From Pyropia yezoensis (lineage: Eukaryota; Rhodophyta; Bangiophyceae; Bangiales; Bangiaceae): 64,000 nucleotides of DNA. Of this stretch, positions 1 through 64,000 are shown piece after piece (position 1 is the stretch's first letter; the number at the start of each line of letters is the position of its first letter). The notes beneath the pieces were generated by a model. It made no database searches. It saw nothing but the letters and a program-made list of their open reading frames with translations, and had not been told where the DNA came from. The stretch spans positions 32,652,283-32,716,282 of the forward strand of contig CM020619.1 in assembly GCA_009829735.1 (NCBI GenBank). Direction: 5' to 3'. The position numbers and the translations under genes are program-made.

Positions 1-19
1 TGGAGAAGCACGTCGTTCT

Positions 20-142
20 TATAGTGCGCCCCGTAAAGTGTGGACGTGCTCGTGTCGTGATCATGTCACATATCGGCCACTGAACCGATCAAACCCACAC
101 TGCACGACCTGTGCACGTCCACTTTTTACGGGACGCACTATA
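20..142. repeat. Short foldback (inverted repeat) element
   Basis: Two arms of about 32 bp (about 20-51 and 110-142) are near-perfect reverse complements. Both contain the block ATAGTGCG-CCCGTAAA and a GTGGACGTGC core. They flank a loop of about 58 bp. This is seen directly in the sequence. The size and structure fit a small palindromic MITE or a solo foldback. No clear target duplication was found and no ORF is associated. Confidence 0.6.
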
Positions 143-383
143 GGTACGGTTGGCAGGCGGGTAGCGGCGTGGGTGGCCGCGCGCGCCCCGCTGGGCGTGC
201 GCTGCAGCAGCCCGTCACAGCGTGGCGGAGGGATGGCGGTCGTGTGGTCGGCGCAAGCCACACGTGTCGGGCTGGCCAGCCAATCAGTTTGCGCTCGCTA
301 CCGACAGTTGATCTCTTTCTCGGACTTGCTCTCTCGTCCGCCTCCCTTTCGTTGCGTCGCGGACACCGTTCCCGGCCACAGCG

Positions 384-756
384 TAGTGGGGTCTAAAGGA
401 GGACTACCGATTTCTTGCATTCCGGGTGTTTTCCGCTTGCGCAAGAATTTGCAACCCCTTCTCACGGCATGAAGGACGCCGATTTTGAGTACACTTGTTG
501 CTTTACGCTTCCAGTTGCCAGTTGCACAAGCCCGCATGGATGGTGCCCGTCTGCGCCGGAAGCGTACGACCCTCAGCTGCCTGGTGGTACCAGCAGAACA
601 ACGTGCGGGCTTGTGCAACTGGCAACTGCAAGCGTAAAGCAACAAAAGTGCTCAAAATCGGCGTCCTTCATGCCGTGAGAAGGGGTTGCAAATTCTTGCG
701 CAAGCGGAAAACACCCGGAATGCAAGAAATCGGTGGTCCCCCTTTACCCACTGCGC
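384..756. repeat. Long foldback element, about 145-bp arms
   Basis: The left arm (about 384-537) and right arm (about 603-756) are reverse complements over roughly 145 bp with only scattered mismatches. They are separated by a loop of about 65 bp. The core runs inward from ACCGATTTCTTGCATTCCGG to TTGCACAAGCCCGC. A transcript would fold into a long hairpin, so it could be a MITE or a source of small RNA. The open frames across it are by-products of the palindrome. No transposase or target-site duplication was identified. Confidence 0.75.
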
Positions 757-2687
757 AGCCGGGGGTCTTTCTGGCGACGAGCCACGGGCGGCGTCCTGCA
801 GCCGCCAACGGCGTCGCCGCGCTCCGTCTGCTCTATGTCTCACTCGCCGCCCAGCCGGGTTCCCGCCGCCCCCTGAACCGCCTCTCTCGAGGCGGGCGGG
901 GGCGGGGTTGTCGCGCACCCAGTGGCAAGCCCACCGCCTCGGCACAGCGCTCTAGCCCAGTGGTCGGTGGCGCACCGCTACGCTGCGTGAGCGGCCTCTC
1001 TGGGCGTGCGTCGCGTTGGGTAGCCTGTAGTCGGGGGGGCTAACCAGATGCCCTCACGAGCGCGTGAGGGCCTATCTACTCTTGCAGAACTGGAGGTGGC
1101 TCCCCGTTTTTCTTTCACGGCCTGCGCAGTGCGCCTAACGAGTGGACGTCAGGAAGACTGACCAGTGGCCGTGCATCGCCATGTGGACAGCCCCACTCCA
1201 GTTGACCGAGTGTCGAGGACGCAGTGGGTCAGCGCCAGCCGCAAGCGCGCTGATGGTGCGCACGCGTGCATGGGCTTCTCAGCTCATGCCGCAGGGGTCA
1301 GCGGGAGCGCGAAATTTAATCAGTTGGTGTGCCCAGCGGGGGGGCGCACTGATGGTCCCCCGAGCAGCCAAGAGACCACGTGCCTCAGCGTGTGCAACGG
1401 AGGGGTCGCTGCCGCTGGTCGCCGAGGTCGCCGCGGGCTGCTTGCTGGGAGGGAGGCCATTGCACTGGCGGATTCACAATGTGGGTGGTGTAGGACGGAC
1501 GAAGCCGCACCACAGATGTAAAACACAGCAGGAGGACGTTATGTATTGTGTGCACCGTGGTTTGCGTGGGCGGGCGGCAAACGTTGCGCCAGGATGACCC
1601 CACAGACTGTGCCGACGTGGCATCCGCCCAAGCGTGGCGACGAGGCGTGTGGTTTGCGAACGAAGAGCGTAATGTAACAAACCTGCGAGGGACACCAAGG
1701 GCGCATCTACAACACACCCAGACATGCAGTGCACAACACTGCGCAGTGCAAGCAAACGGGACACGCAGAGAGAAGAACCGGAAACTGCAAGAGGGGCATG
1801 TTTTGTGCGAGAGCAGAGCAGAGAAGTGCGCACACACTTGGACGCACAGATAAAGGAACAAGTAACTGCAAGCGGTGTATATTTTTTGTTGGCCAACATG
1901 GGGAGAGGAGCAGAGATGAACGTACTGTATGTACAGTACATACAGTAATGTCCAACAAAAAACAGTCGCACACCCTTAAAAGTACAAAGGAGTGTTGCCA
2001 CGGCGCTCCCGGTGACCGATCGTTCACCATCTCGCCCAGCCGCTCGATAGCAGACCGGGCGGGGGTTTCGATCCAGCCGCAAGGCGACCGACGGGACCGG
2101 CTCCGCGGCGGACACTCATAGCCCCAACAAACTCCAGCAGTCAACTCCAACGGTGGCAGGGTCAGGGGTGCGCCAAAACGGGCGAATCCCAAGACAGCCG
2201 CCCCACCGGTCGCATCGCCCGTCAGCCGATTTCCAGCGTCGGTGCATCGCAGCCCACAAGCGGCAAGCGCGCGTTCCTTTGTCGCAACGGCAGTCAGCGC
2301 GGCAGGTCTCAGTGGTCGACCATTCGCGCGGCCCCAGAGCATGAGGCGCCCTTCATCGCTACCACGCCCGCAGGTTCATCACCGCCCCACCCCCTTGCCT
2401 CGAAGATGCTGTCTGCACAACAGGGTGCCCATTGTGGCGCACCGACAGGGGCGCTCCGTGCAACTGCCTCGCTCGTCGCGGGATACAATGAGCCAACCTT
2501 GGGTCGCCACCCCCCCGCCGCAATTACCCGTGGTGGAGACTGCACGTCAACCACAACCTGGTAAAATACTCCGTGACACGCATAACCAGGATTGCGTGTA
2601 CATCCCCGGTGGGCGGTACATGCGTCCCTCCGGATGGTGACGGGGGAAGTGTCGTGGTAGCTTCTTAAGCACAGCCGCTTGGTTGTC
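757..2687. other. Non-coding stretch with small palindromes
   Basis: I see no convincing gene here; the open frames are GC-driven. Small structures are visible. A perfect 9-bp stem with an AGCG loop lies at about 1050-1071 (GCCCTCACG/CGTGAGGGC). An inverted repeat of 12 bp either side of one base lies at about 1924-1948 (TACTGTATGTAC and complement). The latter sits inside a wider inverted repeat of TTTTTTGTTGG (about 1880-1965), suggesting a degraded foldback insertion. Confidence 0.5.
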
Positions 2688-3101
2688 TCAATCCAGGAAG
2701 TGCCGCCCGCATGTTGCCGTCGTGTGCACGACGCACTCCCCGCGGCGGCGGTTGTCATAGACCGGGGCATCACCATAGGCGGGGGCCGGCGGCGGAAGGC
2801 CACCCTGCGCCGTGGACTGGCCATCAGAAGCTCCCCCTCCAGCGGCCCTTCCCTTCCGGCCGCCCCCCTCCGTACGCCGGCGGCGGCTGGACGCAGCCGC
2901 GGTGGCAGCCGCCACTACCGCTGCCGCTGCGGCGGTCGTCTCCTCGACTGCGGCAACGGCACGCGCTGACGACACGGCCGCAGCAAGGCGAAAGCGATAC
3001 GACCACGCGCAGTCGACGTTGCAGAAGACGTTGCGGCCATCGACCACGGCGCCGACGGTGGAGATATGCGTGCGCCCACAGTTGGCACAGGCCAGGGCCA
3101 T
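2688..3101 (-). CDS. Small candidate protein with an N-terminal CxxC...CxxxC zinc finger
   Basis: A 137-residue frame starts at an ATG at 3101. Its first 40 residues are protein-like, with C5-x2-C8 and C27-x3-C31 around a GAVVDGRNVFC segment. This resembles a treble-clef FCS/MYM-type zinc finger. After an Ala-rich stretch and a basic Gly-rich linker it ends in a short Cys/His tail at a stop. The ATG was chosen because it sits four residues before the first Cys; the frame stays open upstream but is low-complexity there. Seen: the four cysteines and their spacing. Inferred: zinc binding, perhaps to nucleic acid or protein. The 3' half could be wrong if an intron is present. No neighbours suggest a pathway. 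Confidence 0.4.
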   Translation of the reverse strand: MALACANCGRTHISTVGAVVDGRNVFCNVDCAWSYRFRLAAAVSSARAVAAVEETTAAAAAVVAAATAAASSRRRRTEGGGRKGRAAGGGASDGQSTAQGGLPPPAPAYGDAPVYDNRRRGECVVHTTATCGRHFLD

Positions 3102-4245
3102 GCTGCGACAGAGAGGGAGGGGGGAGGGGGTGAGGGCGTGGAGAAGGGGACACGGGTCGGATGGGAGGGCCAGTGACGGTGGCGGGGGCCGGGGAATGGG
3201 GAGGGAGGCAGATCGAAAACGGGCAGAGAAGATGAGCCGGTTGCGCGCCCGGCAGGCTCGACGACGTAGGGGCAGGATCGTTTCGACTTGCTGCCAACCG
3301 GGCGAGGTGAGCTGCGTGCGTGCGTACACGGACTCGTGCCGCCCCAATGATCACGTTGATGTACCCCGTGAGTGGACCCAGTGTGAGCGGGCCTGGGGTC
3401 AGGCAGGAGGCAGAGCGGGTCAAGGGGCACTCGTGGAGTGGAAAGCACACGCAAGAAGCGCCGCCACTGGCGTCTGGGCCTGCTTGCAGAGGGGTGACCC
3501 ACTGGCACCACACCTCACGGTCGCATGGCCAGTGACGGTGTGACAGCAGATCACGCCGACAGCCCTCTTTGCCGTGCATCTGAAGCTTGCCCACCCGCCC
3601 CAGCACATGCTTGGGGGGCCCTGCAAAATATCAGCGCTGGAGAGGGGCCAACATGTTCCACCTGTGGGGCCGTATGGGCCCTCCCCATGGGGGCCCACTG
3701 GTCACCACTCCAGCGGCTGCCAGCGGACAGGTGGAGCTGGCGTGGTAGCAAAGGGGCACAACCGGTGGGCCGCTCTCAGCCGGCGACAAGGCCCAATCCG
3801 CCGCTACATCTGGTCCTGGCCGCCTTTTCAAAGAACAGGAGACTGCCAAAGCGCGACCTACGCAGGCTCCATCATGGCCCACCCGGTGCAGCCAACGCGC
3901 AATTAATGAAATTCCATATGTGCTCACCTCGTGACCACCAAGGTGCCCGCTCATGGATATCACTGTACGTATTTACAGTATGTACATACGGTCATGGGAT
4001 CTGTCGTGCTCCCTGCCCCAGTTTCAGCTGGCAAGTTCTCATCGCGCTCGCTGAATCGCGAGACACACGATGCAAGGCCTGCATTCCCGGTTCCACTTCC
4101 TGCAGCGGCAAACTCTCTGGTGGGAGGGGCGCAGCGCAGCTGTTGCGTCTGCGAGCCAGGATTGCGCGTCCCGAGGCGCCCCACGCGGGGTGTTTTTCAG
4201 AGCGGCTGCTCCTTGAGGGAGGCGTGGGGGCTCACCCCCCGGCTG
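3102..4245. other. No gene recognised
   Basis: Open frames exist on both strands but have biased composition and no motifs. An AT-richer patch at about 3905-4005 holds TACAGTATGTACATAC, similar to the palindrome near 1924-1948. It may be another fragment of the same short repeat. Confidence 0.4.
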
Positions 4246-5093
4246 TCACGACACCCCTTCCCACGGGGTTGTGCGCGTGGGGGCAGCCGCCTCCTCTTCC
4301 AATCCTGGACACGTCCAGCTCGGAAGCACCACATCCTGTAGATGCACGCAATGCGACGCGTTGACGGCAAGCGTCGTACCCGGGCGTGGCGGGGATGTAA
4401 TGGTCAGCTCATACAGGCGGGTGCCGCACAGCGTCAGTGACATGGCCGACGCGACAAATGGCTTGACGTCAGACCGCGCGCCCTGGAGGGGCAACAATTC
4501 AAGGCGACCCGACACACCTTTGCACCAGCTCACATCCACATTGGCAATGGCCGCCGCCCGCCCAGGCGGTGACCAACCCCGTCCGCGTCACGGCCGTGGC
4601 GGGCATGGTAAGGGTGTGGAGCACCCCTTTCCGCTCTTCCGCTGCAGCAGCGGACCCCATCAAGGACACCGTCGCGGCCACGTGGTCGTCCCCCCACCAG
4701 CTGCACCGAGCGACACGGAGGTCCCGCAAGTGACTGTCCGGCGAGCTCAACACCCGAAACGCAGCGGGCCGCAGCACCGACGCGGCGGGTGGCCAGCGGC
4801 CATCGTCGCCAATCGTCTCGGTGCCAGCTCTCCACAACGGTGGTGCCCAGGATGTGCCCCGCCGGCCCCGACAGGGCAGTCTCGCGCGCAAACACCGCCG
4901 CGGGGATGCCCATGTTGTCAATGACCAGCTTGGGGACGTCGCAAAAGGCAATCACCGTGCGGGACGGCTCAACGCCGTCGAGCCCGCGGTGGACGCCACC
5001 CTCTACTGGCAGGCCGTCGCGTACGCGTGCGCGCGCGTCGCGCACGCGGCGCGGCGCCCCCCCCCCCCCCCCGACGCGCTGGTGGTGCTTCAT
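4246..5093 (-). pseudogene. LRR-like coding remnant broken over three frames
   Basis: Three minus-strand frames in succession carry protein-like text with a leucine-rich-repeat rhythm. The first (from about 5090) includes VIAFCDVPKLVIDNMGIP. The second (about 4700-4560) includes LRDLRVARC and GVLHTLTMPATAV. The third (about 4530-4300) includes LYELTITSP and CVHLQDVVLPSW. The spacing of L/V/I and C fits LRR strands of the type LxxLxIxxC. No single frame spans them, so either two indels have broken a gene, introns are present, or the assembly has errors. A C-run at about 5056-5072 is a likely slip point. LRR assignment is by eye only; no start or stop is assigned. Confidence 0.3.
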
Positions 5094-6167
5094 CTCACCG
5101 ACATCCCGGCCGCTGCGGCGGCGGCGGCAGCAGCCCCGGCGGCGTCTAACGACGTCGATGACAGGGGGCGTGGCGCTGGGGGGGCTTGCGGTACGCGGGA
5201 CGGCGCGCCCGGCAGGGACTTTCGCGCCGCCGTGACGGCCTACTGCGAGGGCTTCCTCGGTGCGGAGGCGGTGGCGGGGGTGGTCCCCGAGTCATCCGAG
5301 GGCCCACCGAGGGACCGCCTGTACCGAGGGCCCGCCTGTCGTACTTCTCTGTGCATGTACTGTACTGTACATGTCGTTCCCTGCCCTGACACTCACAATC
5401 CCCATTGCCCGGCCCAGAGAATCGGGTGCGTCGACGGATTGTCACGTACACACAATCTCCATTGCCCGAAACAACCATCTCAGTCGAATGCACGTCGGTG
5501 GTTCAATCCTGGCAGATTTCCGAATCTGCCGTTGGCAGACGGGAGAATCTGACCTGTCTAGGTATCCCCATATCTACATACGAACACAGTCGAGAACTGC
5601 CAACAGCTCAGCGGAACCACGCAAATCAACTCGTCTATTTTCACCCCATGACACCGACACACACACCCGAATAGGAAAACCACGACAATCCATATCAGGG
5701 ACATGTGTTCCCGAATAGAAAGTGTCTACACTGTTGTTTGGATTGGCGTCACCGAAAGGCCACGGGCGTCACATTCATGTCGACCGCCTTTCCCTCCAAT
5801 ACGCCGCCTCACCTTGTGTGGTCGAGCAAACCGGGAGGACCCTGACGACGCGACGTCGTGGTGCGCTGGTTGGAATGGCGGACGACAGACGCGAGAGGTG
5901 GCGCGCTTGTCCGCATGGTAGACGCGAGTGATCAGCTGGCCCGGGCGCACTTCTCGCCCTCATGACAAAATCGTACAGGGCGCCAGCCCACGTGCTACGC
6001 CGGGACAGAGGTGCTGCGTGGCCACACCAGCCCACTGGAGGAGGCACCACGGGTACTATTTCATCTTCCACCACATCACCTTGCACGCACACGTGCCCAG
6101 GTGTGGAGACGTTGCGGGGACCGGCAGAACCCCCCCGCACTTGTGCTTCCTGCCACGTCTACCTGAA
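5094..6167. promoter_or_regulatory. Lower-GC upstream region of the Ulp1/GIY-YIG gene
   Basis: 5350-5760 is clearly less GC-rich than its surroundings, as expected for a promoter or 5' flank of the gene at 6168. It holds a perfect hairpin at 5511-5530 (GGCAGATT-TCCG-AATCTGCC). It also holds a direct repeat of ACAATCYCCATTGCCC at about 5395 and 5452, and a CATGTAC...GTACATG palindrome near 5355. No TATA box was placed. The regulatory role is inference from position and composition only. Confidence 0.3.
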
Positions 6168-9100
6168 ATGGGCGCTGTCTCCGAAGAAGAAAAGCAGCGG
6201 GTCAGGGAGAGGGACCGCCTTACGCGGCGTGCACGAAAGGCCGCCCGACGTGCTGCTGCCGCCGCGACCGCGACCACTACGGGAGGTCATGTGCCAGGCG
6301 GTAAGCCATTTGAACAAAAGGCACCCCTCGGCAAGGCAACTCTGATCGCCCCACACCCCCCTCTACCCGCCCCGACTCTCTCGCCCAAGACACTGGGTAC
6401 CTCTCTAGTGTCCCCCGGCGGCGTTTCTGATGCGGCTCGTGGCGCAAGCACCACCGCTGGTGCTGCTTGGCACCCGGCGTGGCACCCGTCTCCCTCAACC
6501 GGCGTGTTGTTGGGAGAGGCCCGACCACCACCACCTCCAGCCGTGGCACGGACGGCGTGTGGTGGCGTCCCCCGTGACGCCGACGGCGTGTCACCTACTG
6601 CCCGTGCTGCCGCCCGCGGTACCGGCTGCTCCCCCCTCCTGTCGTTCACCACCGACAGTGTCCCCACCCCCCCCATTGGTTCTGCCGCCCGTGGCCCGCC
6701 ACCATCCCTCCGTGTGCTGGGTGTCACAGTGCGACAAGCGGAACTGGACACTTTGCTCCAGCCAACCCAGTGGATGTCGGATGTGGCGATGGACGCGGTC
6801 AAGGTGTTGCTGATGGTGGTGAACCGGTGGGCGTGTAGCGTGCGAAGGGCTCGGCCCATCCACATTTTTGATGGCTACATCTACGGCGCACTACGCCCCC
6901 CCGGTGGGAACACGCGCCTGCCTTATGCCTGGGAGAGGGTCGAGCATGTGACGCGGCACATGGACGTCTTTGCCTTTGACAAACTGGTCCTTCCCATTGG
7001 CGCGGATGGCCACTGGTCGGTCGTCGTTGCCGAAACGGCAAGTGGCGCAGTGTCGGTCGCCAACTCTGTCGTTGGAACCCACGCGCACCCCACCCACGAC
7101 GTCATCATCTGGCTAAACGACGTTGCCCGCCAAGGAAGTCGCACAGTCGCATGGCACCAAGTAGCGACTGCGCCTGCCCCCCAGCAGCAAGACGCCTTCA
7201 GCTGTGGGCCTTTTTCGCTGTGCAGTATGGCGTGTGTGGCTCTCGGGCTGGACCCTTCCACCTCGTCGCTGCATGTGGCCACGTCGTTCCGGTCAACCAT
7301 AGTCGAGGCCATCACCGGCCTCTGTGCGACTGGTACTGTGGCCGGGGGGACGTGCCAAGCAAGCCACGGTGGCATTACAGAGGCCGCTGTGAGGCTGGCG
7401 AGCCCTCTTTGTGCGGTTACTCACGCGGTCCCGCCTGACTCGACCGCCCTTCTCCCCTACATCCTCCCTTGTCCTGTGGGCCCTGTCCCGCTGCCCGTCG
7501 CGCCTCTGGTGGGGACTCTTCAACCACCGCCGCAGGGCCCTGGTATGACAACCACCGCCCGTGCGCCCGCGTCTACCCAGCCATGGCAGACACCCCCCGG
7601 GACGCAGCCTCTGCGGTCACGAACCGCATCCATCTCTACCTGTCACCTATCTAGCCCGTCCCACCCAGACCCGGTGCCGCCACCACCACCCATCACACCA
7701 GCCAACGAACCAGGTGTGGGCACACCGTCGCCGATGGACGTACCGTCACGGGGACCGCCGGGACCGCACCCCCTTCGTCAACGACCAACACCCCGCTCGT
7801 TACCCACCCCGCCGCCGTCTTCAGACGCTGATCAAGGGCGGCAACTGACACACATGTCCACGAGAGCACCACTTCGTGGATTGTCTTTCCCTGTGGCAGC
7901 TGCGTCCCCGTGCCGGTCACGGGCGCCATCCTCGTCACCGCCTCCTGTGCGACGCAGGTCAGCCCGTACGCGGCGTCTCCTGATCCCAGTGGCGCCGCCT
8001 GCACCCAGTGCCACACCATCTCCATCTTCCCCCCGTTCCTACCCGACCCCTCCCCCATCCCCCTCCCCATCGCCGGCGGTTTCTTCTTCCTCTTTCTACC
8101 CGACCCCGCGCCCATCCCCCTCCCCACCCCCTGCGGTGCGGCAGCCCGATCAACGACATACGCCCGTTGAGGGCAACTGTTCTCCCCCCCCACATCGAGG
8201 TGGGGCACGGCGCCGACCTGCGCGTCGCTCTCCGTCACCATGCTCACCGTACCGGCGCCGCGGGTCACCGGCGCCATGTACTCAGTCCGAGGGGTCCGCC
8301 GGTTCTCGTTCGAGTCACGGCCGACGGCCGAGTTCTCCTGGACCTTTACCGGCTGTCACGTGCACATCGACAGACAACGCGTCCACAGCAAGCCCCCCCG
8401 ATCGCGACAACATGCCGATAGGTGACGCGGATGCAAACGCTATCCTCTGCCTTCTTGAAGGCGAAGCCGTCGCCCCCATCGATGATGCCGCTACCGTGTG
8501 CTCTTCCTCGTGGCCTGACCTCGTCTGCATCGGCGGGGTGGTCACCGACGGAGACCGTGCCGTGGCCAAGACCCTACGGCGACAGGCACTCCAGGCACAC
8601 GCTGAGGGCCTTGATGTTCTTGGATCCAGCGCCTCTCCTTCTCAGCGCAAGCAAGGTGGTACTGGCCGCAAGGGCGGTCCCGTCGGCGTCCTCTACGTAT
8701 GGGTACTGAGAAAAGAAGGTCACCCTGACGACGGCAGGATCTACATTGGGCGTGTCGTTCGATCCGGTCTCGCGGCGGCGGATGCGCTCAAGGACCGCAC
8801 GGACCAGCACCTCCGCCAGTGGGCATCCGACGCGTTTGACACCGCTTTGAGGGAGCACGGTGCCAGCGCCTTTCTGGTGTTTTGTGCCATGATGTGGGAG
8901 GACGCACCCACACAAGACGCTGCAGAGGAGTGGGCAGCGCTCGCAGAGCTGAGCTTTGTCCTCAAGAATGGTGGGCTGGCCACCGACGCGGAGGGCGCTG
9001 CAAACGGCAAGCGTCCGACTTTCAACTCTATTCTTCCGTCCGTGCCCTTCCACGCCGAAGCCCGCCAACGCCAGCGCATGCGCGTCGCGGGCCGGGTCGC

Positions 9101-9902
9101 GGACTTTGTCCGCCAGATCAAGGAGTTTCACGCCCTGTACCACCACGCAGACGTGCCGACGACAGGACGCCACGCGAAACTTGGCAAGCTACTGGCCAGT
9201 GTTCGTACAAGGCACACGTGGCGGTCCACATTGATACAGAGGTTTGTGAGGCACGCCCTCGCAGATTGTGACGTTTCGTGGGAAGCAGACGGGGTTCTTC
9301 TTCTTCGCCGGACCCGACTTCGAGCGGCCGTACCCAACTTCGAGAAGTGGTGGGACCAGCCTAAAGAATCGCCACCAAAGCGGCCCGTGCGACACAAGCG
9401 CCCCCGCACTGCTCGCCAACGTGTCTCAGGGAACGTTTGTCAAAGGCTGCCCTTCGTGCTCGAGTGTTGGCGAAACGGGACCATGCCTCCAGACGTTGCT
9501 GTCGTGCTGGAAAGCCGCGGAGTCACGGCGGATGTCCTGTCGGGATGGGTGACCCCCGCAGCATTGAAACAGCTTGTTACTAGCCGAGTCAACGCGACAA
9601 AGCATAGACAAGCCGAAAAGCGCGCCCGAGAAGAAGCAGCATCGGAAGCAGTACCCGTCGGCAAGGTCGCCAGACGGACAAGAAGGGACGGCCGCAAACG
9701 CGACAACCGAGACGGGGCGAGCGCCGGGGCCACGACACTGGTGGGCGAGCACCAGGGCGGCCCGCGGGGCCGTGCGAGCCGCAGCCGCAACCGGCGACAG
9801 ACACGCAGGGGTGCTCGCGACGAGCCGGACTCTGTCGGAAGTGCAGGGGATGGGCGGGCGGGGACAGCACCCAACACACCCCACCCCCCACCCCCACCGT
9901 AG
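6168..9902 (+). CDS. Ulp1-type cysteine protease fused to a GIY-YIG nuclease-like domain
   Basis: 1244 residues, one uninterrupted frame. The frame is open from 5928, but 6168 is the first good ATG (AAATGG) and opens a basic helix. Residues about 200-380 match the C48 (Ulp1/SENP) fold: HW at H282, an Asn at the usual Asp position (N299), Gln340/341 and the nucleophile C346 in DAFSCG. A long Pro/Ser-rich, probably disordered linker follows (about 400-740). Residues about 838-955 read as GIY-YIG: VLY (841-843), IYIG (858-861), R877, E927 and N953. Residues about 977-1036 resemble a helicase-associated domain (ADVP, LGKLL, DVSWEAD). The tail is Lys/Arg-rich. Known: C48 enzymes cleave SUMO-like conjugates, and GIY-YIG domains cut DNA. 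Inferred: a transposon-borne or transposon-derived nuclear protein. No transposase or terminal repeats were recognised around it, so a host gene is also possible. Confidence 0.75.
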   Translation: MGAVSEEEKQRVRERDRLTRRARKAARRAAAAATATTTGGHVPGGKPFEQKAPLGKATLIAPHPPLPAPTLSPKTLGTSLVSPGGVSDAARGASTTAGAAWHPAWHPSPSTGVLLGEARPPPPPAVARTACGGVPRDADGVSPTARAAARGTGCSPLLSFTTDSVPTPPIGSAARGPPPSLRVLGVTVRQAELDTLLQPTQWMSDVAMDAVKVLLMVVNRWACSVRRARPIHIFDGYIYGALRPPGGNTRLPYAWERVEHVTRHMDVFAFDKLVLPIGADGHWSVVVAETASGAVSVANSVVGTHAHPTHDVIIWLNDVARQGSRTVAWHQVATAPAPQQQDAFSCGPFSLCSMACVALGLDPSTSSLHVATSFRSTIVEAITGLCATGTVAGGTCQASHGGITEAAVRLASPLCAVTHAVPPDSTALLPYILPCPVGPVPLPVAPLVGTLQPPPQGPGMTTTARAPASTQPWQTPPGTQPLRSRTASISTCHLSSPSHPDPVPPPPPITPANEPGVGTPSPMDVPSRGPPGPHPLRQRPTPRSLPTPPPSSDADQGRQLTHMSTRAPLRGLSFPVAAASPCRSRAPSSSPPPVRRRSARTRRLLIPVAPPAPSATPSPSSPRSYPTPPPSPSPSPAVSSSSFYPTPRPSPSPPPAVRQPDQRHTPVEGNCSPPPHRGGARRRPARRSPSPCSPYRRRGSPAPCTQSEGSAGSRSSHGRRPSSPGPLPAVTCTSTDNASTASPPDRDNMPIGDADANAILCLLEGEAVAPIDDAATVCSSSWPDLVCIGGVVTDGDRAVAKTLRRQALQAHAEGLDVLGSSASPSQRKQGGTGRKGGPVGVLYVWVLRKEGHPDDGRIYIGRVVRSGLAAADALKDRTDQHLRQWASDAFDTALREHGASAFLVFCAMMWEDAPTQDAAEEWAALAELSFVLKNGGLATDAEGAANGKRPTFNSILPSVPFHAEARQRQRMRVAGRVADFVRQIKEFHALYHHADVPTTGRHAKLGKLLASVRTRHTWRSTLIQRFVRHALADCDVSWEADGVLLLRRTRLRAAVPNFEKWWDQPKESPPKRPVRHKRPRTARQRVSGNVCQRLPFVLECWRNGTMPPDVAVVLESRGVTADVLSGWVTPAALKQLVTSRVNATKHRQAEKRAREEAASEAVPVGKVARRTRRDGRKRDNRDGASAGATTLVGEHQGGPRGRASRSRNRRQTRRGARDEPDSVGSAGDGRAGTAPNTPHPPPPP

Positions 9903-10015
9903 TCGTCTGGTCGACGAACACGGTAGTGGGGGTCACGTTTTGGGAGGGGAGAGAAGAGACACAACACTATGGTGTGGGGGAGCACATTATTCTTATTTTT
10001 CTTCACCCGTTACCA

Positions 10016-10860
10016 GGTGGGCCGTGTACGCCATGCTCTCCCACTTTGCAATACAGTCTGTGAGCCACTACGCACCGAGACGGGCCACCCTCTGTTTATT
10101 GTGGGCTGTCGACTGGTGGCCGGTAGAACTGCCAGCAACACGCCTTTGGGCCGACCCACTGGCCGCCATCCCACCCAACCACAGGGTTGCCCCGCCGGTC
10201 CTCTCCTCATGCGTTGCACCAGTGGCGTGACACAGAGGCGACAGAATAGCACCTGAGGTCACCGGGTTCCATGGCTGGTTTGGCTGCCCGGTCTGGGGGG
10301 AGGGAGGGGGAATCCGCTCTGTCTCGAACACAGAGTACGCCTTGTAGGCCCCTTCACGGCGAATTCGTTCCAGTCGGTGGGCAGCGGCCGCCCCGTACAG
10401 AGGCACAAACCGAGTGCGGCGACGGGACAGGAGACCATCCCAAACCCGTCCGCCCATCCATGCGGACAACAAGGACATGCAACATTGCACGATGTACTAG
10501 ACCAGGTAGGCCGTGAAGGGCAGGCACTCCCACTTTGCGATACAGTCTGGTGGCCACTTGTCACTCACACGGGCCTCCCGCCCCTGACCATGAACCACCG
10601 CGAAAGCCGCCGCCCCTCGCCCCCCCCCCCCCGCGCTCCCTTCTTATCCACCTTTGCACCGCCTATGACAACCACATCTACATTGGCAGCGCCGTCGTCC
10701 ACCCACACTCCCCGGCAACGTTGATGAGGGCCAGCATGTCGGCACAGTTCACAATGGTGATCTCAAACGACCCCAGTCGCAGGCCCTTGAGCAGCGTCAT
10801 GTGGAAAGTCCACCCAGCGCGCGCCGCGTAGCTGTGAGCAGGCGCGCGTGGTGCCCCACC
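10016..10860 (-). pseudogene. Degenerate repeat-containing coding remnant (LRR-like)
   Basis: Minus-strand reading shows two copies of one motif, DCIAKWE-x5-TA-x-LV, encoded at about 10016-10075 and 10500-10560. Two further segments with a similar beat follow: VYIVQCCMSLLSAWMGG near 10490 and FEITIVNCADMLALINVAG near 10760. At DNA level the first pair shares CCCACTTTGCRATACAGTCTG. Stops and frame changes lie between the segments, so no intact ORF can be drawn. The I/V-x-C-x-x-L rhythm resembles the remnant at 4246-5093. Best read as a decayed or intron-split LRR-type gene. Confidence is low because the assignment rests on visual similarity. Confidence 0.3.
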
Positions 10861-11688
10861 TTGGCGAGTAGGGGTGAGTAAAGTCCCTGTGTTGTTCCTG
10901 CCTCTCCCCCGCGCCCTCCCCGACCGGTGTTGTGTACCGGTAGGCAGCCGCGGTCCTCAGCCCCAATCCTCCACTCAAGCTCCCCACCCGGGGCCCACTT
11001 GGCCCCTCCAGACGATGCAAGATGGGCGCTCCACCCGCGCGCGCCCATCTCGCAAACCCGCTTGCCACACACCAACCGTCGTCCAACCCACCCACCCACC
11101 CTGATCCACCCCATACACTCGCGCGCCCTCCCCGTTGCTCATCACCCACACCCGGTCCCTGCGACAGTCGGTTCGCTCCCCCTCGCCCCGCTCGTCCCGC
11201 TCCCCGTGTGGTGACAGGGGCAGGTCCAAGCCCGGGCCTTCTCCGCCGTGCAGGGCTGATGCAGCGTTGGTGCCGGTCCACCGCGCCGCTCGGCCCGCTC
11301 CCCGCGTTGGGCGTCGGCCACAGCCTTCCCGTCCCGCTGCTGTCTGCGGTGACGTCGGCGCCGGCGCCGTCCCGTCGCCCCGTCAAACCGGCTGCCACTG
11401 GCCGCCGCTCAATGGCGGTGCCCGCCCCGCCCCGGCCTCCCCGTCCCGCTCCACCGCGGGGGCCCGCTCGTCCCCACCCAACCACTTGGCCATCGCGTCG
11501 CCGCTTCCGCGCCGCGGGGACCCGCGGCCACCGCTGGCCCCCGGTGGGCCTCGCCGCCAGCACCTCCGCTCCCCGTCCAGCCTCCTCTGCCCCCCCCGAG
11601 CCGCACCGCTCGTCACCCGGCGCGGCACTCCCGCGCCCTCGGTCAAACCGCCGCCCGCGGCCAAGACCCACAGCCGGTTGCCCCCACA
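10861..11688. other. Low-complexity C/G-rich DNA, no gene recognised
   Basis: Long open frames on both strands (for example minus 10763-11671) are Arg/Gly/Pro/Ala-only text with no motif. I regard them as by-products of composition. Confidence 0.5.
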
Positions 11689-11731
11689 GTTGGGCCGTAC
11701 ACTACCGATACTTATGTAGTGTACGGCCAAC
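11689..11731. repeat. 16-bp stem hairpin
   Basis: GTTGG(G)CCGTACACTAC at 11689-11705 is the reverse complement of 11716-11731, apart from one bulged G. The loop is 10 nt, CGATACTTAT. It stands at the edge between C-rich low-complexity DNA and a satellite-related block. It may be a small foldback terminus or a structured RNA element; nothing decides between these. Confidence 0.6.
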
Positions 11732-11754
11732 GACCACGCCAAAATCAAAGTTTA

Positions 11755-11935
11755 CATTTCACACCCACCCCCTCTCACGCCCCCCCCTGGTGTCGTCCAT
11801 TGATCGTGGACGACCAAATTCACAGTTTGCTTTTTCACACCCACCCCCCCTCTCACGCCCCCCCCTGGTGTCGTCCAGTGATCGTGGACGACCAAATTCA
11901 CAGTTTGCTTTTTACACCCACCCCGCGTAGCCACT
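11755..11935 (-). repeat. Two-unit tandem repeat related to satellite S2, reversed
   Basis: Two units of about 80 bp each carry CCTGGTGTCGTCCANTGATC followed by GTGGACGACCAAATTC. The reverse complement matches the core of the S2 satellite at 20336-21414 and 42703-43375 (CGATCACTGGACGACACCAGG). The outer parts of the unit differ (CACAGTTTGCTTTTT instead of the CCCGAAATTTAGG block). This shows a diverged relative of S2 dispersed outside the main array. Confidence 0.7.
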
Positions 11936-14900
11936 GCTCCGGCACGCACGGGGGGGGGGTGGCGGGATGTGGGGGGGGAGGGGAAATAGCGGGATGTGGG
12001 GGGGGAGGGGAAACGGCGGGATGTGGGGGGGGAGCGGAACGGATGAGCAGCGCGCTTCACAAGCGCGGGAGCGCGTGGCGTTGTTCTCTGACGGGTGACG
12101 CAGCTGCAGGCAGCGCTGCCTGCCAGAGTGTTGCAGCTCTCGGACTCAAGAGAGCGGCGGCTGCCCGCCCGCCCCCCGCTCTCGCGACTGGGAGACCCTT
12201 GCCTAACTGTGGCAGACGGGGGACCGCTGGAGGGATTTCCAGTGATGGCCCGACCTTCTTACGGGGCGTCGTCCCCTTGAGGCCACGGAGGGAAGGGGGG
12301 CGGAGGGTGCCTAGAGCGGCAGCTCCCTGCAGGGGTGTGGCAGCTGTTTCTGGTCGGGAGAAGGGGGGGGGGGGGATGGGGGAGGCGGCGATGACCGCGC
12401 TACTACTACTCTAAAATAGAAAGGGGGGAAGTCAAGGGGCAGGGGCGGCAACCTATTTGGAAAGGCGAGCGGGTGAGTCGAGGCGACGGCACTCCCTCTT
12501 GGAGGAGTGCGGGGGTTGGGGGGGCGGGGGAAGTGAGACAGTGTGGGCAGCCCACGTTTTCGTGGGCGGGGGGGGGGCAGGGCTGGCGGGGACGATGGCG
12601 ACGGCGGCGAGTGGTTCACCACGTTGGAGGGCGGCTGCTGATGCAGCCTGTACCATGAGCGGCGTGAGGTATTTTGCGCGCCGCACAGCGGGGGGCCGTG
12701 GAGGCCTTCCCGCCAATTGGAGCCCCTTCCGCACGCGCCCCCGTCCCTCTCCTCCCACCCCCCACCAGTGGCTGCGGGGGCGCAGGGGGCAGCAGCTGCG
12801 CTGGCGGCAGAGGCGGGAGAAACGGGGCGTGAAGGGCCGGCATTCTCACCTTAACAAGGCAAAGGAACGCAACGTGTCCCGCCACACACACGCCCGCCAA
12901 CGCTGCCCTTAAACTACGACCAACGCCGCCGCTGCCCACCCCCGCGCCCAATGGGGACCACCCCGCGGGAGCGGCTTCAGGTGGACCGCCGAGCAGAGGA
13001 AACAGTCGTCCCACACCCTCGCCCCCCCGTACGACCGCTGCCAAAGCCCATCCCCACTGCGCGTCCCCGTGTTGGTGCCCGCAGCGGATAGCGTCGCCTC
13101 CCCCTGGCGTGCCTGGCATGCGCGCGCTTGACCCCTTACACAACCAGCGGCCGCTGGGCTGGACGGCTGACTGCGCCGCGGGTACTTCCCCGCCGCCGCC
13201 GCCGCCACGACGGCGGGCAACAATGGCGGTGGCCGATTCACCTCCAGAGGGGTGGCCCGTTTCCCCCTCTTCCCCACGCTGCTGACCCCGCCCCGATGCT
13301 CAGGGAGGGTGCAGAGGTGCCAGTCTGACGTGGGCGTCCCGCAGCGCACTACGACTACTGCCTGACACCCGCCGGCAGGCTCCCCAGTACGCTCAGCGGG
13401 CGCCTAGCTGAACTGTATGAAAGACTGCACTGCATGTATGAATATGTCCTCAATGTGTAGCAGTGCCGTACCTTCTTGACACTGCTGAAGTGGAGGCGAG
13501 AGAGGGGGCCATCGCCACGACCGACGTGGAAGGGGTGGCGCCTGACAATCCCCCCCGCCCACGACGGCATGCGGTGCGTACACACTGTCAACTATACGTA
13601 GGGCCGAGGGCGCGCGCCAGGCGCGCCCGGCCAACCTGCGCACAGCTGCGGGTCAGCCGGGCCAGGACGCTACAGACTCCACTCCGCACCTCATCTCCAC
13701 CCCCTTCACCTGATTCCCGCCCCCCCCCAGCCACTCTTCCACCCACCCCCGCCACCCTCCCTCCACAGCCCACCCGGGGAAGCCGCCGCTGCAGAGCGTG
13801 GCGAGCCAAAGCACACCCACACCCATGGGCGCCATCATAATGGTTGTGCGTGTCGACCTGGGAGGCCCGCGGTGGCCCGCGCCGCCGCCCGTTGCGGTGT
13901 GCAGGCGGCTCGCGCACCCAGCGTCGGGGGGCTCGGCCACACGGCGGCGCCGCCACCGCCAAGGCCGCCGCCACGGCCGGCACAGCCACTGGACGCTGGC
14001 CGCGGCGGCAGCAGCGGTAGAGGCCTCCCTGCCCGCCGCGCTCGCTGAGGTGGCGTCGCCCCCCCCTCCGCCGCACCCCTCGGCCAAGAAAACGCTGTGT
14101 GTGGTCTTGCACGCACACACGCCGCCCCCCACCTCAACCGTCACCGCCTCCACCGCAGCCGCCGCCGTCGCGGTTGCCGGTCGCAGCCGCCATAGCCGGC
14201 GGGGGTGGGGAGCGGGGGTAGCGGAAACGGCACTCGCCGCGCCGCTGCGGCCGGGCGTCAGACGAAGAGACTGCTACGCCTTGTTGGGGCGGGGGGGCGG
14301 AGATTCGCTCTGCAGAGGGGTTTGCTCAGCCGTTCAGAGCGCGTGCACCATGTAGGTCGACGGGGGGGGGGACTGCAACGAATAGATGGGGGGATGCTGC
14401 GTGCAGCAGCACAACAAAACGTCCGCACACAGTGTGGATATATTTATGTCACGTGCACACCCGGGTGACCCTCCCGTACCTACCCCGTCTTGGTCGTCGG
14501 ACAGCGCTGGCGCTGACGCAATGTATTTAACGAGGCACGGCGGCGGCGACGGCGTCGGCCTCGGGCACGCCTTAGCGCTCTTCCGCTTTTCCACCGTCTC
14601 TGTCGTACAGGCGGCCGACGCGGTCGTCTCGAGCACACACCGGGAGAACGTCACGTGTGTGCTGTTGCGTGGGTGATGCACGGCACCTCGACAGTCTTGG
14701 TTCGACACGTGCCGTCCACCAACTCGACAGAGCAGTCAAACTGAGTGACGTAGGGGGCGGGCGCCGGCTAGCCTACCGGGAAGAGAAACTGTGCAGTACG
14801 GGACAGGCAGGAATGGCAGGGAGCGGTCGGATAGACCGATGCAGTAGCGACAGAAGGCGCGGTTAGTCGACCAGTCTTGCTACCTCCTGTCCACCCAGCA

Positions 14901-15463
14901 CCACCACAACCACGTCCCTTCACAGTCTCACGACGCCCCCCGACGAGGCGGCCGCCGCCGCGTCATAATCCCCACGCTGCTCCCCATCAGGCTGTGTAGT
15001 CCGCAGCCGAGGCGCGACCGACAACGGCCGGCTCGCTCGGTATTCAAATTTCCAGCATCCTCGGGGAGACAGCGGTCGCGGGGGGGGGGGGGGAGAATGG
15101 GGGGCAAGGTGGTCAAGTCAACCGCCACGGCGTGTGCGCAGGGTGGTCGCCACACAATGAGGGTGGACAAACAAGACAAAGAAAAGGGAGCGGGCAGGCC
15201 GACGTACCTGCGCCGCCACTCGACACACAGGCAAGCAACGTACCTGCGCAGCCACACCACATAGATACAGCCGTGGGGCACGCATGGGGCACGGGAGCAG
15301 GGAGCGGGGAGTCCCAGACAAACGGTGGAGCCGCGGTTGTGAGTGTTGAGAAGGCGACGCTGTAGGGATGGTTCCCAGGCCAGTCCCGGCCAGATCCGAC
15401 GAGAGTCGACCACATGGCAGAGTTCACGCCTATCTAACGCGACGGCGCCGAGACCGCGCACAG
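11936..15463. other. Non-coding or unresolved region with simple repeats
   Basis: 11950-12040 holds three copies of GGGATGTGGGGGGGGAGGGGAAA-like DNA. The remainder is G- or C-rich. Minus-strand text around 14730-14480 (ELVDGTCRTKTVEVPC, then VLETTASAACTTETVEKRK in another frame) looks like a small coding fragment. A GGTAGGT donor-like site lies near 14485, but no complete gene can be drawn. I see no RNA gene. Confidence 0.35.
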
Positions 15464-16337
15464 TAGAGAGTTTTTGCAACCAGGTCGTGGGAAGCATTCG
15501 TGGCTAATTCGTGGGAATAGCTAACGGTAAATCAATTGCAACGATGAGCTGGATCGTGAGTTTTTGCACACCGTCGACTTCGTGGGATCGGGCTTCAAGA
15601 CTACCCGGCTCCCCCCGAAGCGCACCCTGAACCACTCTCCCGCATCAAGTGCAGACCAGGGACCGCCTGGGGTACCGCCAGTTGACTTCCGCTGGGGCGG
15701 AGCACCCAGGAGGGGTAGAGACAGAAAAAGTGAGGCGCCACCTGGGCGGACGGGACGGCAGTCTGGAGGGGGCGACCTCAGTACATGGGCAGGCGAAGAA
15801 AGACGAGGGGAATCGAGGGAACTAGAAAAACAATAAAGTAAAGTCTTCTCTCACACATCCGACCCCCCTTCCCCGCGTCTGCGCCGAAGGGTGGCACCTA
15901 CTGGCCAGGGAGACGGGCTCTATCGTCCGTCTGGCTGTATCCCGGCCGCCCGCCGGTCAACTTGCCTATTCGGTCGTTCACACCCTCTCCATCAACAAGC
16001 GGTGGCAGTCCACCCAGCCACTGGTCTTCCACCTCCGCCTTCTTCCCCTTCCGTAGTTGTCAGGTGGTGACGAGAGGTTGTCTGTCATCATTGGTTATAG
16101 AGGCCGTCGCCGGGAAAGGGGGCCCCACGCCCCATGCGACGGCCTCCGAGGGAGGGCTTGTGGCACGTTTTATGACACGTTGAGCGTATCGATCCTCCGA
16201 TGTCGACATGGGAGGGTCCAGATACCGATAAATGGTAAAGCAATCGTGGGATCGTGAAGCCACTTGGCACTACGTGGCATACGTGTCTCGCCACGTTGCC
16301 CCATTTGATCCCACGAACGGGTTGCAAAAACTCTCTA
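15464..16337. mobile_element. Candidate non-autonomous DNA transposon (MITE-like), 874 bp
   Basis: The left end 15464-15492 (TAGAGAGTTTTTGCAACC...) and the reverse complement of the right end 16309-16337 share TAGAGAGTTTTTGCAACC and CGTGGGA with few mismatches. If the terminal TA on each side is a target duplication, the element proper starts GAGAGTTTTTGCAACC, as in TA-inserting Tc1/mariner-type elements. Subterminal TCGTGGGA copies lie near 15485, 15508, 15586, 16245 and (reversed) 16307, in the manner of transposase-binding sites. No transposase is encoded inside. Confidence 0.5.
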
Positions 16338-16389
16338 GTAAATATAGATGGGAGCGGGCCACTGGCCGTCAAGTCCATTCACTTAGACT

Positions 16390-19055
16390 GTGGTATTCGA
16401 TCGAACAGCTGCCACGTTTCCTCCTAAGAGGCCACGCGCTGGTGGTCGCCTTGGAGCCGGTGCCAGCGTCGGCGGCGGTGGCCATGGCAGCAACGGGAGC
16501 GACAGCTGCCGCGGCGGCGCCCCCCCCCGGCGGCGTGGAAGAGTTGCGGCGGCCGCCGCGGCGGCCATCACCCCCTCCCTTGCGGTGGTCTTGTCGTCGG
16601 TGCTGGTGCCTCCGCACCCGGCCGTGCGCGCCAGCGGCATCGGCAGTAGGGTCGGTGATGGCGGCTGCGGCGACGGCGGCAGTGACTGTGGCGGCGACGC
16701 CGGCGGCGGCGGGAGCGGTGGCGGGGGGGGGTGGTCCGCGGCGCTTGCGGACGCGACGGCGGCGACGGCGTCCCTGACGGGCGTCTGCGGCGTGGCGGCC
16801 GCCCCCATGGCCCGTCTGGTGGGTGCCTTACTCGCCACGGGCGCCGAGGCGGCCGCTCCACCGCCGTCACTGCCGCGACTGCGGGAGGCAGAGGCGCCGG
16901 TTGGCCGTTGAGCAAGGGTGGGTGGCCGCCGCGCTACGGGCCTGCGGTGCCGGTGGGTGGACGTTTGTGGGCGCGGCCGCCGACACGGCGGGGCGGGTGC
17001 GGTGGGCGCTGCTGGGGGGGGTGGCCGCCGCCGTGGGAGGTGGCAGTGGGGGGGTGGGGCGGGTGGCGGACCTGGACTGCCTACACGGCGTGCGGGCGGT
17101 CGCGGCGGCCGCCACGGCCGCCCGGTGGCGGCAGTGGGCGGCGGGCGTGGGTGCCACGGCGGTGGCGGGTGCGGTGACCGTAGCTCCCGTGGGCAGCGGT
17201 GGCGCAGAGGACGGTGGCCCTGGGGACCGTGATTGTGACGATGACGGCGCCGGTGCCGACGACGATGGGATTGAGGACGTGGACGCCTGGGCGGCGTCCG
17301 TACTGAGCCGTCTCGTCCTCCCCGCCACCTCCGACGCCTTCCCATCCGGTGCGTGCTGCCGCGGAAGGCGTTGTTGTCGCCCTCTACCCGCTGCTTCCAC
17401 AGCCGGGAGAGGGGACCGTTGAGCGGCGGCCGTCACCGCCACTACTGCCGCCCCCAGCGACGGTGCCGTCAGCAACCGCACCGGCGCGAATATCGCCGCC
17501 CTCTCCGTCCCCCCTACCCCCACCGCCATCCCGACCGCCACCACCCGCCGCCACCGACGCGCTCGCCCGGCTCCTCGCGCGGGACCCCGCGGCGGGCGTG
17601 CGCGCAGCCGCCGCCACCGTGGCCGCGGCGGCCGCCGCGGCCGTTGCCCCAGCCGCCGCGGGCGCCGTCGCGACGGCAGTGGCCGCCCTTGCCGCCGTCG
17701 CCTCCGCCACCACCGCCGCCGCCTCCGCGGTGGGTGGGGCGGCAGCGACGGCGACCGCCGCGCCGCTGGTGGTGCTCGCCAATCGCCGCCGCGCCGCGCC
17801 GAGCGCAGCTGGCGCCGCCGCGCTTGCCGAACTGCTGGCCGCTGTTGGAGTTCCGGGGAGTGGGGGCGCCGCTGTCGCCGCTGCCGCCGCCGCGCTCCCC
17901 ACAACCTCCCCCGACGCGGTGGCGCTGCGGGTGGCGGTGGCGCGCGCGCTGGGCGCGCTCGCGGGCACCCCCCGCCAGCTTTGCCCCCCCCCCTCCGCCA
18001 CCTGGGGAGCAATGCCGGTACCCCCCCCCCGGCGCGGGGTGCGGCGGAGGTAGCGGCGGCACTACGCCCGGCCTTGACGGCCTCTCCGCGCTCGCCGCCA
18101 GCGCCGCCAAGCCAGCCAAGGCGTGGTGGAATGCTGCGGCGGGCCTCGGCGCGCTGGCGCACGGCGGGCTGCCCCCCGCCTTCGCGGTGGTCGTTGTCGG
18201 TGCGCTGTCGGCCGCCGCGTGCGCGCTGACGGCAGGGCAGGGGGGGCTGCTGGCGGCAGAGGCGGCGGCGATGGGGGAGGGGGGGGAGGACGGCGGCGGC
18301 CTCGCCGCCCAGGCGGCGGTGGCGGCGGTGACCGCCGCGGCCGTCGTCACAGGCAGGGGCGGCGAGGGGGGTGGTGGGGGTGGTGGAGGCGCGGCGGGCG
18401 CCCCCCCGCACCCCCCCCCCAGCGGGTGACCCCCCCACTCGCGGCGGCGGCGGCGGTGCCGGCGGTGCCGGCGGTGGTGGTCCTGCGTTGGCCGCCACGC
18501 GGGCAGGCGCGGCGGCTGCGACGGCTGCCCTGCGGCGGCGGCGGTGCCGGCGGTGCCGGCGGTGGTGGTCCTGCGTTGGCCGCCACGCGGGCAGGCGCGG
18601 CGGCTGCGACGGCTGCCCTGTGGCTCTTGACCACCCCCTGGGCGACGGTTGGCCGCATTCCCGCCACGGCAGCGGTGTGGGTGGCCGCCCTGGGCCCCCC
18701 GCCCGTCGCGGTTGCGGCGGTCGCCGCGGCAACGGCCGTGGCGCTGGCCGGTCCCTCGTTTGCCATCCCCGCCGCTGCCGCCGCGGGTGCGGGGGGGGGG
18801 GGGTGGCTGGGGTGGGGGGCGGGGACGCCCCAGACGTCACCCGTGCCACCGACGCCACCGACGCCACCGACGCCACTGCCGCTGCCGCTGCTGCCTCGCA
18901 GGCAGTGTGGGCTGGCGATGTCGCAGAGGGGGGCGGGGCAGCCGCCGCCGCCGCGACGGCGCGGCTATCAGCGCATGTGGGGGGGGGGGACGGCGTGGAG
19001 GGGGGGCCGGCTATGGTCGCAAAATGTCTGCGGGCTTGTGCAACACCCTCCCTGA
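16390..19055 (+). pseudogene. Ala-rich hydrophobic protein gene, frame-broken
   Basis: Protein-like plus-strand text changes frame several times. Segments: to about 16910 (MARLVGALLATGAEAAAPP); about 16905-17350 (WVAAALRACGAGGWTFVG, ADLDCLHGVRAVAAA, VDAWAASVLSRLVLP); about 17350-18000 (TDALARLLARDPAAGVRAAA and Ala-rich helices); about 18055-18425 (AFAVVVVGALSAAACALTAG); about 18600-18800 (WLLTTPWATVGRIPATAAVW, VAVAAVAAATAVALAGPSF). Several segments could be membrane helices or HEAT/ARM-like helices. The breaks fall at homopolymers (about 17350, 18000, 18410) and at an 88-bp duplication. They may be sequencing errors, introns or decay. I do not recognise the family. Confidence 0.25.
18445..18620. 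repeat. 88-bp tandem duplication, two copies
   Basis: The block reading GCGGTGCCGGCGGTGCCGGC through ACGGCTGCCCTG is present twice with a period of 88 bp and no mismatch that I see. Because 88 is not a multiple of three, the same peptide (PALAATRAGAAAATAAL) appears in two frames. The duplication therefore disrupts the surrounding coding-like frame. Confidence 0.8.
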
Positions 19056-19154
19056 CCCGTAGTAATACAGATATCGGAATGCACTCAAAACTCATGTAGC
19101 CCAGTACACTACGAGTTGACTTTGGGTGGGATTCGGGATTCAGGCATCTCCGCA

Positions 19155-19200
19155 CGCAAGCACGCATGCATGCGCGCATGCGTGCATGGATGCGTGCTTG
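19155..19200. repeat. Hairpin with 12-bp outer stem
   Basis: GCAAGCACGCAT and ATGCGTGCTTGC enclose further GCATGC/GCGCGC palindromes. It lies about 170 bp before satellite S1. It can fold as one extended hairpin. Function unknown. Confidence 0.55.
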
Positions 19201-19359
19201 CCTTGGTGCGCGTCGTGCGCATCGTGCGTGTCGTGTGCGACTGGGCCCCGAGCCGGCGTGCGCAGTCGTCGCCAAACAACTCATCTCCGCTCCCCTTCTC
19301 CCCCCCCCCTCCCACCCCTCCCCCCCCCACTCCCACCCCCCTCCCCCTCTTTCCCCTTT

Positions 19360-20330
19360 TCCCACCCCCCTGTTCTGCTGACGTGCTTAAAGCCGTCGCG
19401 GGGCCTCCCCCTTTTTCCCGCCCCCCCTGTTCTGCTGACGTGCTTAAAGCCGTCGCGGGGCCTCCCCCTTTCTCCCCCCCCCCAGTTCTGCTGACGTGCT
19501 TAAAGCGGTCGCGGGGCCTCCCCCTTCTTCCCCCCCCCTGTTCTGCTGACGTGCTTAAAGCCGTTGCGGGGCCTCCCCCCTTTTCCCCCCCCTGTTTTGC
19601 TGACGTGCTCCAAGCCGTCGCGGAGCCTCCCCCTTTTTCTACACCCCTGTTCTGCTGACGTGCTTGGAGCCGTCGCGGGGCCTCCCCGTTTTTCCCTCCC
19701 CCCCTGTTCTGCTGACGTGCTCCAAGCCGTCGCGAAGCCTCCCCCTTTTTCCAAACCCCTGTTCTGCTGACTTGCTTGGAGCCGTCGCGGTGCCTCCCCC
19801 TTTTTCCCTCCACCCCTGTTCTGCTGACGTGCTTAAAGCCGTCGCGGGGCCTCCCCCTTTCTCCCCCCCCTGTTCTGCTGACGTGCTTGGAGCCGTCGCG
19901 GGGCCTCCCCCTTTTTCCCTCCCCCCCTGTTCTGCTGACGTGCTTAAAGCCGTCGCGGGGCCTCCCCCTTTCTCCCCCCCCCCTGTTCTGCTGACGTGCT
20001 TAAAGCCGTCGCGGGGCCTCCCCCTTTTCCCCCCCCCCTGTTCTACTGACGTGCTTAAAGCCGTCGCGGGGCCTCCCCCTTTTCCCCCCCCCTGTTCTGC
20101 TGACGTGCTTAAAGCCGTCGCGGGGCCTCCCCCTTTTCCCCCCCCCCTGTTCTACTGACGTGCTTAAAGCCGTCACGGGGCCTCCCCCTTTTTCCCCCCC
20201 CTGTTCTGCTGACGTGATTGGAGCCGTCGCGGGGCCTCCCCCTTTTCCCCCCCCCCACTGTTCTGCTGACGCGCTTGGAGCCGTCGTAAGGCCTCCCCCT
20301 TTCCCCCCCCCCGTGGTCTGCAGACGTGCG
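19360..20330. repeat. Satellite S1, about 56-bp unit, about 17 copies
   Basis: The unit is TGTTCTGCTGACGTGCTTAA followed by AGCCGTCGCGGGGCCTCCCC and a C/T tract that varies by a few bases. About 17 head-to-tail copies are counted from TGTTCTGCTG at 19371. Variants include CTTGGAGCC or CTCCAAGCC for CTTAAAGCC, and TTCTACTGAC. The long Pro-rich frames on the plus strand are translations of the repeat, not genes. Confidence 0.9.
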
Positions 20331-20335
20331 CAGGC

Positions 20336-21414
20336 TTGAAGAGGGGGGGCCGGCCGAGTGAAATGCGTCCCGAAATTCAGGCGACCACGATCACTGGACG
20401 ACACCAGGGACGGTCTCAGAGGGGGGGCCGACTAAAGTGCGTCCCGAAGTTTGGGCGTCCACAATCACTGGACGACACCAGGGAGGCTTGGAGAGGGGGG
20501 GCCGGCCGAGTGAAATGCGTCCCGAAATTTAGGGGACCGCGATCACTGGACGAAACCAGGGACGGCTTGGAGAGGGGGGGGCCAAGTAAAATGCGTCCCG
20601 AAATTTAGGCAACCACGACCACTGGACGACACCAGGAACGGTTTCAGAGGGCGGGGCCGAGTGAAATGTGTCCCGAAATTTAGGCAACCACGATCACTGG
20701 ACGCCACCAGGGACGGCTTGGAGAGGGGGGGGCCAAGTAAAATGCGTCCCGAAATTTAGGCAACCACGACCACTGGACGACACCAGGAACGGTCTCAGAG
20801 GGGGGGCCGAGTGAAATGTGTCCCGAAATTTAGGCGACCACGATCACTGGACGACACCAGGGACGGCTTGGAGAGGGGGGGGCCAAGTAAAATGCGTCCC
20901 GAAATTTAGGCAACCACGACCACTGGACGACACCAGGAACGGTCTCAGAAGGGGGGCCAAGTGAAATGCGTCCCGAAATTTAGGCAACCACGATCACTGG
21001 ACGACACCAGGAACGGTCTCAGAGGGGGGGCCGAGTGAAATGTGTCCCGAAATTTAGGCGACCACGATCACTGGACGACACCAGGGACGGCTTGGAGAGG
21101 GGGGGGCCAAGTAAAATGCGTCCCGAAATTTAGGCAACCACGACCACTGGACGACACCAGGAACGGTCTCAGAGGGGGGGCCGAGTGAAATGTGTCCCGA
21201 AATGTGGGCGACCACGATCACTGGACGACACCAGGGACGGCTTGGAGAGGGGGAGGCCAAGTAAAATGCGTCCCGAAATTTAGGCAACCACGATCACTGG
21301 ACGACACCAGGAACGGTCTCAGAGGGGGGGCCGAGTGAAATGTGTCCCGAAATGTGGGCGACCACGATCACTGGACGACACCAGGGACGGCTTGGAGAGG
21401 GGGGGGCCAAGTAA
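20336..21414. repeat. Satellite S2, left block (about 75-bp unit, 14 copies)
   Basis: The unit contains AATGCGTCCCGAAATTTAGG, then CRACCACGATCACTGGACGA, then CACCAGG. Two alternating junction types give a dimer of about 150 bp: type A ...GGCTTGGAG-G(n)-CCAAGTAAAATG, followed by GGCAACC; and type B ...GGTCTCAGAG-G(n)-CCGAGTGAAATG, followed by GGCGACC. The block ends mid-unit at ...GGCCAAGTAA, where the Harbinger element begins, and resumes at 42703. Some copies carry CGTCCA...TGGACG, a small stem. Confidence 0.92.
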
Positions 21415-21455
21415 GAGTGTTTCCAACAACGTCACGACGATCTCGATACCATCTC
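21415..21455 (+). repeat. Harbinger left terminal inverted repeat
   Basis: Begins GAGTGTTTCCAACAACGTCA directly after TAA (21412-21414) and ends at GATACCATCTC. Its reverse complement is found at 42658-42699. Confidence 0.85.
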
Positions 21456-22079
21456 TCATACATTTTCGCAGCTTTCATTTGAGCCCACACGTGGCTTCCA
21501 AACGTCTCTCGGCCAATGAGAGCCCAGCGGGGGCTTGTGGGCCGCCGCTGGGGTCCGGTCGCGTCCCAAATTGGCCAGATTCGGGCCTCCGTTTCGGGTT
21601 TAGACGCGAATGGAGTTGATGGAGTTGTTTCAAGTCGTGCGAGCCACGTTTACGCAGAAGATCGTCACGACGATGTCGGAAACGATCTCCCCCCCCCTAC
21701 TTCGTTGCAGAGATCGTCGTGACGATCTCGTTTCGGGTTATGGGAGCGCTTATTGCCGTTTTTAACGCTAGAACGGGGCCCTGCGTGAAAGATTCGCGAC
21801 CCTCTCGAAAGTGTCTGGACGCAATCTGGAAGTCTGCAGGATTGGATGATTGGGCATATGGCGCGTGGTCGTGTGGATCCGCAGCGGTCCGTTGGGCACG
21901 AGTCCTGGTGGTCGTCCCCCCCCCCTCTCGGATCCCCCACACCGCACGCACGTATTCTACGCATCGACGTGGTCCGTTCAAATCATACGCACGCCGCCGG
22001 ACGCCACTCCGGCGAGCGTACCCCCAACACCCCCGGCAAAATAACAAAAAATACAACATTTCGTGCAGGGCCCCGCCCC

Positions 22080-22670
22080 CGGCGCGGGCCCGCGCTGGCG
22101 GAGGGGGGGCCGCCCCCCCCCCCACAACAGGCTCCCACGGGGGGGGGGCTGGGTGGGGAGGGGCGTGCACACCCCCCGCAGCACGTTTGGCACGGGGGGG
22201 GGGGCTTCCAGCGGTGGAATGGGGGGGGGGGCGTCGCGGGGAGGGGCGTGCACCCCCCCCGGAGCACGTTCCTGCGGGGGGGGGGCCTCCCGCGGTGGAT
22301 TGGGGGGGGAGGCGCGTGCACCCCCCCCGGGGGACGCTGCTGCGGGGAGGGGGGCATCCAGGGGTGGATCTGGGGGGGCTTCGCGGGCCGCGTGGGACGG
22401 CTCACGTCGTACCAGCGACGTGACCACCACTGTCGTGACGCTCATCGTCGTCACCACCGTCGTCACCGCCGTCGTCGGTCTGTTCGGGGGCGACGGCCCA
22501 CCACCGTCGTGACGCTCATCGCCGTCACCACCGTCGTCACCACCGTCGTCACCGCCGTCGTCGGTCTGTTTGTGGGCCGCGTGCGACGGCCCACCACGCA
22601 TCGGCAGGCCCACCACCGTCGCCACCTCCGCCACCGTCGCCACCTCCACCACTGTCGTCTCCGCCGCCAC
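22080..22670. repeat. G-rich tandem repeats, then GTCGTCACC repeats, upstream of the transposase
   Basis: 22080-22390 holds about five degenerate units of about 63 bp (GGGGCGTGCACCCCCCC..., ...GTGGATTGGGGGGG). 22400-22670 holds imperfect repeats of CACCACCGTCGTGACGCTCA and CCGCCGTCGTCGGTCTGTT. Both lie between the left inverted repeat and the transposase ATG, where a promoter would be expected. No ORF is credible here. Confidence 0.7.
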
Positions 22671-22720
22671 CGTGTGTGTGCTGGGGGTTGGGAGGTGAGG
22701 TGGGGCTGCAGTTTTGGAAG

Positions 22721-24457
22721 ATGGCTGCCCTCGAGCCTTTTGATCGAGAGGCATGGGAGGTGTCCGATGGATCGGCGGACGAGGTCCACGCAGCTGTTCT
22801 AGCTGCGCGGCTCTCTCTAACGCGACGCAGACACTACATCGCTCTGTCGGGTGCGGTTGCCCGACGCCGCCGGCGTCGCGGCGGCTCGGTGCCTGGGCGT
22901 CGTGCCAACCGGTTGCGTGGACTTGAGCGCGGCTACCGAAGCATCGAGGCTGACTACTTTGGGGAGGACGTGAACCCACCTGTGTACGGCGAGACTGATT
23001 TTGAGACTCGGTTCCGCGTGCCTCGCAATGTGTTTATGGCGGTCTACGACGACGTGAAGGACCTGCCGTATTGGAAGCGCACCATCAACGCCAGTGGGCG
23101 GCCACAGGCGCATGCCCTGCAGAAGGTGGTGGCCGCCATTCGTGTGCTGGCGTACGGTGAGGCCGCTGATCGGCCTGACGAGTATGTCCGACTGTCCAAG
23201 TCCACAACGGCGGTGGCGACGCAAATGCTTGTCGACCACATCGTCGACAACTACGAGGAGTTTTTCCTGCGCCCCCCAAACATGGACGAGCTGGCCCATA
23301 TTCTTGACCGCAACGCGCAACGTGGGATACCTGGGTGCATGGGGAGCATCGACTGCTCGCATTGGGGTTGGCGCATGTGCCCCAAGGCTTTGGCGGGCCA
23401 GTACCAGGACTACAAGAAGCGGCGCTCCGTGGTAATGGAGACAGTCTGCGATGAGGACCTGTACATCTGGCACTTTTTCGTGGGGCCACCGGGCAGCCAG
23501 AACGACCTGAATGTGTGGGGCCAATCACCGCTCTGCATGGACATTACGAACGGTCTATGGCCCCCTGACAATTTTGAGTACACACTGAATGGCCGCACGC
23601 GTCGCTTGCTGTACTACTTAGCCGACGGTGTGTATCCCAAGTTCCCCATTTTTGCCCGACCCTTTCCACGCGCCACCTCCAACACCCTGAAGAAGTGCAC
23701 TTACAACCGGCTGCAAGAGGCGCTTCGCAAGGACGTTGAGCGTCTGTATGGCGTAATGACCGCGCGCTTTCACATCCTTCTCCACCCGGCCAAGTATCAC
23801 TCTGTTGACCGTATCATCCGCACCGCCAAGGCTGTCGCTATTTTGCACAACATGATTGTCATCAACCGCCGCGACGGGTACATCTCCCGCCTCCGCATGG
23901 GAGATTTATACGGCCAGGCCGGCGCAGCGGCCTCTGTCATGATGGCCGCTGCGCAGGCTGAAGCAGAGGCCGCAGAGGCCGGAGAGGCCGCGGGGAGTGA
24001 CTCCTTGTCGGCCTTCTCGTGGTCCTCTTCGTCGTCTTCGTCGTCGTCTTCGTCCGGTACCGCTGGTAGTGGCAGCAGTGTCGGTGCGGGTGGTGGTGCG
24101 GGCGCTGTGGGTGACGGCACGGCGGCCGCAGCGGGCGTATCTGGACGCGCGGGAGGTATTGCCGCCGGTGGGGGTGGTGCATCGGCCGCGGGGGGTGCAG
24201 CCTGTCCACCTGATGGAACTGGAGGTGGTGCTGGTACTGCAGGGGCGGGGACCGGGGCCGGAGGCGGGAACGGCGCGCAGGGTAATGGCCGTGTCGCCCC
24301 GACTTGGCGGACTGACGATATCAGGCGCCAGTCTGCTCTGACCAGTCCGATTGAGCACGAGCGACTACGCGCTGACCTGATGGCACACGTGTGGGAGAAC
24401 AAGGCGGAGGCTCTGGCGCCGTTTCTGCACCGCCGTCATGCGTTGGTGTACATGTAG
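22721..24457 (+). CDS. PIF/Harbinger DDE transposase
   Basis: 578 residues from the ATG at 22721 (AAGATGG; the frame is open upstream but from a GTG). It catalyses cut-and-paste transposition of the surrounding element in the nucleus. The catalytic region matches the plant/oomycete Harbinger type (DDE_Tnp_4/Plant_tran): D211 in MGSIDCSHWGW, D302 in YYLADGVYPKF, and the third acidic position in RKDVER (D338/E340). Also conserved are GQYQDYKK, PGSQNDLNVWGQSPL and AVAILHNMIV. A Gly/Ala/Ser-rich insert with a Ser run (about 415-530) precedes a family-typical C-terminal helix ending ADLMAHVWENK. The length is near the upper end for the family because of that insert. It faces the Myb-like gene convergently. 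The ORF is intact, so the element may be recent or active. Confidence 0.93.
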   Translation: MAALEPFDREAWEVSDGSADEVHAAVLAARLSLTRRRHYIALSGAVARRRRRRGGSVPGRRANRLRGLERGYRSIEADYFGEDVNPPVYGETDFETRFRVPRNVFMAVYDDVKDLPYWKRTINASGRPQAHALQKVVAAIRVLAYGEAADRPDEYVRLSKSTTAVATQMLVDHIVDNYEEFFLRPPNMDELAHILDRNAQRGIPGCMGSIDCSHWGWRMCPKALAGQYQDYKKRRSVVMETVCDEDLYIWHFFVGPPGSQNDLNVWGQSPLCMDITNGLWPPDNFEYTLNGRTRRLLYYLADGVYPKFPIFARPFPRATSNTLKKCTYNRLQEALRKDVERLYGVMTARFHILLHPAKYHSVDRIIRTAKAVAILHNMIVINRRDGYISRLRMGDLYGQAGAAASVMMAAAQAEAEAAEAGEAAGSDSLSAFSWSSSSSSSSSSSGTAGSGSSVGAGGGAGAVGDGTAAAAGVSGRAGGIAAGGGGASAAGGAACPPDGTGGGAGTAGAGTGAGGGNGAQGNGRVAPTWRTDDIRRQSALTSPIEHERLRADLMAHVWENKAEALAPFLHRRHALVYM

Positions 24458-24479
24458 GTGGGTGGGCGGCTGCCTTAAA

Positions 24480-24545
24480 GGTTTTTTTTTCCCCTCGGGG
24501 TTTTTTTTTTCCTCACCTGTGAGCCGGTCTAGCGTGGAAAAATGG
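24480..24545 (+). other. T-rich 3' flank of the transposase gene
   Basis: Directly after the stop is a T11 run, CCCCTCGGGG and another T11 run. It may lie in the 3' untranslated region. I do not call it a bacterial-type terminator because the context is eukaryotic. Confidence 0.3.
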
Positions 24546-24589
24546 CCGTTGGCGTGGCAAAAACGCAAGGGGCGGGACGCCTTGGCGGT

Positions 24590-25375
24590 GGGGGGGTGGC
24601 AGCGACGCAGCGGCCGACTTGTCGGCCGCCTGTGCGCCCGGCTGCTGCCACCGGTGTGGCACGAATGTGGGGGGGGGGATGCCTTGGCGGTGGGAGGGTG
24701 ACAGCGACACAGCGGCCGACTTGTCGGCCGCCTGTGCGCCTGCATGCTGCCACCGACGTGGCAAGGAAGTGGGGGGGGGGACGCCTTTGCGGTGGGGGGT
24801 GGCAGCGACGCAGCAGCTGACTTGTCGGCCGCCGATGCGCCTGGCTGCTGCCACCGACGTGGCAAGGAAGTGGGGGGGGGGATGCCTTGGCGGGGGGGGG
24901 TGGCAGCGACGCAGCGGCCGACTTGTCGGCCACCTGTGCGCCTGGCTGCTGCCACCGGTGTGGCACGAATGTGGGGGGGGGGGATGCCTTGGCGGTGGGA
25001 GGGTGACAGCGACACAGCGGCCGACTTGTCGGCCGCCTGTGCGCCTGCATGCTGCCACCGACGTGGCAAGGAAGTGGGGGGGGGGACGCCTTTGCGGTGG
25101 GGGGTGGCAGCGACGCAGCAGCTGACTTGTCGGCCGCCTATGCGCCTTGCTGCTGCCACCGACGTGGCAAGGAAGTGGGGGGGGGGATGCCTTGGCGGTG
25201 GGGGGTGGCAGCGACGCCGCGGCCGACTTGTCGGCCACCTGTGCGCCTGGCTGCTGCCACCGGTGTGGCACGAATGTGGGGGGGGGGGATGCCTTGGCGG
25301 TGGGAGGGTGACAGCGACACAGCGGCCGACTTGTCGGCCGCCTGTGGGCCTGGCTGCTGGCGCGAGCGTGGCGGG
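24590..25375. repeat. 102-bp satellite with a hairpin in each unit, 8 copies
   Basis: Eight tandem units of about 102 bp. Each carries GCGGCCGACTTGTCGGCCGC, a perfect 9-bp stem with a TT loop (two units have the left arm changed to CAGCTGAC). Each also carries GGTGGCAGCGACGCAG, GCTGCCACCGACGTGGCAAG or GGTGTGGCACGAATG, and a G8-G10 run. The array sits exactly between the convergent transposase and Myb-like genes. It reads open on the minus strand (ADKSAA...), which is a property of the repeat. Confidence 0.9.
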
Positions 25376-25703
25376 GGAGTGGAGGAGGCGAGGACGCAGC
25401 TGAGCGAAGTTCAGGACAGCCAGAGCTTAGGAAAGACAAAACGGCAGGTGGAGCATTTACCACGCCAACCAAGCCCTCAAGGCACACCCCACGCGTGGTG
25501 ACACACAGGCCCCACTTAATGGCGCCAACAAAAAGCAGACAGACGGCGCCAACATAAAGCAGACCATCGACAAGTGGCGTAGAATCAGGCACGCAAAGGA
25601 AAAAAACATTTGTCAGGCAACCGTGGGTACGTGCACACGAACATCAGACACAGCAGATGCAAGCCAAAACGAGCAGTGCCACAAAAAAAAACACAAGCAC
25701 ACA
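25376..25703. other. Intergenic DNA at the 3' end of the Myb-like gene
   Basis: Lower GC than the surroundings, with A-runs. It includes a direct repeat of GGCGCCAACA-AAAGCAGAC at about 25520 and 25547. It would hold the 3' untranslated regions of the two convergent genes. No ORF is credible. Confidence 0.4.
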
Positions 25704-28250
25704 TCACATGTACAAGTCATCGTCGTCCTCCTCATCCTCCAACTCCTTCACCGACCTAATGAGCGGGTCAAACTCGTCCTCATCACCGTCCACGTTGTCG
25801 TACTCCCCCACATCGTCGTCCTGCTCAGAATCTGCCACAGAGGGCTCGGGGGACGGTGTAGTGGAACGATAAACGGGCATGCGCTTCGGCCCTTTGCCCT
25901 TCTGACTGACAAAGCCTCCGGCAGCGGCGGCAAACTGCAGCTGCTTGGTGATCTGCGCCCGTCGGCCGACGGATAGAAGGGCGGCCGCAGAGCGGCCACC
26001 CGCGGAGCGGCCACCCGCAGGGGCCACCACGTTCCGCAGAGGTGGGGCGGGCGTCACCGGTGTCGCTGCCGCTGACACCCCAGTCGCCCTGCGCGGACCG
26101 GTGCCGCGCTGCCCCGGAGTCCCTGAGGACCCCTCCGTGGGCAGATCCGCCAATGGAGGCCACTCCATCGGTACAGGTGCCAGCAGCGGGGACGGCGGTG
26201 GCTGCAGCGGAGGCCACTCCATAGGCACAGATGCCCGAGGTGGGGACGGCGGTGGCTGCTGGCTCTCCCAGGACGCCGGAGAGTTTGGCAAAGTGGGTGG
26301 AAGAGGTCCAGCGGGGGGGGCTGCAGGGGCGGCCGTGGCCCCGGCGGCCGCTGATGAGCGGCCGTCCGAGGGCCGTGAGCCCGCACCAGCCGCGACAGCG
26401 CCGGAGGCCGCGGCTTCGCCAGCAGCCGCGGCCCCTGGCTCGTCATCTGTCGCGGTCATGGCGGCGGCCGCCCCACCCCCCGCCCCCCCCGCCACCGGGC
26501 CCCCCGCCCCCCCCACCGCCGCCCCGCCGTCCCCCGCGACTGTCGGAGCCGCGGCTGCTGAAGCGGCCGCCTCCCCTCCGGGCCCTCCACCAGCATCTGC
26601 GGCGCCCTCGCCGCTGCTGGACGCCCCCGCAGGTGCCGGTGCGTTGGCGGCCATGTGCTGTGCGATGAGCGCATCGGCGCGCCGGGCTAAAAACGCGCGG
26701 AAGCGCGGCACGTCCCGAATGCCGGGGGCCGACAGTGCCGCAATCAGGTTCCTGTCCGCAGTGGCCCCCGCGATGACCTTCAGCGCTTCAGTGTTGGCGC
26801 TACTCTCCTTCGCCATGGCAGCGTCGCGCGCGCGCGCGGCCATCTGCTCCAAAGTAGACTGGGTGCCCAGGGGGCGGTCAACGAAAGTGCCAGGGCGCCG
26901 ACGCTTGCCACGAGCCACAGGCGTCGAGTCGCCATCTGCGTCCTGGGACTCCGTTCCGTCGGCGGCGGTGGCCCCCTCAGCAGAAGCGGCTGCCGACCCG
27001 CTGGCCGATCCCCCAACAGAGGAAGCGGCCGCCCCGGCCGCACCCGCGGCCGACCTCGCGGCCGCGGCGGCGGGGCGCTCGGAGCGCCGCGCCGCCATCG
27101 CGGCCGAAGCCGCGGCGCCGCTGTACTTGTCTGACTCGCGCAAAACACGCCACGCCGGTAGCCAGTGGATTGCCCTGGACTCCAACGACTTGAGGGCCGG
27201 GTTGGGGACGTACTTCCCGGCCCTCATTGCCTCGTAGATGTCGCGCCTCTCAAACTTGGCCATCATGGCCAGCTCCATGTCCTGCTCGGAGGGGTTCCCA
27301 GTCAGGCTCTTGCTCTCCACGTAGACGCGGGCGCACACCAGGCGCATGACCTTCTCCGACAGCTTCTGGTAGTACCACTGGACGCCCGTAGACTCGCGAA
27401 TGACGCGCAGATGAGGGCCGCGCCCCACCCCCCCGTGAGCGGCCCTCATGCGGGCCATGCGCCGCTGGAAGTTGGCCGTCACTACCGCAAAGAACTCCTT
27501 CCCCTTCTGGTCCGTCCCCACCACAGCGTCCTCCGACTCCTCGAGCCACGCCTTGCTCAGCTGTACGCGCTCGACGTCGGAGTAGGGGATCCCGTGGGTG
27601 TGGACGCGAGCTCCCAATCCAGGTCCGCCATCGCCCGCAGCCGTTCCGCCTCCGCGGCTTCCGCGGCCGCTCTCGTCGCGGCCACGACCGCGGCCTCGAG
27701 ACCCCACCGGACCAACGGCGGGGCCAGCACTGCCGGCCCCGCCCCCCCCGCCGGCACCACCTCCCCCGACGGCGGCCCCGGCGGCAGCGACGCCGGCGGC
27801 GACACGGGCGGCGACACCGGCGGCGACACCAGCGGCGCCGGCTGCTGCGGCTCCTCGGCCCCTCTGGGGGTGGGGGCCCCCAGCACCACGACGGGCGCCT
27901 CCTCCCGATCGTCGCCGTGCACGGGCCCCGGCCGCTGCGGCTGCGGCCTCTTCGCCCTCGTCCCCGTCGCCGTCGGTGACTGCATCGTCGTCCCAGGTAG
28001 AGCTGGGGCGGCCGCCTGTTGGTGGTGGCCGACCGCCTCTGGCGCGGGCGCGGCCACCGCGGGATGGCCGGTCGTAGTTGCCTGCGTGACGTCGGCGGCC
28101 GCGCCCGGTGGCGGCCCCACTGCCGGTGGACGTTGCCCCGCTGTCGGGGCTGCCGGCGCGAGGGTCCCCGCCAGCACCGCCGGCACTGCCGGCACCGCCG
28201 GCGTGCCCCCCTCCTCTCGACTGTCCTCCAAAGAAGGGGGAAGAGGACAT
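25704..28250 (-). CDS. Harbinger accessory Myb/SANT-like DNA-binding protein
   Basis: 848 residues from the ATG at 28250. The N-terminal 200 residues are Gly/Arg/Ala-rich and probably disordered. Residues about 220-310 form a trihelix/Myb-like module: GIPYSDVERVQLSKAWLEES, then VVGTDQKGKEFFAVV, then VQWYYQKLSEKVMRL. This is the pattern of the Myb-like second protein of PIF/Harbinger elements, which in characterised cases helps import the transposase and bind the ends. A SKSLTGNPSEQDMELAMMAKF segment follows, as in the NAM-associated family. The C-terminal half is low-complexity and ends in an acidic run (DEDEFDPLI...DDDDLYM). The first 690 nt overlap, in another frame, the end of the interrupted ORF described at 27557-30086. 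The true N terminus may therefore lie there, after a frame change. Confidence 0.8.
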   Translation of the reverse strand: MSSSPFFGGQSRGGGHAGGAGSAGGAGGDPRAGSPDSGATSTGSGAATGRGRRRHAGNYDRPSRGGRARARGGRPPPTGGRPSSTWDDDAVTDGDGDEGEEAAAAAAGARARRRSGGGARRGAGGPHPQRGRGAAAAGAAGVAAGVAARVAAGVAAAGAAVGGGGAGGGGGAGSAGPAVGPVGSRGRGRGRDESGRGSRGGGTAAGDGGPGLGARVHTHGIPYSDVERVQLSKAWLEESEDAVVGTDQKGKEFFAVVTANFQRRMARMRAAHGGVGRGPHLRVIRESTGVQWYYQKLSEKVMRLVCARVYVESKSLTGNPSEQDMELAMMAKFERRDIYEAMRAGKYVPNPALKSLESRAIHWLPAWRVLRESDKYSGAAASAAMAARRSERPAAAAARSAAGAAGAAASSVGGSASGSAAASAEGATAADGTESQDADGDSTPVARGKRRRPGTFVDRPLGTQSTLEQMAARARDAAMAKESSANTEALKVIAGATADRNLIAALSAPGIRDVPRFRAFLARRADALIAQHMAANAPAPAGASSSGEGAADAGGGPGGEAAASAAAAPTVAGDGGAAVGGAGGPVAGGAGGGAAAAMTATDDEPGAAAAGEAAASGAVAAGAGSRPSDGRSSAAAGATAAPAAPPAGPLPPTLPNSPASWESQQPPPSPPRASVPMEWPPLQPPPSPLLAPVPMEWPPLADLPTEGSSGTPGQRGTGPRRATGVSAAATPVTPAPPLRNVVAPAGGRSAGGRSAAALLSVGRRAQITKQLQFAAAAGGFVSQKGKGPKRMPVYRSTTPSPEPSVADSEQDDDVGEYDNVDGDEDEFDPLIRSVKELEDEEDDDDLYM

Positions 28251-30086
28251 GGCGGACCCGCAGCGGGTGTTGCTGCGGCTGCTGCTGCTGCCGGTGACCC
28301 CGGCAGCAATGGGCGATCTTGCGCTGGCCAACTGCTCGAGGATGGCCGCAGTGGTGGGCCGGTGCTGCTCGGCCCACCCAGGGGAGTCCCTCGCACGCCG
28401 CCTCGCGGGGAGCCCTCCACCGGGCCCGCAGCAGCTCCTCGAGCGCTTGCCTCGAGAAGCCTATCCGACGGCGCCAATGGCAACGATCTCTGCTGGCCGC
28501 TCCCCAGCGCGGAAGACGACAGCTGGTTGCTGCCCAGGGCCGCCTCCCCCGCTATCTGGGCAGTCGGCGGCCCCTGCCCAACGCCAATCGACGGCGGCCC
28601 TTGGACCCGCGGAGTCGTCCGCCCCCCTAGCTGGGTGCTGGGCCACCCGCTCGGTGCAGCCTGGTCGCTGCCAGCCAGGGGCGGCCGGTGATCCCTTCGA
28701 GGGCTGCTCGGCCGCCCTTGCTGCTGCTGCTGCTGCTGGTTGTCCGGCCGGTTCGGCTCCGCCTGGCCGCCGCCAAAGAGCGGCGGCCCCTCCCAATAGC
28801 GGGGACTGGCCGGCCGCCCCTGCTGGTGGGTGTCCGGCCGGCTCGGCCCCGCCTGGCCGCCGCCAAAGAGCGGCGGCCCCTCCCAATAGCTGGGACTGGC
28901 CGGCCGCCCCTGCTGGTGGGTGTCCGGCCGGCTCGGCCCCGCCTGGCCGCCGCCAAAGAGCGGCGGCCCCTCCCAATAGCTGGGACTGGCCGGCCGCCCC
29001 TGCTGGTGGGTGTCCGGCCGGCTCGGCCCCGCCTGGCAGCCGCCAAAGAGCGGCGGCCCCTCCCAAAAGCGGACACTGGTCGGTCGTCCCGGCTGGTGGT
29101 CGGCTTCCCGGTTCTGCCTCGCGTGGCCGTCTCCAAACAACGGCGGCCGGGCGTCCCTGCGTGGGCTCGTCGGCCGCCCTTGCTGCTGCTGCTGCAAGTG
29201 GTTCTCCCACCGGCTGGGCCCCGCCTGGCCGTCCCCAAACAGCCGCGGCCGATCGTCCCTGCGAGGGCTCGTCGGCCGCCCTTGCTGCTGCTCCTGCGGG
29301 TAGTGCTCCCACCGGCTGGGCCCCGCCTGGCCGTCCCCAAACAGCCGCGGCCGATCGTCCCTGCGTGGGCTCGTCGGCCGCCCTTGCTGCTGCTGCTGCA
29401 AGTGGTTCTCCCACCGGCTGGGCCCCGCCTGGCCGTCCCCAAACAGCCGCGGCCGATCGTCCCTGCGTGGGCTCGTCGGCCGCCCTTGCTGCTGCTCCTG
29501 CGGGTAGTGCTCCCACCGGCTGGGCCCCGCCTGGCCGTCCCCAAACAGCCGCGGCCGATCGTCCTTGCGTGGGCTCGTCGGCCGCCCTTGCTGCTGCTCC
29601 TGCGGGTAGTGCTCCCACCGACTGCGCCCCGCCTGGCCGTCCCCAAACAGCCGCGGCCGATCGTCCCTGCGTGGGCTCGTCGGCCGCCCTTGCTGCTGCT
29701 CCTGCGGGTAGTGCTCCCACCGGCTGGGCCCCGCCTGGCCGTCCCCAAACAGCCGCGGCCGATCGTCCCTGCGTGGGCTCGTCGGCCGCCCTTGCTCCTG
29801 CTGCTGCTGCTGGTCTTGCCACCGGCTTGGCCGAGACTGGCCCCCTCCAAACAGCGGCGGCCCCTCCCAATAGCGGGGACTGCTCGGCCGCCCTGGCTGA
29901 TGGTGCCACCGGGTCGGTCCCCCCTGGCCCTGGCCGCCGCCGCCAACCAGCGGCGGCCCCTCCCAGCGGGGAGCGGTCGGCCGCCCCGGATGGGCGTTGG
30001 TCCACCCGCCCGGCGCCGCCTGGCCGCCGCCGTCGTTCAACGGCTCTTCTGTCGGTTGGCGCTGGCGCCCGGTGTCCCACTCCGTC
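27557..30086 (-). pseudogene. 3' part of a Harbinger cargo ORF cut by retrotransposon A
   Basis: This minus-strand frame enters from the 3' LTR of element A; the true coding part begins at 30086. Its 5' part lies at 39742-40217. Removing the retrotransposon and one copy of the GGTAC duplication leaves 476 + 2530 = 3006 nt, exactly 1002 codons, with no stop at the junction. This segment encodes a Pro/Gln/Arg-rich protein built of tandem repeats (RPTSPRRDDRPRLFGDGQ type, 34 residues, about seven copies; YWEGPPLFGGGQAGPSR type, 30 residues, about four copies). It then has a Pro/Ala-rich tail and ends just where the Myb-like domain starts in the -1 frame. It could be the N-terminal half of the Myb protein if the frame break is an error or a programmed shift. 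Function unknown. Confidence 0.6.
28735..29815. repeat. Coding minisatellite (90-bp x about 4, 102-bp x about 7)
   Basis: 28735-29085 holds four units of 90 bp (CTGGTGGGTGTCCGGCCGGC...). 29150-29815 holds about seven units of 102 bp (CGTCGGCCGCCCTTGCTGCT...). All are in phase with the minus-strand cargo ORF. Both periods are multiples of three, consistent with selection on, or expansion within, a translated frame. Plus-strand frames through the block are shadows. Confidence 0.85.
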
Positions 30087-30091
30087 GGTAC
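30087..30091. other. Target-site duplication GGTAC of element A (left copy)
   Basis: GGTAC directly precedes the LTR at 30092 and is repeated directly after the other LTR at 39742-39746. Five bp is the expected duplication for Ty3/gypsy integrases. Confidence 0.9.
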
Positions 30092-30662
30092 TGTGGTATA
30101 AAACTCGATCCTCTCAGACACGTGTCAATATCCCTCGGGGAAAAGGGACAGGTAACACAGAAAGGGGAACTACGAGAATGGTATGCCTGTTGCCTCACGT
30201 GCCTGCTCGCAGAGCAAACAGATGCGCACGGTAGTGCATACGGGGAAGAGGAAAGCAAACGCGCAGTTGTCTTTTTCCTGAGGGCGCGGGCCAAGGGCGC
30301 CTCGCTGTCCCTCTTAACGTGCATCTGGGGGAGCCTCGGCACGTTGGCCGGGTAGCCCCCCCATAACCCCGAGTGGCCCCGACCCGAGTCTAACCTCGTC
30401 AGGTCGGGGGCCACTATCACTACTAATTCTATTCCCACTCACTAATCTCACACTCAAATTCTCTCAAATCAAGTCCCTCACAAGTATGCAAAAACCCATC
30501 AGCAATCCCTCTCTCACGTGTGGATAGCGTAGTCCACCGCATCCCAGTGCCGGGCACGGGCCACGGCCGCCAACCATCACCACACGGCGGGCGTGTTCTG
30601 GCACCTGGTGCCCTCTGGTTGTAGTCCCGGGTCGGCGCCAAGTCGGGGCCAGGGATGCTACA
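30092..30662 (-). repeat. 3' LTR of element A
   Basis: 571 bp, TGTGGTATAA...GGGATGCTACA as read on the plus strand. A TATAAAA lies at 30097-30103 on the plus strand, that is, antisense to the element. Transcription from it would run through the LTR toward the antisense ORF at 30847. Confidence 0.93.
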
Positions 30663-30676
30663 TAGCTCCCTCCCTA
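30663..30676 (-). other. Polypurine tract of element A
   Basis: Minus-strand TAGGGAGGGAGCTA abuts the 3' LTR, the usual position for the plus-strand DNA primer. Confidence 0.7.
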
Positions 30677-30846
30677 GTCCGGCACGTCCTCGGGCCGAAC
30701 CAGGTGCCACCGTGCACAGCCTCGAGCACGTCCACACCGGTGCCGAGGTCGAGCGTCTTCACCCTGGTCACGATCACCTGCTCCGGTTCTCTGCCCCCCT
30801 TCTCTCCTTCACCTTGGCCCTCGCGTTCCCCCGGAGTCTGGACGTC

Positions 30847-32963
30847 ATGTCCAGTTCCGAGATCCAAGCTGGGCCCGTGGTTCCGGCGGCGAGTGTTGCG
30901 GAAAAGAACTCGGGTAGTCGCGACCCTCCCCTGCCTCCGGTTCCTCGGGTGCCGATGTCGGCGCCGGTCGCCACGGCGGGGACGGATCGGGTTCCCCCGG
31001 CTTCTGAGATGCACCCGGTCGAGACCCCCCCGGTGGGTCTCCCGTAGATGCTTCTCGGGCAGGACCCTCTGGCGGCCCGGCGTTACTCCACGGTGGTCGG
31101 CAACGCCGGCGCGGCCCAGTGCCAGCAGGATTGCTTGGACCTCTGGCGCAAGGAACTCCAGCGCGGGGTCTTGACAGAGATGGATCAGGCTCGTCTTCAC
31201 ACGGCGGACCAGATGCGCCTGGCACAAGACCGCTACCAGAGCTTCTCGGGTTCCTCCTGGGTTGCTCGTCTGGAGGATCTACCCTTCGTGCTGGTGCTGG
31301 ATCTGCCCTTGACCGAGCGTCGCGTGTCCGCGTCCGTTCTCTGGTGGCCGGAGGAGGAAGGGTACGTCCACCGGGCACTCAAGGTCTGGGACGAGGCGCT
31401 CAAGGGGTCGGGGAGCCTGAACTGCGACCCCCGTCCGAGCATGGTCGCTCTGGAGCCGCCTTTCCTGACCCGGAAGTACTCCAAGTTGTCACCGGCACGG
31501 GAGCCAGGCGAGCGACGCGGCCGCCAGCGTGACTTCCTCGTGAGCTGCAACCATCAGGAGTTCTGGAAGCTGGATAAGGCTAACCGGGCGGCGTACTACC
31601 CCAAGGTCATCCCGCAGCAGCAGGAAGTCGAGATCCCGGTCGGGTTTGCTCCTTCCAGCATCCCCTTCACCTGGTACTTCCTGGACGCCTTGACTCAGGT
31701 GTCGATCAAGGGCTTCTTCCACTCGATCCCGTACATGATGTACACGTCCGAGATGACAGTCTTGGCGGCCAACCACTGGCTTCACGAGGTCTTGGTGTCC
31801 AACCGGCTTTGGTTTCTCCCTGACCTCCTGATGGTCTGGATTGTCGACAAGTTGACCGTCGACTTCCTGTGCAGCCAGGACGAAGAGTACAAGAGCTCTT
31901 CCAGGCGATGATTGACTTCCGGCGTCTGGTGCCGGTGCATGACCGGAACTTCTTGAACGCGATTGCCGACCAGAACCGCCCGCGTCGGGATGGCTTCGGT
32001 TGGGCGCAGGTGGTCTACCAGTCTTCTCCGGCCAAGGTGCAGCTGGCGACGCCGCTTCCGGCGTGGCGGCAGCTAGGTAGCTTTCCTGCCCCGGCCGCCC
32101 TTGATCTTCTGCCAGTTGGGCCGCCGGTGCAGGAGTCGGGATGGGCCGCGGCGGTCGGTCAGGCGTCTGCGGCGGCTCCGCTTCCTCCTGTTGCACCTGT
32201 CGCCCCGGTGGCCTCGCCTGAACCGTCGCCGGCGCGTTCACGCCCTGTTCCGGCTGTGCCGGTACTTCAAGCTCCTCCGGCACCGCGCCTGTCTGCGGCG
32301 AGTCTGGGGGTGACCGTGCGGTCGCCTACCACTCCGGCCGCTCCGCCTCGGACGCCTTCTTCCAACGCCGGCGGCGCTGTGCCTCCGCTGGAGTTGGGTA
32401 CTCCGGTTTCGGGGGCCGTTGTGGACCGTCCGGTGGTGTCATCCTCGGGGCGGTTCGAGATTCCGGTGCCGACTCTGCGCCTTACCCGCTTCCGGGTGCC
32501 TGACTGGTACCTGATCCAAGGTGGTCCGACATGCGACCAGTACGACGTCGGTATGATTGAAGACCAGCTGGATCGTCTTTCGGTGCAGGTTGAAGGCGTT
32601 GGGTCCTCCCTGGTGCTGGGTACTTACGCCAGCGTCTTGAACAACGTGGTCGACCGGGTGTTTGCTTGCGCGGACAGCGGCCAGATGTCGAACAGCCCGG
32701 TGGTTGTCGAACTTCTGGCGACCTTGACGCGGCATGGCTTGGCCCAGCAGTGGTCAGAAACCTTCACTGGCTCCCAGGGGCGCCGACGGGCATATCTGGA
32801 TGAGCGGGAGCCCCCGGCAACTACCGGTACTACTCCGATGGCGTCATACCGGGATGCACCGCGTCCACCGCACTACGTCATCCCGTCTTCCTCCGGTTCC
32901 CGTCGTGCCGCGGAGGCAGCGCTGGAGGACACTCCCGCGGCTCAGCGTCCGCGCCGGGAGTAG
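30847..32963 (+). pseudogene. Antisense accessory ORF of chromovirus A
   Basis: Lies between pol and the 3' LTR but on the opposite strand to gag-pol. Translation from the ATG at 30847 meets a TAG at 31045-31047. A second ATG follows at once (31048) and gives 287 residues to 31911. The homologous text then continues in the next frame from about 31895 to 32963. It resembles the antisense ORF of element B in order and residues: EEE...VHRALKVWDEALK, a FLVS...EF block, YYPK (31594-31605), IPVGF, a hydrophobic NHWLHEV helix, LWFLP, and RRDGFGWAQVV. The C-terminal part is Pro/Ser-rich with a further ordered block (RFRVPDWYLIQGG, MIEDQLDRLSVQVEG). No family recognised. Position recalls the antisense ORFs of plant Retand/Grande-type elements, but homology to those is not claimed. 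Confidence 0.7.
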
Positions 32964-33108
32964 TAGTTGGAGGCAAGGAGGGTGAGGGTCTTGGGAGAAG
33001 CGAGGAGGGAAGAGGCGGAGAGAAGGGTTGCCCGAGCGGGTGCTTGTTTTCCTTGATTGTTCCATGCTTGTATTGCGTGTTCTCCTTGATATACCCGTTC
33101 CCTTCTTC

Positions 33109-36100
33109 TCAATCCTCTTGTTCCGCATCCGTTGCGGATGAACTCGGCTCGTCCCGAGGGTCTTGGTTGGCCCCATCCTCTTGGTCCTCCTCCGAGTCCG
33201 ACTCCAGAATCTTGCCGGCTCTGGCCACTGGAGTGCCCTCTATCCCGTTCCGTCGCGTGTAGGCACAGACATCCGCGATGGGTAGCCGGTTTGAGGGTTC
33301 CCAGGTATCAGCTGCCGGGTTAAAACCGAACCAGCGTACTCGCAGGTACAGGCGTCCGTCTCTCCAGGCACGGTCCACAAACTTGACGTAAACATATTCC
33401 CGACCTTCTTCTTGGGATAGCCAGGGTACTGCGGCCCGCTTGCGCCGGGTCAAGTCCCGTTGGCTTGGCGGTGGAGCTCGGGTGACATGGTCGCTGCTCA
33501 CGCGGTACGGGGAGCCATCCACGTCTAGAAGAAAGGTCCAACCGTCCGTATGCAGGATCTCATAAGGTCCATCCGTCTTCGAGTCCAGCTTCCCCCGGGT
33601 CTTGCTATGGTTGTCCACAAAAACCCAGTCGCCACCACCCAGTTCCTTGTTCTTTTCCCGAACGCCCTTGTCATAGCCCCGCTTGTATCGCTCCTGGGTC
33701 TTCGAGATTGACTCCTTGACTCTTGGGAGCAGGAGCTTCAGTTGTTCCAGGAACTCATCCTTTGCCTTGGGACCTGACTTCAGTGCAGGCTGGAGACCGT
33801 CTGGTATTCTTTCCAGGGAGAAGTTGGTCAGCCGCCTTGGGGTGACAAAGTCGAGTGGAGCGACCCCCGTTGTCCGGTGAACTCGGGAGTTGTAGGCTAG
33901 AGTGAGGACAGCCAGGAGCTCGTCCCAGTCTTCTTGGTGCTCCTCCACGTAGTGCCGTAGCATGTCTACTAGGGTCCGGTTAAATCGTTCCACCTGGCCG
34001 TTCGTTTGAGGGTGGTACGTCGTAGTGTACAAGTTCTTGATGCCCATCAGGTCACAGACTCCTTGGAAGAACAGGGATGCAAACTGGGGACCGTTGTCGG
34101 TTAAGACGGAGTCTGGAGGGCCTTAGGCAGCTATCCAGTACTCGCAGAAGGCTGACGTGACATCCAGAGCCGTGATGGTCCTCAGCGGGATTGCTCGAGT
34201 GAACTTGGAGAACCGGTCACATATGATGAGCAGGTATATGTTGCCACTGGATGTTTCAGGTAGGGGCCCCAGGATGTCCATGCTTAAGCTTGCAAAGGGC
34301 TCCGCCGCAGGGAATAGGCGAAGCTTAGAAGTCTTCTTCCTCTGGGACAACCGGTTCCTTGCACACGAAACACAAGCCTCCAGGTACTTATGGACGTCAC
34401 TGGCCATGGTTTCCCAGTAATAGTGTCGTCTCATGGAAGCATACATCCGATTGATACCAGGATGTCCGGCCTGGGGAGACGAGTGCTCCAGGCGTAGGAT
34501 GTCAGCTCGTAGGCCCCGGTATACGTAGACTTGAGTGGCCCCATCGAAGGGTGACACCCGTACTAGGAGTCCGTCCGTAGACTCGGAGAAACGACTGTTC
34601 CGGTTCAGGTCCATTTGGTGGCGAAGCTCCAAGCACTGAGGATCCGTCAGTTGTGCCTCCAGCATCCGGTGAATGGTCACCGGTTGATGAGCTTCAGGTG
34701 TCTCATACAGGGGAGCGTGCCAGCCACGTCCGACATTCGGGAGGATGAAGCAAGGTATTTCCTCCGGGATAGGACCGGTATCGGCTGCAGGAGTCTCCAG
34801 CCGGGACATGGTGTCGGCGCAGTGGTGCTCCCTCCCTGCTCTGGTGCACACCTTGTACTTGAACTCCGAAAGGCGTAGGCGCCACCGGGCGACCCTTCCT
34901 TGACTGCTGTCCATACATAGCAGCCACCTTAGGCTGGCGTGGTCCGTCCGGATGAGGAACTCTTGTCCTTCAAGATATGGCCGTAACAGGAAGCAAGCCC
35001 AGACGACTGCCAAGCACTCGCGCTCGGTCGTGGAATAGTTCTTCTCAGCTGGAGTCAAGACGCGACTGTAGTAGCCTATCGGGAGGAAGTGCCCATCAGG
35101 TTGCTGCTGGAGTAGTGAGCACCCCACCTGGACGCCACAGGCATCCGTCTCCAGAACAAACTGGCCCTCCCGCTTGGGTAACGCCAGTACTGGAGTGGTG
35201 GTCAGGTGCTTCTTGAGCTCTTCGAAGGCCGCGGTCTGCTTCTCGTCGAACACCGGGAGTTGTGCGGGAAGCTTCTTGCTGGTCAGCTTGGTCAGTGGCC
35301 GGGCAATCAGAGCATAGTCCCGTACGAACCGGCGATAGACGTTGCACATACCCAGGAAGCTTTTGAGTTCCGTCTGGGTTTTGGGTTGCCGTGCATGCCG
35401 GAGGGCCTTGATGTTCTTCTCATTGACTCGGAGCTCCCCCGGACTCAGCACGTGCCCCAGATACTCCACCTCAGTCTCAAACAGGTGGCACCTTTCGGCC
35501 TTGAGGGTAACTCCAGCCTTGGACAGGAGGGCCAGGACCTCCCGAAGGTGCTCCAGGTGTTCCGCTGGGGTCTTGGAGAAAACGATAATGTCATCCAGGT
35601 AGACCAAACATGATCTCCACCTTAGCCCGGACAGGATGATGTCGATGGCTCTTTGGAAGGTCGCCGGAGCATTGGTGCGACCAAAAGGAAGACGCTTGCA
35701 CCGGAATAGTTCCAGGTGGCACGTGAAGGTGGTCTTGTCCTTGTCCTCGTCAGCCAGAGGGATCTGCCAGTACCCGGCATTACGATCCAGCGTCGAGAAG
35801 AGGGTGGCATCACCAAGAAATTCGAGGCAATCATCCATCCGGGGTATCGGGTATACGTCCTTGACTGTCATCTCGTTCAGGCGCCGGTAGTCAACGCAGA
35901 AACGGAAGTGACCGCCGGTTTTCGGGACGACTACCACCAGGAAAGCCCACTCGCCATCAGACGGCTCGATACCATCCATCTTGAGCATCTTGTTAACCTG
36001 CTTCTCAATCTCATCCCGGCGATGAGGTCCAGCCCGATATGGTTGCATGTGCACTGGCTTAGCTTCCGGCTTGAGTTGAATCCGGTGTAGAGTGGCGTCC

Positions 36101-37203
36101 ATCTTGCCCAGCTCTCCCGACCACAGGTGCCGATATTCCTGGAGAAGCTTCTCCAGTGCCTCCTTCAAGTCGGGAGGGACATTTTCTTGCTTGACCTTCG
36201 GCATCCCGGGTGGTGCTTGTTCGGGTTTCGGAGTAGCGCTGCCAGCCTGCTCTTGTTTCGGAGGTACGTCTAAGGCCGTCAAGTTGGATGCCAGTTCTTG
36301 TTGCAGGTTCAGGAGGTCTTCCTTGCTCATAGCACGGGCGGATCCCCGGTAAGGCTCTGCTGTACCAACTCGGGTGCCCTTGGCGAGGGTTATTGGCTTC
36401 CGGCTCACGTTGACGATTAGCACCGAGAACGGGGTGTGCCTTTCTACCTTCTCGTGATGTCCGTGGGCCAAGTATAACCGGTGTTTCGCCAGAAATTCCT
36501 TACGTCCGTAGATCAGGCATTGACCTGCAATCCGGGTCGTTACTTGAACCTTGGTCTCCGAGCGAGGAGGTAGGAGCACCGGTTTGAAGAGAGTCAAGGT
36601 AGAGGGTGGGATGCGTTCCCTCTTGCTCTTGGCTACACGAACCTTGGCGTCCAGATGCTCCAATACCGGTGACACAAACCCATGGTTGAACTGGACCTTC
36701 CCTTCTCCGGGTAGGATGCTCTTGACATGCTGCTTCTGGAAGTCCCAGCCTAGGATGAGGGGGACTGATAGGGTCTTGACTACTAGAAAGGGAAAAAGCA
36801 TTGGTTCATTGTTGACATAGATGGCGACAGGAAGACGGCCAAGCGGTCGTAGGGTTTGACCCGAAGCGTCGACGATATGGGTCCGGGTAGGCGCTCTCCA
36901 GGAATGTCGACGCCAGCCCGGAGGTAACAGGTTCTCAGTGATGACGCTTGGTCCGGCTCCCGTGTCAACCACCGGCGTAACAGCTTGGGGGAGGCTATCC
37001 CCCACACGCATACGAGCATTAATCTTGAGGTTTTCTTTACGCAGGACGAGCAATGTCCCCTTGAACAAACAGGGTGTCCAGGCGGCTACCGGTTGAGCGA
37101 GTAACTGCCGTCCTTTCTCCCGGCACGCAAGGGGAGAACAGGTAGAAGTACCCTGCCGTCGGAGATTCGGGAAGACACTTGGGGAGAGCGCCTGCCCTAC
37201 TCG
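33109..37203 (-). pseudogene. pol: Pol polyprotein of chromovirus A, one premature stop
   Basis: The pol frame is -1 to gag, is open through the end of gag and is reached by a predicted frameshift at 37203-37209. Domains in order: aspartic protease (DTGAG, 36952-36966); reverse transcriptase with YLDD (35590-35601) and FCVDYRRLNE; RNase H (ETDACG, about 35140); integrase with HSSPQAGHPG...CVSCARN zinc-binding, the first Asp in MDILG (about 34270), second in TDNG (about 34096) and Glu in QVERFN (about 33985); and a C-terminal chromodomain (VKFVDRAW, LRVRWFGF, DTWEP; about 33250-33415). About 1364 codons. A TAA at 34123-34125, between the first and second catalytic Asp of integrase, stands where a Tyr is usual. 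It truncates this copy. No other break is seen. Confidence 0.93.
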
Positions 37204-38957
37204 TTTCCCGGGTCCGAGGAGTCCTTAGAGGTTTCGGTCTCCAGGTCAAAGTCCGTAGGAGCTTCTCTTGCCAGAGCCTCCGTGATGCTCTGTAAGGTTG
37301 CCACTCGGATTGCGTGTACCTGTGCCTGGTCCATCTTGGAGGGTGCTCGCCGGTCAGCCCAGTTGACCGACTTTGCAAACACCAGTCCTTGACGCTTGAG
37401 TTTCTCCTGGAGGTCCTTGGGAATGGTCGGGCACTGGTAGGACATGTGATCCTCCTTCTGGCACAGCCAACAAGACCGGAACCGCTGGTTCTTGACTTGC
37501 TTGGGGGCGACCAGGGATGGTTGCTCCCTGGAAACGAAGCCGCCCCACTTGTCCCCTGACCCCATGGGTGAGGGCTCGCCAACTGCGAGTACCGGTACAG
37601 GGCTATCACCTCCCTTATACTTGTCGGGTCCGGGTCGAACTCGCGACAACGGCTTGGGAGTTGATACCATGGGAGCTTGGAGGGCCCTGGCTTGCCGGTA
37701 CTTGCCCTGGGAGTAGGCCATCAACTGCTGGACGGTATGTTCTTGATGTTCCTGGTTGTAGTTCTCCGCATCCACTTGAAGATATTCAGGAAGCCCTTCC
37801 GAGAAGATCATCTTGAGCCTGTCCTCAGGGTAAACGTTGCCACAAGCATCGCTCATCTCCCGGACACGACGGGCGAACGCCTCTGGAGTCTCTTGTCTTT
37901 CCATGGTTGCCCGGTTCAGCCTGCCGACTGCTTTACGCAGAGAGTCCGCGTCAGCGTAGTTGGACAGGAGCCAGTTGACCGCCTCCGGATAACTCGCGAC
38001 GGTACGTCCGACAATGTGTCCGGCAGAGTCTGGTAGAACCTGTGCAAACCGCTGTTCCGCTTCTCCGGTCATGAAGTTAACCAGGAGGTAGAGAGCCTTG
38101 CCCTCGGACACATCGTTGTCATTGCATGCCTTGACAAACCGGCGCAGGAAGGCAAAGATAAGCGCCGGTCTCTTCCCGGAAAACTTAGGATGTCCCCCGA
38201 AGCTCGGCTGCATTCGCCGGTTCAGGGACGCCATCTTCTTGGCCATCTTCCGGGTGTAACCTTGGTCTTGGTTCTCCAGCCGGTAGTTACCCCAATTCGT
38301 GACCTTGTTCAGGGTGGCATCTCCCACTTGGTGGGCAGGGAAGTCAAACTCGACTAGCCTGCGCCGGGTGGGACCGGGAGATGCATCCCAATCATATCCC
38401 TCCTCAGAGCTGGAGGAACTGGTCTCGCTGGTGCTAGAGCGACGGCGATGACGCCGACGCCTTCGGCTGCTCCGGTTACCGGTCTTGGAGCTCCCCGCCC
38501 CATAGGATGCAAGGGGAGGAAAAGCTTGGCCGGTCCCAGGAGTCGAAGTCCCAGGAAAGCCCGTGGAACCAGTCGTAGCGGTGCCTCTGGCACTGCTAGT
38601 GCCCACAGGAAGAGGTGTATACACCCAGCTGCCATGTGTGGGTCCAGGAGTAAACACACCAGGGGCTATCCCTGGAGGTTGAGGAGTAGAACCGACAGGA
38701 GGGAGACGTCTGCTGCGAGCGGACTCAAACGCCGTTGACCCCGGGGTGGCTCCCACAGGAGGAACAGCCGGAGGAACGGGAGCAGGTGGTACTTGGCCGC
38801 CTGTGGACTCCAGTCCGCTACCGGATGTCACGCCCAGGTCTGCTTCACCCGTAGGGAGAACGCCGGGTTGGGCACCGTCCCCCGCGGTGACCAGGGATGC
38901 GTCAAGGGACGCGGGGTCTACCCCTTCGGGCACCGCCGTGCCAGGGAGGGTAGCCAT
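37197..38957 (-). CDS. gag: Gag of chromovirus A
   Basis: 586 residues from the ATG at 38957 (AACATGG); the open frame upstream begins with a GTG. The N-terminal 200 residues are Pro/Ser/Gly-rich and end in an R/S run. A capsid-like helical region follows (about 260-450: FAFLRRFVKACNDNDVSEGK, YPEAVNWLL, FARRVREM, IFSEGLPEYL). One CCHC zinc knuckle is present: C496-x2-C499-x4-H504-x4-C509. The protein packages element RNA and forms the particle. It ends DPGNE-stop, with the slippery heptamer in the last codons. The frame is intact. It is clearly homologous to the gag of element B in the FLRRF and knuckle regions. Confidence 0.92.
   Translation of the reverse strand: MATLPGTAVPEGVDPASLDASLVTAGDGAQPGVLPTGEADLGVTSGSGLESTGGQVPPAPVPPAVPPVGATPGSTAFESARSRRLPPVGSTPQPPGIAPGVFTPGPTHGSWVYTPLPVGTSSARGTATTGSTGFPGTSTPGTGQAFPPLASYGAGSSKTGNRSSRRRRRHRRRSSTSETSSSSSEEGYDWDASPGPTRRRLVEFDFPAHQVGDATLNKVTNWGNYRLENQDQGYTRKMAKKMASLNRRMQPSFGGHPKFSGKRPALIFAFLRRFVKACNDNDVSEGKALYLLVNFMTGEAEQRFAQVLPDSAGHIVGRTVASYPEAVNWLLSNYADADSLRKAVGRLNRATMERQETPEAFARRVREMSDACGNVYPEDRLKMIFSEGLPEYLQVDAENYNQEHQEHTVQQLMAYSQGKYRQARALQAPMVSTPKPLSRVRPGPDKYKGGDSPVPVLAVGEPSPMGSGDKWGGFVSREQPSLVAPKQVKNQRFRSCWLCQKEDHMSYQCPTIPKDLQEKLKRQGLVFAKSVNWADRRAPSKMDQAQVHAIRVATLQSITEALAREAPTDFDLETETSKDSSDPGNE
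37203..37209 (-). promoter_or_regulatory. -1 frameshift slippery site, element A gag-pol
   Basis: Minus strand reads CC G GGA AAC GAG TAG in the gag frame. G GGA AAC is a canonical X XXY YYZ heptamer, in phase and one codon before the gag stop. Slippage there enters the open pol frame. The same heptamer occupies the same place in element B. Confidence 0.85.
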
Positions 38958-39151
38958 GTTGGTCTCTTGACAGCCACAGTCCAGTTGCCTGCGTGTCCAA
39001 AGATCGCCAGACCACAAGAGAGGGGTTGGAGAGCCAGGAATGGGATTCCCGTGAACGGGTGCAAATAATTCCCTAACCACAGAAAAAGACAGAACAGGAA
39101 CAACCCAACCGCTGCTCCCAAATGTCTCTCAAAAAAACACTCCAATCATCC

Positions 39152-39167
39152 CCCGCTGCTCCACCAA
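39152..39167 (-). other. Primer-binding site of element A
   Basis: Minus-strand text after the 5' LTR (...CCACA) is TAT then TTGGTGGAGCAGCGGGG. TTGGTGGAGCAGC is shared with element B at the same place. The TGG start fits pairing with a tRNA 3' CCA. The tRNA is not identified. Confidence 0.7.
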
Positions 39168-39170
39168 ATA

Positions 39171-39741
39171 TGTGGTATAAAACTCGATCCTCTCAGACAC
39201 GTGTCAATATCCCTCGGGGGAAAGGGACAGGTAACACAGAAAGGGGAACTACGAGAATGGTATGCCTGTTGCCTCACGTGCCTGCTCGCAGAGCAAACAG
39301 ATACGCACGGTAGTGCACACGGGGAAGAGGAAAGCAAACGCGCAGTTGTCTTTTTCCTGAGGGCGCGGGCCAAGGGCGCCTCGCTGTCCCTCTTAACGTG
39401 CATCTGGGGGAGCCTCGGCACGTTGGCCAGGTAGCCCCCCCATAACCCCGAGTGGCCCCGACCCGAGTCTAACCTCGTCAGGTCGGGGGCCACTATCACT
39501 ACTAATTCTATTCCCACTCACTAATCTCACACTCAAATTCTCTCAAATCAAGTCCCTCACAAGTATGCAAAAACCCATCAGCAATCCCTCTCTCACGTGT
39601 GGATAGCGTAGTCCACCGCATCCCAGTGCCGGGCACGGGCCACGGCCGCCAACCATCACCACACGGCGGGCGTGTTCTGGCACCTGGTGCCCTCTGGTTG
39701 TAGTCCCGGGTCGGCGCCAAGTCGGGGCCAGGGATGCTACA
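39171..39741 (-). repeat. 5' LTR of element A
   Basis: 571 bp, four visible substitutions from the other LTR. It should contain the promoter for the minus-strand genomic transcript. Confidence 0.93.
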
Positions 39742-40217
39742 GGTACCGCCCGCCCCGCCGGCGATCGGTCGGCCCAGGGGCCGCCCTGCGGCCCCGTCAG
39801 CAGAGGCGGCACCTCCTGCTTCGGGGGAGTGGCCGCCCAAGGACAGCGACACGTCCAATGGCACAGAGCGTGGTCCAGTTCCGCCCGCTGCGCTCGCCGA
39901 CACTGCCAGCACAGACGGCGGAAGGCCCTCCGCAGCTCCGTCTTCGTCAGGTGCCGCCCGCGGCCTGCCCACCACAGGCTTCCGCACTCCCCACACGGTG
40001 GCTGAGCTGCCCACGGGCAGCCGCACCGCCAGTGACAGAGGGGATACTCCGGCCCCGTGATCTGCGCACGACGACAGCGCGCGCAGAGGGGCCGGAGCCC
40101 TCGACGGCGCTGGTCCTTGCTTATCTGCCGCGCCGGCGGACCTCCGTGGTTCCGCTCCCGCCCCCCCCCATCTGCGCCACCCCTGTCCCCCCCCGCCTCG
40201 CGGGTGGCTGCGCCCAT
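39742..40217 (-). pseudogene. 5' part of the interrupted cargo ORF, with duplicated Cys modules
   Basis: Starts at an ATG at 40217 and would join 30086 in frame if element A were absent. It encodes a Cys module twice with identical spacing: C45-x2-C48-RRAQ-x8-LCHW(C61,H62)-x2-C65-x-C67-PWAA, and C103-x2-C106-RRAQ-x8-LCHW(C119,H120)-x2-C123-x-C125-PWAA. A further C75-x2-C78 lies between them. This looks like a pair of zinc-binding modules, probably for DNA or protein contact in the Harbinger machinery (inference). I do not recognise the family. The other minus-strand frames here are shadows. The retrotransposon separates it from the promoter-distal two-thirds of the protein. Confidence 0.6.
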
Positions 40218-42657
40218 GGTGCTCGAGGAGCGGAAAAGGCGGCACAGGAGAGTACTGCCCGCGTGGGAAAGTGGGGGAAAGGGAATCGGGGCCGTCGTAC
40301 GGCCCCCAATGTGCAGAGCGGTAGCGTTGTGACGGCTGAGCGCGACGAGCGTTGTAGCCAGCGTTCATGGCCTCATAGAGGGGTCGATGAAGTGCGCGTC
40401 GACCACAGGCCCACAGAGCACGTCAGCCGCCCAGGGTGCGGCCGGACGATCCCCCTCCCCCGACGCACCGGGGTGCGCGTGGGGGTTGCGGACAAGTGTG
40501 GGCCCGCATGCGGCCAATAGGCCGCCCCCGGTGCAGGTGTCATCCGTCTGGACGGCGGCCGGCAGCGGCTGGCAGCGGCCGCCACTGTCGGGGGCGGGGC
40601 TGCAGCCACACCGGCGATGACGGCAAAGAGGGAGAAAAAGGCGGCTTGCAGCAGCATAGAGCGTGTGGCCGCGGGGGCGGCGCCCCTTCGCGTATGGCCG
40701 CCCGAGAGGGGGCTGGCCGCCCCCACCAACCGCTGAAACCGTGCAGCCGCGAGAGGAGTGGCGGAGATGCGGCGTGGCAACCGGGGAGGCCGAAACGAGG
40801 GGGGATGATGACCCTTTTCGGCCTCCAGGCCGCCAGGCCGCCCTGCATGCAGGTGGAGGCGGCCCCTTCACCGGGGTCGCGGCCGATCCTACCGTTGCGG
40901 CCGCCAATGTGGGCGCCAACGATGGGGTCGCTAGTGTGTCTCACCCACGTGCTGGGGGCCAACCGCGACAACCGTGCGGCCAAGTGGAAATCGGGTGAGG
41001 AGAGTTGGCGAACCCCCGCCGGCGACCACCCCGCGGGCGACTGCCTCGCAAACAGTGCAGACGTGGGCCAGAGCGGCCGGTGGGAAACGCCTCCCGACAG
41101 CGGTGGCGCGAAGTGGGGATCCGTGTCGACGACAGAGCGCAGGTGGGGCGTGCGGTGGGAAGGGGGGGGGCGTGGTCATGTGGGGGGGAGGGGGGGGGGA
41201 GGAAGCACTCCCGCAAGGCTCACGTCCCGCCCCTGGAAATTGTCGGGGGGTCACGCGACACCCTCGGCCGAGACACCTCGTGTGGCCAACCAGCACGGCA
41301 GCGCCCATGGGCGTTGGTGCCCACAGGGGGGGTTGAAGAGGAAACGCCCGCACAGTTCCATTGGGCGGGAGCGATGTGGGGGGGAGGGGGCCCAACAGTA
41401 CTCTGGGCAGCAAGCGGGGGGGAGGGGTTGCGACCGGATTGGCGTGCCCAATGAGAATCAGGGCCGACACGAGGCGGGGCGTTGCCGCCACGCCAAAGGC
41501 GACCACCGGGGGCCGCCCCTGTCCACTGTTGGCACCCTCCTGCGGCCGTGGGGCGGGCGTGGGGCGATGAGGGGGGGCGTCGGGGAAGGCGCGGCTGCGT
41601 AGACGGCGGTGGCTGGCTTGGCGACGCGCAGGGGAGAGCGGGGGGGTGACACGCGTAAAGCGTGGAGACGGAGACGCAAAACCCGAGGTGGGGGCGTGCA
41701 CGGGCCTGGGAAGAGGGTAAACCGACCGGCAACCGCCGGAGTTGCGCATAGACACGTGATACGCGACCGGGGGGGAATGCAAGAGCCGCCGGGGCCGCGT
41801 GCGCCGGCAAGGGGTAAAGAAAAGAGAGGGGGGGGGGGGCGAATCTCGTTCACCATAATTCGCATGGCGGGGTCCATGCATGGCGGGGGGGAATGCGCAA
41901 CCTCGCGCCTCGAAAAAAAAAAAGAGGAGGCACGATTGAGCCGCCGCGCTGTGGTCCCCTCATAGAGCGTGCGAAAAATGCGGAAACGACGCCGGTACAC
42001 CGCATGGAGTCGCGGAAGCGTGCAACTGTCAACCATGCAGAAAACGACGTAGTCGGTTGTCGCATGGACCGAGCGGTCACAACCGTCCGTTCCCGGCATA
42101 CACTGATCGCAGGCAGGGCGCGTCGAGGGAAACCGCGTCAGGTGATTGGCTCGTTGCACAGAGACGGTCGGACACGACCCCAACCGACCGCAAACAGACT
42201 TACATACACTTTTGAGTGTGTATATTCGCATATGGACAGGAATATTGGAGCGAGTTTGGACTGCACGTGGCAAGAAGAGTCGCATTGCACAGTCATATTA
42301 GGCAACGTTCGACAGAAGTATGGACGAGATACACGAGATTGCCTTGCTTTGTGCTGCGTGTCTCGCTTGTTCAGCAGGAGAGTCGACAATGTTTCCTCTT
42401 TTTCGAGCCTTGCACCTGTCTTCGGGGGGGGGCTTGCCCCAGGTTGAATAATACCATCGAGCACGCAATAGGCGACAGCGAACCCTCCCCACTTCTGCTT
42501 TAAGGCAGCGGAAAGCCACTTGCTATCGTGAAGGCCAGCTGTCCCGTCTTAAAATCATGTAGCCCCTGTGATCCAGCAACTCCATTGCATATATCGGCTT
42601 TTGCCACGCTGCTCCACTCAGCAGCGCCCACGTGCCTGCTTCAATTCAGATTGGCGT
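40218..42657. other. Right interior of the Harbinger element, no gene recognised
   Basis: 40218-41880 is G-rich with long frames of biased text and no motif on either strand. 41880-42657 is lower in GC and ordinary in sequence, with A-runs near 41918. It may hold the promoter of the minus-strand cargo ORF and subterminal sequence. I found no RNA gene. Confidence 0.4.
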
Positions 42658-42699
42658 GAGATGGTATCGGGATCGTTCGTGACGTTGTTGGAAACACTC
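42658..42699 (-). repeat. Harbinger right terminal inverted repeat
   Basis: Ends GTTGTTGGAAACACTC, the reverse complement of the left end, and is followed by TGA (42700-42702) and satellite S2 sequence. Confidence 0.85.
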
Positions 42700-42702
42700 T
42701 GA

Positions 42703-43375
42703 AATGCGTCCCGAAATTTAGGCAACCACGATCACTGGACGACACCAGGAACGGTCTCAGAAGGGGGGCCAAGTGAAATGCGTCCCGAAATTTAGGCGAC
42801 CACGATCACTGGACGACACCAGGGACGGCTTGGAGAGGGGGGGGCCAAGTAAAATGCGTCCCGAAATTTAGGCAACCACGATCACTGGACGACACCAGGA
42901 ACGGTCTCAGAGGGGGGGCCGAGTGAAATGCGTCCCGAAATTTAGGCGACCGCGATCACTGGACGACACCAGGGACGGCTTGGAGAGGGGGGGGCCAAGT
43001 AAAATGCGTCCCGAAATTTAGGCAACCACGATCACTGGACGACACCAGGAACGGTCTCAGAGGGGGGGCCGAGTGAAATGTGTCCCGAAATTTAGGCGAC
43101 CACGATCACTGGACGACACCAGGGACGGCTTGGAGAGGGGGAGGCCAAGTCAGATGCGTCCCGAAATTTAGGCAACCACGACCACTGGACGACACCAGGA
43201 ACGGTCTCAGAGGGGGGGCCGAGTGAAATGTGTCCCGAAATGTGGGCGTCCACGATCACTGGAGGACACCAGGGACGGCTTGGAGAGGGGGGGGCCGAGT
43301 GAAATGCGTCCCGAACTTTGGGCGTCCACGATCACTGGACGACAACAGGGACGGCTTTGAGAGGGGGGGCCGCTC
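42703..43375. repeat. Satellite S2, right block (about 9 copies)
   Basis: Same 75-bp unit, same strand and same alternating junction types as 20336-21414. It resumes at AATGCGTCCCGAAATTTAGG, the point where the left block stops. The last copies are more diverged (CGTCCACGATCACTGGACG; GACAACAGG). Confidence 0.92.
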
Positions 43376-43378
43376 GAG

Positions 43379-43633
43379 TTACCGGCGACGGGCGAAAGTC
43401 CGGTCGGGATGGCGTTCCGCCAGGGGCCCTCCTTCCCAAACCCCGCCAGTGTCGTCGTGTGCCCCTACTGCATCGGGAGGAGGTGTGGGTGGGGAGGTCA
43501 ACACGGGCGACGGCAGCGGGGTGCTCCGTTGTGACTCGTCCCAGAGAAAATTACGGTTGAGCCCGCGCGTCCATAGCGTGAATGCACTGGTTACTGTCGC
43601 GCCTGGGGGGGTGGGTGGTACAGGCACCGGCGC

Positions 43634-43665
<32 letters not shown>

Positions 43666-45577
43666 GCGCAGGCGCAGGCGCAGGCGCAGGCGCGAGCGCC
43701 GCGGACGGTGGCGGTGCCGGCGCGGGCGCGGGCTCAGGCGCGGCCGCAGGCGCCACGGACCGGGCTTGGTTGGGGCGGATGGTTTGGCCGGGACGGGCGC
43801 GGACGCCTGCACCACCGGGGCGGGCGCGGGCGCGGGCGGTACCGACACGGGCGGGCGCGGGCGCAGGCGCGGGCGCAGGCGCAGGCGCAGGCGCAGGCGC
43901 AAGCGCAGGCGCAGGCGCGAGCGCCGCGGGCGGTGGCGGTGCCGGCGCGGGCGCGGGCGCAGGCGCGGCCGCAGGCGCGGGCGCGGGCGCGGCGTAGACG
44001 CCAAATGCCTCCATACTGTGCTTGGGGAGGACGTCGCTGGTGCTCGGCGCAGGAGGCCGTGGCACTGGCGCGTCTTGACCTCTGGTTGCTGCCACGCCGT
44101 CCGTGTCCGCGTGCGCACCCGCGCCCGCGTCGTGACAGACGGTACACGGGAGGCCAAGGCCATAATGGCTGTCATGGGCCACCTGGGACAGGGCAGCATT
44201 GTCCGCGACAACCATCTGAAGGAGGTCACGAGCGGCCAGGTGCCTCGCACGGGAGCTTTTGCTGCTCGACCATTCGGCCACGGTGGCGGCGACTGCACCC
44301 GAGTAGCGGGTGGGTGGTAGCTCCTTGACAACCCTGTCCAGCAGCGCCTCTGCGGCGTCCAGGGCTTCCATCTGCCCGTCTTTCTTGACGGCGACACAGC
44401 ACGCGTGGGCCTCGAGCAGCAAGGCGGTCGTCAACAGTGACTCTAGCGCCGTAAATTTAGACGGGAACGTGGCCCGCAACACGGCCATTGACGTTGGTGG
44501 GACGTCGGGCGAATCATCGTCAGCCGTAGCAGTGGTCCGGCGGCGCGTTGCCGGTGGGGTGGACACGGCCGCCAACGGCAGGGGCACTACAGTCCATGCA
44601 GTCATCCGACCGGGCGCAGCAGGTGGGGTGGATACAGTTGCCGACGGCAGGGAAACCACAGCCAGTGCGGTCGTCGGTGCGGGCACCGCAGTCGACGCTG
44701 TCGCCGGGCGGAGAACGGCCGTCGGGGCGGGGACGGGGGAGGGCGGCCGGGCGGTTGGCGACCACACCAGAGCCGGTGGCGGGGAGGAAACAGTCGCCGT
44801 CGGTGGGGGTGGCACAGCTGCTGTCGGTCGGGGACGCACAGTCGCCGGCGTGGGCACAGTCCCCGTCGGCAGGGGAGGCACAGCCGCCGCCTTGGGCACA
44901 GCCGCCGGCATGGGCACAGCCGCCGTCGGTAGGGTAGTGGCCCTCAAAACAACCGCCGTCGGCAGAGGACGTGTCGTGCTGGGCTGTGGCAACGCGGCAG
45001 TTCCGAGAGACGCCCAGGAAGCCACGCCCGCCGCCACGGCCTCTGCCACCGGCCGGCCCGCCAGGCCCGCGGCCAGGGCGGCCTGTGCGGCAACGTCGCT
45101 CGCCCTCTCCGCCTGTGCGCGCGTGCCACCGGCGACCAGCACTGCCCGTGTGACCCGATCACGGGCGTCACCCTGTGCCATGCAACCGAGCGTGTGCTTG
45201 ACCTCCACCTGTACCGTGGCATCGTGGCCCGCCCGTGTGGCCTCGGCTGCCGTTCGGCCGGCAACACAGGCGGCCACTGCTGCGGCTGCCGCCGCCGTCC
45301 CAGCCACCTCCCCCGCATGGTGTGCTTGAGAGGGGGTGCCGCCGGCGGCCAACACCGCCTTGGAGACACGCTCCCGCGCCGGGCGCCTCGCCCGCGACGC
45401 CCAGCAGTTTTTACGAGCAGCCAGCAGCCTGGCCTCCTCGGCGGGGTCGCTCGTCTGCCTGCGCTTGCGCCCAGGCGCTTTACGGGTACCGTCGGGGGGG
45501 GCGCACGCATCTCTGACGGTAGCGGCGTCAGTAGTAGAGTGGGCAGGCGGCGCGATTGCCGTCCCGCCCGGTGGCAT
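43379..45577 (-). CDS. Uncharacterised protein with two helical repeats and Pro-Ala tracts
   Basis: 732 residues from the ATG at 45577. The frame remains open upstream only because it runs into the LTR of element B. Residues about 30-185 contain a basic helix (RLLAARKNCWASRARR) and two copies of a 50-residue unit (RERVSKAVLAAGGTPSQA... and RDRVTRAVLVAGGTRAQA...). A Thr/Pro/Val-rich repeat section follows. An ordered block of about 120 residues comes next (PSKFTALESLLTTALLLEAH, ALLDRVVKELPPTRYSGAVA, HYGLGLPCTVCHDAG). Then come (PA)n stretches and a Pro-rich end (NRNFLWDESQRSTPLPSP). No family recognised. The stop abuts satellite S2, and the 5' end is 70 bp from the element B insertion, which may have cut its promoter or first codons. 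Confidence 0.5.
43620..43995. repeat. GCAGGCGC-type simple repeat encoding Pro-Ala runs
   Basis: Two stretches of 6- and 12-bp repeats (GGCGCAGGCGCAGGCGCGGG) are separated by a non-repeat spacer at about 43745-43850. They are in phase with the minus-strand ORF, giving (PA)n. The two blocks also share a longer flank (GAGCGCCGCGGRCGGTGGCG), so one is probably a duplicate of the other. Confidence 0.8.
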
Positions 45578-45647
45578 ACCCGCAAGGGCGGGCACTTTTG
45601 GTTGACCTGCCGCCCGCTCCACGCCCCCATCCGGCGGGGAATGGGGC

Positions 45648-46116
45648 TGTGGCAGTATTGACCCCCAGGTAGGGGGGCAACACGTGCCATGCAAGGGGCG
45701 GCAGGCCACTAGCCTGATCCGTTCCTCCCCCTGCATTTGGGTCCATATTCCCTAAGTTTGGGATAGTTAGCTTAGTAGTAAATCCAACTTGGATTTGAGG
45801 GTCTTCTGCATTTATCGTTTTGAATTTTCGTGTGGCCCGGTGGGCAGGTGCTGGGGTGGGAGATTCTGAGTGGCGAGATTCTGAGTGGACCCTGGGGGGA
45901 TAAGGGGAGGGACAGCGGGGCTTGGCCCTGCGTCCCCGTCCCGACCAAGAAACTGTTGGACCACACACCATCCTCTTGTTTGTCCGTGGGGGGTTTGCCC
46001 CACAACAGGGACAGAGTGTGTGCGACTTGCACTTCTTCCGGTTCCCCCGACACGGGAGGCAGCCCTAGCACACCGCCCCAACTTGGGTGCCGTGTGTGCT
46101 TGTGGTTTTTGCCACA
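45648..46116 (+). repeat. 5' LTR of B1
   Basis: 469 bp, TGTGGCAGTATTGACC...GGTTTTTGCCACA. The start is fixed by comparison with 54601 and 63605, where upstream sequence diverges. The end is fixed by CCACA before the primer-binding motif, as in element A. It shares an inverted TG...CA tip and TGTGG/CCACA ends with LTR A. Confidence 0.85.
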
Positions 46117-46136
46117 TTTGGTGGAGCAGCAGGGGA
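46117..46136 (+). other. Primer-binding site of element B1
   Basis: TTTGGTGGAGCAGCAGGGGA directly after the LTR. TTGGTGGAGCAGC is identical to element A. The tRNA is not identified; its 3' end would need to read GCTGCTCCACCA. Confidence 0.7.
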
Positions 46137-46235
46137 CAGAGGTAAACTTTACCTCCGGGTGCACCCGGGTGTAGGGGGCCTTCTGTCTCAGAGGAACGGT
46201 GGTCTTGGACCGTGTCATACGGATCGTCAGCCAAC

Positions 46236-48182
46236 ATGGGTAGCTCGGACCCCCCGTCGTCCGGGGAGTACACGGGTGACGCGCGTACTTCAGTGCCTTT
46301 GAATACTGGTGAGACACAGGTGGGTTTACCTGGGGTCGCAGAGGGACTAGAGGTCCCTCAAGCCAGCAGGACTGGAAGTACGGGCGGGCAACAGGCCACC
46401 CCGACTCAGTCGGGAGTTCACTCGGGTGACACTTCTGATGTGGGTGGGCCGAAGTCTGGCCACCGCGTGGTATACTCAACGGGAACGTCCCAAGGGGTGA
46501 GGACTGTCCCCGCGGGTTCCACTCGGGTTGGAGCCAACTTTGGCTTGGAGTCGTCGCCAACTAGGCTTTCGGAGGACGGTGGACCTCCGTTGGTCGGCGA
46601 TGGGCTCGCGCCCATGCCCCCGGTTGAGACCCCTGAGGAACGTGGTTACCCCTCAGGTGGACTCCCGGAGGCGGACCGAGACTCAACTAGAGTCGTCAAT
46701 CCACTCCTCGCGGAAACTGTCCGTCGGGAGGCGACTAATGTGTTGCGGCTGACTTTGCCGGACCTGGTGGTCACGATGACGAATACTATTCTGAATCAGA
46801 TTGTGGCGAGTTTGCCAGATGGCCTTAATGTCCAGACCGGATTGGGGCTTTCGAGCCCGCAGGCGCAGGGGGAATCCCCCCTTACGCCTATCTCTGGTCG
46901 CCCCGAACTGGGGGCGACACCTGTGACTCCCAACGAGGGAGCCACACCATACTCGGTGGGGCGTACGCCCTTCACGGGGGAGTTCCCCCCGGAAACGCCG
47001 GCGGCTACACCAAGCGCGCCGCGCCGGACTACAGGCACTGAGAGTGAACTTACCCCAGTGCCACAGCGGCTGTTCCCTCAACGTGAGGAGCCGCCCAAGA
47101 TCCAGGTAGCCAACCCGGTCTACCAGAGGATCTTTGACTGTGAGACCTACGCCCTCCACAACAAGTCGGTGGCGTATGGTCCTGACCAGGCCCGAGCCAT
47201 GGGCCGTGCCAAGAAGAATGCACTTCATTCTTTTGGGCACAAAGCGGAGTGGGACGGAACTCCCCCCCTCCGTGTCTTTGAGTTCCTACGTCGTTTCACA
47301 AAAGCCTGTGACGACAATGCCATAAGTGAAGGCATGGCTTTTTACATGCTACAGGAGTTTACGAAGGGCGACCTACGGACAGAACTTATGTCCGTCATGC
47401 CCAGCTCCTCAAGTGGAGGCGCTGGGGAGGTGACGTCCTATTTGGAGCTCGTCAACTGGTTGTTGAGAGCCATGGTTGATGAGGCAGCGTTGGCTTCTCA
47501 AGTCGAGGAGTTTACGCAAGCCCATCAGGAAGAGGCGGAGGACGAGTTGTCCTTTGCGGAGCGAGTCCGTAAGCTCAACAATCTTTGTGGGTTTCTTCAT
47601 CCACAAGCTGTGGTGAAGAGTCGGTTTGTGGAGGGACTCCATTGGTCAGTCCGGATGGAGACCCGGGAGCATAACACTACCCGGGCGACCCTGGCCGAGT
47701 TGGCCAGGTTCGCCTATCGCAGAGGCGAGGCCTACCGCAAGTTGCGGGAGGAACAACGCCAGGAGCGTCAGGCCGAGTTGGCCAAGGAACGGGAGGAGGC
47801 GCGCCAGGCCAGAGAGTTGAGAGAGGCACGCCGAATCCGCAAGGAGAGGGTGGTAGCTGCCGTGGGAACTTCCCAGGGTATCCCTTCGTCTTCCCCAGTT
47901 GGGAAGACCCCTCCCGGACCGGACCATCGGTGTTGGAACTGCAACTCCGATGGTCACTGGGCATATGATTGCCCCAAGTTGAGTAAACGCATCCAACAAC
48001 TTGTTAGGAATGCGAGTAAAAAGTCGGCTACGAACGAAGTACGTTCACGCCGCGAGGGTGGGTCTCGACCGGTCGTTGCGGTCGCCACACCCTCGGCGGA
48101 GGAGGCGGACACGTCGTCCTCGGACTCGTCGTCTTCCTCCCCGCCCTCAGATTCGGACGCCAAGTCGGCGGGAAACGAATGA
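46236..48182 (+). CDS. gag: Gag of chromovirus B1
   Basis: 648 residues from the ATG at 46236. The first 270 residues are Pro/Gly/Thr-rich. A capsid-like region follows (VFEFLRRFTKACDDNAISEG, YLELVNWLLRAM, SRFVEGLHWSVR), then a charged coiled-coil-like stretch (ERQAELAKEREEARQARELR). One CCHC knuckle is present: C566-x2-C569-x4-H574-x4-C579. The Ser/Asp-rich tail ends AGNE-stop. The stop TGA overlaps an ATG of the pol frame (ATGA, 48179-48182), and the slippery heptamer lies just before it. The frame is intact, unlike its duplicate at 55256-57200. Confidence 0.93.
   Translation: MGSSDPPSSGEYTGDARTSVPLNTGETQVGLPGVAEGLEVPQASRTGSTGGQQATPTQSGVHSGDTSDVGGPKSGHRVVYSTGTSQGVRTVPAGSTRVGANFGLESSPTRLSEDGGPPLVGDGLAPMPPVETPEERGYPSGGLPEADRDSTRVVNPLLAETVRREATNVLRLTLPDLVVTMTNTILNQIVASLPDGLNVQTGLGLSSPQAQGESPLTPISGRPELGATPVTPNEGATPYSVGRTPFTGEFPPETPAATPSAPRRTTGTESELTPVPQRLFPQREEPPKIQVANPVYQRIFDCETYALHNKSVAYGPDQARAMGRAKKNALHSFGHKAEWDGTPPLRVFEFLRRFTKACDDNAISEGMAFYMLQEFTKGDLRTELMSVMPSSSSGGAGEVTSYLELVNWLLRAMVDEAALASQVEEFTQAHQEEAEDELSFAERVRKLNNLCGFLHPQAVVKSRFVEGLHWSVRMETREHNTTRATLAELARFAYRRGEAYRKLREEQRQERQAELAKEREEARQARELREARRIRKERVVAAVGTSQGIPSSSPVGKTPPGPDHRCWNCNSDGHWAYDCPKLSKRIQQLVRNASKKSATNEVRSRREGGSRPVVAVATPSAEEADTSSSDSSSSSPPSDSDAKSAGNE
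48170..48176 (+). promoter_or_regulatory. -1 frameshift slippery site, element B1 gag-pol
   Basis: In the gag frame: GC G GGA AAC GAA TGA. Six nt downstream a hairpin can form. CCGTTG at 48183-48188 pairs with CAACGG at 48210-48215. An inner GGGCT/AGCTC (one G-U, one bulged A) extends it to about 11 bp with a 10-nt loop. Heptamer, spacer and stem fit a programmed -1 site. Reinitiation at the overlapping ATGA is the alternative. Confidence 0.8.
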
Positions 48183-51100
48183 CCGTTGGGGCTGGTCGTC
48201 CGAAGCTCACAACGGCAGCCTCGGCCAAGTGGGCCAGGAGGACGAACCAACCGTGCCGGATATTGCGGCGACCTAAGGGAGTCCGCCCACCTCGGGTAGG
48301 ACTCCCCAAGAACGTAAACCCACGTCGGGTCATCGCGGTGCTGACGGGTGAGAACTTCCAGGTGGCTGGACGGGTGCAACTTGCCCCCGGCCGTGCATGC
48401 TGTACCCGTATCGTACTTGATACCGGGTCAGGAGCCTCCTTGATACGCAAGTCGCTATTACCAAAGGAGGTGAAGCTCCAACGCTGGAGGTCCAAAGCTG
48501 ACCATATGATTGACATCAATGGTGGGGTACTTCCCATCGTTGGTGCCGTGACCCTACCAACTAGGTTGGGGACCCATGAGGTCGACGTGACCTATGGCGT
48601 AGTTGAGAATATATCGGTACCCCTGCTTCTGGGTACCCCTTATGTTGTTACACAAGTGCCTTTGATTTGTGGCCCTGAGTACTGGGTCAAGTTGATGAAT
48701 GGGGAGACTATCCCCATCCTTGGTAAGGGAAAGTCTGTGGCTCCTGTGACAGTCTCACAGTCGAAGCCTGTTTGCTCTGTGAGGGAAGGGTTTACTGCTA
48801 CCCTGCGTTTAGCCCGCAAAGTCACGTTGTCCCCCAACTCGGTGGCGCACGTTGATGTTGTAACTGATTTTACGGGGAACGGGTTGGTGCACCCTCACCC
48901 CCGTCTTGCTCGCAAGCACCAAGTGCATGTTGCCCTTGGCACGATGGACTCCAAAGCCGGAGTCCCGTGGAGGATCCAGGTGATGAACCTGAGCCCGACG
49001 CCCAAGTACTTCAAGTCGGGAGCCAAGCTCGGCTATATCGACCAACACGAGGGACCGGTAGTAGCGGTCACCCTCAACGCGGGCGCAAGTAGCGACCCGA
49101 AGTCCGGAAAGGAGAAGCATCAAACCAAGTCGGCCGCCTCTCCTCGACCCCATGTGAACATGGAGGGTGTCCCCCCCAGGTTGAGGGTTCAAGTTGAACG
49201 CCTCTTGGACCAATATCACAAGCTGTGGGATGGTCAATTGGGACTCATGAGAGCCACCCAACACCGGATCGAGTTGAAGCCCGGTGCACCCCCTATACGC
49301 CAACAACCGTATAGGGGAGGACCTCGTTCAAGGGCCCTCGTTAAGGAGCAAGTTGCTCGCATGGAGGCCCTCGATGTGATCGAGGCCACCAACGCCGAGT
49401 GGGCGAGTCCGGTGGTTATCGTCCCCAAAGTTGATGGGACCCCCCGGTTTTGTATCGACCACCGTAAGCTCAACGAGAGCACGGTGAAGGACAGTTATCC
49501 CCTACCTAGGATGGATGACTGTCTGGACTCTCTGGGGGAGGCAAACGTGTTCTCTACCCTGGACTGTAACGCGGGGTACTGGCAAATTCCCATTGCCCCG
49601 GAGGACAGGCATAAAACTACCTTTACCTGTCACTGTGGTACTTACCAGTGCAAGCGCCTACCGTTTAGTCTGTGTAACGCGCCGGCAACTTTCCAGCGCG
49701 CTATGGACATGATTCTGGCCGGAGTACGGTGGCAGAACTGTCTTGTGTACCTAGACGATATCATTGTGTTCTCCCGAAGTTCGGAGGAACACATTGGCCA
49801 TCTTGGCCAGGTGTTCAAGCTACTTGCTGACGCCGGTGTGTCACTGAAGGCGAGTAAGTGCCACCTCTTTACTCAAGAGGTGGAGTACTTGGGACATGTT
49901 GTCCATCCGGGGCGTCTCAGTGTTAAAGAGAAGAACTTGAGGGCCATTCGTAAGGCTCAGTACCCCCGGACCCAGACCGAGATGAGGAGCTTCCTCGAGA
50001 TGTGTAACGTGTACCGACGTTTCACCAAGGGCTTCGCCAAGGTGGCGAAGCCGTTGAATGAGCTAGTGAGCTCAACGCTACCGAAGAACCTGCCTCCCCC
50101 AAGTCGGGTGGAGCAGGAATCCTTTAAGACTCTTCGGGACCTTCTGCTGAAGCCCCCCATCTTGGCTATTCCCAGGTTGGGAGGCCACTACATCCTGGAT
50201 GTGGACGCTAGCTACGACCAACTTGGTTGTGTGTTGCTTCAGCAGCAGCCGGACAAGGAGTACTTGCCGGTGGGATACTTTAGTAAGGGGCTGAACTCGG
50301 CCGAGAAGAACTACGGAGTCACCGAGTTGGAAGGACTCGCAGTGGTGTGGGCGGTGACGTCACTTCGTCACTACCTGGAGGGTGAGAAGTTCCTCATCCG
50401 CTGTGACCACCGCGCGTTGCAGTTCATCTTTAAGACGGACTGTACGAACACTCGTCTCAACCGGTGGAGGGTGCGACTGGCACCCTTCAACTTTGACATT
50501 GAGTACCGACCTGGCAGGCAACATGCCCTTGCCGACGGCCTCTCTCGGGTACCTACCGAGGGGCTGGACACTAACCCAGTCGATGAGGACATCCCCATCG
50601 TGGGGGTAGTCACGCGCTCGGGTCAGGCGTTGAACCCCGAGGCGCCAGGGAACAAGAAGTACTTGCCCCTGTCCCTGGACGAGGTGGTGAAGGCCCAGGC
50701 CGAGGATCCCTTCTGGAAGTCGCAGAGGGATATACTGGATACGGTGGTTGAGACGCGCTTCTTTCTGGGAGACGATGGCCTCCTCATGAGGAGGGGGGTA
50801 TTCCAGGGGACCGAACAACTTGTCGTCCCCGCATCCCTCAAGGACAGTATCCTTGAGAGGGAGCACAACGCTCCCACGGGTGGACACCTGGGGTCTAGTA
50901 AACTGTACCAGACCCTGAGGACCAGGTACTACTGGCCGTCCATGGTGGTGGGACATCTACAGTTGGGTGGCTGCCTGCACAAGTTGTGCACAGAATCGTC
51001 TGATGGAACGGCGGCCTAGTACGGCTATGCTATTGTTCCCGGCCAAGGAGCCCTTCGCCGCGTTGGCGATGGACATCCTTGGGCCACTGCCCGTGACCGA

Positions 51101-52167
51101 GGAGGGCAACCAGTACCTCCTGGTCATCTGTGACCGCTTCACGAAACTTACGCGAGCGATCCCACTGGCAGAGATCACGGCCATGTCGGTCGTGTCAGCC
51201 TTCCTAGATCACTGGGTTGCCGCGTATGGCATCCCAGATAGTACACTATCGGACAATGGACCGCAATTTGCGTCTGTACTGTTTCAGGGAGTGCTGGATA
51301 TGTTGGGGGTTAAGGCAAAACTATGCCACCCCCTACCACCCACAAACTAATGGGCAGGTGGAGCGCTTCAACAAAACTATTGTTAGGCAGCTACGCCACT
51401 ATGTGAGTGAGCAACGTAAAGACGTGGGACCAATACATTTCTATCCTTACTACTGCCTACAATTCGCAGGTATACTCATCTACAGGGGAAGTACCCTCGC
51501 TTTTGTGACCCCCCGTCGCGTGCGGTCTATTGCCGTGCGGCGGTCGCTCTCAACTAGGGAGGATGTTGGCAGTACGCCTACTCCTACTGAGAGTAAGGCG
51601 GAGTTCGCCGCTAGGCTTGAAAACCTCATCCCTAAAGTCAGGGCTGAGATGGACAAAGCACAAAAGCGCTACAAGCGTACCTTTGACAAAAAGGTGCGCA
51701 ATGCTAAACATGTCCCGAGCAGGGTGACTGGGTGCTGGCACACTCGCACACCCCAACTGGGGGTAAGCTGGTATTCCAGACGAAGGGACCGTACCAGATC
51801 CTTCGTACTGATGGGCGGCGCTTCACCATCGAAAGTGACGATGGGGTCCGCACAGTGAACGGACAGGACGTGGTCAAAGTTGCACCACCGCCTGCAGGAG
51901 ACCCCAGCTTGGGCGCGTGCGTTGGAATCGTGGCGCCTCCCCTCACTGCCTGCGGCCAAACAGGGCCCACAGGAGTAACGTGTTCGATAAGTTCATCGAC
52001 CACGGATGGGATGAAGACACTGACCGCCTCATGTTGAGGGTGGCGTTGGTTTGGCTACGAAGCCAAGGATGATACGTGGGAGTATGTGGAGGACCTTCCC
52101 GCTGAGAAGGTCCGGGCGTACTGTGCCCGGAATGAAATAGACCGTAACAGCCCTCCCCTCAACGTGA
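48176..52167 (+). pseudogene. pol: Pol polyprotein of B1, 3' third broken by single-base indels
   Basis: Intact from the frameshift site to about 50950. It contains aspartic protease DTGSG (48419-48433), reverse transcriptase (FCIDHRKLNE, YLDD at 49748-49759), RNase H (LDVDASYDQLG, about 50195) and the integrase zinc region start (HNAPTGGHLG). From 50950 onward the homologous text changes frame repeatedly. Relative to B2 there is an extra G after GGTGGTGG, an extra A in GCAAAACTATG, an extra A in GCAACG, a lost C in TACCCTCG, a lost C in GTCCCGAG, an extra C in GACCCCAG, an extra A in GTAACG, and an extra G in GGTGGCG. Integrase and chromodomain text is complete apart from these. The pattern points to unpolished sequence, not natural decay. 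Confidence 0.85.
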
Positions 52168-52279
52168 GGGAAGGCCGAGTAACAGTGCCAAGGAGAGTGC
52201 TTCAAGTCGAAGTGGTACGCAGAGTGGCTTTTAACTACAGCCCTAACCCTCACACTCTCACAACAAAGGCAGCTGCCAA

Positions 52280-54262
52280 CTAGGCACGCATGCTAGACTC
52301 TCCCACTCCACGGCCCTCGCCCTCACGTGGAGGCGAGCGGCGAGACCCACGCCGATAACGGTCTCCACTTGTTGGAGGGGGCGGCGGCTCCAAGTCGGAG
52401 CCGTCGCGTCCTCCACGGTCGCGCAAGTGGCGCCGACCGTGGCCACTCTTCTGCCTGGTCTTGCGCGCAAGTTTGCGACGCAGACGCTGGACAGACTCCC
52501 GTCTCCGACGGGGTAGAGGACTCCGAAACGGAGCAAGACAACTCGTCTTCCGATACGGAAGGAGAGCGCCGCGAGTGTCGGCGACGACGGCGAGGAGGCG
52601 AGTAATGCCCGGCTCGCGCGACGTTTGGCCACGCCCAAGTGGGGCTGGCTGGGGCATAATAGCCCCCAATGCGAGCCAACTCGGGCTGTCATAAACTCCG
52701 CCACCGACTCGCACTCGCGGTCATAAACTCCGCCACCGACTCGCAAACTCGCGTCGCCCACTGGCAGTACGAACGCGCTCCTCAAGTTGAGGAAGTCTCG
52801 GAACTCTGTAGGGTTGCGGTCGGACGCGGCCAACCAGGAAATGGTGCGCACCAAATACGTGGTGATCATCACTCTGAGGTTAGAGGCGTGGGCGGCCAAC
52901 ACCAACTTGGGGTATACCGTCAGGAGGGTGGCCCCCAAGTTGGGGGACACCGGGGTGGAAGACTCCACGGCCACGCTGATCGGGATGTTCCCGTGAGGTT
53001 GGAAAGGAACAGGAGGAAGCGGAGGGGCCCGCCGAGGTGGCGGTACCCGGGTTGTAACTGCGACCCCCGACTTGGGGCCCCCGCAGTGGGTTGAGTCATA
53101 TGGTCATCATAGGACGGCACGGCCATAACTATGGGCTTGTCCGGGGTGGCGCAGTGTGGCGATCCACCCCCGGGGCATACGGGTAGTCCCCGATGCCCAA
53201 CCCCTCTCGTAGGACCACACGGCCGTCGTGAAGTTCACGAGCGACCCACACGAACTGGCGAAGTGCGCCATCGTCCTTGGGCCCACGAGTGGGCGGCGCA
53301 ACTTGTGCTCAATGCTCTCCCACTCGATAAACTTATGGAGCCGGAGCATCTCCTCAAGTAGAGTGAGTTGTCCTGATGCACCCCTCAGCAACTAGCTGAG
53401 GGGTGAGCTGTTCCAAACCTTGGAGGAGCCGGAGGGGAGATGCCAGAGCATCCCCGCCGCTGAACACAGGACACCCAGGTCGACATGACCTCGAGGAGCC
53501 ACTGGGTGGCCAACATGGCCCACACCAGGTGATCAGGGGCAGCCGTCAACATGACGGAGCCGAAGTGGTCAAGCAACCGTGGCAACAACGCCGGGAACCC
53601 GTAGGGGACCTCAACTTGAGGCCACCACTCGGCTTCTTCGGATAGTACTGCTCCTTACTGGCAGCAGACTGTTGAGGAAACTCAAGTTGAGCCGAGGTCA
53701 CCAAGTAGGGACCTCGCCGGAAGTCTTTCTCCATCCGCACATCAAAGTGATGAGTGTGCGGATCGGCCTCGTGGAGGTACGGTGGGCGAGTTGCCACAGC
53801 GTCCCACGTGAAGGTCGGCAAGTCGCCGGGACCCGGGATAGTTCCCCCGCGGTCCACCATGGCCTTGGCACGCTGAACGTCCTCAACCTCCTCATCGTCC
53901 AGGAAGGCAAACTGGTCCGTCCTGAAGCCGGCAGGGAACCCGACCCTACGGGGATACTTCTCCCGTAGGCGGTCCCATACCCGGCCCATCGCTGCGCCAA
54001 GTCGGCCACAGCGAAGAACAGTCAGCCCCTCCTCATAGAGAGGCCAAGCGGGGTAAAACCACCGCCCCAAGGCCTCACGCGGGACAACTTGTCCCGCCTC
54101 CGGGGGAGACCCCGCCGTCAACCCAAAGCCGGGTGACGCGGGAGTCCCGTCCCCCGGAGCGATCGCGGAGCCCCCGCCGGAAGTCCCGGCGGGTGCTGCC
54201 CCGTAGGAGGTGTCCTCCATGCGCTCGTCAAGAGAGTCCGTCTCCACTCCCGGAGTCGCCAT
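52280..54262 (-). pseudogene. Antisense ORF of B1, broken by single-base indels
   Basis: Counterpart of the intact ORF at 61290-63266. The 5' part (54262 to about 53600) reads correctly from the same ATG (MATPGVETDSLDERMEDTSY). Downstream, several one-base gains and losses at short homopolymers scatter the text over three frames to the stop at 52280. The differences from the second copy are almost all indels, as in the adjacent pol end. Confidence 0.8.
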
Positions 54263-54587
54263 GGCTCTCCCCAAGTTGGGGAGAGACGCTCTGGCTATCG
54301 CAGCACGAGACCCGCCTCGAGTTGAGGGGGACTCGGATCGTGGGTATACGGGTGGCCTCCCCAGCGTGGGGCGGCCCAGTGGAAGGTGAAGGGGAGGTGG
54401 TGGTGATGGTGAAGTGTGAACTGAGGAGAGCAAGCTGCCGAGTGGGCAAGCTTGAGGAGAGGGGCGGTCAACGTGACCGCCTCCACATCCGTGTTACGTA
54501 CTCGATGGGGGACAGCAAGTCGCGCCCCCAACGCCGAGACGTGCGTTTACGCACCCCCTCACAGGGCCGACCGGGTCGGTCGGAACT

Positions 54588-54600
54588 GAGGAGAGGGGAG
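54588..54600 (+). other. Polypurine tract of B1
   Basis: GAGGAGAGGGGAG directly before the LTR start TGTGGCAG. The same tract precedes the LTR at 63605. Confidence 0.75.
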
Positions 54601-54754
54601 TGTGGCAGTATTGACCCCCAGGTAGGGGGGCAACACGTGCCATGCAAAGGGCGGCAGGCCACTAGCCTGATCCGTTCCTCCCCCTGCATTTGGGATTCCC
54701 TAAGTTTGGGATAGTTAGCTTAGTAGTAAATCCAACTTGGATTTGAGGGTTTTC
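54601..54754 (+). repeat. LTR between B1 and B2, cut by the assembly gap
   Basis: The first 154 bp of the LTR, then the N run. At two diagnostic places (GCAAAGGGCGG and GAGGGTTTTC) it matches the LTR at 63605, not the one at 45648. It lacks five bases (TCCAT) present in both others. Confidence 0.85.
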
Positions 54755-55254
54755 NNNNNNNNNNNNNNNNNNNNNNNNNNNNNNNNNNNNNNNNNNNNNN
54801 NNNNNNNNNNNNNNNNNNNNNNNNNNNNNNNNNNNNNNNNNNNNNNNNNNNNNNNNNNNNNNNNNNNNNNNNNNNNNNNNNNNNNNNNNNNNNNNNNNNN
54901 NNNNNNNNNNNNNNNNNNNNNNNNNNNNNNNNNNNNNNNNNNNNNNNNNNNNNNNNNNNNNNNNNNNNNNNNNNNNNNNNNNNNNNNNNNNNNNNNNNNN
55001 NNNNNNNNNNNNNNNNNNNNNNNNNNNNNNNNNNNNNNNNNNNNNNNNNNNNNNNNNNNNNNNNNNNNNNNNNNNNNNNNNNNNNNNNNNNNNNNNNNNN
55101 NNNNNNNNNNNNNNNNNNNNNNNNNNNNNNNNNNNNNNNNNNNNNNNNNNNNNNNNNNNNNNNNNNNNNNNNNNNNNNNNNNNNNNNNNNNNNNNNNNNN
55201 NNNNNNNNNNNNNNNNNNNNNNNNNNNNNNNNNNNNNNNNNNNNNNNNNNNNNN
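54755..55254. other. Assembly gap, exactly 500 N
   Basis: By comparison with B1 (45807-46234) the missing sequence should be about 428 bp: the rest of the LTR, the primer-binding site and the gag leader. The round length indicates a placeholder. Confidence 0.98.
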
Positions 55255-55255
55255 C

Positions 55256-57200
55256 ATGGGTAGCTCGGACCCCCGTCGTCCGGGGAGTACACGGGTGACG
55301 CACGTACTTCAGTGCCTTTGAATACTGGTGAGACACAGGTGGGTTTACCTGGGGTCGCAGAGGGACTAGAGGTCCCTCAAGCCAGCAGGACTGGAAGTAC
55401 GGGCGGGCAACAGGCCACCCCGACTCAGTCGGGAGTTCACTCGGGTGACACTTCTGATGTGGGTGGGCCGAAGTCTGGCCACCGCGTGGTATACTCAACG
55501 GGAACGTCCCAAGGGGTGAGGACTGTCCCCGCGGGTTCCACTCGGGTTGGAGCCAACTTTGGCTTGGAGTCGTCGCCAACTAGGCTTTCGGAGGACGGTG
55601 GACCTCCGTTGGTCGGCGATGGGCTCGCGCCCATGCCCCCGGTTGAGACCCCTGAGGAACGTGGTTACCCCTCAGGTGGACTCCCGGAGGCGGACCGAGA
55701 CTCAACTGGAGTCGTCAATCCACTCCTCGCGGAAACTGTCCGTCGGGAGGCGACAATGTGTTGCGGCTGACTTTGCCGGACCTGGTGGTCACGGATGACG
55801 AATACTATTCTGAATCAGATTGTGGCGAGTTTGCCAGATGGCCTTAATGTCCAGACCGGATTGGGGCTTTCGAGCCCGCAGGCGCAGGGGGAATCCCCCC
55901 TTACGCCTATCTCTGGTCGCCCCGAACTGGGGGCGACACCTGTGACTCCCAACGAGGGAGCCACACCATACTCGGTGGGGCGTACGCCCTTCACGGGGGA
56001 GTTCCCCCCGGAAACGCCGGCGGCTACACCAAGCGCCGCGCGCCGGACTACAGGCACTGAGAGTGAACTTACCCCAGTGCCACAGCGGCTGTTCCCTCAA
56101 CGTGAGGAGCCGCCCAAGATCCAGGTAGCCAACCCGGTCTACCAGAGGATCTTTGACTGTGAGACCTACGCCCTCCACAACAAGTCGGTGGCGTATGGTC
56201 CTGACCAGGCCCGAGCCATGGGCCGTGCCAAGAAGAATGCACTTCATTCTTTTGGGCACAAAGCGGAGTGGGACGGAACTCCCCCCCTCCGTGTCTTTGA
56301 GTTCCTACGTCGTTTCACAAAAGCCTGTGACGACAATGCCATAAGTGAAGGCATGGCTTTTTACATGCTACAGGAGTTTACGAAGGGCGACCTACGGACA
56401 GAACTTATGTCCGTCATGCCCAGCTCCTCAAGTGGAGGCGCTGGGGAGGTGACGTCCTATTTGGAGCTCGTCAACTGGTTGTTGAGAGCCATGGTTGATG
56501 AGGCAGCGTTGGCTTCTCAAGTCGAGGAGTTTACGCAAGCCCATCAGGAAGAGGCGGAGGACGAGTTGTCCTTTGCGGAGCGAGTCCGTAAGCTCAACAA
56601 TCTTTGTGGGTTTCTTCATCCACAAGCTGTGGTGAAGAGTCGGTTTGTGGAGGGACTCCATTGGTCAGTCCGGATGGAGACCCGGGAGCATAACACTACC
56701 CGGGCGACCCTGGCCGAGTTGGCCAGGTCGCCTATCGCAGAGGCGAGGCCTACCGCAAGTTGCGGGAGGAACAACGCCAGGAGCGTCAGGCCGAGTTGGC
56801 CAAGGAACGGGAGGAGGCGCGCCAGGCCAGAGAGTTGAGAGAGGCACGCCGAATCCGCAAGGAGAGGGTGGTAGCTGCCGTGGGAACTTCCCAGGGTATC
56901 CCTTCGTCTTCCCCAGTTGGGAAGACCCCTCCCGGACCGGACCATCGGTGTTGGAACTGCAACTCCGATGGTCACTGGGCATATGATTGCCCCAAGTTGA
57001 GTAAACGCATCCAACAACTTGTTAGGAATGCGAGTAAAAAGTCGGCTACGAACGAAGTACGTTCACGCCGCGAGGGTGGGTCTCGACCGGTCGTTGCGGT
57101 CGCCACACCCTCGGCGGAGGAGGCGGACACGTCGTCCTCGGACTCGTCGTCTTCCTCCCCGCCCTCAGATTCGGACGCCAAGTCGGCGGGAAACGAATGA
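55256..57200 (+). pseudogene. gag: Gag of B2, frames broken by single-base indels
   Basis: Starts at the ATG at 55256 just inside the gap edge. Relative to the intact gag of B1 it has a lost C near 55275, changes at about 55755-55795 and a lost T near 56728. The text therefore runs in several frames. The CCHC knuckle and the AGNE-stop end are intact. Probably the same gene as 46236-48182 with sequence errors. Confidence 0.8.
57188..57194 (+). promoter_or_regulatory. -1 frameshift slippery site, B2 gag-pol
   Basis: Same G GGA AAC heptamer, ATGA overlap and downstream hairpin as at 48170-48215. Confidence 0.8.
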
Positions 57201-60200
57201 CCGTTGGGGCTGGTCGTCCGAAGCTCACAACGGCAGCCTCGGCCAAGTGGGCCAGGAGGACGAACCAACCGTGCCGGATATTGCGGCGACCTAAGGGAGT
57301 CCGCCCACCTCGGGTAGGACTCCCCAAGAACGTAAACCCACGTCGGGTCATCGCGGTGCTGACGGGTGAGAACTTCCAGGTGGCTGGACGGGTGCAACTT
57401 GCCCCCGGCCGTGCATGCTGTACCCGTATCGTACTTGATACCGGTCAGGAGCCTCCTTGATACGCAAGTCGCTATTACCAAAGGAGGTGAAGCTCCAACG
57501 CTGGAGGTCCAAAGCTGACCATATGATTGACATCAATGGTGGGGTACTTCCCATCGTTGGTGCCGTGACCCTACCAACTAGGTTGGGGACCCATGAGGTC
57601 GACGTGACCTATGGCGTAGTTGAGAATATATCGGTACCCCTGCTTCTGGGTACCCCTTATGTTGTTACACAAGTGCCTTTGATTTGTGGCCCTGAGTACT
57701 GGGTCAAGTTGATGAATGGGGAGACTATCCCCATCCTTGGTAAGGGAAAGTCTGTGGCTCCTGTGACAGTCTCACAGTCGAAGCCTGTTTGCTCTGTGAG
57801 GGAAGGGTTTACTGCTACCCTGCGTTTAGCCCGCAAAGTCACGTTGTCCCCCAACTCGGTGGCGCACGTTGATGTTGTAACTGATTTTACGGGGAACGGG
57901 TTGGTGCACCCTCACCCCCGTCTTGCTCGCAAGCACCAAGTGCATGTTGCCCTTGGCACGATGGACTCCAAAGCCGGAGTCCCGTGGAGGATCCAGGTGA
58001 TGAACCTGAGCCCGACGCCCAAGTACTTCAAGTCGGGAGCCAAGCTCGGCTATATCGACCAACACGAGGGACCGGTAGTAGCGGTCACCCTCAACGCGGG
58101 CGCAAGTAGCGACCCGAAGTCCGGAAAGGAGAAGCATCAAACCAAGTCGGCCGCCTCTCCTCGACCCCATGTGAACATGGAGGGTGTCCCCCCCAGGTTG
58201 AGGGTTCAAGTTGAACGCCTCTTGGACCAATATCACAAGCTGTGGGATGGTCAATTGGGACTCATGAGAGCCACCCAACACCGGATCGAGTTGAAGCCCG
58301 GTGCACCCCCTATACGCCAACAACCGTATAGGGGAGGACCTCGTTCAAGGGCCCTCGTTAAGGAGCAAGTTGCTCGCATGGAGGCCCTCGATGTGATCGA
58401 GGCCACCAACGCCGAGTGGGCGAGTCCGGTGGTTATCGTCCCCAAAGTTGATGGGACCCCCCGGTTTTGTATCGACCACCGTAAGCTCAACGAGAGCACG
58501 GTGAAGGACAGTTATCCCCTACCTAGGATGGATGACTGTCTGGACTCTCTGGGGGAGGCAAACGTGTTCTCTACCCTGGACTGTAACGCGGGGTACTGGC
58601 AAATTCCCATTGCCCCGGAGGACAGGCATAAAACTACCTTTACCTGTCACTGTGGTACTTACCAGTGCAAGCGCCTACCGTTTAGTCTGTGTAACGCGCC
58701 GGCAACTTTCCAGCGCGCTATGGACATGATTCTGGCCGGAGTACGGTGGCAGAACTGTCTTGTGTACCTAGACGATATCATTGTGTTCTCCCGAAGTTCG
58801 GAGGAACACATTGGCCATCTTGGCCAGGTGTTCAAGCTACTTGCTGACGCCGGTGTGTCACTGAAGGCGAGTAAGTGCCACCTCTTTACTCAAGAGGTGG
58901 AGTACTTGGGACATGTTGTCCATCCGGGGCGTCTCAGTGTTAAAGAGAAGAACTTGAGGGCCATTCGTAAGGCTCAGTACCCCCGGACCCAGACCGAGAT
59001 GAGGAGCTTCCTCGAGATGTGTAACGTGTACCGACGTTTCACCAAGGGCTTCGCCAAGGTGGCGAAGCCGTTGAATGAGCTAGTGAGCTCAACGCTACCG
59101 AAGAACCTGCCTCCCCCAAGTCGGGTGGAGCAGGAATCCTTTAAGACTCTTCGGGACCTTCTGCTGAAGCCCCCATCTTGGCTATTCCCAGGTTGGGAGG
59201 CCACTACATCCTGGATGTGGACGCTAGCTACGACCAACTTGGTTGTGTGTTGCTTCAGCAGCAGCCGGACAAGGAGTACTTGCCGGTGGGATACTTTAGT
59301 AAGGGGCTGAACTCGGCCGAGAAGAACTACGGAGTCACCGAGTTGGAAGGACTCGCAGTGGTGTGGGCGGTGACGTCACTTCGTCACTACCTGGAGGGTG
59401 AGAAGTTCCTCATCCGCTGTGACCACCGCGCGTTGCAGTTCATCTTTAAGACGGACTGTACGAACACTCGTCTCAACCGGTGGAGGGTGCGACTGGCACC
59501 CTTCAACTTTGACATTGAGTACCGACCTGGCAGGCAACATGCCCTTGCCGACGGCCTCTCTCGGGTACCTACCGAGGGGCTGGACACTAACCCAGTCGAT
59601 GAGGACATCCCCATCGTGGGGGTAGTCACGCGCTCGGGTCAGGCGTTGAACCCCGAGGCGCCAGGGAACAAGAAGTACTTGCCCCTGTCCCTGGACGAGG
59701 TGGTGAAGGCCCAGGCCGAGGATCCCTTCTGGAAGTCGCAGAGGGATATACTGGATACGGTGGTTGAGACGCGCTTCTTTCTGGGAGACGATGGCCTCCT
59801 CATGAGGAGGGGGGTATTCCAGGGGACCGAACAACTTGTCGTCCCCGCATCCCTCAAGGACAGTATCCTTGAGAGGGAGCACAACGCTCCCACGGGTGGA
59901 CACCTGGGGTCTAGTAAACTGTACCAGACCCTGAGGACCAGGTACTACTGGCCGTCCATGGTGGTGGACATCTACAGTTGGGTGGCTGCCTGCACAAGTT
60001 GTGCACAGAATCGTCTGATGGAACGGCGGCCTAGTACGGCTATGCTATTGTTCCCGGCCAAGGAGCCCTTCGCCGCGTTGGCGATGGACATCCTTGGGCC
60101 ACTGCCCGTGACCGAGGAGGGCAACCAGTACCTCCTGGTCATCTGTGACCGCTTCACGAAACTTACGCGAGCGATCCCACTGGCAGAGATCACGGCCATG

Positions 60201-61178
60201 TCGGTCGTGTCAGCCTTCCTAGATCACTGGGTTGCCGCGTATGGCATCCCAGATAGTACACTATCGGACAATGGACCGCAATTTGCGTCTGTACTGTTTC
60301 AGGGAGTGCTGGATATGTTGGGGGTTAAGGCAAACTATGCCACCCCCTACCACCCACAAACTAATGGGCAGGTGGAGCGCTTCAACAAAACTATTGTTAG
60401 GCAGCTACGCCACTATGTGAGTGAGCACGTAAAGACGTGGGACCAATACATTTCTATCCTTACTACTGCCTACAATTCGCAGGTATACTCATCTACAGGG
60501 GAAGTACCCCTCGCTTTTGTGACCCCCCGTCGCGTGCGGTCTATTGCCGTGCGGCGGTCGCTCTCAACTAGGGAGGATGTTGGCAGTACGCCTACTCCTA
60601 CTGAGAGTAAGGCGGAGTTCGCCGCTAGGCTTGAAAACCTCATCCCTAAAGTCAGGGCTGAGATGGACAAAGCACAAAAGCGCTACAAGCGTACCTTTGA
60701 CAAAAAGGTGCGCAATGCTAAACATGTCCCCGAGCAGGGTGACTGGGTGCTGGCACACTCGCACACCCCAACTGGGGGTAAGCTGGTATTCCAGACGAAG
60801 GGACCGTACCAGATCCTTCGTACTGATGGGCGGCGCTTCACCATCGAAAGTGACGATGGGGTCCGCACAGTGAACGGACAGGACGTGGTCAAAGTTGCAC
60901 CACCGCCTGCAGGAGACCCAGCTTGGGCGCGTGCGTTGGAATCGTGGCGCCTCCCCTCACTGCCTGCGGCCAAACAGGGCCCACAGGAGTACGTGTTCGA
61001 TAAGTTCATCGACCACGGATGGGATGAAGACACTGACCGCCTCATGTTGAGGGTGCGTTGGTTTGGCTACGAAGCCAAGGATGATACGTGGGAGTATGTG
61101 GAGGACCTTCCCGCTGAGAAGGTCCGGGCGTACTGTGCCCGGAATGAAATAGACCGTAACAGCCCTCCCTCAACGTGA
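57194..61178 (+). pseudogene. pol: Pol polyprotein of B2, two single-base deletions
   Basis: A lost G in the protease motif (GATACCGGTCAGG, about 57445) and a lost C (AAGCCCCCATC, about 59170) break the frame. From 59178 to the stop at 61176-61178 it is open and gives the complete 3' part that B1 lacks: RNase H; integrase (HNAPTGGHLG...CTSCAQN, MDILG, SDNGPQF, QVERFN); a GPY-like linker (GPYQILRTDG); and a chromodomain (YVFDKFIDHGW, LRVRWFGYE, DDTWEYVEDL) near 60985-61140. The terminal chromodomain places the element among chromoviruses, whose chromodomain directs integration to marked chromatin. Confidence 0.9.
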
Positions 61179-61289
61179 GGGAAGGCCGAGTAACAGTGCC
61201 AAGAGAGTGCTTCAAGTCGAAGTGGTACGCAGAGTGGCTTTTAACTACAGCCCTAACCCTCACACTCTCACAACAAAGGCAGCTGCCAA

Positions 61290-63266
61290 CTAGGCACGCA
61301 TGCTAGACTCTCCCACTCCACGGCCCTCGCCCTCACGTGGAGGCGAGCGGCGAGACCCACGCCGATAACGGTCTCCACTTGTTGGAGGGGGCGGCGGCTC
61401 CAAGTCGGAGCCGTCGCGTCCCTCACGGTCGCGCAAGTGGCGCCGACCGTGGCCACTCTTCTGCCTGGTCTTGCGCGCAAGTTTGCGACGCAGACGCTGG
61501 ACAGACTCCGTCTCCGACGGGGTAGAGGACTCCGAAACGGAGCAAGACAACTCGTCTTCCGATACGGAAGGAGAGCGCCGCGAGTGTCGGCGACGACGGC
61601 GAGGAGGCGAGTATGCCCGGCTCGCGCGACGTTTGCCACGCCCAAGTGGGGCTGGCTGGGGCATAATAGCCCCAATGCGAGCCAACTCGGCTGTCATAAA
61701 CTCCGCCACCGACTCGCAACTCGCGGTCATAAACTCCGCCACCGACTCGCAACTCGCGGTCGCCACTGCAGTACGAACGCGCTCCTCAAGTTGAGGAGTC
61801 TCGGAACTCTGTAGGGTTGCGGTCGACGCGGCCAACCAGGAAATGGTGCGCACCAACGTGGTGATCATCATCTCTGAGGTTAGAGGCGTGGGCGGCAACA
61901 CCAACTTGGGGTATACCGTCAGGAGGGTGGCCCCCAAGTTGGGGGACACCGGGGTGGAAGACTCCACGGCCACGCTGATCGGGATGTTCCCGTGAGGTTG
62001 GAAAGGAACAGGAGGAAGCGGAGGGGCCCGCCGAGGTGGCGGTACCCGGGTGTAACTGCGACCCCGACTTGGGGCCCCCGCAGTGGGTTGAGTCATATGA
62101 TCATCATAGGACGGCACGGCCATAACTATGGGCTTGTCCGGGGGTGGCGCAGTGTGGCGATCCACCCCCGGGGCATACGGGTAGTCCCCGATGCCCAACC
62201 CCTCTCGTAGGACCACACGGCCGTCGTGAAGTTCACGAGCGACCCACACGAACTGGCGAAGTGCGCCATCGTCCTTGGGCCCACGAGTGGGGCGGCGCAA
62301 CTTGTGCTCAATGCTCTCCCACTCGATAAACTTATGGAGCCGGAGCATCTCCTCAAGTAGAGTGAGTTGTCCTGATGAGCACCCCTCAGCAACTAGCTGA
62401 GGGGTGAGCTGTTCCAAACCTTGGAGGAGCCGGAGGGGGAGATGCCAGAGCATCTCCCGCCGCTGAACACAGGACACCCAGGTCGACATGACCTCGAGGA
62501 GCCACTGGGTGGCCAACATGGCCCACACCAGGTGATCAGGGGCAGCCGTCAACATGACGGAGCCGAAGTGGTCAAGCAACCGTGGCAACAACGCCGGGAA
62601 CCCGTAGGGGACCTCAACTTGAGGCCACCACTCGGGCTTCTTCGGATAGTACTGCTCCTTACTGGCAGCAGACTGTTGAGGAAACTCAAGTTGAGCCGAG
62701 GTCACCAAGTAGGGACCTCGCCGGAAGTCTTTCTCCATCCGCACATCAAAGTGATGAGTGTGCGGATCGGCCTCGTGGAGGTACGGTGAGCGAGTTGCCA
62801 CAGCGTCCCACGTGAAGGTCGGCAAGTCGCCGGGACCCGGGATAGTTCCCCCGCGGTCCACCATGGCCTTGGCACGCTGAACGTCCTCAACCTCCTCATC
62901 GTCCAGGAAGGCAAACTGGTCCGTCCTGAAGCCGGCAGGGAACCCGACCCTACGGGGATACTTCTCCCGTAGGCGGTCCCATACCCGGCCCATCGCTGCG
63001 CCAAGTCGGCCACAGCGAAGAACAGTCAGCCCCTCCTCATAGAGAGGCCAAGCGGGGTAAAACCACCGCCCCAAGGCCTCACGCGGGACAACTTGTCCCG
63101 CCTCCGGGGGAGACCCCGCCGTCAACCCAAAGCCGGGTGACGCGGGAGTCCCGTCCCCCGGAGCGATCGCGGAGCCCCCGCCGGAAGTCCCGGCGGGTGC
63201 TGCCCCGTAGGAGGCGTCCTCCATGCGCTCGTCAAGAGAGTCCGTCTCCACTCCCGGAGTCGCCAT
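61290..63266 (-). CDS. Antisense accessory protein of chromovirus B
   Basis: 658 residues from the ATG at 63266 (the frame is open to 63437 without an ATG). It lies between pol and the 3' LTR, transcribed toward pol from the LTR side; its stop is about 110 bp from the pol stop. The N terminus is Gly/Pro-rich. An ordered region (about 60-370) has LRCGRLGAAMGRVWDRLREK, QFAFLDDEEVEDVQRAKAM, a YLVTSAQLEF block, YYPKKPEW, VEVPYGF, a hydrophobic helix (WAMLATQWLLEVMSTW), LWHLP and LHKFIEWESIEHKLRRP. The rest is Pro/Ser-rich and ends in an R/S-rich tail (RRRRRHSRRSPS), like an RNA-binding or nuclear-localised tail. It is homologous to the antisense ORF of element A. No database family recognised; it could be an RNA-binding or regulatory factor. 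Confidence 0.8.
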   Translation of the reverse strand: MATPGVETDSLDERMEDASYGAAPAGTSGGGSAIAPGDGTPASPGFGLTAGSPPEAGQVVPREALGRWFYPAWPLYEEGLTVLRCGRLGAAMGRVWDRLREKYPRRVGFPAGFRTDQFAFLDDEEVEDVQRAKAMVDRGGTIPGPGDLPTFTWDAVATRSPYLHEADPHTHHFDVRMEKDFRRGPYLVTSAQLEFPQQSAASKEQYYPKKPEWWPQVEVPYGFPALLPRLLDHFGSVMLTAAPDHLVWAMLATQWLLEVMSTWVSCVQRREMLWHLPLRLLQGLEQLTPQLVAEGCSSGQLTLLEEMLRLHKFIEWESIEHKLRRPTRGPKDDGALRQFVWVARELHDGRVVLREGLGIGDYPYAPGVDRHTAPPPDKPIVMAVPSYDDHMTQPTAGAPSRGRSYTRVPPPRRAPPLPPVPFQPHGNIPISVAVESSTPVSPNLGATLLTVYPKLVLPPTPLTSEMMITTLVRTISWLAASTATLQSSETPQLEERVRTAVATASCESVAEFMTASCESVAEFMTAELARIGAIMPQPAPLGRGKRRASRAYSPPRRRRRHSRRSPSVSEDELSCSVSESSTPSETESVQRLRRKLARKTRQKSGHGRRHLRDREGRDGSDLEPPPPPTSGDRYRRGSRRSPPREGEGRGVGESSMRA

Positions 63267-63604
63267 GGCTCTCCCCAAGTTGGGGAGAGACGCTCTGGCT
63301 ATCGCAGCACGAGACCCGCCTCGAGTTGAGGGGGACTCGGATCGTGGGTATACGGGTGGCCTCCCCAGCGTGGGGCGGCCCAGTGGAAGGTGAAGGGGAG
63401 GTGGTGGTGATGGTGAAGTGTGAACTGAGGAGAGCAAGCTGCCGAGTGGGCAAGCTTGAGGAGAGGAGCGGTCAACGTGACCGCCTCCACATCCGTGTTA
63501 CGTGATCGATGGGGGACAGCAAGTCGCGCCCCCAACGCCGAGACGTGCGTTTACGCACCCCCTCACAGGGCCGACCGGGTCGGTCGGAACTGAGGAGAGG
63601 GGAG

Positions 63605-64000
63605 TGTGGCAGTATTGACCCCCAGGTAGGGGGGCAACACGTGCCATGCAAAGGGCGGCAGGCCACTAGCCTGATCCGTTCCTCCCCCTGCATTTGGGTC
63701 CATATTCCCTAAGTTTGGGATAGTTAGCTTAGTAATAAATCCAACTTGGATTTGAGGGTTTTCTGCATTTATCGTCTTGAATTTTCGTGTGGCCCGGTGG
63801 GCAGGTGCTGGGGTGGGAGATTCTGAGTGGCGAGATTCTGAGTGGACCCTGGGGGGATAAGGGGAGGGACAGCGGGGCTTGGCCCTGCGTCCCCGTCCCG
63901 ACCAAGAAACTGTTGGACCACACACCATCCTCTTGTTTGTCCGTGGGGGGTTTGCCCCACAACAGGGACAGAGTGTGTGCGACTTGCACTTCTTCCGGTT
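63605..64000 (+). repeat. LTR of B2, cut by the window edge
   Basis: 396 of an expected 469 bp. Differs from the LTR at 45648 by a few substitutions (GCAAAGGGCGG, GTAATAAATCC, GGGTTTTC, ATCGTCTTG). The element end and target duplication lie outside the window. Confidence 0.88.

Follow-up and report, generated by a model that had tools for sequence, protein, structure and literature searches.

A conserved antisense gene between pol and the 3' LTR of Ty3/gypsy retrotransposons in the red alga Pyropia yezoensis

Homologous open reading frames (ORFs) occupy the same antisense place in four retrotransposon families (A, B, C and D) within a single genome, that of Pyropia yezoensis. These frames almost certainly represent a genuine, conserved protein-coding gene of red algal Ty3/gypsy elements. 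The explanation that we favour, with a probability of about 0.6 for the whole of it, is a third gene, convergent with gag-pol, which occupies the interval from pol to the 3' LTR and encodes an accessory or regulatory product. The starting point was a 64-kb window (the whole stretch of DNA that was analysed, 64,000 nucleotides, located at C2:32652283-32716282), in which one copy of A and two of B (B1 and B2) have the following features.

30092..30662, minus strand: 3' LTR of A, 571 nt (LTR pair 99.3% identical)
30847..31047, plus strand: A antisense gene, first piece, ending at an in-frame stop absent from copy L012
31048..31911, plus strand: A antisense gene, second piece, with the conserved core, ending after a frameshift absent from L012
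31824..32963, plus strand: A antisense gene, third piece, in a different frame
33109..34122, minus strand: A, remainder of the integrase and a weak chromodomain match (E 0.0019, below the Pfam cut-off), separated by a stop from the preceding pol ORF in this copy
34123..37224, minus strand: A pol, with protease, RT, RNase H and the start of the integrase (ORF and domain matches)
37197..39128, minus strand: A gag (zinc knuckle, E 0.019, below the cut-off)
39171..39741, minus strand: 5' LTR of A (LTR pair 99.3% identical)
45648..46116, plus strand: 5' LTR of B1
46146..48182, plus strand: B1 gag, with a zinc knuckle
48020..51019, plus strand: B1 pol
52199..54489, minus strand: B1 antisense gene, approximate extent, with many frame changes relative to B2
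57439..59310, plus strand: first open part of B2 pol, which has a frameshift in this copy
59145..61178, plus strand: B2 pol, with RNase H, integrase and a weak chromodomain match (E 3.3e-4, below the Pfam cut-off)
61290..63266, minus strand: B2 antisense gene, ATG to stop, 658 aa, homologous to the A, C and D antisense proteins
63605..64000, plus strand: 3' LTR of B2, 469 nt aligned, running to about 64073 past the window end

The order protease, RT, RNase H and integrase was present in both A and B, with strong matches for the last three domains and weak ones for the protease (RVP, E 0.001, in A; Asp_protease_2, E 0.04, in B). The chromodomain matches reached 20.9 bits in B and 18.5 bits in A, against a cut-off of 25.1 bits, and none was listed for D. 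The elements that host the antisense gene are probably Ty3/gypsy chromoviruses. In A and B2, whose LTRs were located, the antisense ORF lies between pol and the 3' LTR, opposite to gag-pol. The layout is convergent: in B2, 111 nt lie between the pol end at 61178 and the antisense stop at 61290, and the corresponding distance in A is 145 nt. At its other end, the antisense ATG stands 184 nt (A) or 338 nt (B2) from the 3' LTR. The LTRs of B at 45648-46116 and 63605-64073 are 98.7% identical over 469 nt. Just inside the 5' LTR, A (39120-39170, minus strand) and B (46117-46150) have TTTGGTGGAGCAGC in common, which is presumably the same tRNA primer site. A run of exactly 500 N (54755-55254) falls at the junction of B1 and B2, inside the LTR region common to both copies, so that their tandem order may result from scaffolding.

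Other repeats and mobile sequences were observed in the same window. Immediately next to A, at 28723-30000, lie tandem repeats of about 90 and 102 bp, and a tandem repeat of about 150 bp occurs at 20272-21550 and again, 21 kb away, at 42687-43438. An inverted repeat at 394-746 has arms of 143 nt, 96% complementary, around a 67-nt spacer. A 672-codon frame at 22439-24457 matches the transposase families Plant_tran / DDE_Tnp_4 (E 3.1e-55), and a 1326-codon frame at 5922-9902, with a match to a Ulp1-type protease (Peptidase_C48, E 4.8e-9), is perhaps part of a DNA transposon.

A preliminary description of this DNA had reported long antisense ORFs at 30847-32963 in A and at 61290-63266 in B2. The B2 gene is indeed a single open frame, and it is the only intact antisense copy among A, B1 and B2: in the ORF listing of the window, a minus-strand frame of 735 codons spans 61290-63497, with the ATG at 63266. 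The A interval turned out to be the span of a gene that is broken into three pieces, first by the in-frame stop at 31045-31047 and then by a frameshift near 31900. Damage of this sort does not characterise the family, since A-type copies elsewhere are uninterrupted at both sites, as in L012, whose frame has 779 codons, 705 of them after the first ATG of the conserved part. When the best 136 of 1894 candidate matches to the 31048-31908 piece were scored, the 135 copies from elsewhere had open frames of 461-854 codons, and a stop fell inside the 287-aa piece in 4 of the 136. The match to B2 spans 1977 bp, against 1944 bp in 36 of the other 39 listed copies, 1943 bp in two and 1945 bp in one; the extra length fits an 11-residue in-frame duplication found in B2 and absent from the copies L002 and L003 and from the database protein P0001. 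In B1 (45643-54694) the antisense region is rich in indels although B1 and B2 agree at 99-100% in the stretches that were sampled, and these frame changes look like an unpolished assembly rather than ageing.

The proposal that the A and B antisense genes are homologous was confirmed. BLASTP gave an E value of 5e-7 with the window piece of A (23-26% identity between the A and B proteins) and of 4e-8 between L012 (A) and L002 (B; 23% over 166 aa), and no score as high was reached by any of 1000 local shuffles of the B sequence. When the frames of 40 aa or more from both strands of A and B were all compared, the antisense by antisense pair reached E 1.4e-7, and the next best among the pairs listed had 7e-4, which became 0.63 after low-complexity masking. 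The similarity score is significant by BLASTP, by the all-frame comparison and by shuffling. By contrast, DNA similarity between A and B over the region is negligible (best match 17 nt). Among the motifs said to be shared, YYPK, P-x-GF and LW-x-LP do fall within the aligned core of A and B, but YYPK is absent from C and D. The basic C-terminal tail that had been described as common is a feature of B and not of the family; in B it is Arg/Ser rich, with 29 Arg in the last 120 residues and a pI of 11.7; A and C have much less, with 13 and 12 Arg.

The length of these frames says less than their homology. In 1000 dinucleotide shuffles, no frame was as long as the 724 codons of B or the 779 of A, and the best shuffles gave 499 and 664 codons; since frames of this size arise by shuffling, ORF length alone in GC-rich DNA is only moderate evidence. 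A chance ORF is ruled out by homology and by the frame-specific constraint presented below, not by length.

The check on whether related elements carry the ORF revealed it in further families, C and D. The genome searched comprised 107.5 Mb in 11 contigs, and an exact RT motif taken from the A and B pols occurred 1641 times (839 and 802), with no occurrence of the reversed control. At 30 RT-motif loci that were sampled, pol was closest to A in 10 and to B in 19, and the remaining one (L051) belongs to the new family C. Spacing between tandem RT motifs was about 6.2-6.6 kb in the short-spaced RT families. With 1641 RT motifs in a 107-Mb genome and 29 of 30 sampled loci A- or B-like in pol, the counts suggest that much of the retrotransposon load of this seaweed carries, or once carried, the antisense gene.

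Family C has a pol that is 57% identical to that of B and 44% to that of A, the A-B pol identity being 42%. Its RT motif in L051 lies at C1:170688 on the plus strand, and the antisense frame is found 2.5 kb downstream on the minus strand. There, in L077, it has 876 codons; a frame change divides this copy into two parts, which were compared individually. The C antisense protein is 37% identical to that of B over 288 aa (E 2e-44) and 25% identical to that of A (E 7e-8). A further C-related copy, E, is known from its antisense frame alone, which has one stop and is 54% identical to the C core (48% over 518 aa).

Family D was found in L078, where pol lies on the minus strand (38% identical to B pol over 619 aa) and the antisense frame, which starts in L082, lies on the plus strand (24% identical to the B protein over 230 aa, E 9e-10). 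The position relative to gag-pol was seen in L078 on the pol side. Among the 71 D antisense and 70 D pol copies listed, at least 8 pairs of neighbours were identified by eye, the two members being on opposite strands and separated by 409-434 nt. The D frame is stop-free in 55 of the 71 antisense copies listed and contains a stop in 16 (best 71 of 2615 candidates). In the majority of the 70 D pol copies listed, the matched stretch contains one TAA, against none in the L078 copy; the pol frame of L078 may run past the usual end of the family. In shuffle tests, 0 of 1000 shuffles were as good for A-B, A-C, B-C and D-B. The A-D and C-D similarities alone fell short of significance, since 96 (A-D) and 22 (C-D) of 1000 shuffles did as well, so that membership of D in the set is based on its match to B together with its position. 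For conservation of the C-terminal region, C-E alone was significant (57 of 1000 shuffles as good for A-D, 66 for B-C and 115 for B-E).

To what extent selection acts on the antisense frame was estimated between and within families. Between C (L077) and C' (L081), dN/dS was 0.38 over 424 codons and 0.33 over 177 codons, and between C' and E it was 0.38 over 502 codons. In a six-frame control, the antisense frame had the lowest ratio (0.38 and 0.40) and the fewest stop codons (0 and 3); the sense frame that shares its third codon positions gave 0.49 and 0.44, with 10 and 23 stops.

Within family A, we analyzed 36 rows representing 35 copies (L030 and L043 overlap), the window copy, L009 and L039 being left out. 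Variants present in at least three rows were 36 nonsynonymous to 97 synonymous, against a neutral expectation of 2.04 nonsynonymous per synonymous, and included no stop; private variants were 135 to 74, against 2.29 expected, with 7 stops. Since the A copies had been ranked by protein similarity, we recounted in the C-terminal part, outside the ranking, over 29 rows (L010-L038). Shared variants there were 20 to 49, that is 0.20 of neutral, and private ones 70 to 46 plus 5 stops, that is 0.70 of neutral. In this recount the sense frame sharing third positions was also low, at 0.23, though it is interrupted by stops. The same count on pol gave 0.10 (A) and 0.08 (B) of neutral for shared variants, using 8 of the 10 A-like loci (with 'shared' meaning at least two rows) and 14 of the 19 B-like loci. 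For B, the 8 antisense rows had no variant in at least three rows, and the private variants were 23 to 12 (1.92 against 2.3), which is near neutral and makes the test uninformative for B. An upstream control stretch, with 7 to 6 shared variants, was too small to use.

Because shared variants are strongly synonymous and private ones near neutral, purifying selection acts on the antisense protein in the propagating lineage of A, and its frame is relaxed after insertion. This pattern is as expected for a gene that is needed by transposing copies and not by inserted ones. Retention of the ORF resembles that of other element genes, with a constraint of about 0.2 of neutral compared to about 0.1 for pol. 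Overall, ratios far below 1 between C, C' and E, inherited A variants at about 0.2 of neutral, and homologues in families A-D bear out the earlier view of a conserved reverse-strand gene.

Database searches agreed with the statement that the protein matches nothing known. No Pfam match of note was obtained for the antisense proteins, no credible match in NCBIfam or PHROGs, no homologue among the solved structures of the PDB, and no PADLOC match for three pieces of the window. A pattern search of IMG/VR gave 127 stretches, and none was a relative. Protein searches, each scoring about 8000 candidates that shared most words, returned four close relatives, all near A or B, and no host-type homologue; among the matches listed these are P0001 (94% to B2), P0002 (98% to A), and P0003 and P0004 (71-72% to B), P0004 being a EukProt gene model. 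AlphaFold2 models were uninformative (mean pLDDT 33.7 and 30.2, from alignments of 6 and 7 sequences). The best-shared core consists of P-x-GF followed by a stretch predicted to be helix-prone and ending in L[WF][HF]LP. This core (P-x-GF, then L..FG) may resemble TRP28-type proteins. The TRP28 profile PF04195 itself had no match at E <= 10 among five antisense proteins, nor in the genome at the same threshold, where no candidate passed the first screening.

Two kinds of element protein were considered as relatives. An Env-like protein is unlikely, as the gene is antisense and five sequences showed no clear membrane segment, their highest 19-residue hydropathy mean being 1.54. Neither BLASTP nor profile comparison related the protein to the Gag of A or B (best E 0.069 and 0.63).

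Concerning function, a regulatory or accessory role for this non-enveloped antisense protein seems to us about an even bet. We favour this role since the protein is kept, is neither Gag-like nor membrane-like, and has precedents in Grande and Retand. Translation of the sense genomic RNA cannot yield the protein, which would require an antisense mRNA of its own. With the ATG 184 or 338 nt from the 3' LTR, a start upstream of it, in or near that LTR, would be the simplest source. Because selection acts on copies that went on to transpose, the product should help the encoding element or its close kin. It would act on the nucleic acid of the element or on the host control of the element, a role comparable to those proposed for Retand TRP28, the Grande gene23 proteins and retroviral antisense proteins.

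The main rival, which we consider improbable though worth weighing, gives the protein a counter-defence role, in which it would block silencing by the host, such as RNA interference directed against double-stranded RNA from convergent transcription. The convergent layout would create such RNA, and PMC7264820 discusses the effects that antisense transcripts may have through double-stranded RNA. The antisense protein also diverges faster than pol, with 23-26% identity against 42% for A-B and 37% against 57% for B-C. However, it shows no similarity to any family in the databases searched, and the ratios within and between families indicate constraint, not positive selection.

A structural or RNA-packaging component of the particle, in the manner of a gag-like helper, appears slightly less probable still. 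The Arg/Ser-rich tail of B would suit such a protein, as would the keeping of the gene in four families, but the tail is not common to A and C, similarity to Gag is lacking in the comparisons with A and B, and a bulk particle protein would need to be made from an antisense mRNA. It is very unlikely that the gene was captured from the host, or is cargo of one burst of copies, and not a gene of the element. The absence of a known homologue and the finding of the gene here in one species could be read in that way; nevertheless, families with 38-57% identity in pol carry it at the same antisense position, selection maintains it in family A, and the best 8000 or so candidates of each protein search held the four close relatives and no host-type homologue. 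Finally, regulation by the antisense transcript itself, with the ORF as an incidental by-product of GC-rich DNA, is largely refuted, since constraint is specific to the antisense frame and the proteins are homologous between families without convincing DNA similarity, even if dinucleotide shuffles give frames of up to 499 and 664 codons and the window contains many long overlapping frames.

Taking up again the reading as a third element gene, we would extend it, tentatively, to ambisense elements in which this gene is obligatory and both strands have to be transcribed for transposition. On this view the gene would predate the split of A-D and might correspond, in red algae, to the antisense genes of Retand and Grande, with which it perhaps shares a distant ancestry. 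The elements appear to depend on a product read from the opposite strand, and families A, C and D offer ready material for RNA and protein tests.

The precedent in plant Ty3/gypsy elements to which the preliminary description had pointed is right for Grande, RIRE2, Retand and PvRetro13, which carry additional antisense ORFs between pol and the 3' LTR according to PMC7264820, and the same source adds the fungal element Boty. Most known antisense accessory genes of LTR retrotransposons come from flowering plants; PMC7264820 and PMC11963269 describe their roles as undetermined. The literature searched, subscription papers excepted, yielded no account of antisense genes in the retrotransposons of red algae. 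The kind of gene is already known, and what is new here is the red algal host, the probable chromoviruses that carry it, and that no TRP28 was found.

Retand is like the Pyropia elements in having an antisense ORF between pol and the 3' LTR that is kept across the lineage, with a function that PMC11963269 presents as unestablished. In one survey, TRP28 was encoded antisense in 97% of Retand clusters, and a regulatory or predicted DNA-binding role has been proposed for the protein (PMC11963269). Retand differs in being described as a non-chromovirus limited to flowering plants (PMC11963269), and in carrying TRP28 (PF04195), whereas the Pyropia antisense proteins have no PF04195 match at E <= 10. 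Grande of maize, with gene23, and RIRE2 of rice have the gene in the same place and orientation, as compared by description only (PMC7264820); the Grande gene23 product is reported as a nuclear protein, with an upstream promoter of its own (PMC7264820). Boty of Botrytis cinerea, also compared by description only, has the same antisense place outside plants, in a fungus (PMC7264820). HBZ of HTLV-1 and other retroviral antisense genes lie at the 3' end of a retroelement and are read from the 3' LTR (PMC7264820), but HTLV-1 is a virus with env, and the likeness is one of functional analogy only. Next to these systems, the red algal set provides an independent case for asking why retroelements place a gene on the wrong strand.
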